DNA of 41,740 nucleotides. Source: Oscillospiraceae bacterium (GTDB taxonomy: Bacteria > Bacillota > Clostridia > Oscillospirales > CAG-272). The translations under genes and the position numbers were made by a program. The first letter of the stretch is position 1. Each line of letters begins with the position of its first letter. The stretch lies in contig SVSE01000010.1 in assembly GCA_015064445.1 (NCBI GenBank), positions 1-41,740 of the forward strand. The letters run 5' to 3'. This document shows, in pieces, positions 1-41,740 of this stretch. The notes under the pieces were generated by a model, which saw only the letters and a program-made list of their open reading frames with translations, did no database searches and had not been told where the DNA came from.

Positions 1-1
1 A

Positions 2-106
2 TATGACCGATATTTATATGAAATATGTACAAAAGTAGATAAAGCTATTGACAAATCTATGGCAATAGTGTATAATAAAATCAAGATAAAACATATAAAT
101 CGGTAA
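2..106 (+). CDS. C-terminal tail of a gene entering from the left edge
   Basis: The frame starting at base 2 is open for 34 codons and ends in TAA at 104-106. The fragment is basic and lysine/isoleucine-rich, with no motif I recognise. A terminator-like hairpin follows 70 bases later, which supports this being the real end of an upstream gene. It is too short to name. Confidence 0.35.
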   Translation, partial: YDRYLYEICTKVDKAIDKSMAIVYNKIKIKHINR

Positions 107-177
107 GACAATGTTCGTAATAGACATTTTCTAAATTCGTTGCCTTATATCAGATATATGAAAAATATAAATTGATG

Positions 178-217
178 GCATATGAGCGGATAACTTACCG
201 AGCATATGCTATTTTTG
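178..217 (+). terminator. Probable rho-independent terminator
   Basis: GCATATG at 178-184 pairs with CATATGC at 203-209, with a weaker inner CGG/CCG pairing. A T-rich run follows at 211-217. It lies downstream of the gene fragment ending at 106. Confidence 0.5.
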
Positions 218-283
218 TCTATTTTAAAACAGGGGTGATAACGGTGGGACACTTTAAATAGTGGCAATTATATAAATATGTTG

Positions 284-308
284 TTAGTTACATAAAATTT
301 GTAACTAA
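284..308. promoter_or_regulatory. Perfect inverted repeat upstream of the protease gene, possible operator
   Basis: TTAGTTAC (284-291) and GTAACTAA (301-308) are exact inverted copies separated by 9 AT-rich bases. It sits about 75 bases upstream of the putative protease promoter. Protein binding or a hairpin are both possible. The rest of the 107-450 gap holds only the terminator, this repeat and the promoter. Confidence 0.4.
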
Positions 309-361
309 ATAGCACTAAATTCCGTCTAATGGTATAGAAGGGTAATTTTAAGTGTAAATAT

Positions 362-390
362 TTATGTGCCGAATAACATTATTGTATAAT
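362..390 (+). promoter_or_regulatory. Putative promoter of the S8 protease gene
   Basis: A consensus -10 box TATAAT lies at 385-390, with a poor -35 candidate TTATGT at 362-367 and a 17-base spacer. The weak -35 suggests a regulated or weak promoter. An AAGGAG ribosome site follows just before the ATG at 451. Confidence 0.45.
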
Positions 391-450
391 TGCCAAAAAT
401 CGAAGCTTAACGAAAAAATCCAAATTTAGAAATTTTAAGGAGATTTATTT

Positions 451-3027
451 ATGAAGAAACGATTTTTAGCGATATTTATCGTAGTTATGATGTTATTTTC
501 ACAAATAACTGTTTTTGCATCCGTACCTGATTCAGGCACGACCTCAACAAATCCGGAAGATAAGCTGACGGATGAATTAAAAGAGGTTATGAATAATACA
601 GCAGATGATGAATACATACCTGTAGTTGTATGGCTGAACGATTACGGTGATGACATAGTATACTCAAAGCTTTCAAAAGATTATGGTATAACTCTTAGCA
701 TTTACAATGAAGATATTTACCTTCAAAATAAAGTTTTTGAGCAAGTAAAATCATTTGAAGAAAAATATCAACTTAGCAGTGAACATTTTAATGGTGATTT
801 GCCATTAAAAGAAATCATAAAAGTAAAAAAATTAAGTGATATTAGAATATCAAAATACATTACAGAATATGAACAAGATAAAATAATACAAAACGAGTTA
901 AATATTAAAGAAGCAATAAAAACTTCTGAAGAGAATAAGTATATTAGCGATTGGCGAAGTGCTAGAAAAGAAATAAACAAAAACATTAATAATTCATTTA
1001 TCTTAAAACTTGATGATACAAAATGCCAAAATGTAGAAGTGAATCCTTTGTTAACTTGTATATCATTGGAATGTGAAAAGTCATATATTTACACATTAGC
1101 AAATAATATAGAAGTAACAAAAATTGAACCGAATAAAATTAACTATATATCTTCTTTGATAGAATCAGATGCTATTGAACAGCAGACCACAGAAGTAGTT
1201 AATGAGCATCATATGCTAACTATAGACACCCTTGGCTATGACGGAACAGGAGTGAGAATAGGTGTTTTAGAAGCACGAGATGGCGATGATGGCAATCGTG
1301 TTTTAATCGATGAAGACAATGTTCATTTATATCAAAAAATGCTTGACGGAAGCATTCAAGAAAATTACAGTTTTTGTGGTGTTCCGGGCACTAAAGCTGT
1401 TGATTCTCATGCAACGAGTGTGTTAAGCGTATTATGTGGTAAAGAAGTTAATGGATACCAAGGAATTGCACCAGATGCATCCATTTATTTTGCTCCTTTT
1501 AATGGTTATCCAAATGAAAGCTCTCCTTCTGTTGGCGAAATGTACAATGCTTTAGATTGGGTAATAAACGAATGTAATGTATCAATAATTAATATGAGTT
1601 GTGCACATTGGTATACAGGCACTGATCTATACTATTCATTTTTGGACAACTATTTCGATTGTTTGGTAAGTCAATATAGAGTTACCATCGTCGTGGCATC
1701 TGGAAATGGTTACTATCAAGTTGGTTGTCCTGGAATGGCAATGAATGTTATTACTGTTGGCAATCTTTCAAAAGAAACGACTAACGGAAAATATCAAGTT
1801 TGGCACGAAAGTGCTTACACAGAATCGCAGTATATGTCTAACAAGCCGGATGTTGTCGCATATGGTGTAGGAGTACATATGTACGATGTATCATACACGA
1901 ATTTAACAGATACTACCGAGCCGAATAATCTCGGCACAGGAACAAGTTTAGCGGCTCCACAGGTAGCAGGATTAGTTGCATTAATGATGGAAGCTAATCA
2001 AAATTTGAAAGGGAAACCCGATGCTGTGAAATCTATTTTGACATTAAATGCAGAACATAATGTAAACAGTGGATTGAAATCTCCTACTCCAACTACAGCT
2101 ACTGGAGTGGTTGCAACGGTAAATTTGACAAACGCTGGTGGTGCCGGATTAATTGACATAAAAGAATCGATTAAATCTGCATTAAGAGATGATTTTCAAA
2201 GATTTTATTTAACAAACAGTAATACAAGCATAATTACAAATAGATACTATTTTAATGCTGAACAATCTATAGAATTTTCACTTTGTTTTGAAAAAAGTAA
2301 TCATTCAGAAATAGATTATGATCCATATGAGGTAGATATAAATTTACAAATATTAAATTCGGAAGATACAGTTGTATTTGACACTCTACACAAAGGACAT
2401 AAAGATACTGATACCCTGTGCTCATCTGAACTTAATAATATAGAAAATTATTCGGTTGCTTTTCCGGAATCAGGAATATACACATTTAGAATATATGTAA
2501 TGAGTGGAAACTTTGATGATGTCGAGGGCGTAACTATCCCGAATGTACACGAAACATCACATGAAGGAACGTATGTATCATTAAGTCTTTCATGCGGGTG
2601 TTATGATAAAAATATCACTAGTTCGTTTGTTCAATATTATACTTATGAACATTCATGCTCAAGTTGTAATTCAACATTCAGCGAGAATTTTTCATATGAT
2701 AATGAAACTGTAAATGTAGCAAACAATGGTGTTAATTATGGTGAAGTGATTCATACAATTAAATTTAGAACTAATTCATACACAAGAGTAATAATTGATA
2801 ATGTATATTCTTGTAAGTTTAATGAAACAGAAAACTCACTATATCAAATAGAAATTGGATATAGTGTAGGAGCACCTGAATACAAATACACAGGATACCA
2901 ACAATCTATTTCTTGTGTATACACTGTTTACAACAAAGAAACGGGTGCGTATGTATGTACTGTTTATGATACTATTAAAATTGTTTATGATACAACTATA
3001 GAGTGCAGTGCATATATAGTGACATAG
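451..3027 (+). CDS. Secreted subtilisin-like (S8) serine protease
   Basis: A Sec signal peptide spans residues 1-23, followed by a long, probably inhibitory propeptide-like region to about 240. The peptidase core runs from about 250 to 575. The His motif is DSHATS (H320), the oxyanion motif VVASGN (N419), and the Ser motif GTSLAAPQ (S499). The usual first-motif Asp is not in its expected place: the strand reads IGVLEARDGD, with Glu at 274 and the nearest Asp at 277. This could mean a shifted catalytic acid or an altered triad. Residues 580-858 are a beta-rich, cysteine-containing C-terminal region (about 10 Cys) of unknown function. The AAGGAG site before ATG 451 fixes the start. The lipoprotein gene follows after 33 bases, probably co-transcribed. 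The substrate is unknown, and base composition fits the mobile-element side. Confidence 0.9.
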   Translation: MKKRFLAIFIVVMMLFSQITVFASVPDSGTTSTNPEDKLTDELKEVMNNTADDEYIPVVVWLNDYGDDIVYSKLSKDYGITLSIYNEDIYLQNKVFEQVKSFEEKYQLSSEHFNGDLPLKEIIKVKKLSDIRISKYITEYEQDKIIQNELNIKEAIKTSEENKYISDWRSARKEINKNINNSFILKLDDTKCQNVEVNPLLTCISLECEKSYIYTLANNIEVTKIEPNKINYISSLIESDAIEQQTTEVVNEHHMLTIDTLGYDGTGVRIGVLEARDGDDGNRVLIDEDNVHLYQKMLDGSIQENYSFCGVPGTKAVDSHATSVLSVLCGKEVNGYQGIAPDASIYFAPFNGYPNESSPSVGEMYNALDWVINECNVSIINMSCAHWYTGTDLYYSFLDNYFDCLVSQYRVTIVVASGNGYYQVGCPGMAMNVITVGNLSKETTNGKYQVWHESAYTESQYMSNKPDVVAYGVGVHMYDVSYTNLTDTTEPNNLGTGTSLAAPQVAGLVALMMEANQNLKGKPDAVKSILTLNAEHNVNSGLKSPTPTTATGVVATVNLTNAGGAGLIDIKESIKSALRDDFQRFYLTNSNTSIITNRYYFNAEQSIEFSLCFEKSNHSEIDYDPYEVDINLQILNSEDTVVFDTLHKGHKDTDTLCSSELNNIENYSVAFPESGIYTFRIYVMSGNFDDVEGVTIPNVHETSHEGTYVSLSLSCGCYDKNITSSFVQYYTYEHSCSSCNSTFSENFSYDNETVNVANNGVNYGEVIHTIKFRTNSYTRVIIDNVYSCKFNETENSLYQIEIGYSVGAPEYKYTGYQQSISCVYTVYNKETGAYVCTVYDTIKIVYDTTIECSAYIVT

Positions 3028-3060
3028 CGTTCCTTCGACTATAAAATATGAGGTAGAATT

Positions 3061-4143
3061 ATGAAAAAATCTGTGCTTGTTTGTATGGTGGTTGTTTTGT
3101 TATTCATAACATTATGTTCTTGTAACAATAATACTCATCAGACAAATCCAAATAATGGTGCTAATTATACAAACACATTGGAAAACGAAAAAAATAGCTC
3201 TCTTATTCCAAATGAAAATAGCGATAGCAATTTATTAGCACCAAATGAGAATAATCCACAAACTTCTAACAAAAACAACACTGATAATTTATTGGATGCT
3301 ACTAACAACAATGATGGATTGATAAATTGTGATTTGAACACTACATCTATTGACACTGATTTTTACATAATTATTGAAGCTGGTAAATATTTGGGCACAG
3401 ATTTTCCAAAAGTAACAGGTACATATTTTAAAGAAATATATTCATATGAAGAATTTTTTGAAAATGTAGAACTTCCAAATACAATAGACGAAAGCCTCTT
3501 TATTGACAATTTTATACTAGTTATACGACGGGTAAACTACAGGCCTATATCTGAAATTGGATATAAAAACTATGATTATACAAATAAATCGATAGAGTTA
3601 ATTTCATATCCAACTGGTGGAGGAGATGCTATAGAAGAATCCAAAACAGATTTTCTTGTCGTTCCCCGTGGTATGATGCCTTCTATTGAAGGACAGAAAG
3701 AAAACACGGGAAAGTTAAATGTTATTGTTAAGAAAAAAAGTTACTACGAAATGCGAACTTTTATATCAAATGAACAAAAGACTTATGCACATTATTTTGA
3801 AAATGTTTTATCGGCGAACGAATTTTTGATACATAATGGATATGAGGAACTACCATATAACAGATTTGCAGATAAGAAAATATTGTTATTGCATCTAAAT
3901 ATAACATTAGAGCACTATTATTCACTCGAAAATAGTTGTTATTTAGGGTTTAAAGATTTTAACACTAACGGAAAAGAAATATACATTACTTTAGAAAGAA
4001 ATATAGTGAATGAAGATTATGGAAACAATGCAATAAAAAAAGTATTTTGTATTGCGATACCAGATAATCTAGTGTGTACGGAAATTGTTTATGAGCCAAA
4101 TATTCACATTCTTGTTCAAGATAATATAGTTAAGAGGTCTTGA
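3061..4143 (+). CDS. Hypothetical lipoprotein, Asn-rich linker
   Basis: The N-terminus is a lipoprotein signal with a lipobox ending LCSC, so Cys21 would be lipidated and the protein anchored outside the membrane. Residues 22-100 are a low-complexity Asn/Ser/Thr-rich spacer. The rest (about 105-360) is a predicted globular domain with alternating beta segments and no family I can identify. The ribosome site is GAGGTAG. The gene follows the S8 protease by 33 bases in the same direction, so a membrane-tethered partner, substrate or inhibitor of the protease is possible. That is inference from position only. Confidence 0.75.
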   Translation: MKKSVLVCMVVVLLFITLCSCNNNTHQTNPNNGANYTNTLENEKNSSLIPNENSDSNLLAPNENNPQTSNKNNTDNLLDATNNNDGLINCDLNTTSIDTDFYIIIEAGKYLGTDFPKVTGTYFKEIYSYEEFFENVELPNTIDESLFIDNFILVIRRVNYRPISEIGYKNYDYTNKSIELISYPTGGGDAIEESKTDFLVVPRGMMPSIEGQKENTGKLNVIVKKKSYYEMRTFISNEQKTYAHYFENVLSANEFLIHNGYEELPYNRFADKKILLLHLNITLEHYYSLENSCYLGFKDFNTNGKEIYITLERNIVNEDYGNNAIKKVFCIAIPDNLVCTEIVYEPNIHILVQDNIVKRS

Positions 4144-4190
4144 AGTCTTTTTATTGACTGATGAGTGGCATGACAAATCTGAATAACATA

Positions 4191-4218
4191 AAAGAGGTAG
4201 GAGCAATCCTGCCTCTTT
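4191..4218. terminator. Hairpin terminator between convergent genes
   Basis: A 12-bp stem (4191-4202 with 4207-4218, one G-T wobble) is closed by a GCAA tetraloop. It lies 48 bases after the lipoprotein stop. The trailing T-run on the + strand is weak (CATTCTATTC). Confidence 0.6.
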
Positions 4219-4222
4219 CATT

Positions 4223-4439
4223 CTATTCTATCTGATTTTTCATTTCCTGTAAAAGAACTGGTAAATATGCTTTTTCTACACTTATCGTTTCTCTCATCAT
4301 AGAAATAATCTTTTTAAAATCTTTTTCATTCTTTGTAACAGAATATTTTACACTTAACAAAAAAGCAGTATTTGCTTTCTCATACACCCATACGAGCTAT
4401 ATTTAATATATTCTCGTTCGTTATTAACTTTTGTTCCAT
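4223..4439 (-). pseudogene. Frameshifted remnant of a small helical protein gene
   Basis: An ATG at 4439 opens a 19-codon reading frame that stops at 4380. A second frame with no ATG, open from 4396 to the stop at 4223, continues for 57 codons. Joining them across a one-base shift near 4385 gives about 70 residues of continuous, lysine/glutamate-rich helical protein (ending LLQEMKNQIE). No good ribosome site precedes the ATG. The best reading is a small element gene inactivated by a one-base deletion, or programmed frameshifting. I do not recognise the family. Confidence 0.45.
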
Positions 4440-4454
4440 TATTTTCTACTTTGT

Positions 4455-4490
4455 TTTAATAAAAAAGAAGCACCTTATTGGATGCTTCAA
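4455..4490 (-). terminator. Rho-independent terminator of the 5850-4493 operon
   Basis: Read leftward, GAAGCATCC pairs with GGTGCTTC (4467-4488) and is followed by a T-run (TTTTTTATT, 4458-4466). It begins a few bases after the stop codon at 4493. Confidence 0.75.
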
Positions 4491-4492
4491 TA

Positions 4493-5053
4493 TTATTTGC
4501 AATCATCAGGAGATGGCCATACATAATCCATTCCAATGTCATATACACTTGCTAACATTTCTACAAACAGAATAGTTGCTTCTCTACTCAAATCACAATA
4601 CTTAAAGTTATATATATAATCTTTAATCGTATTATCTGACAATTTAGGCATTGGTTTGTTATAACGTTTTTCGTATATTTTTGATAATACCTTTAATATC
4701 AAAAACAAAGAAAACAGTTCATTTGGACAATTGTAAATCTCCGTGTCTTTTTTTACTACCATAAATGGCTTCAATGTATTAATCCAATAAGCGAGCAATC
4801 CAACTTTCTTATATTCACATATACTTCCTTTATCAATATGATGGAATATATGATAATAAACTTCTCTTTTGTCTACTCTTTTTACAACCTCATATAAGTT
4901 TCTCTCGTGAATAAAATAGTCTTTCTCATAAATTAAATCTTCTACGCCATTAATTGCAAGAAACTCCTTCCAAGACTCAATAATCGAATCTACTCTTTCA
5001 CGAACTTCTTTATCGGATAAATCCTTATATCGCTCATCTTTTGTCAAAATCAA
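4493..5053 (-). CDS. Hypothetical cytoplasmic protein, last gene of a three-gene operon
   Basis: This is a 186-residue, charged, mainly helical protein with many Tyr and Lys residues, no signal peptide and no membrane segment. There is no ATG near the N-terminus. A TTG at 5051-5053, preceded by a GAGGT ribosome site 7 bases upstream, is the best start. It overlaps the upstream gene by 20 bases, which implies translational coupling. I do not recognise the family. It follows two small membrane proteins, so the three products may form one complex. The operon is typical element cargo of unknown role. Confidence 0.65.
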   Translation of the reverse strand: MILTKDERYKDLSDKEVRERVDSIIESWKEFLAINGVEDLIYEKDYFIHERNLYEVVKRVDKREVYYHIFHHIDKGSICEYKKVGLLAYWINTLKPFMVVKKDTEIYNCPNELFSLFLILKVLSKIYEKRYNKPMPKLSDNTIKDYIYNFKYCDLSREATILFVEMLASVYDIGMDYVWPSPDDCK

Positions 5054-5348
5054 AACAAATACCTCTAAAACTCAAATTTTTATTTTTTTCCTCGCTGACA
5101 TCTTCGGAAATCACTTCATAAACACTTGTTTCTAAAACTGACCGATTGCATTTTCCAACTTCCCTAGAATCATTTCTAATTTTATGCAACGAACATCTCG
5201 TGTATAATACATTACTATCAACAACAATTTGTTCATCTGCATCTACAACTATCGGTGACTTTTTCTTTATACATACGAATATAGTCACTCCTATTAAAAA
5301 TCCTAAAATCAAACAACCTAAAAAATAAATTCCAAATTCATTTGTCAT
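5034..5348 (-). CDS. Hypothetical small single-pass membrane protein
   Basis: The 104-residue protein has one membrane helix (about residues 8-27), then a Lys-rich stop-transfer stretch and a charged soluble tail, so the tail should be cytoplasmic. GGAGGG lies 9 bases before ATG 5348. The end overlaps the next gene by 20 bases. No family was recognised. Its position between a multi-pass membrane protein and a soluble protein suggests a shared complex. Confidence 0.65.
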   Translation of the reverse strand: MTNEFGIYFLGCLILGFLIGVTIFVCIKKKSPIVVDADEQIVVDSNVLYTRCSLHKIRNDSREVGKCNRSVLETSVYEVISEDVSEEKNKNLSFRGICFDFDKR

Positions 5349-5376
5349 TTCATATCCCTCCTACTACTATTTAATG

Positions 5377-5850
5377 TCAATTTTGGCCGCCAGCAATTAC
5401 TCTAAGATGACTATTTTGAGTTTGAGGCGAACTGTTTTTTTCAACTATATTATTTTTATGTGTAATATCGTTGTAATAAAACGCTAAAAGACACTCTACT
5501 ATCAACATTATAATCGGAAACGTTAGCAACGTTACTGAAACATAGTCTACCCAAAAAAGGCTTTCTGAATTAATAGCAAAGAATTCTAACACTATAGAAA
5601 GTGTCATTGCTATCAATGATATAAATGACATTATTTTTATCCTATTTACATATTCTTTTTGAGTTAATATTTTACCATAAAAGTAAAATGCATCGCATAC
5701 CGATACCAACAAGGAAACTCTCATTATATTAACATCCATACTCTTGCCAAAAAATACTGGTATTATACCGATACATATAGGCAATATAAATAATATAAAT
5801 TTCAGCAATGCATCTACTGCGCCATCAAAGTAACATTTTATATCCTTCAT
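5377..5850 (-). CDS. Hypothetical multi-pass membrane protein
   Basis: The 157-residue protein shows four hydrophobic segments (roughly 14-33, 44-62, 72-92 and 102-125) and a short polar tail. It is the first gene of the leftward three-gene unit, with 28 bases to the next gene. The ribosome site is weak (AGAGAT). Upstream there are TATAAT-like boxes (for example around 5930) but no convincing -35, so the promoter is unassigned. The function is unknown. Confidence 0.65.
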   Translation of the reverse strand: MKDIKCYFDGAVDALLKFILFILPICIGIIPVFFGKSMDVNIMRVSLLVSVCDAFYFYGKILTQKEYVNRIKIMSFISLIAMTLSIVLEFFAINSESLFWVDYVSVTLLTFPIIMLIVECLLAFYYNDITHKNNIVEKNSSPQTQNSHLRVIAGGQN

Positions 5851-6598
5851 ATCTCTGTCAAATTTCTCTAGCCCTTTTATTTATTATTATAAAAATTATA
5901 TCAACTAACAAGTTCTTGCATTATAACACATATAACACGCAAGTTTGTTAATAAATTGTTAATTTATGCTGTATATTTTTACATATTTTTGTTATTTTCA
6001 ACATTATTCTACCATATATTAAATCAATTGTCAATATAAATATATTATAAATTAATATTATATATAATAACCATATCATAAAAGGTACAAATTATAAAAG
6101 AAATTTATATTAATTTTAACATTTTCATCTTATAATTTTGACAAGCTGTCAAGATTATTTAATACAATATTTACACATTTTCTCTTTTTAAATTTGAGCC
6201 GTGTTTTTATTTTTCAATAAAATTACAAAAAGCTTTCAAAACTCAAAAGCCAAAAAACTCACCACTTTTCCACTTTATGTTGTTGAGCGCGTGTTTATCT
6301 TGATACGAGAGCATCGATACGCTCAGCTGACATTCACACGCCCCGCAAACTCTACTTGACTGAAATTATTAAATATAAAGCAAGGCGGAGCGATGTTTGG
6401 CGCTAAACTGCTTGCCAAAGTTCTCGTCTCCGTCTGCTGGTACTTCATTATAGTTTTTAGATTATTATTTTGTCTTGCCCTTCATAAGTTTACTTTTGGC
6501 ATTTGTGATATTTCCTTAGCCATTGAAAAGGCAAAACACAGGAAATGCTACTAGAATTGCTATGATTTTATTTGTTTTTCGTGTTTCATGATAAGCCT
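5851..6598. other. Long intergenic region with structured island
   Basis: These 748 bases carry no convincing gene. The left half is very AT-rich. An exact inverted repeat TTGACA-AGC-TGTCAA sits at 6138-6152 and could be an operator. From about 6285 to 6440 the sequence becomes clearly GC-richer and contains nested inverted repeats: GCGTGT 6289-6294 with ACACGC 6336-6341, and inside it GAGC 6309-6312 with GCTC 6321-6324. This island could be a non-coding RNA, a conjugation origin or a remnant of another insertion. I cannot decide between them. Confidence 0.4.
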
Positions 6599-6886
6599 CT
6601 ACGCTTCTATTGGTCCTATATATTCTACCTCTAGATGTGGCAACTTGCAATTTTCCCCGAAGTTGTCTCTAAACAACTTGTTCATTTTAATCTTAAAATC
6701 ATCACTAACTTTTATTTCTGTTGTATCAAGTGCTTCGAATTTTTTTATTTCTTCTAGCGTACTAAAAAACAAAGCTTCCTTTACATAAGGTAATAGTTTA
6801 TTCCATAAAGATTCATTTTCCTCAGTCCAATCATCTGGAGTTAGATCAGCTTCACCAATTTCCCAGTCATCTAGATAATCTTTCAT
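6599..6886 (-). CDS. Small acidic protein of unknown function
   Basis: The preferred start is ATG 6886, three bases after GAGGTG, giving 95 residues. A longer reading from 6949 lacks a ribosome site and would run through the hairpin of the leader. The protein is strongly acidic with Trp-rich ends (DDWEIGEADL, DDWTEENESLW). It has no membrane segment and no recognised domain. It is the only gene after the structured leader RNA at 6887-7074, so its expression is probably controlled by that leader. Its acidity would suit a DNA mimic or protein inhibitor, but this is speculation. Confidence 0.65.
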   Translation of the reverse strand: MKDYLDDWEIGEADLTPDDWTEENESLWNKLLPYVKEALFFSTLEEIKKFEALDTTEIKVSDDFKIKMNKLFRDNFGENCKLPHLEVEYIGPIEA

Positions 6887-7074
6887 AGTCACCTCAAAAT
6901 TTGGAGATAAAATTGTGCTCCTTTTTAAGGTAACGCACCGAAAAAGCACAATCCCTCAAAACCACCACACCTCTTTCTATACTCTGTAAGAGTATAAGAG
7001 ATCGAGAGACGTCACTTTTTGCCAAAGTAAAAATACCTTATCCTACAAAGGATTCAGTTAAAAGGAAGTGTGGT
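6887..7074 (-). ncRNA. Structured leader RNA, riboswitch- or attenuator-like
   Basis: Read leftward from the predicted transcript start near 7074, the first 14 bases (7061-7074) pair with 6964-6977 (one mismatch, one wobble) to close a multi-branch loop. Inside are three hairpins: 7040-7053 (ATCCT/AGGAT), 7014-7028 (ACTTT/AAAGT) and 6978-6996 (8-bp stem TATACTCT/AGAGTATA, loop of 3). After the closing stem comes a second strong hairpin, 6912-6952 (ATTGTGCT/AGCACAAT plus a T5/A5 extension), followed by TTTATC, which resembles an intrinsic terminator just before the ribosome site. Aptamer-like fold, terminator-like hairpin and gene is the layout of a riboswitch or attenuator. I do not recognise a known class. 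Confidence 0.55.
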
Positions 7075-7080
7075 AGCTAC

Positions 7081-7108
7081 ATTATAACACACTTTTTCGC
7101 TTTTTCAA
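7081..7108 (-). promoter_or_regulatory. Promoter of the structured leader and acidic protein gene
   Basis: -35 TTGAAA (7103-7108), a 16-base spacer and -10 TATAAT (7081-7086) preceded by TGT. The predicted start, about 7 bases downstream, coincides with the first base of the leader's closing stem. Confidence 0.75.
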
Positions 7109-7262
7109 TAAATGTATAAGAAAATTAACTATTTTTATTTTCTATGTTTCGCATTATGTTTTACTAATGTTTCTTGAGCTCTTGTCCTTGTCTACATCAG
7201 TGTTATTTTTGGTCTATGTTCTAATCTTGTTTTAGGGCTTTTTCATCATAATCATATGTATA

Positions 7263-7290
7263 GAAAATGGAGTGCTTACGCTCCATTTTC
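7263..7290 (-). terminator. Hairpin after the coupling-protein gene
   Basis: GAAAATGGAG (7263-7272) pairs exactly with CTCCATTTTC (7281-7290), with an 8-base loop. It begins 7 bases past the stop at 7297. The T-run on the minus strand is short, so it may also protect the mRNA end. Confidence 0.6.
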
Positions 7291-7296
7291 GTTTTC

Positions 7297-9087
7297 TCAA
7301 TCGTCTGACATGAGTTTGCGATTGTTTCTTACTTTTGGTGAAAAATTGGATTCAAATTCCGTTTCTACAAATGTGCTATTTGGTGGAATTTCGTTGTCTG
7401 TATTTGTTAAATCTCCAGGATGATATTTGTTATAAATCGCTTCATATAGTTTTTCTCTGTTCGCATATCCAATTGTACTCGCATCTCTTAATGGCACCGA
7501 ATAAGGTGTCGGCTCGAATTGAATTCCCCATTCAAAGAATAGTTTCAACTTCACCTTTATTGGATAGAATCCTGTTTTAGTAACCACGAATGTGCCTTTT
7601 GGTAATGACTTTAATTCATCTGGTGTCATTAAGGCTCTTTCTATCATTTGTACTGTTCTTGACGGGTCGTTCTTATTATTACTTACCGATCCGCTTTGTA
7701 CTGTTCTGCTTCCTAAGGACTTAGAAAGAGTTTGAGCCGATTCTGAATTTGGTGCGAATCCACCGAACACAGTTAACTGTGTATTATCTATGATAATTTC
7801 TGCTCCTTCTTTGCCATAGTTTTTTTCAAGCTGTGCAAATGATTGAATAATTGGCACAATAGATACTCTTCTCGATCTTGATGCGGAGAACATCATTTCT
7901 GCTGATTCAATTCTTGGCAATGTTCCAAACTCATCACAATAAAACACTACTCTGTTTTTGAGCTTTCCGTTGTTCTCATCTGCTACTGCAAGAATTTCTC
8001 TGTATAATTGCTGAATCAACAATGAAACCATAAAGTATTTACTGCTATCTTCCTCTGGCATAATAATAAATATTGCACTCTTTTCGCTACAGAATTTTTC
8101 TGCATCCACCTCTGTATCATTACACAAAATTGTTTCAAGTTCCGAATCCAAGAATGCATTAAGTCTTGAAAGTGCTGTTGACATAACTGATGCCATTGAT
8201 TGTTCAGCTGTATTCAAAGCTGCTCCCGCAAACCACTTTGCTTTATGGTCTTCTGGAAGCATATTCATTATAACTTGAAACTGGTTCTTCTTTCCTTTTG
8301 CTGGTGCCAACAGTTCCTGAATGATTTTAAACACTGATACAATGTGTCTTTCCTCTGGCTCACAAAATTCTGAAACCAACAAAATTGAAGCAGTCAAAAG
8401 TCCTTCAGCTGCATCGTAGAAATAACTGTTTTGACCAAAATTTCCCGATTCCATGCCAGAGAGAATGATTGTTTTTGCAATGATTTTTGCATATTTTTCT
8501 GCCTTGGCTTTATACTGAATTTCATTTGTTTCCGCATACTTGTCCATATATTTGTTTACTAGGTGCAAGAAATTGTTACCATGAGATCGCATAGGATTTC
8601 TCAAATCTATTACTGATATTTTATATCCATAATACTTCGAAGCTATCGATCCATAGTTTCTCATAATATCACCCTTGGTATCAGTACTCATAAAGGACAT
8701 TCCTGATGCACATGCGTATTCAATATTTGGGTACAACCAATATGCGGTTTTACCAACGCCTGCCGCACCTATCATCATACAGTGAACATCACCTGTATCA
8801 ACCATGGCTGTTGTTTCATTGCCTTTAGTTTTACAACCTACAACAATTCCTTGTTCTGTTGGTCTTGAGCTTGGATCGTTTCTCCATTTATTCGGCTCAA
8901 ACTGAACATGCGTATACACATCTTTTACCTCTTTACTGGAAGCCCATCTTGCTGTTCCGTGTTGTCCATCTCCTACCGTTTTATTTTTAATTCCTTTCAA
9001 ACTATACATATATGCAAGTGCAGATATTAATATAAAAATGCCACCCATTATGGCGGCAACTAATACTAATGTTTGTACCCCTTCCAT
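7297..9087 (-). CDS. VirD4/TraG-type conjugative coupling ATPase (CD1115-like)
   Basis: The coupling protein brings the relaxase-DNA complex to the type IV secretion channel and powers DNA transfer. An N-terminal membrane helix (about residues 4-27) is followed by the motor domain with Walker A GAAGVGKT (about 108-115), Walker B VVFYCDEFG, and the long TraG/VirD4 core. The length of about 596 residues fits the family from Clostridia elements. ATG 9087 has GAGGTG six bases upstream. A GTG at 9096 would add three residues. The primase-like gene ends at 9098, so its stop overlaps the ribosome site and the two are coupled. No secretion-channel genes are next to it, so the module is split or reduced. 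Confidence 0.9.
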   Translation of the reverse strand: MEGVQTLVLVAAIMGGIFILISALAYMYSLKGIKNKTVGDGQHGTARWASSKEVKDVYTHVQFEPNKWRNDPSSRPTEQGIVVGCKTKGNETTAMVDTGDVHCMMIGAAGVGKTAYWLYPNIEYACASGMSFMSTDTKGDIMRNYGSIASKYYGYKISVIDLRNPMRSHGNNFLHLVNKYMDKYAETNEIQYKAKAEKYAKIIAKTIILSGMESGNFGQNSYFYDAAEGLLTASILLVSEFCEPEERHIVSVFKIIQELLAPAKGKKNQFQVIMNMLPEDHKAKWFAGAALNTAEQSMASVMSTALSRLNAFLDSELETILCNDTEVDAEKFCSEKSAIFIIMPEEDSSKYFMVSLLIQQLYREILAVADENNGKLKNRVVFYCDEFGTLPRIESAEMMFSASRSRRVSIVPIIQSFAQLEKNYGKEGAEIIIDNTQLTVFGGFAPNSESAQTLSKSLGSRTVQSGSVSNNKNDPSRTVQMIERALMTPDELKSLPKGTFVVTKTGFYPIKVKLKLFFEWGIQFEPTPYSVPLRDASTIGYANREKLYEAIYNKYHPGDLTNTDNEIPPNSTFVETEFESNFSPKVRNNRKLMSDD

Positions 9088-9097
9088 CTCACGCACC

Positions 9098-10030
9098 TCA
9101 CATGTCTATTGAGCCAATCTTCATTGGCTCTTTTGCTGGCAGGAATTCTTTTCCGTGTAGTTCTTTCAAATCTTCATCCCAATCCTTATTCTTAGGCATA
9201 ATTCGCCACACCTCTTGATCTCCTCTTGCATGAATAATTTCAGCAATTCTACATGCTCCTTCTATACCTGCTGAGTCGTGGTCTAAACATAAATATACCG
9301 ATGTTATATTCGGATAGTTCTCTAACATTTTTAGAACTGCGCAGTCTGCAGTTGAGCATAAAGCTACATATGAATGTTCTTTCCAATCGCTACGATTTCT
9401 CAAAGAAATATAAGCAAGCATATCTATTGGTGCTTCGAATACATATAATTTTTCGCTATTGCCAACAAAATTAAAACTGTAGTTTGCATCACTTCCTGAT
9501 ACATTTCCTTTGAAATCTGATGACGCTTGTGTAGATCTTTTTTGAATATGCTTTATTGTTCCTTCTTTATCTTTTCCGACAAAAACAACATTATGGTATC
9601 GCTTATCTTCATATATCAAACCTCTTTTTACGAACTCATTTAAGATTTCACGATTGATACATCTTTCTCCTAATAAATAAGCATACACTCTTTTCATATC
9701 ATTGTTTTTTTCTGGTATTTTGATTTCTTTTTCTTCTTTTTTTGCTTTTGGTAACACCTCTGTTCCAACGCTTGATCCTAACAATGCTCTTATAGCATCT
9801 GGATAGTTCATTCCATAAAATTTTTGAACAAATTTTATTGCTCCTCCACCTATTCGTTCATATTGACTGTACCATTGATTACCACGAATAGATATTTTAC
9901 CAAATGGAGATTCCCAAGAATACTCTTGTCCACTCCTTTTGAGTTTTTCTCCTTTTGCCATCAAAAACAAAGCAATGTCAACATTGTTGGCTTCTTCTTT
10001 TTCTTGGTCAGTAAAATTAATATATCCCAT
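9098..10030 (-). CDS. DUF3991 and TOPRIM domain protein, primase-like
   Basis: The N-terminal half (about 1-85) resembles the CHC2-like/DUF3991 region, with the conserved feature of small aromatic residues (WESPFGKISI, GGGAIKFVQ) but without an obvious zinc-binding Cys/His set. The C-terminal half is a TOPRIM-like fold with an early acidic site (VFEAPIDML) and the DxD-type motif YLCLDHDSAG. Such proteins occur in conjugative elements and probably act in priming or processing transferred DNA. AAAGGAG precedes ATG 10030. It lies between the ribbon-helix-helix gene (21 bases upstream) and the coupling protein. Confidence 0.8.
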   Translation of the reverse strand: MGYINFTDQEKEEANNVDIALFLMAKGEKLKRSGQEYSWESPFGKISIRGNQWYSQYERIGGGAIKFVQKFYGMNYPDAIRALLGSSVGTEVLPKAKKEEKEIKIPEKNNDMKRVYAYLLGERCINREILNEFVKRGLIYEDKRYHNVVFVGKDKEGTIKHIQKRSTQASSDFKGNVSGSDANYSFNFVGNSEKLYVFEAPIDMLAYISLRNRSDWKEHSYVALCSTADCAVLKMLENYPNITSVYLCLDHDSAGIEGACRIAEIIHARGDQEVWRIMPKNKDWDEDLKELHGKEFLPAKEPMKIGSIDM

Positions 10031-10051
10031 ATTCTCTCCTTTCTTTTTAAC

Positions 10052-10423
10052 CTACACTTGTGATATTTGTGCGTTTTTCTTGTCTTCAATTTCTCGCTTT
10101 TGTCTTCTGTCAATCTGAGATTTTACTCCGTCTGGCTTGTCAAAGTTTTCTTTGAATATACTTGCTAAACTCTTAAATAATCTTGACACAGCAGTTGCTT
10201 TTATATGAGCGGTTTGACGCTTTTCGTGTGAACTTGGAAGATAATTTTCATTTCTATTTGTTGCTAAATAACCACTGTAAAAAAGTATAGCTTTCTCAAT
10301 ATACTCACTTACACTTCCGCTATTATCTAGCTTCAAACTATCTTCTACAAGTTGCAATGTCGACGGTTTTACCCATAGCATAAATCTTCTTTTTTTCTCA
10401 TGCTCTTTTTCTTTCTTATCCAC
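10052..10423 (-). CDS. Ribbon-helix-helix-like DNA-binding protein of the element
   Basis: This 123-residue basic protein starts with GTG at 10423, supported by AAAGGAG seven bases upstream. Residues 13-55 (FMLWVKPSTL, then SVSEYIEKAI) have the strand-helix-helix pattern of small ribbon-helix-helix proteins, which in such elements act as relaxosome accessory factors or transcription repressors. The C-terminal part is basic and helical (residues 75-115). It is first in the three-gene conjugation operon that runs leftward. The assignment is by pattern and context, not by a diagnostic motif. Confidence 0.65.
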   Translation of the reverse strand: MDKKEKEHEKKRRFMLWVKPSTLQLVEDSLKLDNSGSVSEYIEKAILFYSGYLATNRNENYLPSSHEKRQTAHIKATAVSRLFKSLASIFKENFDKPDGVKSQIDRRQKREIEDKKNAQISQV

Positions 10424-10556
10424 TTTTTTCTCCTTTCATGGCGCCTACTAAAATCCTTTTGTTTATTGGACTTGCTCAACTTTTTCTCTTATAGAAAACT
10501 GTTTCATTTCTTTTTCTTCCTTTATTATTTTCCGATGATTAAGGAAGGCTGATTTC

Positions 10557-10590
10557 CTCGCAGTTTTTCTCGCAGTTTTCTCGCAAATTT
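10557..10590. repeat. Three tandem copies of a CTCGCAGTTTT unit
   Basis: Units start at 10557, 10569 and 10580 (the third reads CTCGCAAATTT), spaced 11-12 bases apart. They lie about 110 bases from the tRNA fragment, where recombinase or excisionase arm sites would be expected. Confidence 0.5.
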
Positions 10591-10642
10591 CTAAAATCTA
10601 GCCGATTTTTACCTTGTTTTTGCCTATTTTTTAACCTCTTTG

Positions 10643-10665
10643 GGGATTATTCGGGATTATTTGGG
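10643..10665. repeat. Tandem GGGATTATT repeats, 10-base period
   Basis: GGGATTATTC, GGGATTATTT and a partial GGG start at 10643, 10653 and 10663, one DNA helical turn apart. They sit directly next to the tRNA 3' fragment, consistent with a recombinase accessory-protein site. Confidence 0.5.
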
Positions 10666-10680
10666 AAGTATGCCCAGTTT

Positions 10681-10736
10681 CTCGAAATCAGTTTGTCTTA
10701 ACAGACACGTGAGTTCGAATCTCACCGCTTGCGCCA
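10681..10736 (+). tRNA. 3' fragment of a class II tRNA gene, probable attachment site
   Basis: The sequence matches the last part of a tRNA. An anticodon-loop-like CTCGAAA lies at 10681-10687. A long variable arm has stem TGTCT/AGACA (10694-10707). The T arm is GTGAG-TTCGAAT-CTCAC (10709-10725). Then come a 7-base acceptor strand (10726-10732), discriminator G and CCA (10734-10736). No matching 5' acceptor (GCAAGCG) is present upstream, so this is not a full gene. The long variable arm limits it to Ser, Leu or Tyr. Discriminator G and the CGA-like loop favour Ser. It is best read as the duplicated core left at one end of an element inserted into the tRNA. Confidence 0.75.
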
Positions 10737-10783
10737 AAAGAAACCTAAACCGAACACAGTTTGGTATAGGTTTCTTTCTTTTT
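10737..10783 (+). terminator. Terminator of the original tRNA gene
   Basis: AAAGAAACCTA (10737-10747) pairs with TAGGTTTCTTT (10767-10777). An inner six-pair stem (CCGAAC/GTTTGG, one wobble) has a 3-base loop, and a T-run follows. It starts directly after the CCA, as expected for a chromosomal tRNA transcript. Confidence 0.8.
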
Positions 10784-10834
10784 GGTGGCAGGGGTGATGA
10801 TAAGAACTCACCTTTGTAAATGCAACGCATTTGC

Positions 10835-10906
10835 ATAAAGCATTTCAATAACGCAACAGTTGTTTTAAAATAACCCACTCAAGCGAGTGCCGAAAATCAG
10901 CACTCG
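10835..10906 (+). repeat. 72-bp direct repeat, copy A
   Basis: Identical to 11521-11592 except for one base (C at 10878, T in copy B). The last 23 bases form a hairpin with stem CGAGTGC/GCACTCG, followed here by a T-rich run (10907-10917). The 10424-10989 gap therefore holds tandem repeats, the tRNA fragment with its terminator, and this repeat, with no supported gene. Confidence 0.95.
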
Positions 10907-10989
10907 TCTATTTTTTGAAATTTTCGCATGCACACGCCACAGTGCCACTTCATAGAAAATTCTTGTCTTATATTTCAACAATTTACTAA

Positions 10990-11469
10990 TTAACGATTTC
11001 CTTCTATGCATTGGCTAACTGCATTATATAGTCCTTCTTCATATTGATAATAGTACATGTACGACATATATTTGCTTAAATTCCAACTTGCTACATCGTC
11101 AGTATAAATGAAATAGCATCCGTATAGTTCGGTAGGAAACTCCTCACTATATTTATCTCCTGTAAAGTTAATAAATATATAGTCTGTAGATGGATTAACA
11201 GAGCTTTTAGATGGCATTCCGTCTAATTCAGTATAGTCGAAATTTGCAATGATATTATAAAGCTCTAATGCTTTTTCTTTTTCAAAAACTATTTCTTCAT
11301 TTGTTTGTCCAAATACAATTTCACATTGTAAATTACTAACATTTTGCATTTCAAAACTTGGAATATCGCCATTGGTGGAATTGTTTGAATTATCTGTTTC
11401 TTCATTGTTGCAAGCAAACAGGCAAAGTGAGCATAAAACAATAGCAATTATTAGTAAAACTTTTTTCAT
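10990..11469 (-). CDS. Hypothetical small lipoprotein
   Basis: The 159-residue protein has a lipoprotein signal with the lipobox LFAC (Cys20) and a short Asn/Ser-rich spacer (21-36), then a single small domain (about 40-159) with no family I recognise. AAAGGAG precedes ATG 11469. It is a single-gene unit, flanked on both sides by the 72-bp repeats, and its own -35 box lies inside copy B. The arrangement suggests that gene and repeat were acquired or duplicated as a unit. Confidence 0.75.
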   Translation of the reverse strand: MKKVLLIIAIVLCSLCLFACNNEETDNSNNSTNGDIPSFEMQNVSNLQCEIVFGQTNEEIVFEKEKALELYNIIANFDYTELDGMPSKSSVNPSTDYIFINFTGDKYSEEFPTELYGCYFIYTDDVASWNLSKYMSYMYYYQYEEGLYNAVSQCIEGNR

Positions 11470-11505
11470 AGGGATTTTCTCCTTTAATTGGAATTTTACA
11501 TTTAA

Positions 11506-11534
11506 ATTATATCACACCATATAAAGCATTTCAA
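11506..11534 (-). promoter_or_regulatory. Promoter of the small lipoprotein gene
   Basis: -35 TTGAAA (11529-11534), a 17-base spacer and -10 TATAAT (11506-11511) preceded by TGA. The -35 and half of the spacer belong to repeat copy B. Confidence 0.8.
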
Positions 11535-11592
11535 TAACGCAACAGTTGTTTTAAAATAACCCATTCAAGCGAGTGCCGAAAATCAGCACTCG
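11521..11592 (+). repeat. 72-bp direct repeat, copy B
   Basis: This is the second copy of the repeat at 10835-10906. Its hairpin (11570-11576 with 11586-11592) is followed on the + strand by CCTTTTGTTTTT. On the minus strand it lies about 10 bases past the last gene of the uronate operon and probably ends that transcript too. Confidence 0.95.
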
Positions 11593-11602
11593 CCTTTTGT
11601 TT

Positions 11603-11815
11603 TTATATCTCGATTGTTGTTTTTGGAAGGGAGTCGGTTATGGCGGTGAGGGTTGCTTTTGTGCCCTTTTGCTTTTTGAGGGCGACGGGGGCTTTGCCCT
11701 TGCAGGTGGAGATTTCGCTCTCTATATATTTGCCTGTATAGGTCAAATCTCCGTTTGCGCATCCCATAATCGTGGCATTTTCAGCCTCAAAGCGCACAAG
11801 CAGAATTAATTTCAT
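11603..11815 (-). CDS. Small protein of unknown function at the end of the uronate operon
   Basis: Seventy residues, starting at ATG 11815, eight bases after the alpha-galactosidase stop. Codon use matches the upstream operon genes, and the frame runs to the operon-end hairpin, which supports a real gene. The ribosome site is weak (AAGAG). The sequence alternates hydrophobic and polar residues like a small beta-sandwich, with two cysteines and no signal peptide or motif I recognise. It may also be a detached C-terminal fragment of a longer glycan enzyme. The overlapping + strand frame at 11573-11809 is less likely. Confidence 0.55.
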   Translation of the reverse strand: MKLILLVRFEAENATIMGCANGDLTYTGKYIESEISTCKGKAPVALKKQKGTKATLTAITDSLPKTTIEI

Positions 11816-11823
11816 TTTTACTC

Positions 11824-13560
11824 TTAACCAAGCTTAATCATTTCGCAATTTTTTGCAGGAATTTTATGGATTCCAGCGCAAAGGTGCTTTGTTGTATACT
11901 TATTACCGAGAATGTCGTAAATTTCGCATTCTGCATCAGCCTCAAGCTCCACAACCACTCCGTCATAGCCACTTGAATTAAAGAGATAAGTTGTAGTGTC
12001 CTTTTGTGCCGAATATGCTACATTATGATACAAAACAGCGACACATTCCCCATCCCTTGTGCTTTGTGCCATTGTGTAGCCTACATCGTAGCCAGACAAG
12101 GAAAGCTTACCGTCAAGGAGTGTTTTTCTATGCTCTCTCCAAAACGAGAGGAAGTATGTAAGAAGTGCCCTTTGCTCCTCGGTTATCTTATCAAGAAGCA
12201 CGGAAATTTGTGGCACGCAGAACATAATTGCGTAAAGCTGATATGCCACGCCCTCAAGGGTATCATTTTCGTTAAACACGAGCATATCGCTATGGACCGC
12301 TGTATTGCCAGAGCTTATACGAAGGTCGAGGGAGTGTGTTTTATTTGTAAGTGCATCTCCTGGGCAGTCGCCTACACGGAACATATTTCCGTATTTTCCA
12401 ACGACAGGACCGATATAGGATTGCCTAAATTCAATCAAGATCTCGGGGTTGATTTTGGTGAGCGCCTCGTAAACCTCGCTCATAAGCGCATCAACTGCCT
12501 CCTCCAAGCCAACGAAGTCCATTGAGTCGTAATCGGTTGAGCTTTCCTCGGTAAGTCGGAAGCTGTCGATGAAGTCAAGCTTCAAGCCGTCCCAGCCATA
12601 TTCCTTAACATATGAGGCGTAAATGTCAACCAAGAATTCTCTTACCTCCTTAAAGCGAGGGTCAAGCACACAAGCCTTCGAGCCCTTGCTTGTGCAGAGG
12701 TATTTGCCCTTAAAGCGCTCAAAGTTTTCGCTCGAAATTCCAACAAATGGAACGGAAAACCACACCATAAACTTCATTCCAAGTGCGTGCACTCTATCAA
12801 CGAAGTCCTTCATATCGGGAATTTTAGCAGTTGCTATTTTCCAGTCGCCACAAAATGCGTAGCCTCTTGAATTGTCATCAGTTTGCCAACCGTCATCAAC
12901 GATTACAGTGTCCATTCCGAGCGCCTTTGCTCTTTCACACTCGGCTACAATCTCATCAGCAATTGTTCTTTGATGGAAGCTATACCAGCAGGAATACATA
13001 GGCAGAGTTGCATGCTCTGGCACATGTGCGCCCTTAAAGCCAAGCTCATCCCACCATTTCTTTGCATCTGATACTGCGTCCTCAACTGCTATTTCTCGTC
13101 TGTCGATACGGATTATTACCTCATAATCCTTCATTTTCGCACACAGGTTCGAGAAAAGCTCGATTTTTATGCGTACTCTGCCCGTTTCCTCAACTATACC
13201 TGCCATAATCGTAGTAGGTGTCAATGGGTCGGAGAGTGTTACGCTGATTCTGTTTTTGTCGCTCTTGTTAAATAGTGTTATGTGAGGAGTGCCCGATGCC
13301 AAGCAAGAGGTTGCCTTGCGCATCCACCAATCTGGAGATACATTTCTTTGGAAGCTTGAAAGGGATGACCAAAAGCCGAGAATATCAACCAAATCCTCAT
13401 CCCAAATTATTGTATACGGCTTAGGCGATGCCTCCTCCTTAAAGGAAAGCCTTAGCTTATACTTGCTAATTACTCCATCCTCAATTTTTTCAAGCGAGGA
13501 AAGCGCCATTTCATTTTCGGTTGTTGTTTCAAAATCAGGGGTAAGTGTTTGTTTTTTCAT
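11824..13560 (-). CDS. GH36-type alpha-galactosidase
   Basis: Glycoside hydrolase clan GH-D enzymes of this type release terminal alpha-galactosyl (or related) residues with retention. The (beta/alpha)8 barrel spans about residues 185-480. It contains VDDGWQ (221-226), the nucleophile motif GLKLDF (D329) and the acid/base region RVGDCPGD (D398 or D402). At 578 residues it is shorter than the usual 700-730, mainly in the N-terminal beta domain. There is no signal peptide, so it acts in the cytoplasm on imported oligosaccharides. AAGGAG precedes ATG 13560, which overlaps the HAD gene's TGA (ATGA). The exact substrate is not certain: a galacturonate-containing plant glycan would fit the operon. 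Confidence 0.8.
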   Translation of the reverse strand: MKKQTLTPDFETTTENEMALSSLEKIEDGVISKYKLRLSFKEEASPKPYTIIWDEDLVDILGFWSSLSSFQRNVSPDWWMRKATSCLASGTPHITLFNKSDKNRISVTLSDPLTPTTIMAGIVEETGRVRIKIELFSNLCAKMKDYEVIIRIDRREIAVEDAVSDAKKWWDELGFKGAHVPEHATLPMYSCWYSFHQRTIADEIVAECERAKALGMDTVIVDDGWQTDDNSRGYAFCGDWKIATAKIPDMKDFVDRVHALGMKFMVWFSVPFVGISSENFERFKGKYLCTSKGSKACVLDPRFKEVREFLVDIYASYVKEYGWDGLKLDFIDSFRLTEESSTDYDSMDFVGLEEAVDALMSEVYEALTKINPEILIEFRQSYIGPVVGKYGNMFRVGDCPGDALTNKTHSLDLRISSGNTAVHSDMLVFNENDTLEGVAYQLYAIMFCVPQISVLLDKITEEQRALLTYFLSFWREHRKTLLDGKLSLSGYDVGYTMAQSTRDGECVAVLYHNVAYSAQKDTTTYLFNSSGYDGVVVELEADAECEIYDILGNKYTTKHLCAGIHKIPAKNCEMIKLG

Positions 13561-14285
13561 AAAAGCTCCTTGATAACACTTGGAAAATCTCTATAATCAT
13601 CTATTTCAAAATAGTTAAAATCAGCCTTATAAACGCACTCGTCGTTTCCACCTCTGCCATAGTCATCGCCAACATAGACAACCTCGCTATGTGCTATGCC
13701 GTTTTCCCTACAATAGAGGTCGAGGGCATGATATTTGTTATGTGGCTTAGGGGACATATCAAACGAGGACGAGCCACCTACGAAAACATTATATTCAGGG
13801 AATGCCTCGCACACCTCGTCATAGATTGCTCTGCGCTTCGTTCTATCAGGGTCAAAGGCGAGCTTATCGGCTTGAATTGCCTTAGTGCCGAGAATCGGGA
13901 ATGTAATACAGCCCGAGCTATGATACTCGACGCTATCGCCACGATACTCGGTAAAGCCATATTTTTCTCTAAAATATGCGACCCTGTGCTCGATTTTCTC
14001 CCTTTCAGTAGGAAATTGAAGGTCACGCACGATGTCAATATCGTTTGTTTTCTCGTTATAGGTTGCATATTGCAAGCCATAATTGCCGACTATATCAATC
14101 GGATATTTTTCCATTTGATTAAAAATGCGCCTTGCCTGTCCTGCGCCAACCATCAAAAGCTTGTATTTTTTTGATAGCTTATCAAGAACCTCTCGATGTA
14201 AGGCGCATAAGCTCTCTCTATGCTGTGTGAGAGTTCCGTCAAGATCGAAGGCGATTAGTCTTATTTTTGTCTTATCAATTTTCAT
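13557..14285 (-). CDS. HAD-superfamily phosphatase, phosphomannomutase-like cap (type IIB)
   Basis: The HAD motif I is FDLDGT (DxD nucleophile pair, about 14-19). A lysine (HNKYHAL, about 193) and motif IV VGDDYGRGGND complete the core. The middle cap region, with YHSSGCITFPILG, resembles that of phosphomannomutase-type HAD proteins. It should hydrolyse or transfer phosphate on a sugar or polyol phosphate in the cytoplasm. GGAG lies upstream of ATG 14285. Four-base overlaps with the genes on both sides show tight coupling. Its place after the glycerophosphodiesterase and glycerol-1-phosphate dehydrogenase suggests that it acts on a glycerol phosphate or on the released sugar phosphate. That is inference. 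Confidence 0.8.
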   Translation of the reverse strand: MKIDKTKIRLIAFDLDGTLTQHRESLCALHREVLDKLSKKYKLLMVGAGQARRIFNQMEKYPIDIVGNYGLQYATYNEKTNDIDIVRDLQFPTEREKIEHRVAYFREKYGFTEYRGDSVEYHSSGCITFPILGTKAIQADKLAFDPDRTKRRAIYDEVCEAFPEYNVFVGGSSSFDMSPKPHNKYHALDLYCRENGIAHSEVVYVGDDYGRGGNDECVYKADFNYFEIDDYRDFPSVIKELL

Positions 14286-15028
14286 TTCAGCTTCTCCAAA
14301 ATGTCCCTCGGATTATTTGTTGTTATAAGTCTTGCACCATATTTTGCGCACATATCAAGCTTTGATTTTTGCGTCACGCTCGCACCTATCCATGCTTGAA
14401 TTCCATGCTCAGCAAGATATGCATAATGCTCTGGGTGGTCGTTTTGGAAAACGCAAGCGCAATAAAGGTATTCATCTGGGTTTATGCTCACATTGAACAT
14501 CTCCCAGTATGGATAAAAGCCGTGGAGTGCATATTTTTTACCGTGCTTTTTATACACATATTCAAGCACATAGGCATCAAAGCTATTGATTACAATTCTC
14601 TTTGAAAGACCGTATTTTTCAACCAAGTCGAGCGTGTCATCAATGCATTTTTCGCATCTTCCCCTGTTGTCGCCCCTGTTGTACTCCTTGATTTCAAGAT
14701 TAAAGGTAATATCAAGGGGCTGTGCCCACGCAAAAAGCTCCTCGAGGGTTGGCACGCACTCGTAACTATTTTTGTCCGATGCGTTAAGCGCCCTTATCTC
14801 GTCAAGGGTCATCTCGCAAACTTTGCCACTGCCGTTTGTTGTACGGTCAACGGTGTCGTCGTGAATTAAGACAAGATGATTATCCTTTGTTAGATGAATG
14901 TCGGTTTCAATCATATCAGCACCGACTGCGTGTGCCATTTTAAAGGCAGTCATTGTGTTTTCATAATAGTTATAAGAGTCGCCCCTGTGTGCAGCAACCG
15001 TCATTCTATCGTCTCTTACAAGGCTCAT
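14282..15028 (-). CDS. Glycerophosphodiester phosphodiesterase (GDPD)
   Basis: The family hydrolyses glycerophosphodiesters to an alcohol and glycerol phosphate with a divalent metal. All signature residues are visible: HRG (H14, R15), EN (E23), ETD (E41, D43) and HDD (H56, D57). The 248-residue length is normal for a cytoplasmic GDPD, and there is no signal peptide. The start at 15028 is supported by GGAGATAAGG and overlaps araM by 23 bases. Pairing with a glycerol-1-phosphate dehydrogenase is unusual, because the family normally releases sn-glycerol-3-phosphate. The stereochemistry here is an open question. Confidence 0.9.
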   Translation of the reverse strand: MSLVRDDRMTVAAHRGDSYNYYENTMTAFKMAHAVGADMIETDIHLTKDNHLVLIHDDTVDRTTNGSGKVCEMTLDEIRALNASDKNSYECVPTLEELFAWAQPLDITFNLEIKEYNRGDNRGRCEKCIDDTLDLVEKYGLSKRIVINSFDAYVLEYVYKKHGKKYALHGFYPYWEMFNVSINPDEYLYCACVFQNDHPEHYAYLAEHGIQAWIGASVTQKSKLDMCAKYGARLITTNNPRDILEKLK

Positions 15029-16292
15029 CCTTATCTCCGTTTATATCGTAATACATCCACAAAATTGTGTATCTGTCCTTGAGGTCCTTTGCATAAAGGA
15101 CAGCCTCGTTTATCTTCTTTTCGCCGTAGGTGTCTACAAGCTCCTGTACATCAAGTCCTACAAGAGAGAGCATTTCTTCAATCTCGGCGGAGCTTGGCAT
15201 CTCGGACAAAATTTCACTGATTTTGTCCCAATTAGCGATATATTTTTCAAGTCTGCTTTCGTTATAACGGCCCATCTTGTCCTGAAGAGCGATACAGCCC
15301 TCTCCTACACTATCTCCGTAAAGCTCCTTGATTTTTGCTTCATAGTAGCCTCTTTCGGGGTAATGCTGAACGCTTGGTGCGCCGTGCTTTACAATTTCCT
15401 CTCTGAGCTTTGCCACAACAACGGTTGAATAAGCAACATCAATTCCGTGTGCAAGATACTTTTCGCCGTGTACTATTCCTGTAATCTCGAAATAGTGTGA
15501 GAGGTGATGCTCACATCCCGAAGCAGGGCGTGAGGTTGTCGCGAAGCTCATCATAACTCCAACGGTTATAAGCGCATATGTGAGCGCCTTGATGCTCTCG
15601 GCATCTCTTTTTACAAGTCCGTTTGCAGTTTTGAGAGTTTCGCCAATCATATCGTATGTAATATCGTAGATATACTGGCAAAAATACTCGCCGTTCAAAA
15701 GTGTTGCGATGCGCCAGTCATTGAGTGCCGACCACTTACCGATTATATCGCCGTAGCCCGATCTTATCATCTCCATAGGAGCGTTTTTAAGAACATCAAC
15801 ATCGGCAACGATTGCTCTTGGCAAATGTGCGGTGATTGTTTCCTTCATACCGCCTAAAATCATAGCGGCGGCAGTTGAAGCATAGCCGTCCATTGAGGGT
15901 GCAGTTGCTACTATCATATATGGAAGGTGTGCATAGAAGGACACATACTTACAAAGGTCCTGAATTACGCCTGAGCCGATTCCGACAAGGAGTGTTACGC
16001 CGTCCATATGAGCGCGAATATGCTCAATCGCTCTCTCGTCAGGAATAAGAACGCTCTTGCCGTCAAAAATAACCGCTTCGGTTTCCTTTCCTGCAAGTGC
16101 ATCCATAGTTTGCTTACCTGCAACGCCAAAGGTGTTCTCATCAGCTACTACGAGAATTTTTCCGTATTTTTCACACAAAGCGCTAAGATGAGCGATTGCT
16201 CCGCTCTCAACAAAAACGCTTTCTATATCACATGCGTGGTCTCTTCCGCACGCTTGGCATTTAACGCCACCGAGAATTTCATTTATATCCAT
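15006..16292 (-). CDS. araM: sn-Glycerol-1-phosphate dehydrogenase, AraM/EgsA type
   Basis: These enzymes interconvert dihydroxyacetone phosphate and sn-glycerol-1-phosphate with NAD(P)H and a metal ion. In Bacillus subtilis AraM is the bacterial example. Visible features are the nucleotide-binding GIGSGVIQD (104-112), PSMDGYAS (132-139), and likely metal ligands D182 (GYGD), H262/H263 (SGCEHHLSH) and H282 (YLAHG). The 428-residue length fits the AraM group. An N-terminal CQACGRDH element (12-19) resembles a small metal site. GGAG lies upstream, two bases after the uxaC stop. Its role in a uronate operon is not obvious: it could feed glycerol-1-phosphate from GDPD into glycolysis, or supply it for lipid or polymer synthesis. 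Confidence 0.88.
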   Translation of the reverse strand: MDINEILGGVKCQACGRDHACDIESVFVESGAIAHLSALCEKYGKILVVADENTFGVAGKQTMDALAGKETEAVIFDGKSVLIPDERAIEHIRAHMDGVTLLVGIGSGVIQDLCKYVSFYAHLPYMIVATAPSMDGYASTAAAMILGGMKETITAHLPRAIVADVDVLKNAPMEMIRSGYGDIIGKWSALNDWRIATLLNGEYFCQYIYDITYDMIGETLKTANGLVKRDAESIKALTYALITVGVMMSFATTSRPASGCEHHLSHYFEITGIVHGEKYLAHGIDVAYSTVVVAKLREEIVKHGAPSVQHYPERGYYEAKIKELYGDSVGEGCIALQDKMGRYNESRLEKYIANWDKISEILSEMPSSAEIEEMLSLVGLDVQELVDTYGEKKINEAVLYAKDLKDRYTILWMYYDINGDKDEPCKRR

Positions 16293-16294
16293 TT

Positions 16295-17683
16295 TTAAGC
16301 TCCAAAATAATTTTTTGCGTTATTGTAGCAAATATCCTTAACAACCTCGCCAACGATATCCATATTTGAGGTCATCTCGCCATTCTCGATAAGTGTACCA
16401 AGATATGTGCAAAGAATTCTACGGAAGTAGTGGTGTCTTGGATATGAAAGGAATGAACGGCTATCTGTAAGCATACCAACAAATGCACCGATATGTCCTG
16501 TCGCTGTCAAGTCCTCAAGATGCTTTTCCATTCCAACCTTATTATCAAGGAACCACCAAGCAGCACCGTACTGAACTGCACCCTTAGCCCTTGAGCTTTG
16601 GAAGCAACCGAGAAGAGACATAAGCTCGGTATTCATTTTTGGATTGAGGTTGAAAAGAATGAGTCTTGGGAGAGCGCCCTCGCTATTGAGTCTGTCAAGA
16701 AGACGAGAGAGCTGTGAGGTGCTGTTCTTCTCTGATATGCTATCAAAGCCTGTGTCTAGACCAAGCTTTGCGAGCATTACGCTATTGTTATTTCTCATAG
16801 CGCCCATATGAAGCTCTGTTACAATGTCGTATTTTGCATAAAGTCCCATAAGGAAATATGTGAGATAGCCCTTGAAGCATCTTGTGTCAGCCTCGCTTGG
16901 CTTTTCTCCTGCAATAACAGCCTCAAGAACCTCGTTCGCCTCGTACTTTTCAGGAATTTTATATACTGCCTCAAGTGCGATATCGCTTGCGCGTGCGCCA
17001 ACCTCGATAAACGCCTTCAAGCGCTTTTCAAGTGCACTCTCAAGGTCGTCAATGTTCTTTATTTTGTGTGTGAGCGCCTCAAGGTTGCCAAGGAATTCGA
17101 GATATTTCTCGGCATCAATGTTCATTATCTTATCTGCACGGAAGGCAGGAATAACGCTGAATTTGTAGCCCTTTTCCTTGATTTTCTCGAAGGTAGAAAG
17201 GTCATCAAAAACCTCGTTTGTTGTAAACACATGTGTTACATTTGAGCCCTCGATAAGAGCTTGTGGTGTAACCTTATTCTTTGCAATATATTCGTTGCAC
17301 TCGTTCCAAATCTTCTCGGCATTTGCCTCGTTTATCTCGTGCTTACAGCCAAAATATTCCTCGAGCTCAACCTGTGACCAGTGATAAAGAGGGTTGCCAA
17401 AGGCTGTACCAAGCGTGCGACAATATGCAAGGAATTTGTCCTTGTTTGAAGCGCCACCTGTTATATATTCCTCATCAACACCGAAGTTACGCATAAGACG
17501 CCATTTATAGTGGTCGCCTGAGAGCCAAATCTCATAAATATCTGCAAATGGCTTGTTTTCAAGAATTTGCTTTTCAGGAAGATGGCAATGGTAGTCAAAA
17601 ATCGGCATATCCTTTGCATAGTCGTTGTAAAGCCTTTCAGCGGTTTTGTTTTTAAGTAAGAATTTTTCGTTTATGTAGCTCAT
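16295..17683 (-). CDS. uxaC: Uronate (glucuronate/galacturonate) isomerase
   Basis: UxaC converts D-glucuronate to D-fructuronate and D-galacturonate to D-tagaturonate, the first step of hexuronate use. It is an amidohydrolase-fold enzyme with the metal motif DYHCHL (H32, H34) and the closing WWFLDN and GMLTDSRSFLSYPRH segments typical of the family. I chose ATG 17683, giving 462 residues, close to the usual 466-470. AAGGAG lies just upstream inside the end of uxaA, and only one base separates the genes. A longer reading to 17776 would overlap uxaA and adds a non-homologous basic extension. Confidence 0.95.
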   Translation of the reverse strand: MSYINEKFLLKNKTAERLYNDYAKDMPIFDYHCHLPEKQILENKPFADIYEIWLSGDHYKWRLMRNFGVDEEYITGGASNKDKFLAYCRTLGTAFGNPLYHWSQVELEEYFGCKHEINEANAEKIWNECNEYIAKNKVTPQALIEGSNVTHVFTTNEVFDDLSTFEKIKEKGYKFSVIPAFRADKIMNIDAEKYLEFLGNLEALTHKIKNIDDLESALEKRLKAFIEVGARASDIALEAVYKIPEKYEANEVLEAVIAGEKPSEADTRCFKGYLTYFLMGLYAKYDIVTELHMGAMRNNNSVMLAKLGLDTGFDSISEKNSTSQLSRLLDRLNSEGALPRLILFNLNPKMNTELMSLLGCFQSSRAKGAVQYGAAWWFLDNKVGMEKHLEDLTATGHIGAFVGMLTDSRSFLSYPRHHYFRRILCTYLGTLIENGEMTSNMDIVGEVVKDICYNNAKNYFGA

Positions 17684-17684
17684 T

Positions 17685-19061
17685 TTAAAGTGTAACTCCT
17701 TCTTTGAATATTGCGATTTCTGAGTATCCGTTTTCCTCGTTCTTAGTGCTTTTGCCCGATGCAACCTCGACAACAAGTGTCAAAAGCTCCTCGGTTAGGT
17801 CACGCATTGCCACTCCGTCAAGCACAGGCGAGGCATCAAAGTCAATCCAAGAGGATTTTTTCCTTGCAAGGGCTGAATTTGTTGAAATTTTAATTGTTGG
17901 CACAGGCGCACCAAGAGGTGTTCCTCTACCTGTTGTAAATAGGATAAGATGTGCGCCACTTGCCATAAGGCTTGTAACTGCCACCATATCATTACCAGGA
18001 CCATTCAACAGCGAAAGCCCATTTTTTGTAAGTGGCTCTCCAATATCGAGGACATCAACAACAGGCGCGTGTCCTCCCTTTTGAACACAGCCAAGGGATT
18101 TTTCCTCAAGAGTTGTAATTCCTCCGTCCTTATTTCCTGGCGAGGGGTTTTCATAAATTACCTGATTATGTCTTGAAAAATAATCCTTGAAGTTGTTTAT
18201 AAGAGAAACTGTTTTATCGAAGATTTCCTTGCTTTGGCATCTTTCCATTAAAAGATGCTCTGCACCGAACATTTCGGGCACCTCGGTAAGCACACAGCTT
18301 CCACCAAGGGAAACGAGCGTATCGCAAAGGCTACCAACCAAGGGGTTTGCGCTGATGCCACTATAAGCATCGCTACCACCACATTTAAGTCCCACACGAA
18401 GCCTTGAAATGTCGATTTTCTCTCTTTTGAAGCTATCAGCATACGCCTTAAGCTCCTCGATTAACGACACTCCCTTGGCAATCTCGTCCTCCTCATCCTG
18501 ACAGTTGAGGAATTTAACACGATTCGGATTATACTCGCCAAGAGCACGCTTCATTTCCTTTATATTGTTATTCTCACAGCCAAGCCCAAGCACGAGCACT
18601 CCACCTGCGTTTGGATGATTTACCATAGCGCAGAGGATTTTTTGTGTTGTCAGGTGGTCGTCGCCAAGCTGAGAGCAACCGTAAGGATGGCTAAAATACT
18701 TAGCGCCTGTGATTTCTGAAAGACGCTGTGCTGTCTTGTTTACGCATCCAACGGTGTTTACAATCCAAATGTCGTTTCGAACTCCGACATCGCCATTTTC
18801 ACGCACATAGCCCTCAAAGGTAATGTGTCTGTCGCTCCTTTGAAGCTCACAGGCTACGGGCGAATATGTATATTCGAGTGTACCCTCAAGGTTAGTTTTA
18901 ACATTGTGTGTATGCACATGCTCGCCCTTTTCGATGTCGCAGATTGCGTGGCCTATCGGAAAGCCATATTTTATTATGTTTTCTCCGCTCTTGATTTTAC
19001 AAAGCGCGTATTTATGTCCGTTTTCACGAACCTCTACATTATCTTTTGGATGAATTTGCAT
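17685..19061 (-). CDS. uxaA: Altronate dehydratase
   Basis: UxaA removes water from D-altronate to give 2-keto-3-deoxygluconate. The N-terminal SAF-like domain (about 1-60) ends in the conserved EHVHTHNVKTNL segment with three histidines (48, 50, 52). The large C-terminal domain has GVRND, HPYGCSQLGDD, LGLGCENNN and GLKCGGSDAYSG, all family signatures with likely metal-binding Cys and His residues. At 458 residues it is slightly shorter than E. coli UxaA. AGAGGT precedes ATG 19061, which overlaps uxaB by 23 bases. It is the second gene of the operon. Confidence 0.95.
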   Translation of the reverse strand: MQIHPKDNVEVRENGHKYALCKIKSGENIIKYGFPIGHAICDIEKGEHVHTHNVKTNLEGTLEYTYSPVACELQRSDRHITFEGYVRENGDVGVRNDIWIVNTVGCVNKTAQRLSEITGAKYFSHPYGCSQLGDDHLTTQKILCAMVNHPNAGGVLVLGLGCENNNIKEMKRALGEYNPNRVKFLNCQDEEDEIAKGVSLIEELKAYADSFKREKIDISRLRVGLKCGGSDAYSGISANPLVGSLCDTLVSLGGSCVLTEVPEMFGAEHLLMERCQSKEIFDKTVSLINNFKDYFSRHNQVIYENPSPGNKDGGITTLEEKSLGCVQKGGHAPVVDVLDIGEPLTKNGLSLLNGPGNDMVAVTSLMASGAHLILFTTGRGTPLGAPVPTIKISTNSALARKKSSWIDFDASPVLDGVAMRDLTEELLTLVVEVASGKSTKNEENGYSEIAIFKEGVTL

Positions 19062-20322
19062 AAGCGTTTACCTCTTTTGCAAGACGAGATAAATCCTCGC
19101 CCCATAGCTCCTTATCGGACAAAGCTTGCTCTACTGTGCCATTCTTTAGCTTCTCCATAGCATCAGGAGAATCACTTGGCTCGCCATTCTTATAGAAAAT
19201 TATGAGCTCTGCGAGGGCGCGAACAAGAGCGCGTGGTGCTTTGCCGAATTTTCTTTCATAGTCAAGAATTGACGGAAGCACTCTTACCTTAAACTTGCTC
19301 ACGCTATTGAGTGAAATTGATGTGCATTTATGATAAATGTATGGATTTGCAAAGCGCTCAAGCACGCTTTTTGCGTATGCCTCGGTTTCGCCCCTATCAA
19401 TATCGAGGGAATCAACGATTTCGGCAAGGCACTCTGTAAGATGCGCGCTTACCTCCTCGTCCTTAAGGCACTCTCCAACGCTTGGCACTCCACGATTGAG
19501 CGCAAATGGTATCATTGAGGTGTGTGCACCGTTAAGAATTCTAACCTTAATTGTGCGATATGGCTTAACGCTTGGCACATATTTTACACCGTCAAAAATT
19601 TTATCAAATGGCAATCTTTCATCAGGCTCGCCCTCGATTACGAACAGGTAAAAATACTCGCTCGTATTAACGAGTGCGTCCTCGTAGCCAAGGTCGATTT
19701 TCTCGCTTGGCTTGCCTGACACGATACGGTCAACGAGAGTGTTTCTAAACGAGCACTCCTCGATATAATCGAAAAATCCCTTTTCGAGCTTCCAGTCGCT
19801 TGCGTGGCGAAGGACGATTTCCTTTAAAATGTCGGCATTGCTTTCAATAAGCTCACAAGGAACGATAAGCATAGGGGAAAGCCCCTTTTTATATCTATGA
19901 TACAAGAGTGCACAAAGCTTCGCCGGGAAGCTCTCAGGGCACGCTTCGCTCGGAAAATCGCACGCGCTATATGTAATTCCTGCCTCGGTGGTGTTTGAAA
20001 CTATCAAGTTTGTGTCTGGATTTTCGCCAAGAGCAAGAAAGCCCTCATAATCCTCACAAGCATTAAGCGAGCCCTCAATGCTATCAACAAGCATCGCCTC
20101 GTTATGAGACGCATCTCTTGCCAAATGCGTATAGTTAAAGCCCTGTGTCTCAAGAGGGTCAGCGCCAGAGGTGCGGGAGCGCACTACCATCGCATTTCCG
20201 TTATATATTCCTGCGTCATTTGCGCCCTGAAGCATCCAGTCGAAAAAGCCACGAAGGAACACTCCTGCGCCAAATTGAATTATTTTTACAGGTCTTTTAG
20301 TTTTTTTGTCAGTTATCTTCAT
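19039..20322 (-). CDS. uxaB: Tagaturonate reductase (altronate oxidoreductase)
   Basis: UxaB reduces D-tagaturonate to D-altronate with NADH. It belongs to the mannitol dehydrogenase family: a Rossmann motif QFGAGVFLRGF (16-26) and the C-terminal catalytic segment KVRILNGAHTS, with the conserved Lys-Asn-His set, are present. At 427 residues it is shorter than the E. coli enzyme (about 480). With uxaC and uxaA downstream it points to galacturonate rather than glucuronate as the main substrate, since no uxuA/uxuB-like gene is seen. It is the first gene after the promoter, with AGGAG six bases before ATG 20322. Confidence 0.93.
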   Translation of the reverse strand: MKITDKKTKRPVKIIQFGAGVFLRGFFDWMLQGANDAGIYNGNAMVVRSRTSGADPLETQGFNYTHLARDASHNEAMLVDSIEGSLNACEDYEGFLALGENPDTNLIVSNTTEAGITYSACDFPSEACPESFPAKLCALLYHRYKKGLSPMLIVPCELIESNADILKEIVLRHASDWKLEKGFFDYIEECSFRNTLVDRIVSGKPSEKIDLGYEDALVNTSEYFYLFVIEGEPDERLPFDKIFDGVKYVPSVKPYRTIKVRILNGAHTSMIPFALNRGVPSVGECLKDEEVSAHLTECLAEIVDSLDIDRGETEAYAKSVLERFANPYIYHKCTSISLNSVSKFKVRVLPSILDYERKFGKAPRALVRALAELIIFYKNGEPSDSPDAMEKLKNGTVEQALSDKELWGEDLSRLAKEVNAYANSSKR

Positions 20323-20349
20323 TTTTATCTCCTATACTTGTTTGTTTTT

Positions 20350-20378
20350 AGTATATCACACCTTTTGCGAATATTCAA
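20350..20378 (-). promoter_or_regulatory. Promoter of the uronate operon
   Basis: -35 TTGAAT (20373-20378), a 17-base spacer and -10 TATACT (20350-20355) with a preceding TGA. Only about 20 bases separate the predicted start from the uxaB ATG. Confidence 0.85.
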
Positions 20379-20392
20379 TTACTCGCGCGTAA
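20379..20392. promoter_or_regulatory. Palindromic operator candidate between divergent promoters
   Basis: TTACTCGCGCGTAA is symmetric at 12 of 14 positions around a central CGCG. It abuts the uxaB -35 box and lies 28 bases from the -35 of the rightward promoter. The position would suit a LacI- or GntR-type regulator, but none is encoded in the window. Confidence 0.4.
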
Positions 20393-20420
20393 TAAAATTA
20401 GGAATTTTTTCGAATTTATG

Positions 20421-20449
20421 TTGAGATTTTTGCAATAGTGTGGTAGAAT
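20421..20449 (+). promoter_or_regulatory. Promoter of the EEP-family gene
   Basis: -35 TTGAGA (20421-20426), a 17-base spacer and -10 TAGAAT (20444-20449) with a preceding TGG. Confidence 0.85.
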
Positions 20450-20477
20450 TAAAATATCAAATTTGTGAGGTTTTATT

Positions 20478-21239
20478 ATGGAGCTTAAAATCATGTCATT
20501 CAACCTTCGCTACGACAATCCTGGCGACGGTCTTAATAGCTTTTCTAACAGATACGAAAGAGTTCTTGCAACGATAAAAAGCGAGTCCCCTGACATTATC
20601 GGCTTCCAAGAGGTTACCGATTCTATGAGGGCAAGGGTTAAGAGCCTTCTTAATGAATACGAGTTCGCAGGCTGTGGAAGAGATAAAAATTATCACGAAG
20701 AGGCAATGCTTATTGCATATCGAAAGGGCATATTCGAGCTTATCAGCTGTGAAAACATATGGCTCTCTGACACCCCAAGCGTTCCTGGCTCTCACTACTA
20801 CGAGGACGGACACAGTGGTTGCCCAAGAATGTATACAATGATAAGGCTAAAGCACGATGAAATTGAGAAGCCCTTCCGTTTTATCAACACACACCTCGAC
20901 CATATCGGTGGGCGTCTGCTCGAATCCAAGCAGTTGACCGATGCGATTTCCACATTTGATGAGAAATTTATTCTAACAGGCGACTTTAATGCCGAGCCAA
21001 GTGCTCCTGAGATAAAGAACATAACTGAGGCATTAAAGGACAAGGGGGCTGTCGACTGCACTGCCGAGCTTGGCCCCACCTTCCACGCATTTGGTCTTAT
21101 TCCAAAGAATGAATGCGTAAAAATTGACTATATTTTCACTGATGCAAAATGCAAGAGCGCATATGCAGTCAAGGATGAGGGTAAGGACGGCCTTTACTAT
21201 TCCGACCATAACGCAGTTTGCGCAATTATTGAGCTATAA
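20478..21239 (+). CDS. Endonuclease/exonuclease/phosphatase-fold hydrolase
   Basis: The 253-residue protein covers one complete EEP domain. Visible signatures are MSFNLRYDN (N9), GFQEVTD (E45, metal ligand), INTHLDHIG, TGDFNAEPS (the Asp/Asn pair) and the closing YYSDHNAV (Asp-His pair). Family members cleave phosphodiester or phosphomonoester bonds in DNA, inositol phosphates or sphingolipids. There is no signal peptide, so it is cytoplasmic. The substrate cannot be deduced: the short, compact form resembles sugar-operon EEP proteins more than DNA repair enzymes. It is a single-gene unit with its own promoter and terminator, divergent from the uronate operon with which it may share regulation. 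GTGAGG precedes the ATG. Confidence 0.85.
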   Translation: MELKIMSFNLRYDNPGDGLNSFSNRYERVLATIKSESPDIIGFQEVTDSMRARVKSLLNEYEFAGCGRDKNYHEEAMLIAYRKGIFELISCENIWLSDTPSVPGSHYYEDGHSGCPRMYTMIRLKHDEIEKPFRFINTHLDHIGGRLLESKQLTDAISTFDEKFILTGDFNAEPSAPEIKNITEALKDKGAVDCTAELGPTFHAFGLIPKNECVKIDYIFTDAKCKSAYAVKDEGKDGLYYSDHNAVCAIIEL

Positions 21240-21247
21240 AGGCACAA

Positions 21248-21278
21248 AAAAGAGAGAACATTCACTGTTCTCTCTTTT
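21248..21278. terminator. Strong bidirectional terminator
   Basis: A perfect 13-bp stem (21248-21260 with 21266-21278) with a 5-base loop and T-runs on both strands. It ends the EEP gene rightward and the ESCRT-like operon leftward. Confidence 0.92.
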
Positions 21279-21313
21279 GTTTTTTAACCACAGGGTGCGA
21301 CGTTTTGCAAAAA

Positions 21314-23488
21314 TTAGATAGATGTTATCTTTATTGCTGTGCCGTCCTTGTCGATATTGCGGAGTCTTCTATTATTCAAAAGAATTGTGTAGATTTCGGT
21401 CTTTTCTACCTTGCCATACTGTGCGTTATATGCATCCCAGTCGGCAACTGTAAATTCGCCCTTCGACTCTATTGTGTCGATTATATATTTTTCAAGCTGT
21501 TCATTTCTTGGCATTTTCGCAATCATATCGATTGATATGTATTTTTCTGCATCATATGCCTTCATTATTTCTGCATAGCCGTAGCCCTTTTCATTGCAGA
21601 ATTGAACAAGTCTTTCATATTTGTCAATATTTAAATGATAGCACGCTGCGTCGAAGTTCTTCATTTCGATTACAGCGATTCTTCCCTTGTAATCTCTTAT
21701 AACAAAGTCAGGGAAGTATCTTCTATTTGCGAGCATTTGTGAGATATAAGGGATTTCAAGCGTTTGCGCCTTCATATCCTTCAAATATCCTGTTGATGCC
21801 ATAGCTGTTGCAAATCTGCTCTCTAAGAAAGAATCACAAATTAGCAATCTCTTAACGCCATTGAAATCAATTTCAAGCTCACAAAGATGCTTTGTTTCTG
21901 CCTCATATGGCTTTTCAACATCAGGGAAAAGCTCATCAAGAGGTGTATCGTCAACCACTGCGTTTTCGGGATAAACGATAAGGTCCTCTACCATTTGGCA
22001 TTTGATTTCGTCTGGAACAAGGCAAGCTATAAGCGTTCTTTTGTCATACTTCGACCTTGGCTTTTCGTTCTCGCTTGTCTTTTTGCTTTCGCTCTCCTCA
22101 TCAAGAAGCTTTTGTGGTACGGGTAAGCCAAGGGCTCTATATCCGTCAGCCATTACAACTCTTCCGTCTCGCTCAACCTTAAGCATTCCACGTCTTACAA
22201 GATAAGCCTCATACTTACCAGAAAGCACATTTGGGCTCTCATTCATAGCGCGAGCAAGGGTTTCAAGTCCAACAGGACCACCGTTGTATCTTTCAATCAC
22301 AATCTTAAGAAGCTCTCTGTCGCCAACCTCAAGACCGTTTGCGTCAATTCCGTTTTCCTCAAAGAACGTGGAAATTACGCTCTCCGAGATGCTAATATCA
22401 AGCTTTTTAATCTTTTCAGGTGAGCTGAAAAGCGATTTGTCGGTAAGGTTATTTCTCTTTGCGTGCTCAACGAGCGCCTTATCGGAAATTCTTCTTACCA
22501 TATTGTTTGCTGTTCTTGGGTTATTTCTACAACGCTTCGAAATCACGAGTGCGTTGTCGTTTGAGATTTTGTAGCCGAGCTTATAGAACGAGCTTGAAAT
22601 AATTCTTGCAAGCACCTCATCGGTATATTCCTCAAGCCTTACCTGAATTGCACGATGAGTAAACGGCTTTGCAAGCTTTCCTATCTCCGTTGTTGCACCT
22701 ATGAGTGTAAATGGTGGCAATTCGAGAGTTTCAGTTTTAGCAAGCTTGCCCTTTCCCTCGGTATAAACAACTCTTCCATCCTGCATAGCCGAGTAAAGAA
22801 TAGCCTCAGCAACCTGCAAGGGGAGTGTATGAATTTCGTCTATAAAAAGAATATCTCTGGGCTTTAATTGCTTGAGAATTGCTATCATTTCAGAAGGTGT
22901 TGCATTGGTAACATTCATCTCAATAAAATTGGAGCCCATTTCGTTTGCAATAATCTTGGAGAAGGTTGATTTTCCAAGACCGTGTGAGCCATAAAGAATA
23001 ATGTGAGGAAGTGCGCTATCCTTCAAGCGAGCAGCCTCAATCAAATCCTTTACAGCAGTAACAGCCTGTGGCTGTCCTATATAGTCAGATAGCCATCTTG
23101 GACTAAGGGAGCCAGTAAATCCCTCTGCTCCCTTTTGCCCATTATAGCCCTTTTTTGATGCACCACCTGTAGCAGATGGTGTATATGACGGTGCGTTATT
23201 GGCATTTTGAATGGTATTAACGGTGTTAACATCCTTTTTAGGCTCTGGCTTTTTAGGCGAGACAAAGGTAGCCGATGCCTTGGCATCGACCTCTGCAATT
23301 TTTTTCTTTAAAAGCTCATAGGTGTCAAGATATTTCTTTTGCTCTGCTCCCTTTGCAGCTTTTGCGAGCAAAAGCGCACATTTTGCACTCTCCATAAGAT
23401 TTTTTCTTGCCTTTTCATATTCTCCCGACGCAATTTGCGCTGTTGCCTGCTTCAAATAAAGCGAGAGCGATTCATTCAAGCTTGCCAT
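21314..23488 (-). CDS. RuvB-like AAA+ ATPase with N-terminal MIT-like and C-terminal PD-(D/E)xK nuclease-like domains
   Basis: Residues 1-70 form a three-helix MIT-like bundle, followed by a flexible linker (71-125). Residues 126-455 are clearly a RuvB paralogue: Walker A GSHGLGKST (167-175), Walker B ILFIDEIH (213-220), PPFTLIGATTE (258-268), a candidate arginine finger R279, and the RuvB winged-helix signature GGPVGLETLA (403-412). RuvB proper is about 340 residues. The C-terminal region (480-724) carries a PD-(D/E)xK pattern: E556 (FLESRFA), PDF with D594, and IEMK with E608 and K610. A small winged-helix-like segment follows (675-724). It is the last gene of the SPFH/MGLF/MIT-AAA operon, 30 bases after the previous gene. 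A true chromosomal RuvB would be adjacent to ruvA; none is here. The role is inferred as DNA translocation or cleavage linked to the ESCRT-like proteins. Confidence 0.85.
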   Translation of the reverse strand: MASLNESLSLYLKQATAQIASGEYEKARKNLMESAKCALLLAKAAKGAEQKKYLDTYELLKKKIAEVDAKASATFVSPKKPEPKKDVNTVNTIQNANNAPSYTPSATGGASKKGYNGQKGAEGFTGSLSPRWLSDYIGQPQAVTAVKDLIEAARLKDSALPHIILYGSHGLGKSTFSKIIANEMGSNFIEMNVTNATPSEMIAILKQLKPRDILFIDEIHTLPLQVAEAILYSAMQDGRVVYTEGKGKLAKTETLELPPFTLIGATTEIGKLAKPFTHRAIQVRLEEYTDEVLARIISSSFYKLGYKISNDNALVISKRCRNNPRTANNMVRRISDKALVEHAKRNNLTDKSLFSSPEKIKKLDISISESVISTFFEENGIDANGLEVGDRELLKIVIERYNGGPVGLETLARAMNESPNVLSGKYEAYLVRRGMLKVERDGRVVMADGYRALGLPVPQKLLDEESESKKTSENEKPRSKYDKRTLIACLVPDEIKCQMVEDLIVYPENAVVDDTPLDELFPDVEKPYEAETKHLCELEIDFNGVKRLLICDSFLESRFATAMASTGYLKDMKAQTLEIPYISQMLANRRYFPDFVIRDYKGRIAVIEMKNFDAACYHLNIDKYERLVQFCNEKGYGYAEIMKAYDAEKYISIDMIAKMPRNEQLEKYIIDTIESKGEFTVADWDAYNAQYGKVEKTEIYTILLNNRRLRNIDKDGTAIKITSI

Positions 23489-23518
23489 TTTCTTAAAACC
23501 GTCCTTTTGATTTAAAAA

Positions 23519-24094
23519 TTATTTACCGAGCTCTGCCTCAAGCTTTGCGAGCTCATCATCAATATTTGATGTTGTGCCAGCTGATGCGCCTGCGCCATAG
23601 AGGATCTTATCAATCTCTTCGTCTGATACCTCATATGAGTTAGATGAGAAATCGCCTGATGAAAGTGTCTGGTCGATCATTCCGTCGAACTCCTCGGTTT
23701 GAGCCATAGCGCCCTCGATTGCCTCATCAAAGCCTGCTGCAATCTTGGAAACATTAACACCCTTCATTGATTCGAAAATGCTCTTTGTAATAGTCTTAAC
23801 TGCGCCAAGGAAGGTCTTCTGTCTTGCCATCATATCACGGCGCTGAACCATCATCCTAGCATCAAGAAGCATCATATATGTACGCTTCTTCTCAGTGATG
23901 GATTCCTTAAGTCCCTGTCTTGCCTTTTCAATCTGCTGTGGAAGATTCTGCTCCTGAGCAATTCTTACAGCCTCGGCAAAAACCTTTTCTCCCTTTTCAA
24001 GCTCAACTATGTGCTTTTCGAGGTCGCGCATGGACTTCTTTATCGCCATGTTGCGCTCTCTTTCTTTTTCTTCTTTACTCTTAAAAAGTCCCAT
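23519..24094 (-). CDS. ESCRT-III/Snf7-like protein (second copy), MGLF start, MIM-like tail
   Basis: The 191-residue, highly helical protein has the layout of ESCRT-III proteins: a short N-terminal hydrophobic element (MGLF), a long helix pair (about 14-50 and 54-110) that is basic in its first half, shorter helices (112-140) and an acidic tail (155-191). The stretch KTITKSIFESMKGVNVSKI followed by a TEEFDGMI-type helix parallels the Snf7 core. The tail ends DDELAKLEAELGK, close to the MIM1 motif that binds MIT domains, with Leu at three of the expected positions but Leu-Glu in place of the central Arg-Leu. The adjacent upstream gene encodes a MIT-AAA ATPase. AAGGAG precedes ATG 24094. ESCRT-III identity is inferred from pattern, not proven. 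Confidence 0.7.
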   Translation of the reverse strand: MGLFKSKEEKERERNMAIKKSMRDLEKHIVELEKGEKVFAEAVRIAQEQNLPQQIEKARQGLKESITEKKRTYMMLLDARMMVQRRDMMARQKTFLGAVKTITKSIFESMKGVNVSKIAAGFDEAIEGAMAQTEEFDGMIDQTLSSGDFSSNSYEVSDEEIDKILYGAGASAGTTSNIDDELAKLEAELGK

Positions 24095-24120
24095 TGTATT
24101 TTCTCCTTAAAAAATATTTA

Positions 24121-25248
24121 TTATGGCATATCCTGTGGAACAAGCATCATATAGTCTTCCTTTGAAAGCGCCTGTCCCTGCTTCTTCAAGTTATAAAGAC
24201 GCATCTTCTGCTTCTTTGTAATCTTCTCAAAGAGGTTTCTAACATCACGCGCGTTACCAAAGTGCACAGGATCACGATTGTCGTACATCTTGCCGAGTGC
24301 CTTTCGTACCTCAATTTGCATTTGAGGATTGATTGCGAACTGGTTCTTTGCACACATTCCCTCAAAAATCTCATACATTTCATCAACTGTGTAGTCGCTA
24401 AAATGAAGAGTTGTTGGAAATCTTGATGTAAGACCTGGGTTCATCTGCAAGAACTCATCCATTCTCGAATCATAGCCTGCGAGAATTGTAATGAACTCTC
24501 CACGACAGTTTTCAACTGCCTGAAGAATTGTACCTACAGCCTCCTTACCGAAGTCGGTCTGTCCACCCTCTGCAAGACGATAGATTTCGTCGATAAAGAG
24601 CACACCGCCCATTGCCTCGTCGATTTTCTCTTGAGTTTTGATAGCGGTTTGTCCAACATAGCCTGCAACAAGATCCTCTCTACCAACCTCAACAAGCTGA
24701 CCCTTATCAACTACGCCAAGTGAATAGAGAATATCTGCCATAATTCTTGCAACTGTGGTTTTACCTGTACCTGGGCTACCTGCAAAAATCATATGGTGAT
24801 TTGTTGCATTGTCCTTAAGGCCACATTGCAATCTATCACGGTTGATTTCAAGCTCTGCAATAAGCTGCTCAACCTCTCTTTTTACCTCTTTAAGACCTAC
24901 AAGCTCGTTGAGCCTTGCAAGCGCCTGCTCAACAGGAATCTTTTCCCTTGGCTCTATTTCCTTTGCCTCTGCCTTTTTAGCATTAGCAGGACCCGGTGTG
25001 GCTGGCTTTGGCTTGTTTGCCTCCTCAATTTTTTGCTTAATGCTCTTAAGAAGCTCAACAATTCTATCAGCCTTTGACTTGTAGCCCTCTTGCTCTCTGC
25101 CATAGGTCATTTTCATAAGCTTTATAATTGCCTCAAGCGCTCTTTTGAGGGCAGACTCTGTCGCTGGGAGATTGCCCTGCTTTGCATAGTTCATCGCGCT
25201 ATCGTAATTGACATTATAAACGCTTTCCAAATACTGTTTATTTTCCAT
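24121..25248 (-). CDS. AAA+ ATPase of CbbX/SpoVK type with N-terminal MIT domain (Vps4-like layout)
   Basis: Residues 5-78 form a MIT-like three-helix bundle; its last helix (KADRIVELLKSIKQKIEEA) resembles the third MIT helix of Vps4. A Pro/Ala/Lys linker follows (79-103). The AAA+ module shows Walker A GSPGTGKTT (157-165), pore loop GYVGQ (196-200), Walker B VLFIDEIY (216-223), arginine finger SRF (R276) and sensor 2 GNARDVRN (331-338). This is the CbbX/SpoVK clade, not the classical Vps4 clade. By analogy it would bind the acidic tails of the MGLF proteins and pull subunits out of polymers. It is flanked by the two Snf7-like genes. GAGGT lies about 9 bases before ATG 25248. Confidence 0.88.
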   Translation of the reverse strand: MENKQYLESVYNVNYDSAMNYAKQGNLPATESALKRALEAIIKLMKMTYGREQEGYKSKADRIVELLKSIKQKIEEANKPKPATPGPANAKKAEAKEIEPREKIPVEQALARLNELVGLKEVKREVEQLIAELEINRDRLQCGLKDNATNHHMIFAGSPGTGKTTVARIMADILYSLGVVDKGQLVEVGREDLVAGYVGQTAIKTQEKIDEAMGGVLFIDEIYRLAEGGQTDFGKEAVGTILQAVENCRGEFITILAGYDSRMDEFLQMNPGLTSRFPTTLHFSDYTVDEMYEIFEGMCAKNQFAINPQMQIEVRKALGKMYDNRDPVHFGNARDVRNLFEKITKKQKMRLYNLKKQGQALSKEDYMMLVPQDMP

Positions 25249-25267
25249 TTTGTTACGACCTCACCGA

Positions 25268-25906
25268 TTAGTTAGAGAGCATCTGCTCATATGATGAGAT
25301 GTCAGCATTTCCTGCATTTGAGCTTTGAATAAATGAATCGATATCGTTTTCGATAAGCTTATCCAAATCGCCATATCCACTTTCAAGGTCAGAAACATCA
25401 ACCTCGTCCATTGTCATTTCCATGCTTGCAGAGAACTCCTCAAGCATATCATTTTGACGGGAAAGCTGCTCCTGTGTCTTAACAAAATTCTTCTGTGTTT
25501 CCATCATAGCTGCCTTATCAATTGTAAGAGAGCCAAGTGTTGATGCAATTGCGCTCATTGAGTTAAGAAGTCCTGTTGAGCTGTCAGAAATAGACTTCAT
25601 TGTTTCCATTGCGTCAACCTGGAAAAGGAATTTTTCAGCCTGCATCTTACGAGTTCTTGCAACCTTGATAAAGGAAATTTGTGTTCTGTAAACATCCATA
25701 TATCCCTTTGACTTTGCCTCGGCTGCATTTTTGATAAGCGCCTGCTCCTTTTGCTCGATTTCGGCTATAAGCTTTTGAACCTTTTTCTTTTCGGTCTTTG
25801 CGGCATATTTTGCTTCCCATTCAGCCTCTGCCTTTGCGTTGTCAGCTGCCTCCTGTTGCTTTCTCTTGATTTCTGCCTTTTCCTCTTTACTCTTAAAAAG
25901 TCCCAT
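25268..25906 (-). CDS. ESCRT-III/Snf7-like protein (first copy), MGLF start
   Basis: The start is ATG 25906, after a strong AGGAGG site. A longer reading to 25927 adds seven residues, lacks a ribosome site and would overlap the gene upstream. The 212-residue protein is helical throughout: a basic N-terminus (MGLFKSKEEK, then 11-45), long helices at about 41-66 and 69-128, shorter helices at 130-166, and an acidic tail (167-192) ahead of a short terminal helix. The first 30 bases differ from those of the gene at 24094 at only two positions, so the N-termini are closely related. The layout matches ESCRT-III proteins; the family call is inferred. It lies 13 bases after the previous gene. Confidence 0.7.
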   Translation of the reverse strand: MGLFKSKEEKAEIKRKQQEAADNAKAEAEWEAKYAAKTEKKKVQKLIAEIEQKEQALIKNAAEAKSKGYMDVYRTQISFIKVARTRKMQAEKFLFQVDAMETMKSISDSSTGLLNSMSAIASTLGSLTIDKAAMMETQKNFVKTQEQLSRQNDMLEEFSASMEMTMDEVDVSDLESGYGDLDKLIENDIDSFIQSSNAGNADISSYEQMLSN

Positions 25907-25919
25907 CGTTCTCTCCTCC

Positions 25920-26843
25920 TTAATCAAGCAAGCCTGGGCTTACCTTGAATTCCTGCTTTTGTTGACCTGCAGGTGCGCTTGCATTTGCGATATTCTTTTG
26001 TGCGTTGAGGGCATCCTCCTGCTGAATGTCGTCCATAATAGAGCCTCTTGAGCTCTTTACGCTTCCACGCAAAGCGTTTCTTTCAGCCTTTGCCTCCTCG
26101 TATGTTTCACGAATTCCAGCAGCCTTGTCGATATGTCTGCCGAGCTTCTCGTTAATCTTAGAAACTCTCATAGCAAACTTTTCAGGGCTCATAAGGTCAG
26201 CGCTTGTAATCTCGTCAACCTCTTTCTCCTTGTCGAGCTCGCTCTGAATTTGAACAGCCTGGTCATAGTTAAGCTTCCAGTCCTGAAGAGATGCATCGCA
26301 ATCGTCAATCTTTGTGTTACACTCTTGATATTCGAGGTCGATTTTCTCGAGCTCAACCATATCGCCAGCATCCTTAGCGCGTCTTGCGTCTGCCTTAAGC
26401 TCTGCAATCTTCTCCTGAAGCTTTGCCTTCTTTTCAAGAGCCTTGAGCATTCCACCCATAGCCTGCGCCTTGATTTCACCGTGCTTAAGATATTCATCGG
26501 TATAGAACTTCTTACCGTTCAATCTTTCAGTTTTGATGAGGTCAAAAAGAAGCTCTGCATGAGATGAAAGTCCAGGAAGGTTTTCGTTCTGTACATCGTC
26601 GTCCATCAAATCAACGATGTGAGCAATTCTCTGCTCAATGCTCTGCATTTCCTTTCCATCAAGCTTCTTTGTCTTTGGGAATTCACGGTCTGCGAGTCTT
26701 CCGATTTTTGACAAAATCATTCCAACTCCTGACTCACCGGCTCCAGAAATATATCTTGTTCTTGAGTGAATGTCCTCAATTCTTGACTTAATTTGGGCTG
26801 TACCCTTGTTGTAATCCTTTTCGTTATATCCAAAAAGTCCCAT
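25920..26843 (-). CDS. Coiled-coil protein with MGLF start, part of the ESCRT-like operon
   Basis: The 307-residue protein shares MGLF and the first 12 coding bases with the two Snf7-like genes, but is longer and otherwise different. Residues 8-125 are helical with a Gly-rich turn (ISGAGESGVG). Residues 125-245 form an extended coiled coil rich in Lys, Glu and Asp. The tail (255-307) is disordered with AQQ/GQQKQ-type low complexity. There is no membrane helix. It could be a third, diverged polymer-forming subunit or an adaptor between the SPFH protein and the Snf7-like pair. AAAGGAG precedes ATG 26843, 17 bases after the SPFH gene. No family was recognised. Confidence 0.7.
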   Translation of the reverse strand: MGLFGYNEKDYNKGTAQIKSRIEDIHSRTRYISGAGESGVGMILSKIGRLADREFPKTKKLDGKEMQSIEQRIAHIVDLMDDDVQNENLPGLSSHAELLFDLIKTERLNGKKFYTDEYLKHGEIKAQAMGGMLKALEKKAKLQEKIAELKADARRAKDAGDMVELEKIDLEYQECNTKIDDCDASLQDWKLNYDQAVQIQSELDKEKEVDEITSADLMSPEKFAMRVSKINEKLGRHIDKAAGIRETYEEAKAERNALRGSVKSSRGSIMDDIQQEDALNAQKNIANASAPAGQQKQEFKVSPGLLD

Positions 26844-26860
26844 TGTAGTTCTCCTTTAAA

Positions 26861-27730
26861 TTATTCTTTTCCGTCTGGTAAAATATTTACGTTAATTGTA
26901 CCGTTGCCCTTTGGAAGCTGTCCATCGCCCTTGCCACTATTCTGTGCTCTGATGAGCTTTTCAGCAACCTTTGCTCTTTCCATATCAACGCTAATGTCAT
27001 CACGCTTGCCCTCGTTTTCGATACCACCGACAACATTGTCAAACTTAGCATCATCAACGATATCACGCTTAGCCTCATGGTCAGGAGCGTATTGAAGATT
27101 TCCGATTTCAACCTTATGTACTGAAAGACCTCTTGAAACAAGCTCCTTATCAAGCTCTCTCTTGATGTCCTTGCAATAAAGGGAAAGCTTTGTTTGGCAA
27201 TCCTCGATTGTGCCCTCTGCAAGTCTTGCTGCAAGATAGGTTCTCACAATACCTGTGCAGGTGCCACGGAGCTCCTCTCTAATTTCGTGTCTTGTAACCT
27301 CATTTCTACCCTCAAGCTTCAAGAATCTTACAAATGTGAAGAAGTCCTCAATATTGTAGTAGAAGTGTCCAAAGGCAACCGCCTTAGCTCTAATTCCGAT
27401 TTCAGAATCCTTGCACTGAATTGCGTTAGGACCTGCAAGTCCCCACTCGGAGTCAAACTTGGTATCAACATCGATAGCTACGATTTCGCAATTTTCATAA
27501 GCCTTGTTGCCACCAAAAGCCTTTGTTGTCTTGCCTGGTGTGAAAAGACTGTAAATTGTAGCCTTGTTCTTTGATGTGTACTTGCTTTCTCCATCAATCT
27601 TTACGATAGCAACAATTCCCTCCTCAAGCACGAGCTCTGTGTTAGGGGCTGCGCCTGTAGAATCAACCTTCCAACAAACAATCTCCTCCTGGGCGTTTTT
27701 CTTGATTTCAATTTTTTCGATTTTTTTCAT
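26861..27730 (-). CDS. SPFH/band-7 domain protein without membrane anchor
   Basis: The 289-residue protein lacks the usual N-terminal membrane helix. It begins with a beta-rich segment (EEIVCWKVDS, then EGIVAIVKIDG) like the soluble YdjI-type SPFH proteins, followed by the band-7 core (about 60-235) with the helix-rich RHEIREELRGTCTGIVRTYL portion. The C-terminus is charged, then Gly-rich. SPFH proteins form rings or patches on membranes. In Bacillus subtilis a YdjI-type SPFH protein is encoded with PspA, a member of the ESCRT-III superfamily, and helps localise it, a close parallel to this operon. It is first in the operon, with GAGGTG before ATG 27730. The likely role is membrane recruitment of the MGLF proteins. 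Confidence 0.85.
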   Translation of the reverse strand: MKKIEKIEIKKNAQEEIVCWKVDSTGAAPNTELVLEEGIVAIVKIDGESKYTSKNKATIYSLFTPGKTTKAFGGNKAYENCEIVAIDVDTKFDSEWGLAGPNAIQCKDSEIGIRAKAVAFGHFYYNIEDFFTFVRFLKLEGRNEVTRHEIREELRGTCTGIVRTYLAARLAEGTIEDCQTKLSLYCKDIKRELDKELVSRGLSVHKVEIGNLQYAPDHEAKRDIVDDAKFDNVVGGIENEGKRDDISVDMERAKVAEKLIRAQNSGKGDGQLPKGNGTINVNILPDGKE

Positions 27731-27771
27731 ATTCTCACCTCATATTGTAATGCATAAATAATATATAATTT

Positions 27772-27801
27772 ATTATAACATATGTGGAATGGAGTTTTCA
27801 A
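27772..27801 (-). promoter_or_regulatory. Strong promoter of the ESCRT-like operon
   Basis: -35 TTGAAA (27796-27801), an 18-base spacer and consensus -10 TATAAT (27772-27777) with a preceding TGT. No other promoter is visible within the six genes, whose gaps are 13-30 bases. Confidence 0.88.
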
Positions 27802-27868
27802 GTATCATATTGACTAAATTTTAACTATTTTTTTATACACAATCAACAAAAATCTCCTTGCAAAGCAT

Positions 27869-27894
27869 AAAGAGCACTCTTCCGAGTGCCCTTT
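27869..27894 (-). terminator. Terminator of the GH95 gene
   Basis: An 11-bp stem (27869-27879 with 27884-27894, one wobble) with loop TTCC, directly after the stop at 27897. It separates this gene from the ESCRT-like operon promoter. Confidence 0.75.
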
Positions 27895-27896
27895 GT

Positions 27897-30275
27897 TTAT
27901 CTTTGGTATTCAAGCTCTACGCTCTCGCCCTTAGCAAGATTTAAAAGCACATATGCGTCGCCATAAGCGCTTTTTTGCACACAGGGTGCGCTGTTTTTGA
28001 GCCTTGCGCTCTTTGCACTGACATTTATCGACGCACCTCTCTTCGAGGTTATCGTAGCTCTTATGGTATCCTTGTCCCAAGAAATCGAGACCACAAAGCC
28101 ACCTCTTGCGTGGAGATTTTCGATTTTTCCACTCTGCCAAGACGTAGGAAGTGCTGGCAATAGCTTTATTTTGGTGTTATCGGAATACATAAGCATCTCG
28201 TAAACGCCAGCTGTAAAGCCGAGGTTTGCGTCAATTTGGAAGGGTGCGTGGCCAGCGTGCATGTATTTGAGCGTTACGCCCATATTTCGCCAGTCGTTGT
28301 GGTGAGTATAAAGGTTAACACCTGTGCAAAAACGAACGAGCAAATCAAGACACTCCTTCGCCTTTTCTCCGTTGCCGAGCCTTGCAAAAATGTTCGCCAT
28401 ATGGGCAAAGCTCCAGCCTGTTTGAGCCTTAAGACCAATGCAAAGGCGCTTTTCAACTGCAACTCTGCTCGCCTCAAAGAGCTCGGGAGTATCGTCCTCG
28501 TTTACCTCAAAGCCTGGGAAAAGAGGATATATGTGTGACTGATGTCTGTGTTGATAGTTGTCCTTGAAATCAGAATGTAGCCATTCCTTGATTGCTCCGT
28601 CCTCGTTTATTTCATACTTAGGAATGTGCAAAAGCATCTCTTCCCATTTTTTACGGGACTCTGTGTCGATATTTTGCGCTTTTGATACGCTAACAAGGTT
28701 GGTCAAAAGCTCCTTTACAAGGGCAAAATCCATTGTTGCATTTATGCTTACGCTGATTTCCCTTGCGCCCTCAAACGCTCCGTCCGGATGGTTTTCGGGG
28801 GAGTTGGACGGATATGATTTTAGCATTCCGTTTTCATCGTAAACCAAGAAGTCCTCATAGAAAAGCGCGCTCTCCTTCATAAACGGATATGCCCTCTCCA
28901 AAAGGAATTTTTCATCTCCTGTGTAGAGATAATAGTCATAGTAAATTGCGCTTATCCACGCACTACTTCCCGTCCAGTATAGGACATGTGGCTGAATGTT
29001 CTCCTTTTTACCGTTGGAGTTATCCATAAAGAGTGGCAAAAGAATTCCTCGACAGCCGAAAAGAAGCCTTGCATTCTCGCGATAATCGTCCTTAAATTTA
29101 TCATAAAGGTTGAAAAGTGGCAAAACGCTCTTTTCAAGGCCACCAGCATATGCCTGCCAGTATGCCATTTGAATATTTTCATTGTTGAAGAAGGTGCAAG
29201 CCCACGCAGGAGAATATGCTCCATTCCACAAACCTTGAAGATTTGCTGGAAATTCACAATTGAACGAGGACGAAATTAAAAGATATCTACCAAAGTCTGC
29301 CATTTTTTGTGTAAGCCTTGGGTCAACCTGTCCACCGTAGCTATTCAAAAGAAGCTGTTCGTTTGATGCGTTCTCGCCCTCGCAAATCGAAAGGCGTGTC
29401 GAATTAAACACCTCGCTAAAGCGCGATGAGTGCTCTCTTTCCATTTCCTCGTATGATGATTTTATCTTATCAAGCCTTGCAAAAAGCTCCTCAAATGATA
29501 CAACACTCTTATCCATATCGAACACGAGAGTTACCTCGGTCGCGTCCTCAATTTTTACATAATCCTTTAGGTGTGCGCTTCCCGACATATCAATATTGAG
29601 TGCCTTATCGCATCCACCAGAGGTTATTTTTCCGTTAGTTGAGTGAACCTTAACCATACCTGTAAAATGAAGCTTTCCACAGGTCTTGCTCTCGGAATAA
29701 ACGCAACCGTCCCTAGCTACCGATTTAAACTCATCTGCGTAAAAATTGTCCACATAGTCCGCCATATCGTGTCTTTCAAGTGAAACACGCACGCCGAATG
29801 GAATTTCATTTTTTATGTTTACAACAACTGCGCCAGTTTCCCAAGATGCGAACACCTTGCGCGCTACCCTGTTGCCGTTATCTGTATATGAAACGGTGCA
29901 AATGCCCCTCTCCATATCAAGCTCTCGACTATAATTTTCAGGTGCACCCTCTACATCGAAAATCAAGTGAATATCAAAGGCCGGGAAGAATTTTCCCTTG
30001 TTTGATTTGAAGCCTGTTTCCTTGATTTTGTTTGTATAGTGGTCGTTTGCCTCCTTATATTTGCCCTCGTCCATAAGAGCACGCACCACCGCAAGCTCCC
30101 CTGACATATCGGGCAAGGCACTGTCGCAAGCCCAGTTATAAAGTGCCTCGTGATTTATCAAAATCCTCTCATCATAGGCACAGCCATAAATGCTCGCTCC
30201 CAAGCGACCATTACCTGTCGGTGTCGAGTCATTCCAGCCTATTGCAGGATAAGAATTTATAAGCTTTTTCTCCAT
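27897..30275 (-). CDS. GH95 family glycoside hydrolase (alpha-L-fucosidase/galactosidase type)
   Basis: GH95 enzymes remove terminal alpha-1,2-linked L-fucose or L-galactose with inversion. The N-terminal beta domain (about 1-270) contains the family start (TGNGRLGASIYG, NHEALYNW). The (alpha/alpha)6 barrel has the Asn pair in FNNENIQMAYW, the SPEN motif with the likely general acid Glu, and QHRHQSHIYPLFPG. The C-terminal domain follows from about 690. I chose ATG 30275, with GGAGG five bases upstream; a TTG at 30287 would add four residues. There is no signal peptide, so it is intracellular at 792 residues. It is a single gene, divergent from the lyase/rhamnosidase pair. Confidence 0.88.
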   Translation of the reverse strand: MEKKLINSYPAIGWNDSTPTGNGRLGASIYGCAYDERILINHEALYNWACDSALPDMSGELAVVRALMDEGKYKEANDHYTNKIKETGFKSNKGKFFPAFDIHLIFDVEGAPENYSRELDMERGICTVSYTDNGNRVARKVFASWETGAVVVNIKNEIPFGVRVSLERHDMADYVDNFYADEFKSVARDGCVYSESKTCGKLHFTGMVKVHSTNGKITSGGCDKALNIDMSGSAHLKDYVKIEDATEVTLVFDMDKSVVSFEELFARLDKIKSSYEEMEREHSSRFSEVFNSTRLSICEGENASNEQLLLNSYGGQVDPRLTQKMADFGRYLLISSSFNCEFPANLQGLWNGAYSPAWACTFFNNENIQMAYWQAYAGGLEKSVLPLFNLYDKFKDDYRENARLLFGCRGILLPLFMDNSNGKKENIQPHVLYWTGSSAWISAIYYDYYLYTGDEKFLLERAYPFMKESALFYEDFLVYDENGMLKSYPSNSPENHPDGAFEGAREISVSINATMDFALVKELLTNLVSVSKAQNIDTESRKKWEEMLLHIPKYEINEDGAIKEWLHSDFKDNYQHRHQSHIYPLFPGFEVNEDDTPELFEASRVAVEKRLCIGLKAQTGWSFAHMANIFARLGNGEKAKECLDLLVRFCTGVNLYTHHNDWRNMGVTLKYMHAGHAPFQIDANLGFTAGVYEMLMYSDNTKIKLLPALPTSWQSGKIENLHARGGFVVSISWDKDTIRATITSKRGASINVSAKSARLKNSAPCVQKSAYGDAYVLLNLAKGESVELEYQR

Positions 30276-30374
30276 ATTTTCCTCCAAGTAAATAGTAAAC
30301 AGGTCAATCGCACCGTAAATCGCAAATACACGGCTTAGGCTGGTGTGATCGAGTCCCTCTACCTACCAAAAATA

Positions 30375-30403
30375 ATTCTATCATATATTGCCAAAAAAAT
30401 CAA
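30375..30403 (-). promoter_or_regulatory. Promoter of the GH95 gene
   Basis: -35 TTGATT (30398-30403), a 17-base spacer and -10 TAGAAT (30375-30380) with a preceding TGA. The untranslated leader of about 90 bases can form a small hairpin (ACAC/GTGT around 30330-30350). Confidence 0.85.
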
Positions 30404-30410
30404 TTTATTA

Positions 30411-30439
30411 TTGAAAAATATTATATATTATGGTAATAT
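30411..30439 (+). promoter_or_regulatory. Promoter of the lyase/rhamnosidase pair
   Basis: -35 TTGAAA (30411-30416), a 17-base spacer and -10 TAATAT (30434-30439) with a preceding TGG. Its -35 lies 8 bases from that of the divergent GH95 promoter, so one regulator could control both. Confidence 0.82.
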
Positions 30440-30473
30440 ATTCATAGGGACAAATCCCCGAAGGAGAAAAACT

Positions 30474-32174
30474 ATGTTTGATATTGCAAGAGACCCAAAG
30501 GTTTGGGAAAAAGTAAGAAATGATGAGGCGTTTGCCCGTCACAGAAAGGAAATCAAGGAGCAGTACGACAAGGTGTTCAAGGTAAGACCAAGATGCTCTG
30601 GCGCTTGGCAGGTTTTGGATTTTCCAAATGTTGCTGGTGTAAGCGACCTTTTCCGTCAGCTTCAAACCTCTGCGCTTATGGCGCTTATCTATCCAGATAA
30701 CGAGGAATATTATAAGAGCCTTGTTGAAACCGTTTGGGAAATCTGTAACGAGTACACCTGGGCACCTCTTGGCCACTACAACGATTATTATCAGCGCACA
30801 CCTGCCGATTTCGATCCAGGTCTTATTGATATTTTCGCTGCATCACTTGCCTTTTCTATGGCAGAAATCAAGAGCCTTTTCAAGGACAGATTCCCAAAGC
30901 TTTTAGTTGATAGAATTACATATGAAATAAGAAGACACACAATTGAGCCATATGTTACAAGAAAGTTCTTCTGGGAAAAGCACGGTAACAACTGGACTGC
31001 TGTTTGCACTGGTGCTGTTGGTGGTGTGCTTATGTATGAGGACCCAGAGGAGCTTAAAAGACAGCTTCCTCGTCTTCAAGCCTCAATGAAATGCTACCTT
31101 GACAGCTATGATGATGACGGAATGTGCGTAGAGGGCACAGCATACTGGGGCTTCGGCTTCGGCTTCTTCGCAGTTTATGCTACACTTCTTCGTGAATTCT
31201 CAAATGGCGAAATTGACTGGATTGCCGATCCAAAGGTTAAGGAAATCTCAAGATTTGTTCAGAAGATGCTCCTTCAGCCAGATGTGCTCGCTATGTTTAG
31301 CGATGTTAATGCGCGTGAGGGCTACTGGGTAGGCTTACCTCATATGATGAAGACCTTCTATGGCGACGCAATCGAGTGCTTGCCACTTGATCAGGCTACA
31401 ATCGTTGCATATTGCCACTGGGCATTTGCAGTTCGCTCAACCGTTTATTATAATCCAGAGTACACCTCCGACAAGCTCGCAAATTGTGTATACAGTGCGC
31501 CCGTTTCCAACTATTTTACAAAGCGCACCGACAATTATGGACTTTCCTTTAAGGGTGGAAACCAGTGGGAAAGCCACAACCATCAGGATGTAGGCTCATT
31601 CATTTTGGCAAGACATAACAGACAGGTATTCTGCGATTTTGGATACATAGGTCCAGGAAACTGGCCAGGCTATCAGGGCTCAAGAAGAAACGAATACTTC
31701 CAGCCATCCTCGTTCTCGCACAACCTTCCATATTTCAATGGCAAGGGACAGGGCGGTCCTTGGGAGGGCAAGGCAAGAGCTGTTTATGACGAGGCCACAA
31801 GCTCCGTTTATATGGACTTCACTCACGGCTACGATGTAGATGCAGTTCATACAACTCTTAAAAAGGCTGAGCGTACCTTTACCTTGGCAGACGACAGAAT
31901 TGACCTTTATGACAAGTTCGACTTCTCAGAAAAGGCGACAATCGTTGAAAGATTTGTTACTACAATTAAGCCACGCATTGAGGGCGATAGCGTAATCCTT
32001 GACGATGTGCGTTTCACCTGCACAAGCGATGCAACTCTTAACATAGTTGAACAGCCTTATGTTGACCAGCTCCCAGACGAGAATGGCAATTACAACAAGA
32101 TTTGCTACTTGCTCGACTATACCTTGAATGGCGACACAATGGACTTCTCAGCTACTATTGATTTTTTGGAGTAA
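30474..32174 (+). CDS. Heparinase II/III-family polysaccharide lyase
   Basis: The 566-residue protein has an N-terminal (alpha/alpha) toroid (about 20-330) with the HGNNWTAV segment (catalytic Asn) and EGTAYWGFGFGFF (catalytic Tyr region). A C-terminal beta-sandwich contains the heparinase II/III signature SHNHQDVGSF and FCDFGYIGPGN (His). Lyases of this class cleave uronic-acid-containing chains by beta-elimination, leaving unsaturated uronates. No signal peptide is present, so it acts on imported oligomers. GAAGGAG precedes ATG 30474; upstream in-frame codons lack a ribosome site. The rhamnosidase-like gene follows three bases after its stop. The exact substrate is unknown. Confidence 0.85.
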   Translation: MFDIARDPKVWEKVRNDEAFARHRKEIKEQYDKVFKVRPRCSGAWQVLDFPNVAGVSDLFRQLQTSALMALIYPDNEEYYKSLVETVWEICNEYTWAPLGHYNDYYQRTPADFDPGLIDIFAASLAFSMAEIKSLFKDRFPKLLVDRITYEIRRHTIEPYVTRKFFWEKHGNNWTAVCTGAVGGVLMYEDPEELKRQLPRLQASMKCYLDSYDDDGMCVEGTAYWGFGFGFFAVYATLLREFSNGEIDWIADPKVKEISRFVQKMLLQPDVLAMFSDVNAREGYWVGLPHMMKTFYGDAIECLPLDQATIVAYCHWAFAVRSTVYYNPEYTSDKLANCVYSAPVSNYFTKRTDNYGLSFKGGNQWESHNHQDVGSFILARHNRQVFCDFGYIGPGNWPGYQGSRRNEYFQPSSFSHNLPYFNGKGQGGPWEGKARAVYDEATSSVYMDFTHGYDVDAVHTTLKKAERTFTLADDRIDLYDKFDFSEKATIVERFVTTIKPRIEGDSVILDDVRFTCTSDATLNIVEQPYVDQLPDENGNYNKICYLLDYTLNGDTMDFSATIDFLE

Positions 32175-32177
32175 AAA

Positions 32178-34073
32178 ATGAGCGTTTTTGAAAAATCCAA
32201 ATTTATTTGGATAAACGATACCGAGAGTGTCGATACATACGCTGAATTCTATGCTAAAATACAAATCGCGGGCAAGCCCGCGATTTGTAATATAAGCGTT
32301 GATGGCGATTACTCTCTCTTTATAAATGGCACTCTTGTTGCAAGCAATCAGTACGGAGATTACGAGCACTATAAGGTGTATGACACGATTGACATTTCTA
32401 ATTTTATTCACACAGGTGCAAACGATTTTGCACTTTTATGCTGGCACTTTGGCGAGGACACCTCTCGATACAAGACCTTTGATGCAGGTGTAATTTTTGA
32501 GGTTATCGAGGACGGCAGGCTTGTGCTTGCAAGCGACGAGAGCATCGTAGCAAGAAAGAGTCGCGCCTATGTTAGTGGCTTTAAAAGACGAATTTCTCCA
32601 CAGCTTGGCTTCTCGTTTAAGTACGATTCATCCTCCGAGGACGCGTGGACTCTTGGCTGTGGCGAGGGCTTTGAGAGCGCTATTTGTGTAGATAAAAAAT
32701 GCACCTTCTTCCCACGACCGATAAAAAAGCTCTCCCTTGGCGAGCCAGTATGGGCAAGAGCTATTTTAAAGACAGAAAAAAGCACAGTTTACGACCTTGG
32801 TCGCGAATATGTAGGACTTATCACGCTTGAGGCACAGGGCGAGGGCGTAGCTAATATCTCCTACGGAGAGTGCCTTGAAAATAACAGTGTAAAAAGAACT
32901 CCCGACTGGCACGACTTCAGCCTCGACTATGTATGTAGTGGAGAAAAAAGCTACACAAACTATATGCTTCGCTTGGCTTGTAGATATCTTGAAATATCGA
33001 CACAGGATAGTGCAAAAATCAAAAGAGTTGGCATTATTCCTCAATATTTTGAAACGAAAAGAAGGGATTTTAGCTTCCTTTCTGGAATTGACGCTCAAAT
33101 ATACGAGATTTGCGCACGCACGCTTGAGCTTTGTATGATGGAGCACTATGTTGACTGCCCTTGGCGAGAGCAATGCCTATATGCGTTTGACTCAAGAAAT
33201 CAAATGCTTTGTGGCTATTATGCCTTTGAGGGTGGAAATTTCGAATATGCAAGGGCGTGCTTACGACTTTTGTCGGAGAGCCAGCGCCCCGACGGACTTC
33301 TCGCAATTTGCTCTCCCTGTGGCGTTAATCTCGCAATTCCGTCATTTTCACTCCACTTTATAAATTCGCTTTGTGAATATTCCGAGTATTCGGGCGATAT
33401 ATCTCTCTTTGAGGAGAAAAAGGAGTGCGTAAGAGCAATTCTCGATGCGTTCCTTTCCAAAATGCAAGATGGTCTTCCCCGTCGCTATACCGATGAGGGC
33501 TTTTGGAACTTCTACGACTGGTCGCCTTGTCTATCTGGCGATTTTGGACGCGCACAGCCAAATGGTACGGACACCATTCTTTGCTCGCTTATCATTTTAG
33601 CCCTTGACTCCTACGAGCGTCTTTGTGCGCTTGCTGGCCTTCCGTTTGAGCTTGATGGTGTAGCTGACACCATTCGAGCTAATGCAAAAAGGGCGTTTTT
33701 CGACACGGAGTCCTCTCTTTTCTCGGTAAGTGATGAGGTAAAGGACAAGGTCGAGCTTGCAAACGCGCTTGCAATCCTGGCGGGCATTTGCACAGATGAC
33801 GAGGCAAGAGTAATTTGCGATAGCCTTTCAAATGATGCACTCACTCCCTGCTCGCTTTCTATGAAGTGCTTTAAATACGACGCACTTATAAAATGCGACA
33901 AGGAAAAATACAAGGGCGCAATTCTTGGCGAAATTCGCAAAGCCTATGAAAAAATGATAGAAACCGGCACGGTTTGGGAAACCGAGGTAGGCGCGAGTGA
34001 TTTTGGAAACGCAGGTAGCCTCTGCCATGGTTGGAGCTCAATTCCGATTTACTATTACAATGCTTTAAAATGA
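32178..34073 (+). CDS. GH78-like alpha-L-rhamnosidase
   Basis: The 631-residue protein has an N-terminal beta-sandwich (residues 1-270; ISVDGDYSLFINGTLV) and a six-hairpin (alpha/alpha)6 catalytic domain. The GH78 pattern DCPWREQCLYAFDSR (general acid Glu) and the later TVWETEVG with GSLCHGWSSIPIYY (base Glu and the closing motif) are clear. GH78 enzymes are often 900 or more residues, so this is a compact cytoplasmic form with no signal peptide. GGAG overlaps the lyase stop, three bases before the ATG's upstream spacer, so the two are translationally coupled. Together they would remove rhamnose and cleave uronate-containing oligomers such as rhamnogalacturonan or ulvan-like chains. That substrate guess is inference. 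Confidence 0.85.
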   Translation: MSVFEKSKFIWINDTESVDTYAEFYAKIQIAGKPAICNISVDGDYSLFINGTLVASNQYGDYEHYKVYDTIDISNFIHTGANDFALLCWHFGEDTSRYKTFDAGVIFEVIEDGRLVLASDESIVARKSRAYVSGFKRRISPQLGFSFKYDSSSEDAWTLGCGEGFESAICVDKKCTFFPRPIKKLSLGEPVWARAILKTEKSTVYDLGREYVGLITLEAQGEGVANISYGECLENNSVKRTPDWHDFSLDYVCSGEKSYTNYMLRLACRYLEISTQDSAKIKRVGIIPQYFETKRRDFSFLSGIDAQIYEICARTLELCMMEHYVDCPWREQCLYAFDSRNQMLCGYYAFEGGNFEYARACLRLLSESQRPDGLLAICSPCGVNLAIPSFSLHFINSLCEYSEYSGDISLFEEKKECVRAILDAFLSKMQDGLPRRYTDEGFWNFYDWSPCLSGDFGRAQPNGTDTILCSLIILALDSYERLCALAGLPFELDGVADTIRANAKRAFFDTESSLFSVSDEVKDKVELANALAILAGICTDDEARVICDSLSNDALTPCSLSMKCFKYDALIKCDKEKYKGAILGEIRKAYEKMIETGTVWETEVGASDFGNAGSLCHGWSSIPIYYYNALK

Positions 34074-34100
34074 AAAAATCCCCGATTTCGGGGATTTTTT
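34073..34100. terminator. Bidirectional terminator between GH78 and recQ genes
   Basis: A perfect 11-bp stem AAAAAATCCCC/GGGGATTTTTT (34073-34083 with 34090-34100), loop GATTTC. T-runs are present in both directions; it overlaps the rhamnosidase stop. Confidence 0.92.
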
Positions 34101-34102
34101 GT

Positions 34103-36154
34103 TTATTGTCTTTCGCCCTTGTGTGCAAGCACAAACGGATAGATTTCGAGTGCACCCTTTTCCATTAACCTGTAGCCACATACGGTCAAGGTCCATTTGC
34201 TATCAACGGTGTCGTCAAAAAGTATGATTTTCTCAGGGAGCTTTTCTGCCTTTACCTCAAAGGCGTTAAGCGCATTTTGGCACTTATGCGCTCCGTTTTC
34301 CATTTCGCACTGTCTTGGTGCGTCCTTGGCTTCAAATGGGCAAATCAGCTCAAGAGAGCATCTTTTTGCAAGACGAGAGGCAAATTCAGACACTCTGTCG
34401 CTCCTTTTTGACGGAACATAGGCAAGATGCGTAATTCCCTTTTCCTTAATAAGTGGCAAAAGAAGCTCTGCACTCTTGCCGAGAAGCTCATCTCCAAAGT
34501 AGGTATCGCCCTCGATTGCACGACGCACAAGCTCTCCGTAGCCGACCTCGGAATATTCGCAAAGGCATATTCCCTCTTGGTTTACGAATTCAAGCTTGCT
34601 TGATGGCATTTGCTCGCTTACTGCCCACATTTTACGCGGAGTGATTTCCAAAACGAGCCTGTTTATATAATTTGATGCCTTTTCCTTAAATTCAAGCGAT
34701 ACTGTGTCGCTAATTTGTGATTTTGGCTTGCAAAATCCACATTTTCCACAGTCCTTTGCGCTAAAATCGTCAAGGCAATTTACAATGTACTTGCTATAAC
34801 AGCCCTCGTGTGTAGCGAGCGCCCTCATCTGCTCTGCCTCGGCGCGCCTTTGTTTCTCGATTGCATCGTATTTTTCTCTATCGTAAACGAGCTCCTTACC
34901 TGTAAGAGCGTATGCGTGCTTTTCGAGTACGACTATATCACTTGCCAAAAGGTATTCGAGCGTGCGCTCAATTCTGCGCTTGCTTATATTAAGCTCCCTC
35001 TCTATTTTGCGCCCCTTAACGCGCTCTTCGCCTTTCAAAAGCTCCATTATCGCATCAACATCCTCCTTTAAGGGGAAGATAGTGTCGATAAAATAATCGA
35101 TTATGGTCATATCCTCTTTACCGTACATTAGGAAAACATCGGCATTGTCAATGCTTCTGCCTGCGCGTCCGATTTGCTGATAATACGACACGATGCCCGA
35201 TGGCATTTGATAGTGAATTATAAAGGAAATGTCGCCCTTATCGTAGCCCATTCCGAGCTTTATTGTGGCAACGATAGCCTTAATCTCGTTGTTTTCGAAT
35301 TTTCTTTCTGCCTCGGCATTTATCTCGTCACGGTCGCTATCGGAATAATATGCCATTGCGCTAACGCCATTTTTTGTTAGAAAATCGGCAAGATAATCGC
35401 AATCTCGCTTTGTTAGGCAATATATAATTCCACTGCCCCTTAGCTTGTTAATGTTTTCGAGAATCCAACCGTATCTCTCTGCGCGTGAGGGCATATGAAG
35501 AAGTCTGATTGAAAGGCTTTCTCTTGTAAGAGGTCCTCTTGAAATGAACACATTGTCGCCAAGCTGATCGCACAAGTCCTCAATTACTCGGTCGTTTGCT
35601 GTTGCTGTGGTTGCAAGGAGTGGAGTGTCCGAGGAAAGCTCCCTTATAACCTCGCGAAGTCGACAATATTCTGGGCGAAAATCGTGTCCCCAGTCGGAGA
35701 TACAATGCGCCTCATCAACTACAAAAAGACCGATATCGACCTTTTTAAGCGCATCTCTTATATCGTCCTTAAAGAGTGTTTCGGGGGTTACAAGCACGAG
35801 GTCAAGCTCGTTTTTCCTAAGCGCCCTCATTATGTCGCCCTGTCGTTCTATTGTGGTTTTATTTAGCACCTCACAGCGAAGTCCAAGTCGAGTGGCGCTG
35901 TCAAGCTGATTTTTCATTAAAATAAGAAGTGGGCTGACAACTATTGTTGCACCTCTGCCCCTCTCACGCATTAGGCGAGTGCAAATAAAGTAAATTAAGC
36001 TCTTGCCCCAGCCCGTGCGTTGAACGACGAGAGTGCGAGGTCTTGTCATAGTTGCCTCGATTGCCTCATATTGTCCCTCGCGAAAGGTCGCCCCCTCGCC
36101 AAGGAGTGATATCAATATCTCGTGCGCCCTTTTGTAAAAATCGTCCCTTGTCAT
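34103..36154 (-). CDS. RecQ-family DNA helicase with C-terminal phosphoribosyltransferase-like domain
   Basis: ATP-dependent 3'-5' DNA helicase of the RecQ type: motif I RTGWGKSL (about 46-53), DEAHCISDWGHDFRPEY (motif II with the RecQ-specific loop), SAT-like TTATAND and motif VI QQIGRAGR. The zinc region is HEGCYSKYIVNC followed by DCGKCGFC (four Cys). The remaining ~230 residues end in a phosphoribosyltransferase-type PRPP motif (ILFDDTVDSKWTLT) rather than an HRDC domain. Fusions of RecQ helicase and PRTase modules occur in some bacteria; the PRTase role is unclear. AAGGAT precedes ATG 36154. It is a single-gene unit transcribed from a promoter back-to-back with the MBL gene's. Confidence 0.9.
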   Translation of the reverse strand: MTRDDFYKRAHEILISLLGEGATFREGQYEAIEATMTRPRTLVVQRTGWGKSLIYFICTRLMRERGRGATIVVSPLLILMKNQLDSATRLGLRCEVLNKTTIERQGDIMRALRKNELDLVLVTPETLFKDDIRDALKKVDIGLFVVDEAHCISDWGHDFRPEYCRLREVIRELSSDTPLLATTATANDRVIEDLCDQLGDNVFISRGPLTRESLSIRLLHMPSRAERYGWILENINKLRGSGIIYCLTKRDCDYLADFLTKNGVSAMAYYSDSDRDEINAEAERKFENNEIKAIVATIKLGMGYDKGDISFIIHYQMPSGIVSYYQQIGRAGRSIDNADVFLMYGKEDMTIIDYFIDTIFPLKEDVDAIMELLKGEERVKGRKIERELNISKRRIERTLEYLLASDIVVLEKHAYALTGKELVYDREKYDAIEKQRRAEAEQMRALATHEGCYSKYIVNCLDDFSAKDCGKCGFCKPKSQISDTVSLEFKEKASNYINRLVLEITPRKMWAVSEQMPSSKLEFVNQEGICLCEYSEVGYGELVRRAIEGDTYFGDELLGKSAELLLPLIKEKGITHLAYVPSKRSDRVSEFASRLAKRCSLELICPFEAKDAPRQCEMENGAHKCQNALNAFEVKAEKLPEKIILFDDTVDSKWTLTVCGYRLMEKGALEIYPFVLAHKGERQ

Positions 36155-36190
36155 TTATCTAATCCTTTGATTAAAATAGCATCTAATATT

Positions 36191-36219
36191 AATATATCAT
36201 AGCTTTTTTTGATTGTCAA
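36191..36219 (-). promoter_or_regulatory. Promoter of the recQ-like gene
   Basis: Consensus -35 TTGACA (36214-36219), a 17-base spacer and -10 TATATT (36191-36196) with a preceding TGA. Confidence 0.88.
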
Positions 36220-36248
36220 TTGAAATTAGCGCGCTACTGTGGTAAAAT
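36220..36248 (+). promoter_or_regulatory. Promoter of the MBL-fold gene
   Basis: -35 TTGAAA (36220-36225), directly adjacent to the recQ -35, a 17-base spacer and -10 TAAAAT (36243-36248) with a preceding TGG. A perfect TAGCGCGCTA palindrome (36227-36236) lies in the spacer and could be an operator. Confidence 0.85.
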
Positions 36249-36265
36249 ATATCAGAGGTGATTTT

Positions 36266-36859
36266 ATGATTAAGAGCTTTTATCACGGTCTGCTATCGTC
36301 AAATGTGTATGTTGTATACGATTCGGGCGAGGCGATGATAATTGATGCAGGCGCTTCCGTTGAGCCAATAAGAGATTTTGTTGTGGCAAATGCGCTTAAG
36401 GTTAAATATATTGTGCTAACTCACGGTCACTACGACCATGTAAATTATATCGGCGATTATTTGCGCGCCTTTGAGGGCGCTGTCGCTGTTTGCCACGAGG
36501 ACGAGGTTTCCACGCTTTGTGATAGTGAGGCGAATGTTTCCGTGCTTTTTGGCAAGGAATGTGTCTATAATCACGATTATACCACCGTGCGTGAGGGCGA
36601 TAAGCTATGCGTCGGTAGCCTAAGCTTCGAGGTCATGCACACGCCGGGGCATACGGTTGGTGGAATTTGCCTTTATGAGAGGAATGCTGGCGTTTTGTTC
36701 ACAGGCGATACGCTATTCCATCAAGGCTACGGACGCACTGACTTCAAGGGTGGCGACTGGCGTGCGCTTGTTGGCTCAATCAGACGCATTTTGTCGCTTG
36801 ATGGGGAAACGAGGTTTTTCTCAGGACACGGAGACAGTGCGAAAATTAAGGAACAATAA
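36266..36859 (+). CDS. Metallo-beta-lactamase-fold hydrolase (glyoxalase II-like)
   Basis: The 197-residue cytoplasmic protein has the full metal site: THGHYDHV (H53, H55, D57, H58), HTPGHTVGG, FTGDTLF and the final GHGD. The pattern and length match the small glyoxalase II-like group (YqgX/YcbL type), thioester hydrolases or related detoxification enzymes. The substrate is not identifiable. ATG 36266, with AGAGGTG six bases upstream, is preferred to an in-frame codon at 36239, which lies inside the promoter region. Confidence 0.9.
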   Translation: MIKSFYHGLLSSNVYVVYDSGEAMIIDAGASVEPIRDFVVANALKVKYIVLTHGHYDHVNYIGDYLRAFEGAVAVCHEDEVSTLCDSEANVSVLFGKECVYNHDYTTVREGDKLCVGSLSFEVMHTPGHTVGGICLYERNAGVLFTGDTLFHQGYGRTDFKGGDWRALVGSIRRILSLDGETRFFSGHGDSAKIKEQ

Positions 36860-36883
36860 AAAGGCAGATTTCTCTGCCTTTTT
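36858..36883. terminator. Terminator of the MBL gene
   Basis: A perfect 11-bp stem (36858-36868 with 36873-36883) with loop TTTC and a following T-run. It also lies downstream of the leftward DUF4886 gene. Confidence 0.9.
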
Positions 36884-36909
36884 ATTTTGTTATTACAGGG
36901 GCTTTTTTC

Positions 36910-37614
36910 TCAAATTCTTTTAAGCTTTTCGATAATTTCGGGATCTGTGTCGTCTGGTGCATAGCTTACCTCGGTTGCGCTCTTGCCCGTGAAGAACTTG
37001 AACATTGTAAGTCCTGCAAGGTATCTGCCATAGTCGAGTGAGAGGTGGAAGCCATCACGGTTGATTGACAAATTTCCCTTTTCTGGGTTGAACTCGTCAA
37101 GCTCTCTTGCCCTTTGAATTGCAGTCGCATTGTCGATTGTGCGAAGACCGTACTTGTCGGCTATCGCGCTTGAAGCCTCGACTATTCTTTCATACATATA
37201 CTCGGTGGATCTATTGTAATATGCAAATCCGAAGTGATCCGAGGCTGGATCGTATGCCCAGGTTCTATGGAAAACGATTTCTGCGCTTGGGCACTCCTTT
37301 TTTATGTAATCAATTAAGAATTCGGTAAATGGCTCATAGGTTTCGACCATTCCTGAAAAATGGCTTACCTGCTGAATTGTGACATAGTCCCATTTTCTCT
37401 TTTTCAAGGCATCGTTAATTGACACCATTTTGAGCATTCTGCCATTTTTTTGATATTCATAAAAGGCGTTATTTTCCTTTATATTTATCATATGTGTTTC
37501 AAGGGAGCAGCCACCGATATAAAGATTGCGCACAAAGATTTCATCATCGGAGATTTGATGCAAATATCTTGTTGCGTCCTGCGAAAAGCTGTTTCCTATA
37601 CAAAGAACATTCAT
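36910..37614 (-). CDS. DUF4886 SGNH-type protein
   Basis: The 234-residue protein starts with the SGNH block I (CIGNSFSQDATRYL; Ser9 as nucleophile), has a central QQVSHFSGM segment with an Asn/His-type oxyanion region, and ends with the block V-type DGFHLSLDYGRYL (Asp and His). DUF4886 proteins are predicted SGNH/GDSL hydrolases or esterases, often near glycan-degradation genes. It has no signal peptide. It is a single gene with its own promoter and a GAGGT ribosome site. A role removing acetyl or other esters from imported oligosaccharides would fit the neighbourhood, but is inference. Confidence 0.82.
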   Translation of the reverse strand: MNVLCIGNSFSQDATRYLHQISDDEIFVRNLYIGGCSLETHMINIKENNAFYEYQKNGRMLKMVSINDALKKRKWDYVTIQQVSHFSGMVETYEPFTEFLIDYIKKECPSAEIVFHRTWAYDPASDHFGFAYYNRSTEYMYERIVEASSAIADKYGLRTIDNATAIQRARELDEFNPEKGNLSINRDGFHLSLDYGRYLAGLTMFKFFTGKSATEVSYAPDDTDPEIIEKLKRI

Positions 37615-37646
37615 AATAAAGACCTCATTTCAAATACTGTAATTAT

Positions 37647-37675
37647 ATTGTAGCACTCGCCCAAGGTGTTTTCAA
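37647..37675 (-). promoter_or_regulatory. Promoter of the DUF4886 gene
   Basis: -35 TTGAAA (37670-37675), a 17-base spacer and -10 TACAAT (37647-37652) with a preceding TGC. Confidence 0.83.
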
Positions 37676-37743
37676 GCAATTTTTGTATTTTTGGAGCATT
37701 TTTGGAAACAATTTATTTAATCAGATTTGTAAAGGAAGTGCTT

Positions 37744-39375
37744 ATGATGGAATTTAAGGGCAAGGGCGTTTGCTCTGCTATTGCGATAGGGCACGCAAGG
37801 GTGATAAAAAAGCAAGCCCCAAGTGTGCAAAAAAGGGAAATTATCGATACAGAGGGCGAGATTTTGCGATATTTGAGGGCAAAGGACAAGGCAACACGAG
37901 CCTTGCGCGATATTCACGCCCGTGCGCTTGTCGAGGTGGGCGAGGCGAATGCCCAAATTTTCGAAATTCATCTGATGATGCTTGATGACGAGGATTACAC
38001 CGACAGCGTTTTTAGCATTATTCGAAATCAAAAGGTTAATGCAGAGTGGGCAATCTCGGTTACCTGCTCTAATTTTGCCGAGCTTATGTCGACAATGAAC
38101 GACAGCTATATGCGTGAGCGCGCCTCGGACATAAGGGACATTTCAAGCAGACTTATTTCCTGCCTTACAGGCGAGGGCGGGGCGCAGGAATCGGGCGAGA
38201 AATGCATAATTTGTGCCGATGATTTGACACCGAGCGAAACTGTAACGCTTGACAAGAAAACGGTGCTTGCCTTTTTGTGTGCGCACGGCTCATCAAGCTC
38301 TCATAGTGCGATTTTGGCGCGTAGCATGGGAATTCCTGCGATAATCGGTCTTGGCGATGAGTTTTTGGAGAGTGTCACGGACGGTGCTCTTATGCTCGTC
38401 AACGGATACACGGGCGAGGTTGTGATAGAGCCAAACGATGAGCAAATAAAGCGATACGAGGCGCTTTTAGCAGATGATATTAACAAAAAGGAGCTTCTTA
38501 AAAACTTAAAGGGCAAGGACACGATAACGCTTGACGGAACGAGGATTTCCCTTTACGCAAACATCGGTGGAACGCACGATATTGCAGAGGCGCTATTTTG
38601 TGATGCCGAGGGAATCGGACTGTTTCGAAGTGAGTTTTTGTATTTAAATCGAGATGATTTTCCAAGCGAGGATGAGCAATTCGCCTCTTATAAAAAAGTG
38701 CTTGAAAGCATGGGCGAAAAGCGAGTGATTATTCGCACGCTTGACATAGGTGCTGACAAGCAGGCGTCGTATTTTGACATTCCAAGGGAGGAAAATCCTG
38801 CGCTCGGCTTCCGTGCCATTCGAATTTGTCTTGCCCGTCCAGAGCTTTTTAAGACACAGCTTCGCGCCCTTTACCGTGCGAGCGCGTTTGGAAATCTTGG
38901 AATCATGTTCCCTATGATAACGAGCATCCACGAGGTTGAAAGAGCCTTGGACATTTGCGCCGAGGTAAAATACGAGCTTGATACAAAGGGGATTGCCTAC
39001 TCGAAGAGCGTGGAAATCGGCATTATGATAGAAACGCCTGCGTCGGCAATAATAAGCGATTCTCTTGCCCCTCTCGTTGATTTTTTCAGCGTTGGAACAA
39101 ACGACCTAACACAATACACGCTTGCGTGCGATAGGCAAAACGGTCTTCTTGACGACTTTTGTGACACGCATCACGAGGCTGTCTTGCGCCTTATTGAGCT
39201 TTCTGCAAAAAACGCGCATAAAAGTGGTGCGTGGATAGGCATTTGTGGAGAGCTTGCCTCGGACATTTCCTTAACCGAGCGATTTTTGAAAATGGGAATT
39301 GATGAGCTTTCGGTCTCCCCCTCGTATATCTTAAAGGTGCGTGACGCCATACGCAAAATCGACCTCTCAAAATAG
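37744..39375 (+). CDS. ptsI: PTS enzyme I (phosphoenolpyruvate-protein phosphotransferase)
   Basis: Enzyme I moves phosphate from PEP to HPr in the sugar phosphotransferase system. The N-terminal HPr-binding helical domain (about 30-145) is followed by the phosphohistidine domain with HGSSSSHSAILAR (active H187) and the PEP-binding barrel with EGIGLFRSEF, GFRAIRICL, IETPAS, FFSVGTNDLTQYTLA and GICGELASD (active-site Cys). The 543 residues are slightly short of the usual ~570. Two adjacent ATGs at 37744 and 37747 follow AAAGGAAG; either may be used. No HPr gene lies next to it, so it is separated from ptsH. The promoter is not clear: TTGGAG at 37697-37702 with TATTTA 17 bases on is the best candidate. 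Confidence 0.93.
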   Translation: MMEFKGKGVCSAIAIGHARVIKKQAPSVQKREIIDTEGEILRYLRAKDKATRALRDIHARALVEVGEANAQIFEIHLMMLDDEDYTDSVFSIIRNQKVNAEWAISVTCSNFAELMSTMNDSYMRERASDIRDISSRLISCLTGEGGAQESGEKCIICADDLTPSETVTLDKKTVLAFLCAHGSSSSHSAILARSMGIPAIIGLGDEFLESVTDGALMLVNGYTGEVVIEPNDEQIKRYEALLADDINKKELLKNLKGKDTITLDGTRISLYANIGGTHDIAEALFCDAEGIGLFRSEFLYLNRDDFPSEDEQFASYKKVLESMGEKRVIIRTLDIGADKQASYFDIPREENPALGFRAIRICLARPELFKTQLRALYRASAFGNLGIMFPMITSIHEVERALDICAEVKYELDTKGIAYSKSVEIGIMIETPASAIISDSLAPLVDFFSVGTNDLTQYTLACDRQNGLLDDFCDTHHEAVLRLIELSAKNAHKSGAWIGICGELASDISLTERFLKMGIDELSVSPSYILKVRDAIRKIDLSK

Positions 39376-39402
39376 AAAAAACGACACAGAGTGTCGTTTT
39401 TT
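39376..39402. terminator. Bidirectional terminator between ptsI and the TIR-M23 gene
   Basis: A perfect 12-bp stem (39376-39387 with 39391-39402), loop AGA. Each strand provides a T-run, and both flanking stop codons lie within 3 bases. Confidence 0.92.
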
Positions 39403-39404
39403 CT

Positions 39405-41740
39405 TTATTCTTCTTCGATTTTACAAACTGCAAGCTCGTAGAAAATATCTGTGCCCATGCCAGTGTTTGCAAAATCAATTTTAATCGCAATTACTTTTGC
39501 GTCGAAGCTTTCTTCAACACAAAGAGCGCTTTCTTTTATTCCCGTCTCTCTGCCAATTACAAAGCTTCTCGCCCCCGAGTAATCCGATTGCCCGTAATAC
39601 TGAAAGCTAATGGACGCTGACAAGCTGGACGAAGACGCGCATAAAAACAGATAATCTACATCTATTGGCGTGTTAAAGAAAATCTTAATTGTAAGAGCTC
39701 CTCCTCTTGGTGCAAATCCATCTGCAACAGAGTCTCCTGATCCCCAGTTTTCATCAGTTAGCATCGCTCCTGCCTCTTCTTGTAGACCACCATATATTCC
39801 ATTTTCTGAGGTTACCTCAATCGTTGCTTGAGATGTAATGTTCTGAAGGCTTTGTATTTCCTTTTCTCCACAGCCCTCTCGCTCACATTCACGCTCCAGC
39901 TTCAACGGAACTGCTTTCCAATCGGTCCAGTCGTGTCCAAGTGCAGGGTTAAGCGACTCGTAAACCTCATCGTATACGACATAACCACAAATAGTACAGT
40001 GTTGACTTTTTGTTCCTGCATCCTCGCAGGTTGACTCTTCTGTTACGGACGTACTCCAATAATGATTTTGTGTTCCGTCAACGCAAGGTGGGATTGTTTC
40101 AATCTCAGAGTTTGATGAGTCATCAGAGGGTGCTTGAGCAAAGTCTATGTATTCCTTAGGGTCTACGTGACTGTCGTTGATCTTCAGCTCATAGTGTAGG
40201 TGAGGGTCCTGCGCGATCTCATTCGTAGCACTTTCACCAATCTTGCCAATTACATCTCCTGCCTTAACGGATGCGCCAATTTCTATTCCATCCGCTACCG
40301 TTGGGTCGAGATTTTTATAGTAGCTCACTGCGTTATTTGAGTGCTCAATGCTGACACAGGTGCCCATAAATGGATCGTCCCATACATTTATAACAATGCC
40401 GTCAGCAACAGCCACAACATCCTCGCCAAGCTCTGCCAAAATGTCCACGCCAGTATGCGTACGATAATCCTGAGTTGTCGGATTGAATACAAGCACATTA
40501 ACAGAGTAATCCATATCAATCGCTCCTGTTATTGGTGCTATAAACAAATAAGGGGTGTTATCCTCTGTAAAGTATGGATGAAGTGTTATATCTCCCTCGA
40601 CAACGAAGGTGGTTTTTATTCTTATTCCCTCTTCGCCTGCGTAGATTTTGTTAATTTCCTCTTGTGTGTACCAGCCCTTAAAGGTCCAGCCGTCGCGAGT
40701 AGGCGTCGGAAGCTTTCCTATCTTTGTGCCAACCTCGACCTCCATTGACTGCGTATCGCAATACGCACCTGTCCAAAGGCTCAAATCAAAGGTAACTGTC
40801 GCCTTTTCTCCACCGTCGTCGCGATGAGAGTTTCTAATTATTGTAAAGACAAGGCTACCAACAAATATTGCAAGCAAGCCAAGCGCGACAAGAATAATGA
40901 TAAGCGCCTTTTTCTTTTTCCTTGCCTTTTCAGGATCAACCTCTTTTGGCGGCTTTGGTGGCTTTGGTGGCTTTGGCGCTTTTTCCTTTACAGGCTTTTC
41001 AGCCTTGACAGCCTCTTTTTCGGTTGTTTTTTGCACGCTTACCTCGCGAAGTGCCTTTTTGAGCTCCTCGATTTCTGCCCTTTGCTCCTCGCGTGCCTTT
41101 GCCTCTGCCTCCTCCTTAGCCTTGCGCTCTGCCTCGCGCCTTGCCTTGGCTTCAGCCTCAGCGCGCGCACGCTCCTCGGCATTTGAGAATTTAGAAACAA
41201 ATTCAATTATCTTTTGTGAGGCATCAAAGCTATGTAGCTCTACGCCCTGTAATTTTCCGTGAATTCCAGGAATTCTCTCGATTATGTCGCCAGTAAAGGC
41301 TATCATTATGCTATTTTTGAGCTTCTCCTGCTCGTTCATCATAGCATAATATCTTGTATATTCGTTTTGCACCCAAGGTGTTCTTAGATAATCCTCGTTT
41401 GAGCAAACGATTATCATACTCTTTGCTTTGTAGAGCGCATAAAGAATAAGCGCCTCATAGTCCTCGCCAACTCTTGTTCCGATTTCCTTTTCGGAGAAGA
41501 ATGGGCTTTGTCCTGCTCTTTTGAGGCTATCGTAAAGCTTGCCTGCCCATACGTTATCCTGTGTAAAGCCACCGTTTTCGTCAGATACCTTTACGCAAAT
41601 AAAGGTGTCGTATGAGAGTCCACCTTTCTCAAGCTCAGCAAACTTTTCTCTTATGTAATCAATCTCCTCAGCACGAGAGGTATATTCCTCCCTTTGCTCT
41701 GGAGTTGCACACTCGAGTGCGCGAAGATAGCTTTTATCCT
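39405..41740 (-). CDS. TIR domain-transmembrane-InlB-like repeat-M23 peptidase fusion, 5' end outside the window
   Basis: The frame is open to the window edge, so at least 777 residues are coded and the true start is missing. From the N-side: a helical segment; a TIR domain (about 41,613 to 41,180; SYDTFICV, SEKEIGTRVGEDYEALI, TPWVQNEY); a Lys/Glu/Ala coiled coil (about 41,180-40,980); a Pro-Lys spacer; a membrane helix (ALIIILVALGLLAIF, about 40,910-40,830) preceded by a basic run, placing TIR inside the cell; an InlB/Listeria-Bacteroides-type repeat (GWTFKGWY); and an M23 (LytM) peptidase with HTGVD and HLHYE supplying two His and one Asp metal ligands. A CxxC-containing surface repeat and a beta-sandwich tail follow. 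M23 enzymes cut peptidoglycan cross-links. TIR domains often cleave NAD+ or signal; the fusion suggests a wall-facing sensor. Confidence 0.85.
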   Translation of the reverse strand, partial: DKSYLRALECATPEQREEYTSRAEEIDYIREKFAELEKGGLSYDTFICVKVSDENGGFTQDNVWAGKLYDSLKRAGQSPFFSEKEIGTRVGEDYEALILYALYKAKSMIIVCSNEDYLRTPWVQNEYTRYYAMMNEQEKLKNSIMIAFTGDIIERIPGIHGKLQGVELHSFDASQKIIEFVSKFSNAEERARAEAEAKARREAERKAKEEAEAKAREEQRAEIEELKKALREVSVQKTTEKEAVKAEKPVKEKAPKPPKPPKPPKEVDPEKARKKKKALIIILVALGLLAIFVGSLVFTIIRNSHRDDGGEKATVTFDLSLWTGAYCDTQSMEVEVGTKIGKLPTPTRDGWTFKGWYTQEEINKIYAGEEGIRIKTTFVVEGDITLHPYFTEDNTPYLFIAPITGAIDMDYSVNVLVFNPTTQDYRTHTGVDILAELGEDVVAVADGIVINVWDDPFMGTCVSIEHSNNAVSYYKNLDPTVADGIEIGASVKAGDVIGKIGESATNEIAQDPHLHYELKINDSHVDPKEYIDFAQAPSDDSSNSEIETIPPCVDGTQNHYWSTSVTEESTCEDAGTKSQHCTICGYVVYDEVYESLNPALGHDWTDWKAVPLKLERECEREGCGEKEIQSLQNITSQATIEVTSENGIYGGLQEEAGAMLTDENWGSGDSVADGFAPRGGALTIKIFFNTPIDVDYLFLCASSSSLSASISFQYYGQSDYSGARSFVIGRETGIKESALCVEESFDAKVIAIKIDFANTGMGTDIFYELAVCKIEEE

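Follow-up and report, generated by a model that had tools for sequence, protein, structure and literature searches.

Can a bacterium carry an ESCRT-like polymer that is served by two different motors, one of which acts on DNA? The question is raised by six genes on the minus strand (21314-27730) of a 41,740-nucleotide stretch of DNA from an Oscillospiraceae bacterium (contig SVSE01000010.1; "the window" hereafter). The initial annotation read these genes as an operon that combines an SPFH protein, three proteins starting with MGLF, and two AAA+ ATPases bearing MIT domains.

The operon and its conservation

The six genes, P1 to P6, are all intact reading frames and lie where the initial annotation had placed them, with intergenic gaps from P1 to P6 of 17, 13, 19, 26, and 30 bp; together with the Pfam domains, the reading frames bear out the composition that it had described (Table 1). 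The promoter-like site, read from 27801 to 27772, is around 40 bp 5' of the first start codon. The scan scored the terminator-like hairpin on the plus strand only, and inspection by eye indicates that a reading on the minus strand likewise ends in T's. In the scans as a whole, promoters numbered 13, against a mean of 11.3 (sd 3.1) in shuffled sequences, and terminators 8, against 6.2 (sd 2.9). Since these totals are at the level of the shuffles, the two signals have to be judged here by their position and quality: both are in place around the operon, as had been claimed, and the totals add nothing to that claim.

Table 1. Positions of the operon's genes, domains, and flanking signals in the window
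Feature	Position	Strand	Basis or remark
Promoter-like site, TTGAAA-18-TATAAT with TG (extended -10)	27772..27801	-	11/12 matches; directly upstream of P1
P1, SPFH/Band_7_1 protein, 289 aa, first gene	26861..27730	-	Pfam Band_7_1
P2, 307 aa, MGLF start	25920..26843	-	21-27% identity to orthologues
P3, ESCRT-III-like paralogue, 212 aa, MGLFKSK start	25268..25906	-	hhalign to P5 family
P4, MIT + CbbX/SpoVK-type AAA+ ATPase, 375 aa	24121..25248	-	Pfam, NCBIfam
P4 predicted MIT domain, about residues 1-80	25009..25248	-	AlphaFold2, Foldseek
P4 AAA+ module, Walker A GSPGTGKTT and Walker B VLFIDEI	24127..24918	-	Pfam; conserved in A11
P5, ESCRT-III-like protein, 191 aa, MGLFKSK start	23519..24094	-	Pfam Snf7, model, Foldseek
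P5 predicted ESCRT-III core helices, residues 7-146	23657..24076	-	predicted helices 7-48, 52-109, 116-146
P5 C-terminal tail helix, residues 178-190, candidate MIT-interacting motif	23525..23563	-	predicted helix
P6, MIT-like N-domain + RuvB-like AAA+ with wing + PD-(D/E)XK TnsA-like, 724 aa	21314..23488	-	Pfam
P6 MIT-like N-domain, about residues 1-80	23249..23488	-	P4-family profile, alignments
P6 RuvB-like motor and winged helix, residues 127-458	22115..23110	-	Pfam, NCBIfam
P6 PD-(D/E)XK TnsA-like domain, residues 551-641	21566..21838	-	Pfam PF08722
Terminator-like hairpin, 13 pairs	21248..21278		between the operon and the convergent gene, past the last stop

Searches with the C-terminus of P6 led to three other distinct loci (L006, L008, and L009), and the order of the six genes is identical in all four. 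As the three other loci all keep this order, the arrangement is not due to chance, and the conservation in related genomes that the initial annotation had proposed as a check is thereby found. The six genes are under purifying selection (dN/dS 0.012-0.113 between L008 and L009). Downstream of the six genes, each of the three other loci encodes an SNF2 helicase of the DrmD/BrxH kind, and the one in L009 matches the PADLOC DrmD model at 1.6e-27; the genome of the window gave no match to this DISARM/BREX-like helicase. In L006/L032 and L009/L031, the six genes continue in the same order into eight more homologous genes (28-56% identity), which encode a 283-317 aa protein, the SNF2 helicase, proteins of 878-891 and 563-567 aa, a giant protein of 2365-2541 aa, a 259-262 aa protein, an LRR protein of 1236-1410 aa, and a zinc-ribbon protein. 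L008 has the first four of the eight before its contig ends.

The ESCRT-III-like pair and the two motors

The SPFH protein that had been proposed is indeed the first member of the operon, P1 matching Pfam Band_7_1 at 8.1e-7 (29.3 bits, cut-off 24). It shares 37-40% identity with its orthologues in L006, L008, and L009, which, by eye, have a C-terminal CxxC zinc ribbon that is absent from P1 of the window; the zinc-ribbon Pfam matches of the L008 orthologue fall below the cut-off.

Two of the three MGLF proteins had been described as Snf7-like. P5 matches Pfam Snf7 at 6.5e-6 with 26.3 bits, one bit short of the cut-off (27.3), and most of its orthologues have no match to this profile. Its model (pLDDT 78.0) has helices at 7-48, 52-109, 116-146, and 158-166, and a tail helix at 178-190 that follows a low-confidence linker. 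When the model was compared with the PDB using Foldseek, the first 18 ranks were all taken by members of the ESCRT-III superfamily (CdvB, CHMP2A/3, CHMP1B/IST1, CdvB2, Asgard ESCRT-IIIB, and Vipp1), as were 26 of the 50 listed rows overall, at E-values of 0.05-0.9. It superposes on the Snf7 core 8wb6 at 1.6 A over 102 residues and on CHMP2A-CHMP3 at 2.0 A over 111, ties in superposition being found with BAR, bMERB, and other helical bundles. P5 is thus predicted to have the ESCRT-III helical core, with a long alpha1-alpha2 hairpin and alpha3-alpha5. The pattern I-[DE]-x-[EQ]-[LI]-x-x-L occurs in the tails of all eight aligned members of its family; its spacing is not exactly that of the MIM1 motif.

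The P3 family is related to the P5 family (hhalign Prob 97.7, E 2.2e-12, 192 columns), and P5 profiles recover P3 in the genome of the window at E 0.0029 and 9.7e-5. By this homology, P3 is a P5 paralogue, its membership of the superfamily hinging on that of P5. The other five pairings among the P5, P3, P2, and MWPF families (the last from the sister loci described below) gave no relation by hhalign; for P2, the values were E 0.28 against P5 and 0.051 against P3 (Prob 0.2% and 1.1%). P2 as a third ESCRT-III protein and the MWPF proteins as P3 orthologues are, therefore, unsupported. Searches of PDB sequences with the family profiles of P5, P3, and P2 returned no ESCRT-III chain. Pfam searches up to E 5 gave no PspA/IM30 (PF04012) match for either P3 or P5, and neither protein appears to belong to the phage-shock (Psp) family.

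P4 matches Pfam AAA (4.2e-15) and AAA_lid_6 (3.8e-13), as well as NCBIfam spore_V_K at 2.7e-84, which is under that model's cut-off, and it scores only 24.4 bits against the CdvC profile. Its AAA module, as judged from these profiles, is of the CbbX/SpoVK type with AAA_lid_6 rather than a Vps4-type module with Vps4_C; P4 may nevertheless work like Vps4. AlphaFold2 models its N-domain (mean pLDDT 90.3) as three helices at 4-23, 27-47, and 50-78. In Foldseek, MIT domains fill the first ten ranks and 15 of the top 20 rows, the best being the archaeal Vps4 MIT 2w2u, and with a second aligner the first six rows are MIT. The proposed MIT domain is, therefore, matched by the predicted fold, a three-helix bundle, bearing in mind that small helical bundles match many folds.

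In P6, Pfam finds the RuvB AAA+ module, lid, and winged helix (RuvB_N 6.6e-41, AAA_lid_4, RuvB_C 2e-14), and the protein is 59-62% identical to its three orthologues. It scores 276.8 bits against a RuvB equivalog cut-off of 282, and a separate RuvB-like gene in the genome is 40% identical to its RuvB part. P6 is additional to that gene and, on these scores, not the RuvB equivalog that serves as the genome's branch-migration motor. A P4-family profile finds the N-domain of P6 in the genome of the window (8.4e-5), G908 (3.7e-7), and G909 (2.5e-6), with no match among the rows listed for G488/G910; this argues for an MIT-like domain homologous to that of P4. Because Pfam gives no MIT match for either ATPase, the MIT identity is based on the fold and on P4-P6 homology. 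The C-terminal region matches the TnsA-like family PF08722 at 7.8e-4 (20.4 bits, under the cut-off of 26.5); the L006 orthologue is above the cut-off (6.7e-8) and that of L008 is just below it (4.1e-5, 24.5 bits). With E556, D594, E608, and K610 invariant in 4/4 aligned proteins, it is probably a PD-(D/E)XK domain; going by the pattern of this motif, the four are candidate catalytic residues. The fusion of MIT-like, RuvB-like, and nuclease-like parts thus stands as first described.

The initial annotation had also named what would speak against it: folds of the MGLF proteins unlike ESCRT-III, MIT regions that are unrelated helices, or homologous genes that are not neighbours. The first was found only in part, P2 showing no detectable likeness to ESCRT-III, for which it had left room, and the other two were not found.

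Sister loci and distribution

In four further loci in Clostridia, relatives of the MIT and ESCRT-III-like proteins are combined with other motors (MIT-CbbX in L065, MIT-CbbX-second AAA in L007, and an MIT-Vps4/CdvC-like AAA in L091 and L092), so that MIT ATPases stand beside ESCRT-III-like genes in eight loci in all. The L091 and L092 ATPases align with the CdvC model over residues 6-365 and 6-366 of 370 (216 and 212 bits, cut-off 650), score 19.3 and 18.4 bits for Vps4_C (cut-off 21.3) and 218 and 220 bits for CDC48; the next best AAA proteins of these genomes reach 135.5 and 139.5 bits (766-772 aa frames, FtsH-sized). TIR_2 domains occur in neighbours of the L007 and L065 cores. No SNF2 match was found within the stretches covered of L007, L065, L091, and L092/L095, which means that the core occurs without this helicase.

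CbbX-type proteins were matched in 56 of 246 genomes but from the MIT start in only four, all of which adjoin SPFH and MGLF/MWPF genes. SpoVK-like CbbX proteins were rejected as general members: among the surroundings in 14 of the 56 genomes, only those in G349 include SPFH and ESCRT-III-like genes; in the remaining 13, there is neither an MIT-start match nor such a neighbour in the stretch covered, where genes may be missed as some stretches were short and overlapping frames were dropped. Weak partial profile matches were also dropped, including those in G942 and G1056 (244- and 615-aa frames with no SPFH or ESCRT-like neighbour) and one inside a 1740-aa frame of G023.

At E 1e-5, neither 72,556 plasmid nor 50,697 phage records gave a match to P5. 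P6 matched 71 plasmid records, in no case along more than 80% of its length; in all 20 rows listed, it is the RuvB part that is matched. Scans of viral contigs, sensitive to close relatives only, gave no relative of P5, the P6 C-terminus, or A4. A plasmid, phage, or viral origin was rejected on these scans. The distribution is patchy, unlike that of a housekeeping repair system.

Possible function and known systems

The reading that we favour, and hold to be somewhat probable, is that of a membrane-bound ESCRT-III-type polymer with two MIT-docked motors, P4 for remodelling and P6 for cutting DNA. P1, perhaps with P2, would define a patch on the cytoplasmic membrane, as Bacillus YdjI does for PspA; there, P5 and P3 would form a co-polymer held by their short hydrophobic N-termini. 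At the end of their flexible C-terminal tails, a helix would provide the docking site for the MIT domains of both ATPases. P4, as the Vps4 equivalent, would pull on subunits of the polymer and so remodel and recycle the coat, while P6, recruited to the same coat, would move along the DNA there and cut it. The operon, domains, predicted folds, homologies, gene order, motor and nuclease residues, and selection come from the tools; polymerisation, membrane binding, docking, action on DNA, and a role in defence are what we infer. The system would most likely serve immunity, or damage control, against foreign DNA that comes in across the membrane. That the two ATPases give one polymer two different outputs, as first suggested, is plausible. 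The earlier suggestion that the system acts on DNA close to the membrane, with phage defence as one example, gains from the SNF2 helicase in three loci and the TIR neighbours in two sister loci; the lack of a helicase match in the genome of the window is on the other side.

One alternative, to which we give a lesser though real chance, is that the six genes belong as a module to a larger island with an anti-phage role, which would include the SNF2 helicase, LRR proteins, and a possible TIR-like sensor; the copy in the window would then be a reduced one that may not function by itself. The eight further homologous genes in L006/L032 and L009/L031, the four in L008, and the DrmD match are as this would predict, but all six genes of the window are intact and followed by a terminator-like hairpin, and no SNF2 match turned up in the covered stretches of the sister loci. 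Slightly less probable still is an envelope-stress or membrane-repair system in the style of YdjFGHI, in which SPFH and ESCRT-III-type polymers patch leaks, the MIT ATPases provide turnover, and the RuvB-nuclease only polices DNA that is released or comes in at the lesion, or is a secondary addition. It would fit with the SPFH protein YdjI being required for the membrane localisation of PspA in B. subtilis (PMC8581546, as far as consulted) and with the L091 and L092 cores, which comprise an SPFH protein, an ESCRT-III-like protein, and an MIT-ATPase with no DNA-acting protein seen. It fits less well with the missing PF04012 matches, the absence from the operon of an extra membrane-protein gene like YdjG/H, the invariant nuclease residues, and the patchy distribution.

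The ESCRT likeness might itself be superficial, with TPR-like N-domains, ordinary coiled coils for P5 and P3, and an operon that is an unrelated cluster of AAA+ chaperone and DNA repair genes. TPR repeats do score above MIT when PDB sequences are searched with the helical N-domains, and the ties of P5 with BAR and bMERB bundles and the Snf7 match missing in most orthologues are in keeping with this. We consider it improbable, as separate searches give MIT as the best fold for the P4 N-domain model and ESCRT-III for the P5 model, and the CdvC (Vps4) model spans the whole of the L091 ATPase, including its N-domain (residues 6-357).

The favoured reading of a coat with two docked motors can be widened. 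Tentatively, some Clostridia would have a true modular ESCRT with an exchangeable MIT-docked motor (Vps4-like, CbbX-type, both fused, or CbbX plus RuvB-nuclease), the polymer in the window being a membrane immune scaffold that recruits a DNA-cutting motor against incoming DNA. If true, an ESCRT coat would guard a bacterium against such DNA, and the eight loci would offer bacterial systems for direct tests of polymer turnover by MIT motors, show MIT to be a portable adaptor that fits unrelated AAA+ motors, and tie ESCRT coats to DNA cutting.

Comparison with known systems gives partial likenesses. The SNF2 helicase found after the six genes in each of the three other loci recalls DISARM and BREX, though none was matched in the genome of the window. 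P6 resembles RuvB in its AAA+ module, lid, and wing, and TnsA-like nucleases in its PD-(D/E)XK domain, and differs from RuvB in its MIT-like N-domain, its score under the equivalog cut-off, and its presence beside another RuvB-like gene. Like YdjFGHI of Bacillus, the window pairs an SPFH protein with a protein of the ESCRT-III superfamily; this is, however, Snf7-like and not PspA, and the parts of PMC8581546 consulted name no MIT, AAA+ motor, or nuclease.

Bacterial operons were surveyed by Ravi et al. 2024 (PMC11237479, consulted in part), who described PspA and Snf7-clade proteins, the latter having a TM segment, whose operons also encode AAA+ ATPases; in some cases PspA has a two-AAA protein as its neighbour, and Band-7 proteins occur as partners. 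They predicted ATP-dependent, ESCRT-like remodelling and reported that an unrelated gene has taken the place of snf7 where bacteria acquired Vps4-like ATPases; how PspA homologues that lack an AAA ATPase fulfil their role is, in their view, unknown. As far as consulted, that paper names no MIT-CbbX or MIT-RuvB-nuclease fusion, and "RuvB" is absent from its main text; its supplements may hold the sister type. The titles and starts of abstracts retrieved from the open-licence literature mention no MIT-CbbX or MIT-RuvB-nuclease protein with ESCRT-III.

The combination of ESCRT-III with an MIT-bearing ATPase is described, in the parts of PMC10936438 consulted, as an archaeal and eukaryotic arrangement, and an SPFH-zinc ribbon protein is encoded as well in some loci of archaea (Meth_adaptin). 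The window shares with archaeal Cdv/ESCRT and eukaryotic ESCRT-III-Vps4 more than one paralogue of the ESCRT-III type, a tail helix, and an MIT-AAA+ ATPase; it differs from both in its bacterial host and in its motors, which are of the CbbX and RuvB types, one of them with a nuclease-like domain.

Layout, families and conservation of the operon

The six genes are separated by only 17, 13, 19, 26 and 30 bp and lie on a single contig of 41,740 bp, which is the entire window, in a genome of 1.77 Mb with a completeness of 97.3% and a contamination estimate of 0. A promoter-like site of good quality precedes P1 and a 13-pair hairpin follows P6; across the region, promoter- and terminator-like sites are no more frequent than in shuffled sequence. 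Three of the proteins (P2, P3 and P5) start with MGLF. Pfam and NCBIfam profiles identified P1 as Band_7_1, P4 as an AAA+ ATPase of the CbbX/SpoVK/EccA type, and P6 as a RuvB P-loop, lid and wing followed by a TnsA-like C-terminal domain, the score of which is under the cut-off in the window copy. With these profiles, no convincing family was found for P2 or P3, while P5 matched the Pfam Snf7 profile at 6.5e-6, one bit under the cut-off. For the operon proteins, PADLOC returned only generic AAA matches. The window P1 has a short divergent tail in place of the C-terminal CxxC zinc ribbon visible by eye in its orthologues.

Positions of the operon and of single genes in the sister loci, with the products of the operon in order
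Feature	Position	Strand	Product	Length (aa)
Six-gene operon	27730-21314	-		
P1	26861-27730	-	SPFH	289
P2		-		307
P3		-		212
P4		-		375
P5		-		191
P6		-		724
L007 ATPase	1015-3120	-	Single protein: MIT, CbbX-type AAA, second Cdc48/CdvC-like AAA	
L065 frame	13641-14555	-	Phage-type integrase-like by eye	304
L091 ATPase	11435-12547	-	MIT, Vps4/CdvC-like ATPase, directly after P5-like gene	
L092 ATPase	7520-8644	+	MIT, Vps4/CdvC-like ATPase, directly after P5-like gene	

The initial annotation treated these genes as a unit, and this is borne out by three relatives in which all six genes occur in the window order. The relatives were found by scanning 84,980 species genomes for the P6 C-terminus with two peptide patterns only, so that recall is limited; they are metagenome-assembled genomes of Clostridiales (L008), Clostridia (L009) and Oscillospiraceae (L010), the last being the same 113,088-bp contig, at identical positions, as L006 of genome G488. 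Identity of the window proteins to their orthologues is lowest for P2 (21-27%) and highest for P6 (59-62%). Between L008 and L009, dN/dS is 0.012-0.113 over the six genes, which argues for purifying selection on each of them. In the nuclease-like domain of P6, the E, D and E-x-K residues are invariant in all four copies. The window genome also encodes a separate RuvB-like protein of 353 aa, 40% identical to P6 across the motor, which is presumably the housekeeping RuvB.

The P6 C-terminus had no match in five genomes of the window's genus (G256, G403, G446, G482 and G511) and matched at 63% in another genus, a patchy spread that suggests horizontal transfer. In the screen of the order, 3 of the 295 genomes matched, namely the window genome, G198 and a partial match that was dropped; in two screens of the phylum, the window genome alone matched (1/398 and 1/388).

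The predicted fold of P5

The Snf7 profile match is fragile across six P5 relatives, being weak in L065 (0.039) and L007 (0.39) and absent in L006, L008, L091 and L092, and the fold of P5 was therefore examined. The model, built from an input of five sequences (pLDDT 78.0, pTM 0.55), has helices at residues 7-48, 52-109, 116-146 and 158-166, then a linker of low confidence and a final helix at 178-190. With Foldseek, members of the ESCRT-III superfamily occupied all of ranks 1-18 and 26 of the 50 matches listed, at E-values from 0.05 upward, none being below 1e-3. A second aligner superposed the model on the Snf7 core at 1.6 A over 102 residues and on CHMP2A-CHMP3 at 2.0 A over 111; its top match was the BAR domain of arfaptin, and BAR, bMERB and PE/PPE bundles were equal in Z.

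The P3 and P5 families align with each other at E 2.2e-12 across 192 columns; no relation was found in the other five pairings among the P5, P3, P2 and MWPF families (MWPF being the start of a protein of sister loci). The tail helix of P5 carries the pattern I-[DE]-x-[EQ]-[LI]-x-x-L in 8/8 family members and looks, from its sequence, like a candidate MIT-interacting motif, although it departs from the exact MIM1 consensus.

Sister loci and downstream cassette

When the family was screened with the P4 profile at 1e-60, 56 of the 246 genomes had CbbX-type matches, and only four matches began at the MIT start (window, G488, G198 and G349). The G198 locus (L007) encodes an SPFH protein, an MWPF protein, a P5-like protein and a MIT-CbbX protein fused to a second AAA of the Cdc48/CdvC kind; the G349 locus (L065) has the same set, its MIT-CbbX protein lacking the second AAA. 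TIR_2 was detected in giant neighbours of both loci (1.4e-8 and 1.2e-10). In L007, the neighbours of the fusion ATPase include the SPFH and ESCRT-III-like genes as well as a TIR/LRR giant that matches Hint weakly; next to the G349 locus lies the 304-aa frame that resembles a phage-type integrase by eye.

The P5 profile, used at E 0.01 on the class, matched in 11 of 391 genomes and was full-length in three: the window genome, G1192 (L091) and G1176 (L092). The latter two belong to another family of the class, and their loci run SPFH, one or two small proteins, an MWWPF protein, a P5-like protein and an ATPase of 370-374 aa. From residue 6 to the protein end, these ATPases match the CdvC model with 216 and 212 bits (runner-up AAA proteins in the same genomes: 139.5 and 135.5). 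Their scores with the CDC48 model are 218 and 220, and their Vps4_C domain is near threshold. This pair of P5-like protein and ATPase is the closest here to a textbook ESCRT-III/Vps4 pair, in a bacterium. Across the sister loci, then, it is the motor that varies, whereas the MIT domain and a P5-like partner are retained.

Downstream of the operon and on its strand, L006/L032 and L009/L031 share a further eight genes, which are homologous between the two (28-56% identity) and keep one order. They encode a protein of 283-317 aa, an SNF2 helicase of 1277-1330 aa, a protein of 878-891 aa, another of 563-567 aa, a giant of 2365-2541 aa, a protein of 259-262 aa, an LRR protein of 1236-1410 aa and, last, a zinc-ribbon protein. 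In L008, the first four are present before the contig stops. Against PADLOC, the L009 helicase matched DrmD (1.6e-27), BrxH (1e-22) and DpdE (1.2e-22); MBG and LRR domains were detected in the L031 copies; and the middle part of the zinc-ribbon protein is TIR-like by eye, with no Pfam TIR match. Several cassette genes in these relatives have no Pfam family, and the 878-891-aa protein resembles the middle of the SNF2 helicase weakly (22% over 298 residues, 5e-7). None of the eight genes (0/8) was found in the window, and the helicase had no match anywhere in the window genome.

A possible mechanism and known systems

An ESCRT-III-type polymer would form at the cytoplasmic side of the membrane, where the SPFH protein would position it, and both motors, P4 and P6, could dock onto the polymer tails. 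P4 would then fill the role of Vps4, and P6 would carry its RuvB-like DNA motor and nuclease-like domain to the polymer site. The most likely task of P6 is the destruction or processing of DNA at the membrane; the steps between polymer and DNA cutting are those that we infer. The helicase, LRR and TIR genes that surround the relatives point to a role in immunity.

Ravi et al. predicted ATP-dependent ESCRT-like systems in bacteria from PspA/Snf7 homologues located beside AAA+ ATPases (PMC11237479), and YdjI is described as connecting PspA to the membrane (PMC8581546). The terms Snf7, ESCRT and Vps4 are absent from the main text of Kaur et al. (PMC7159879). In the compared passages on ESCRT/PspA/Snf7 systems, neither MIT-CbbX nor MIT-RuvB-nuclease partners are described. 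Since those passages name no such partners, the new part of this operon, relative to them, would be its DNA-directed motor, within an ESCRT-like kind of system that is already known.
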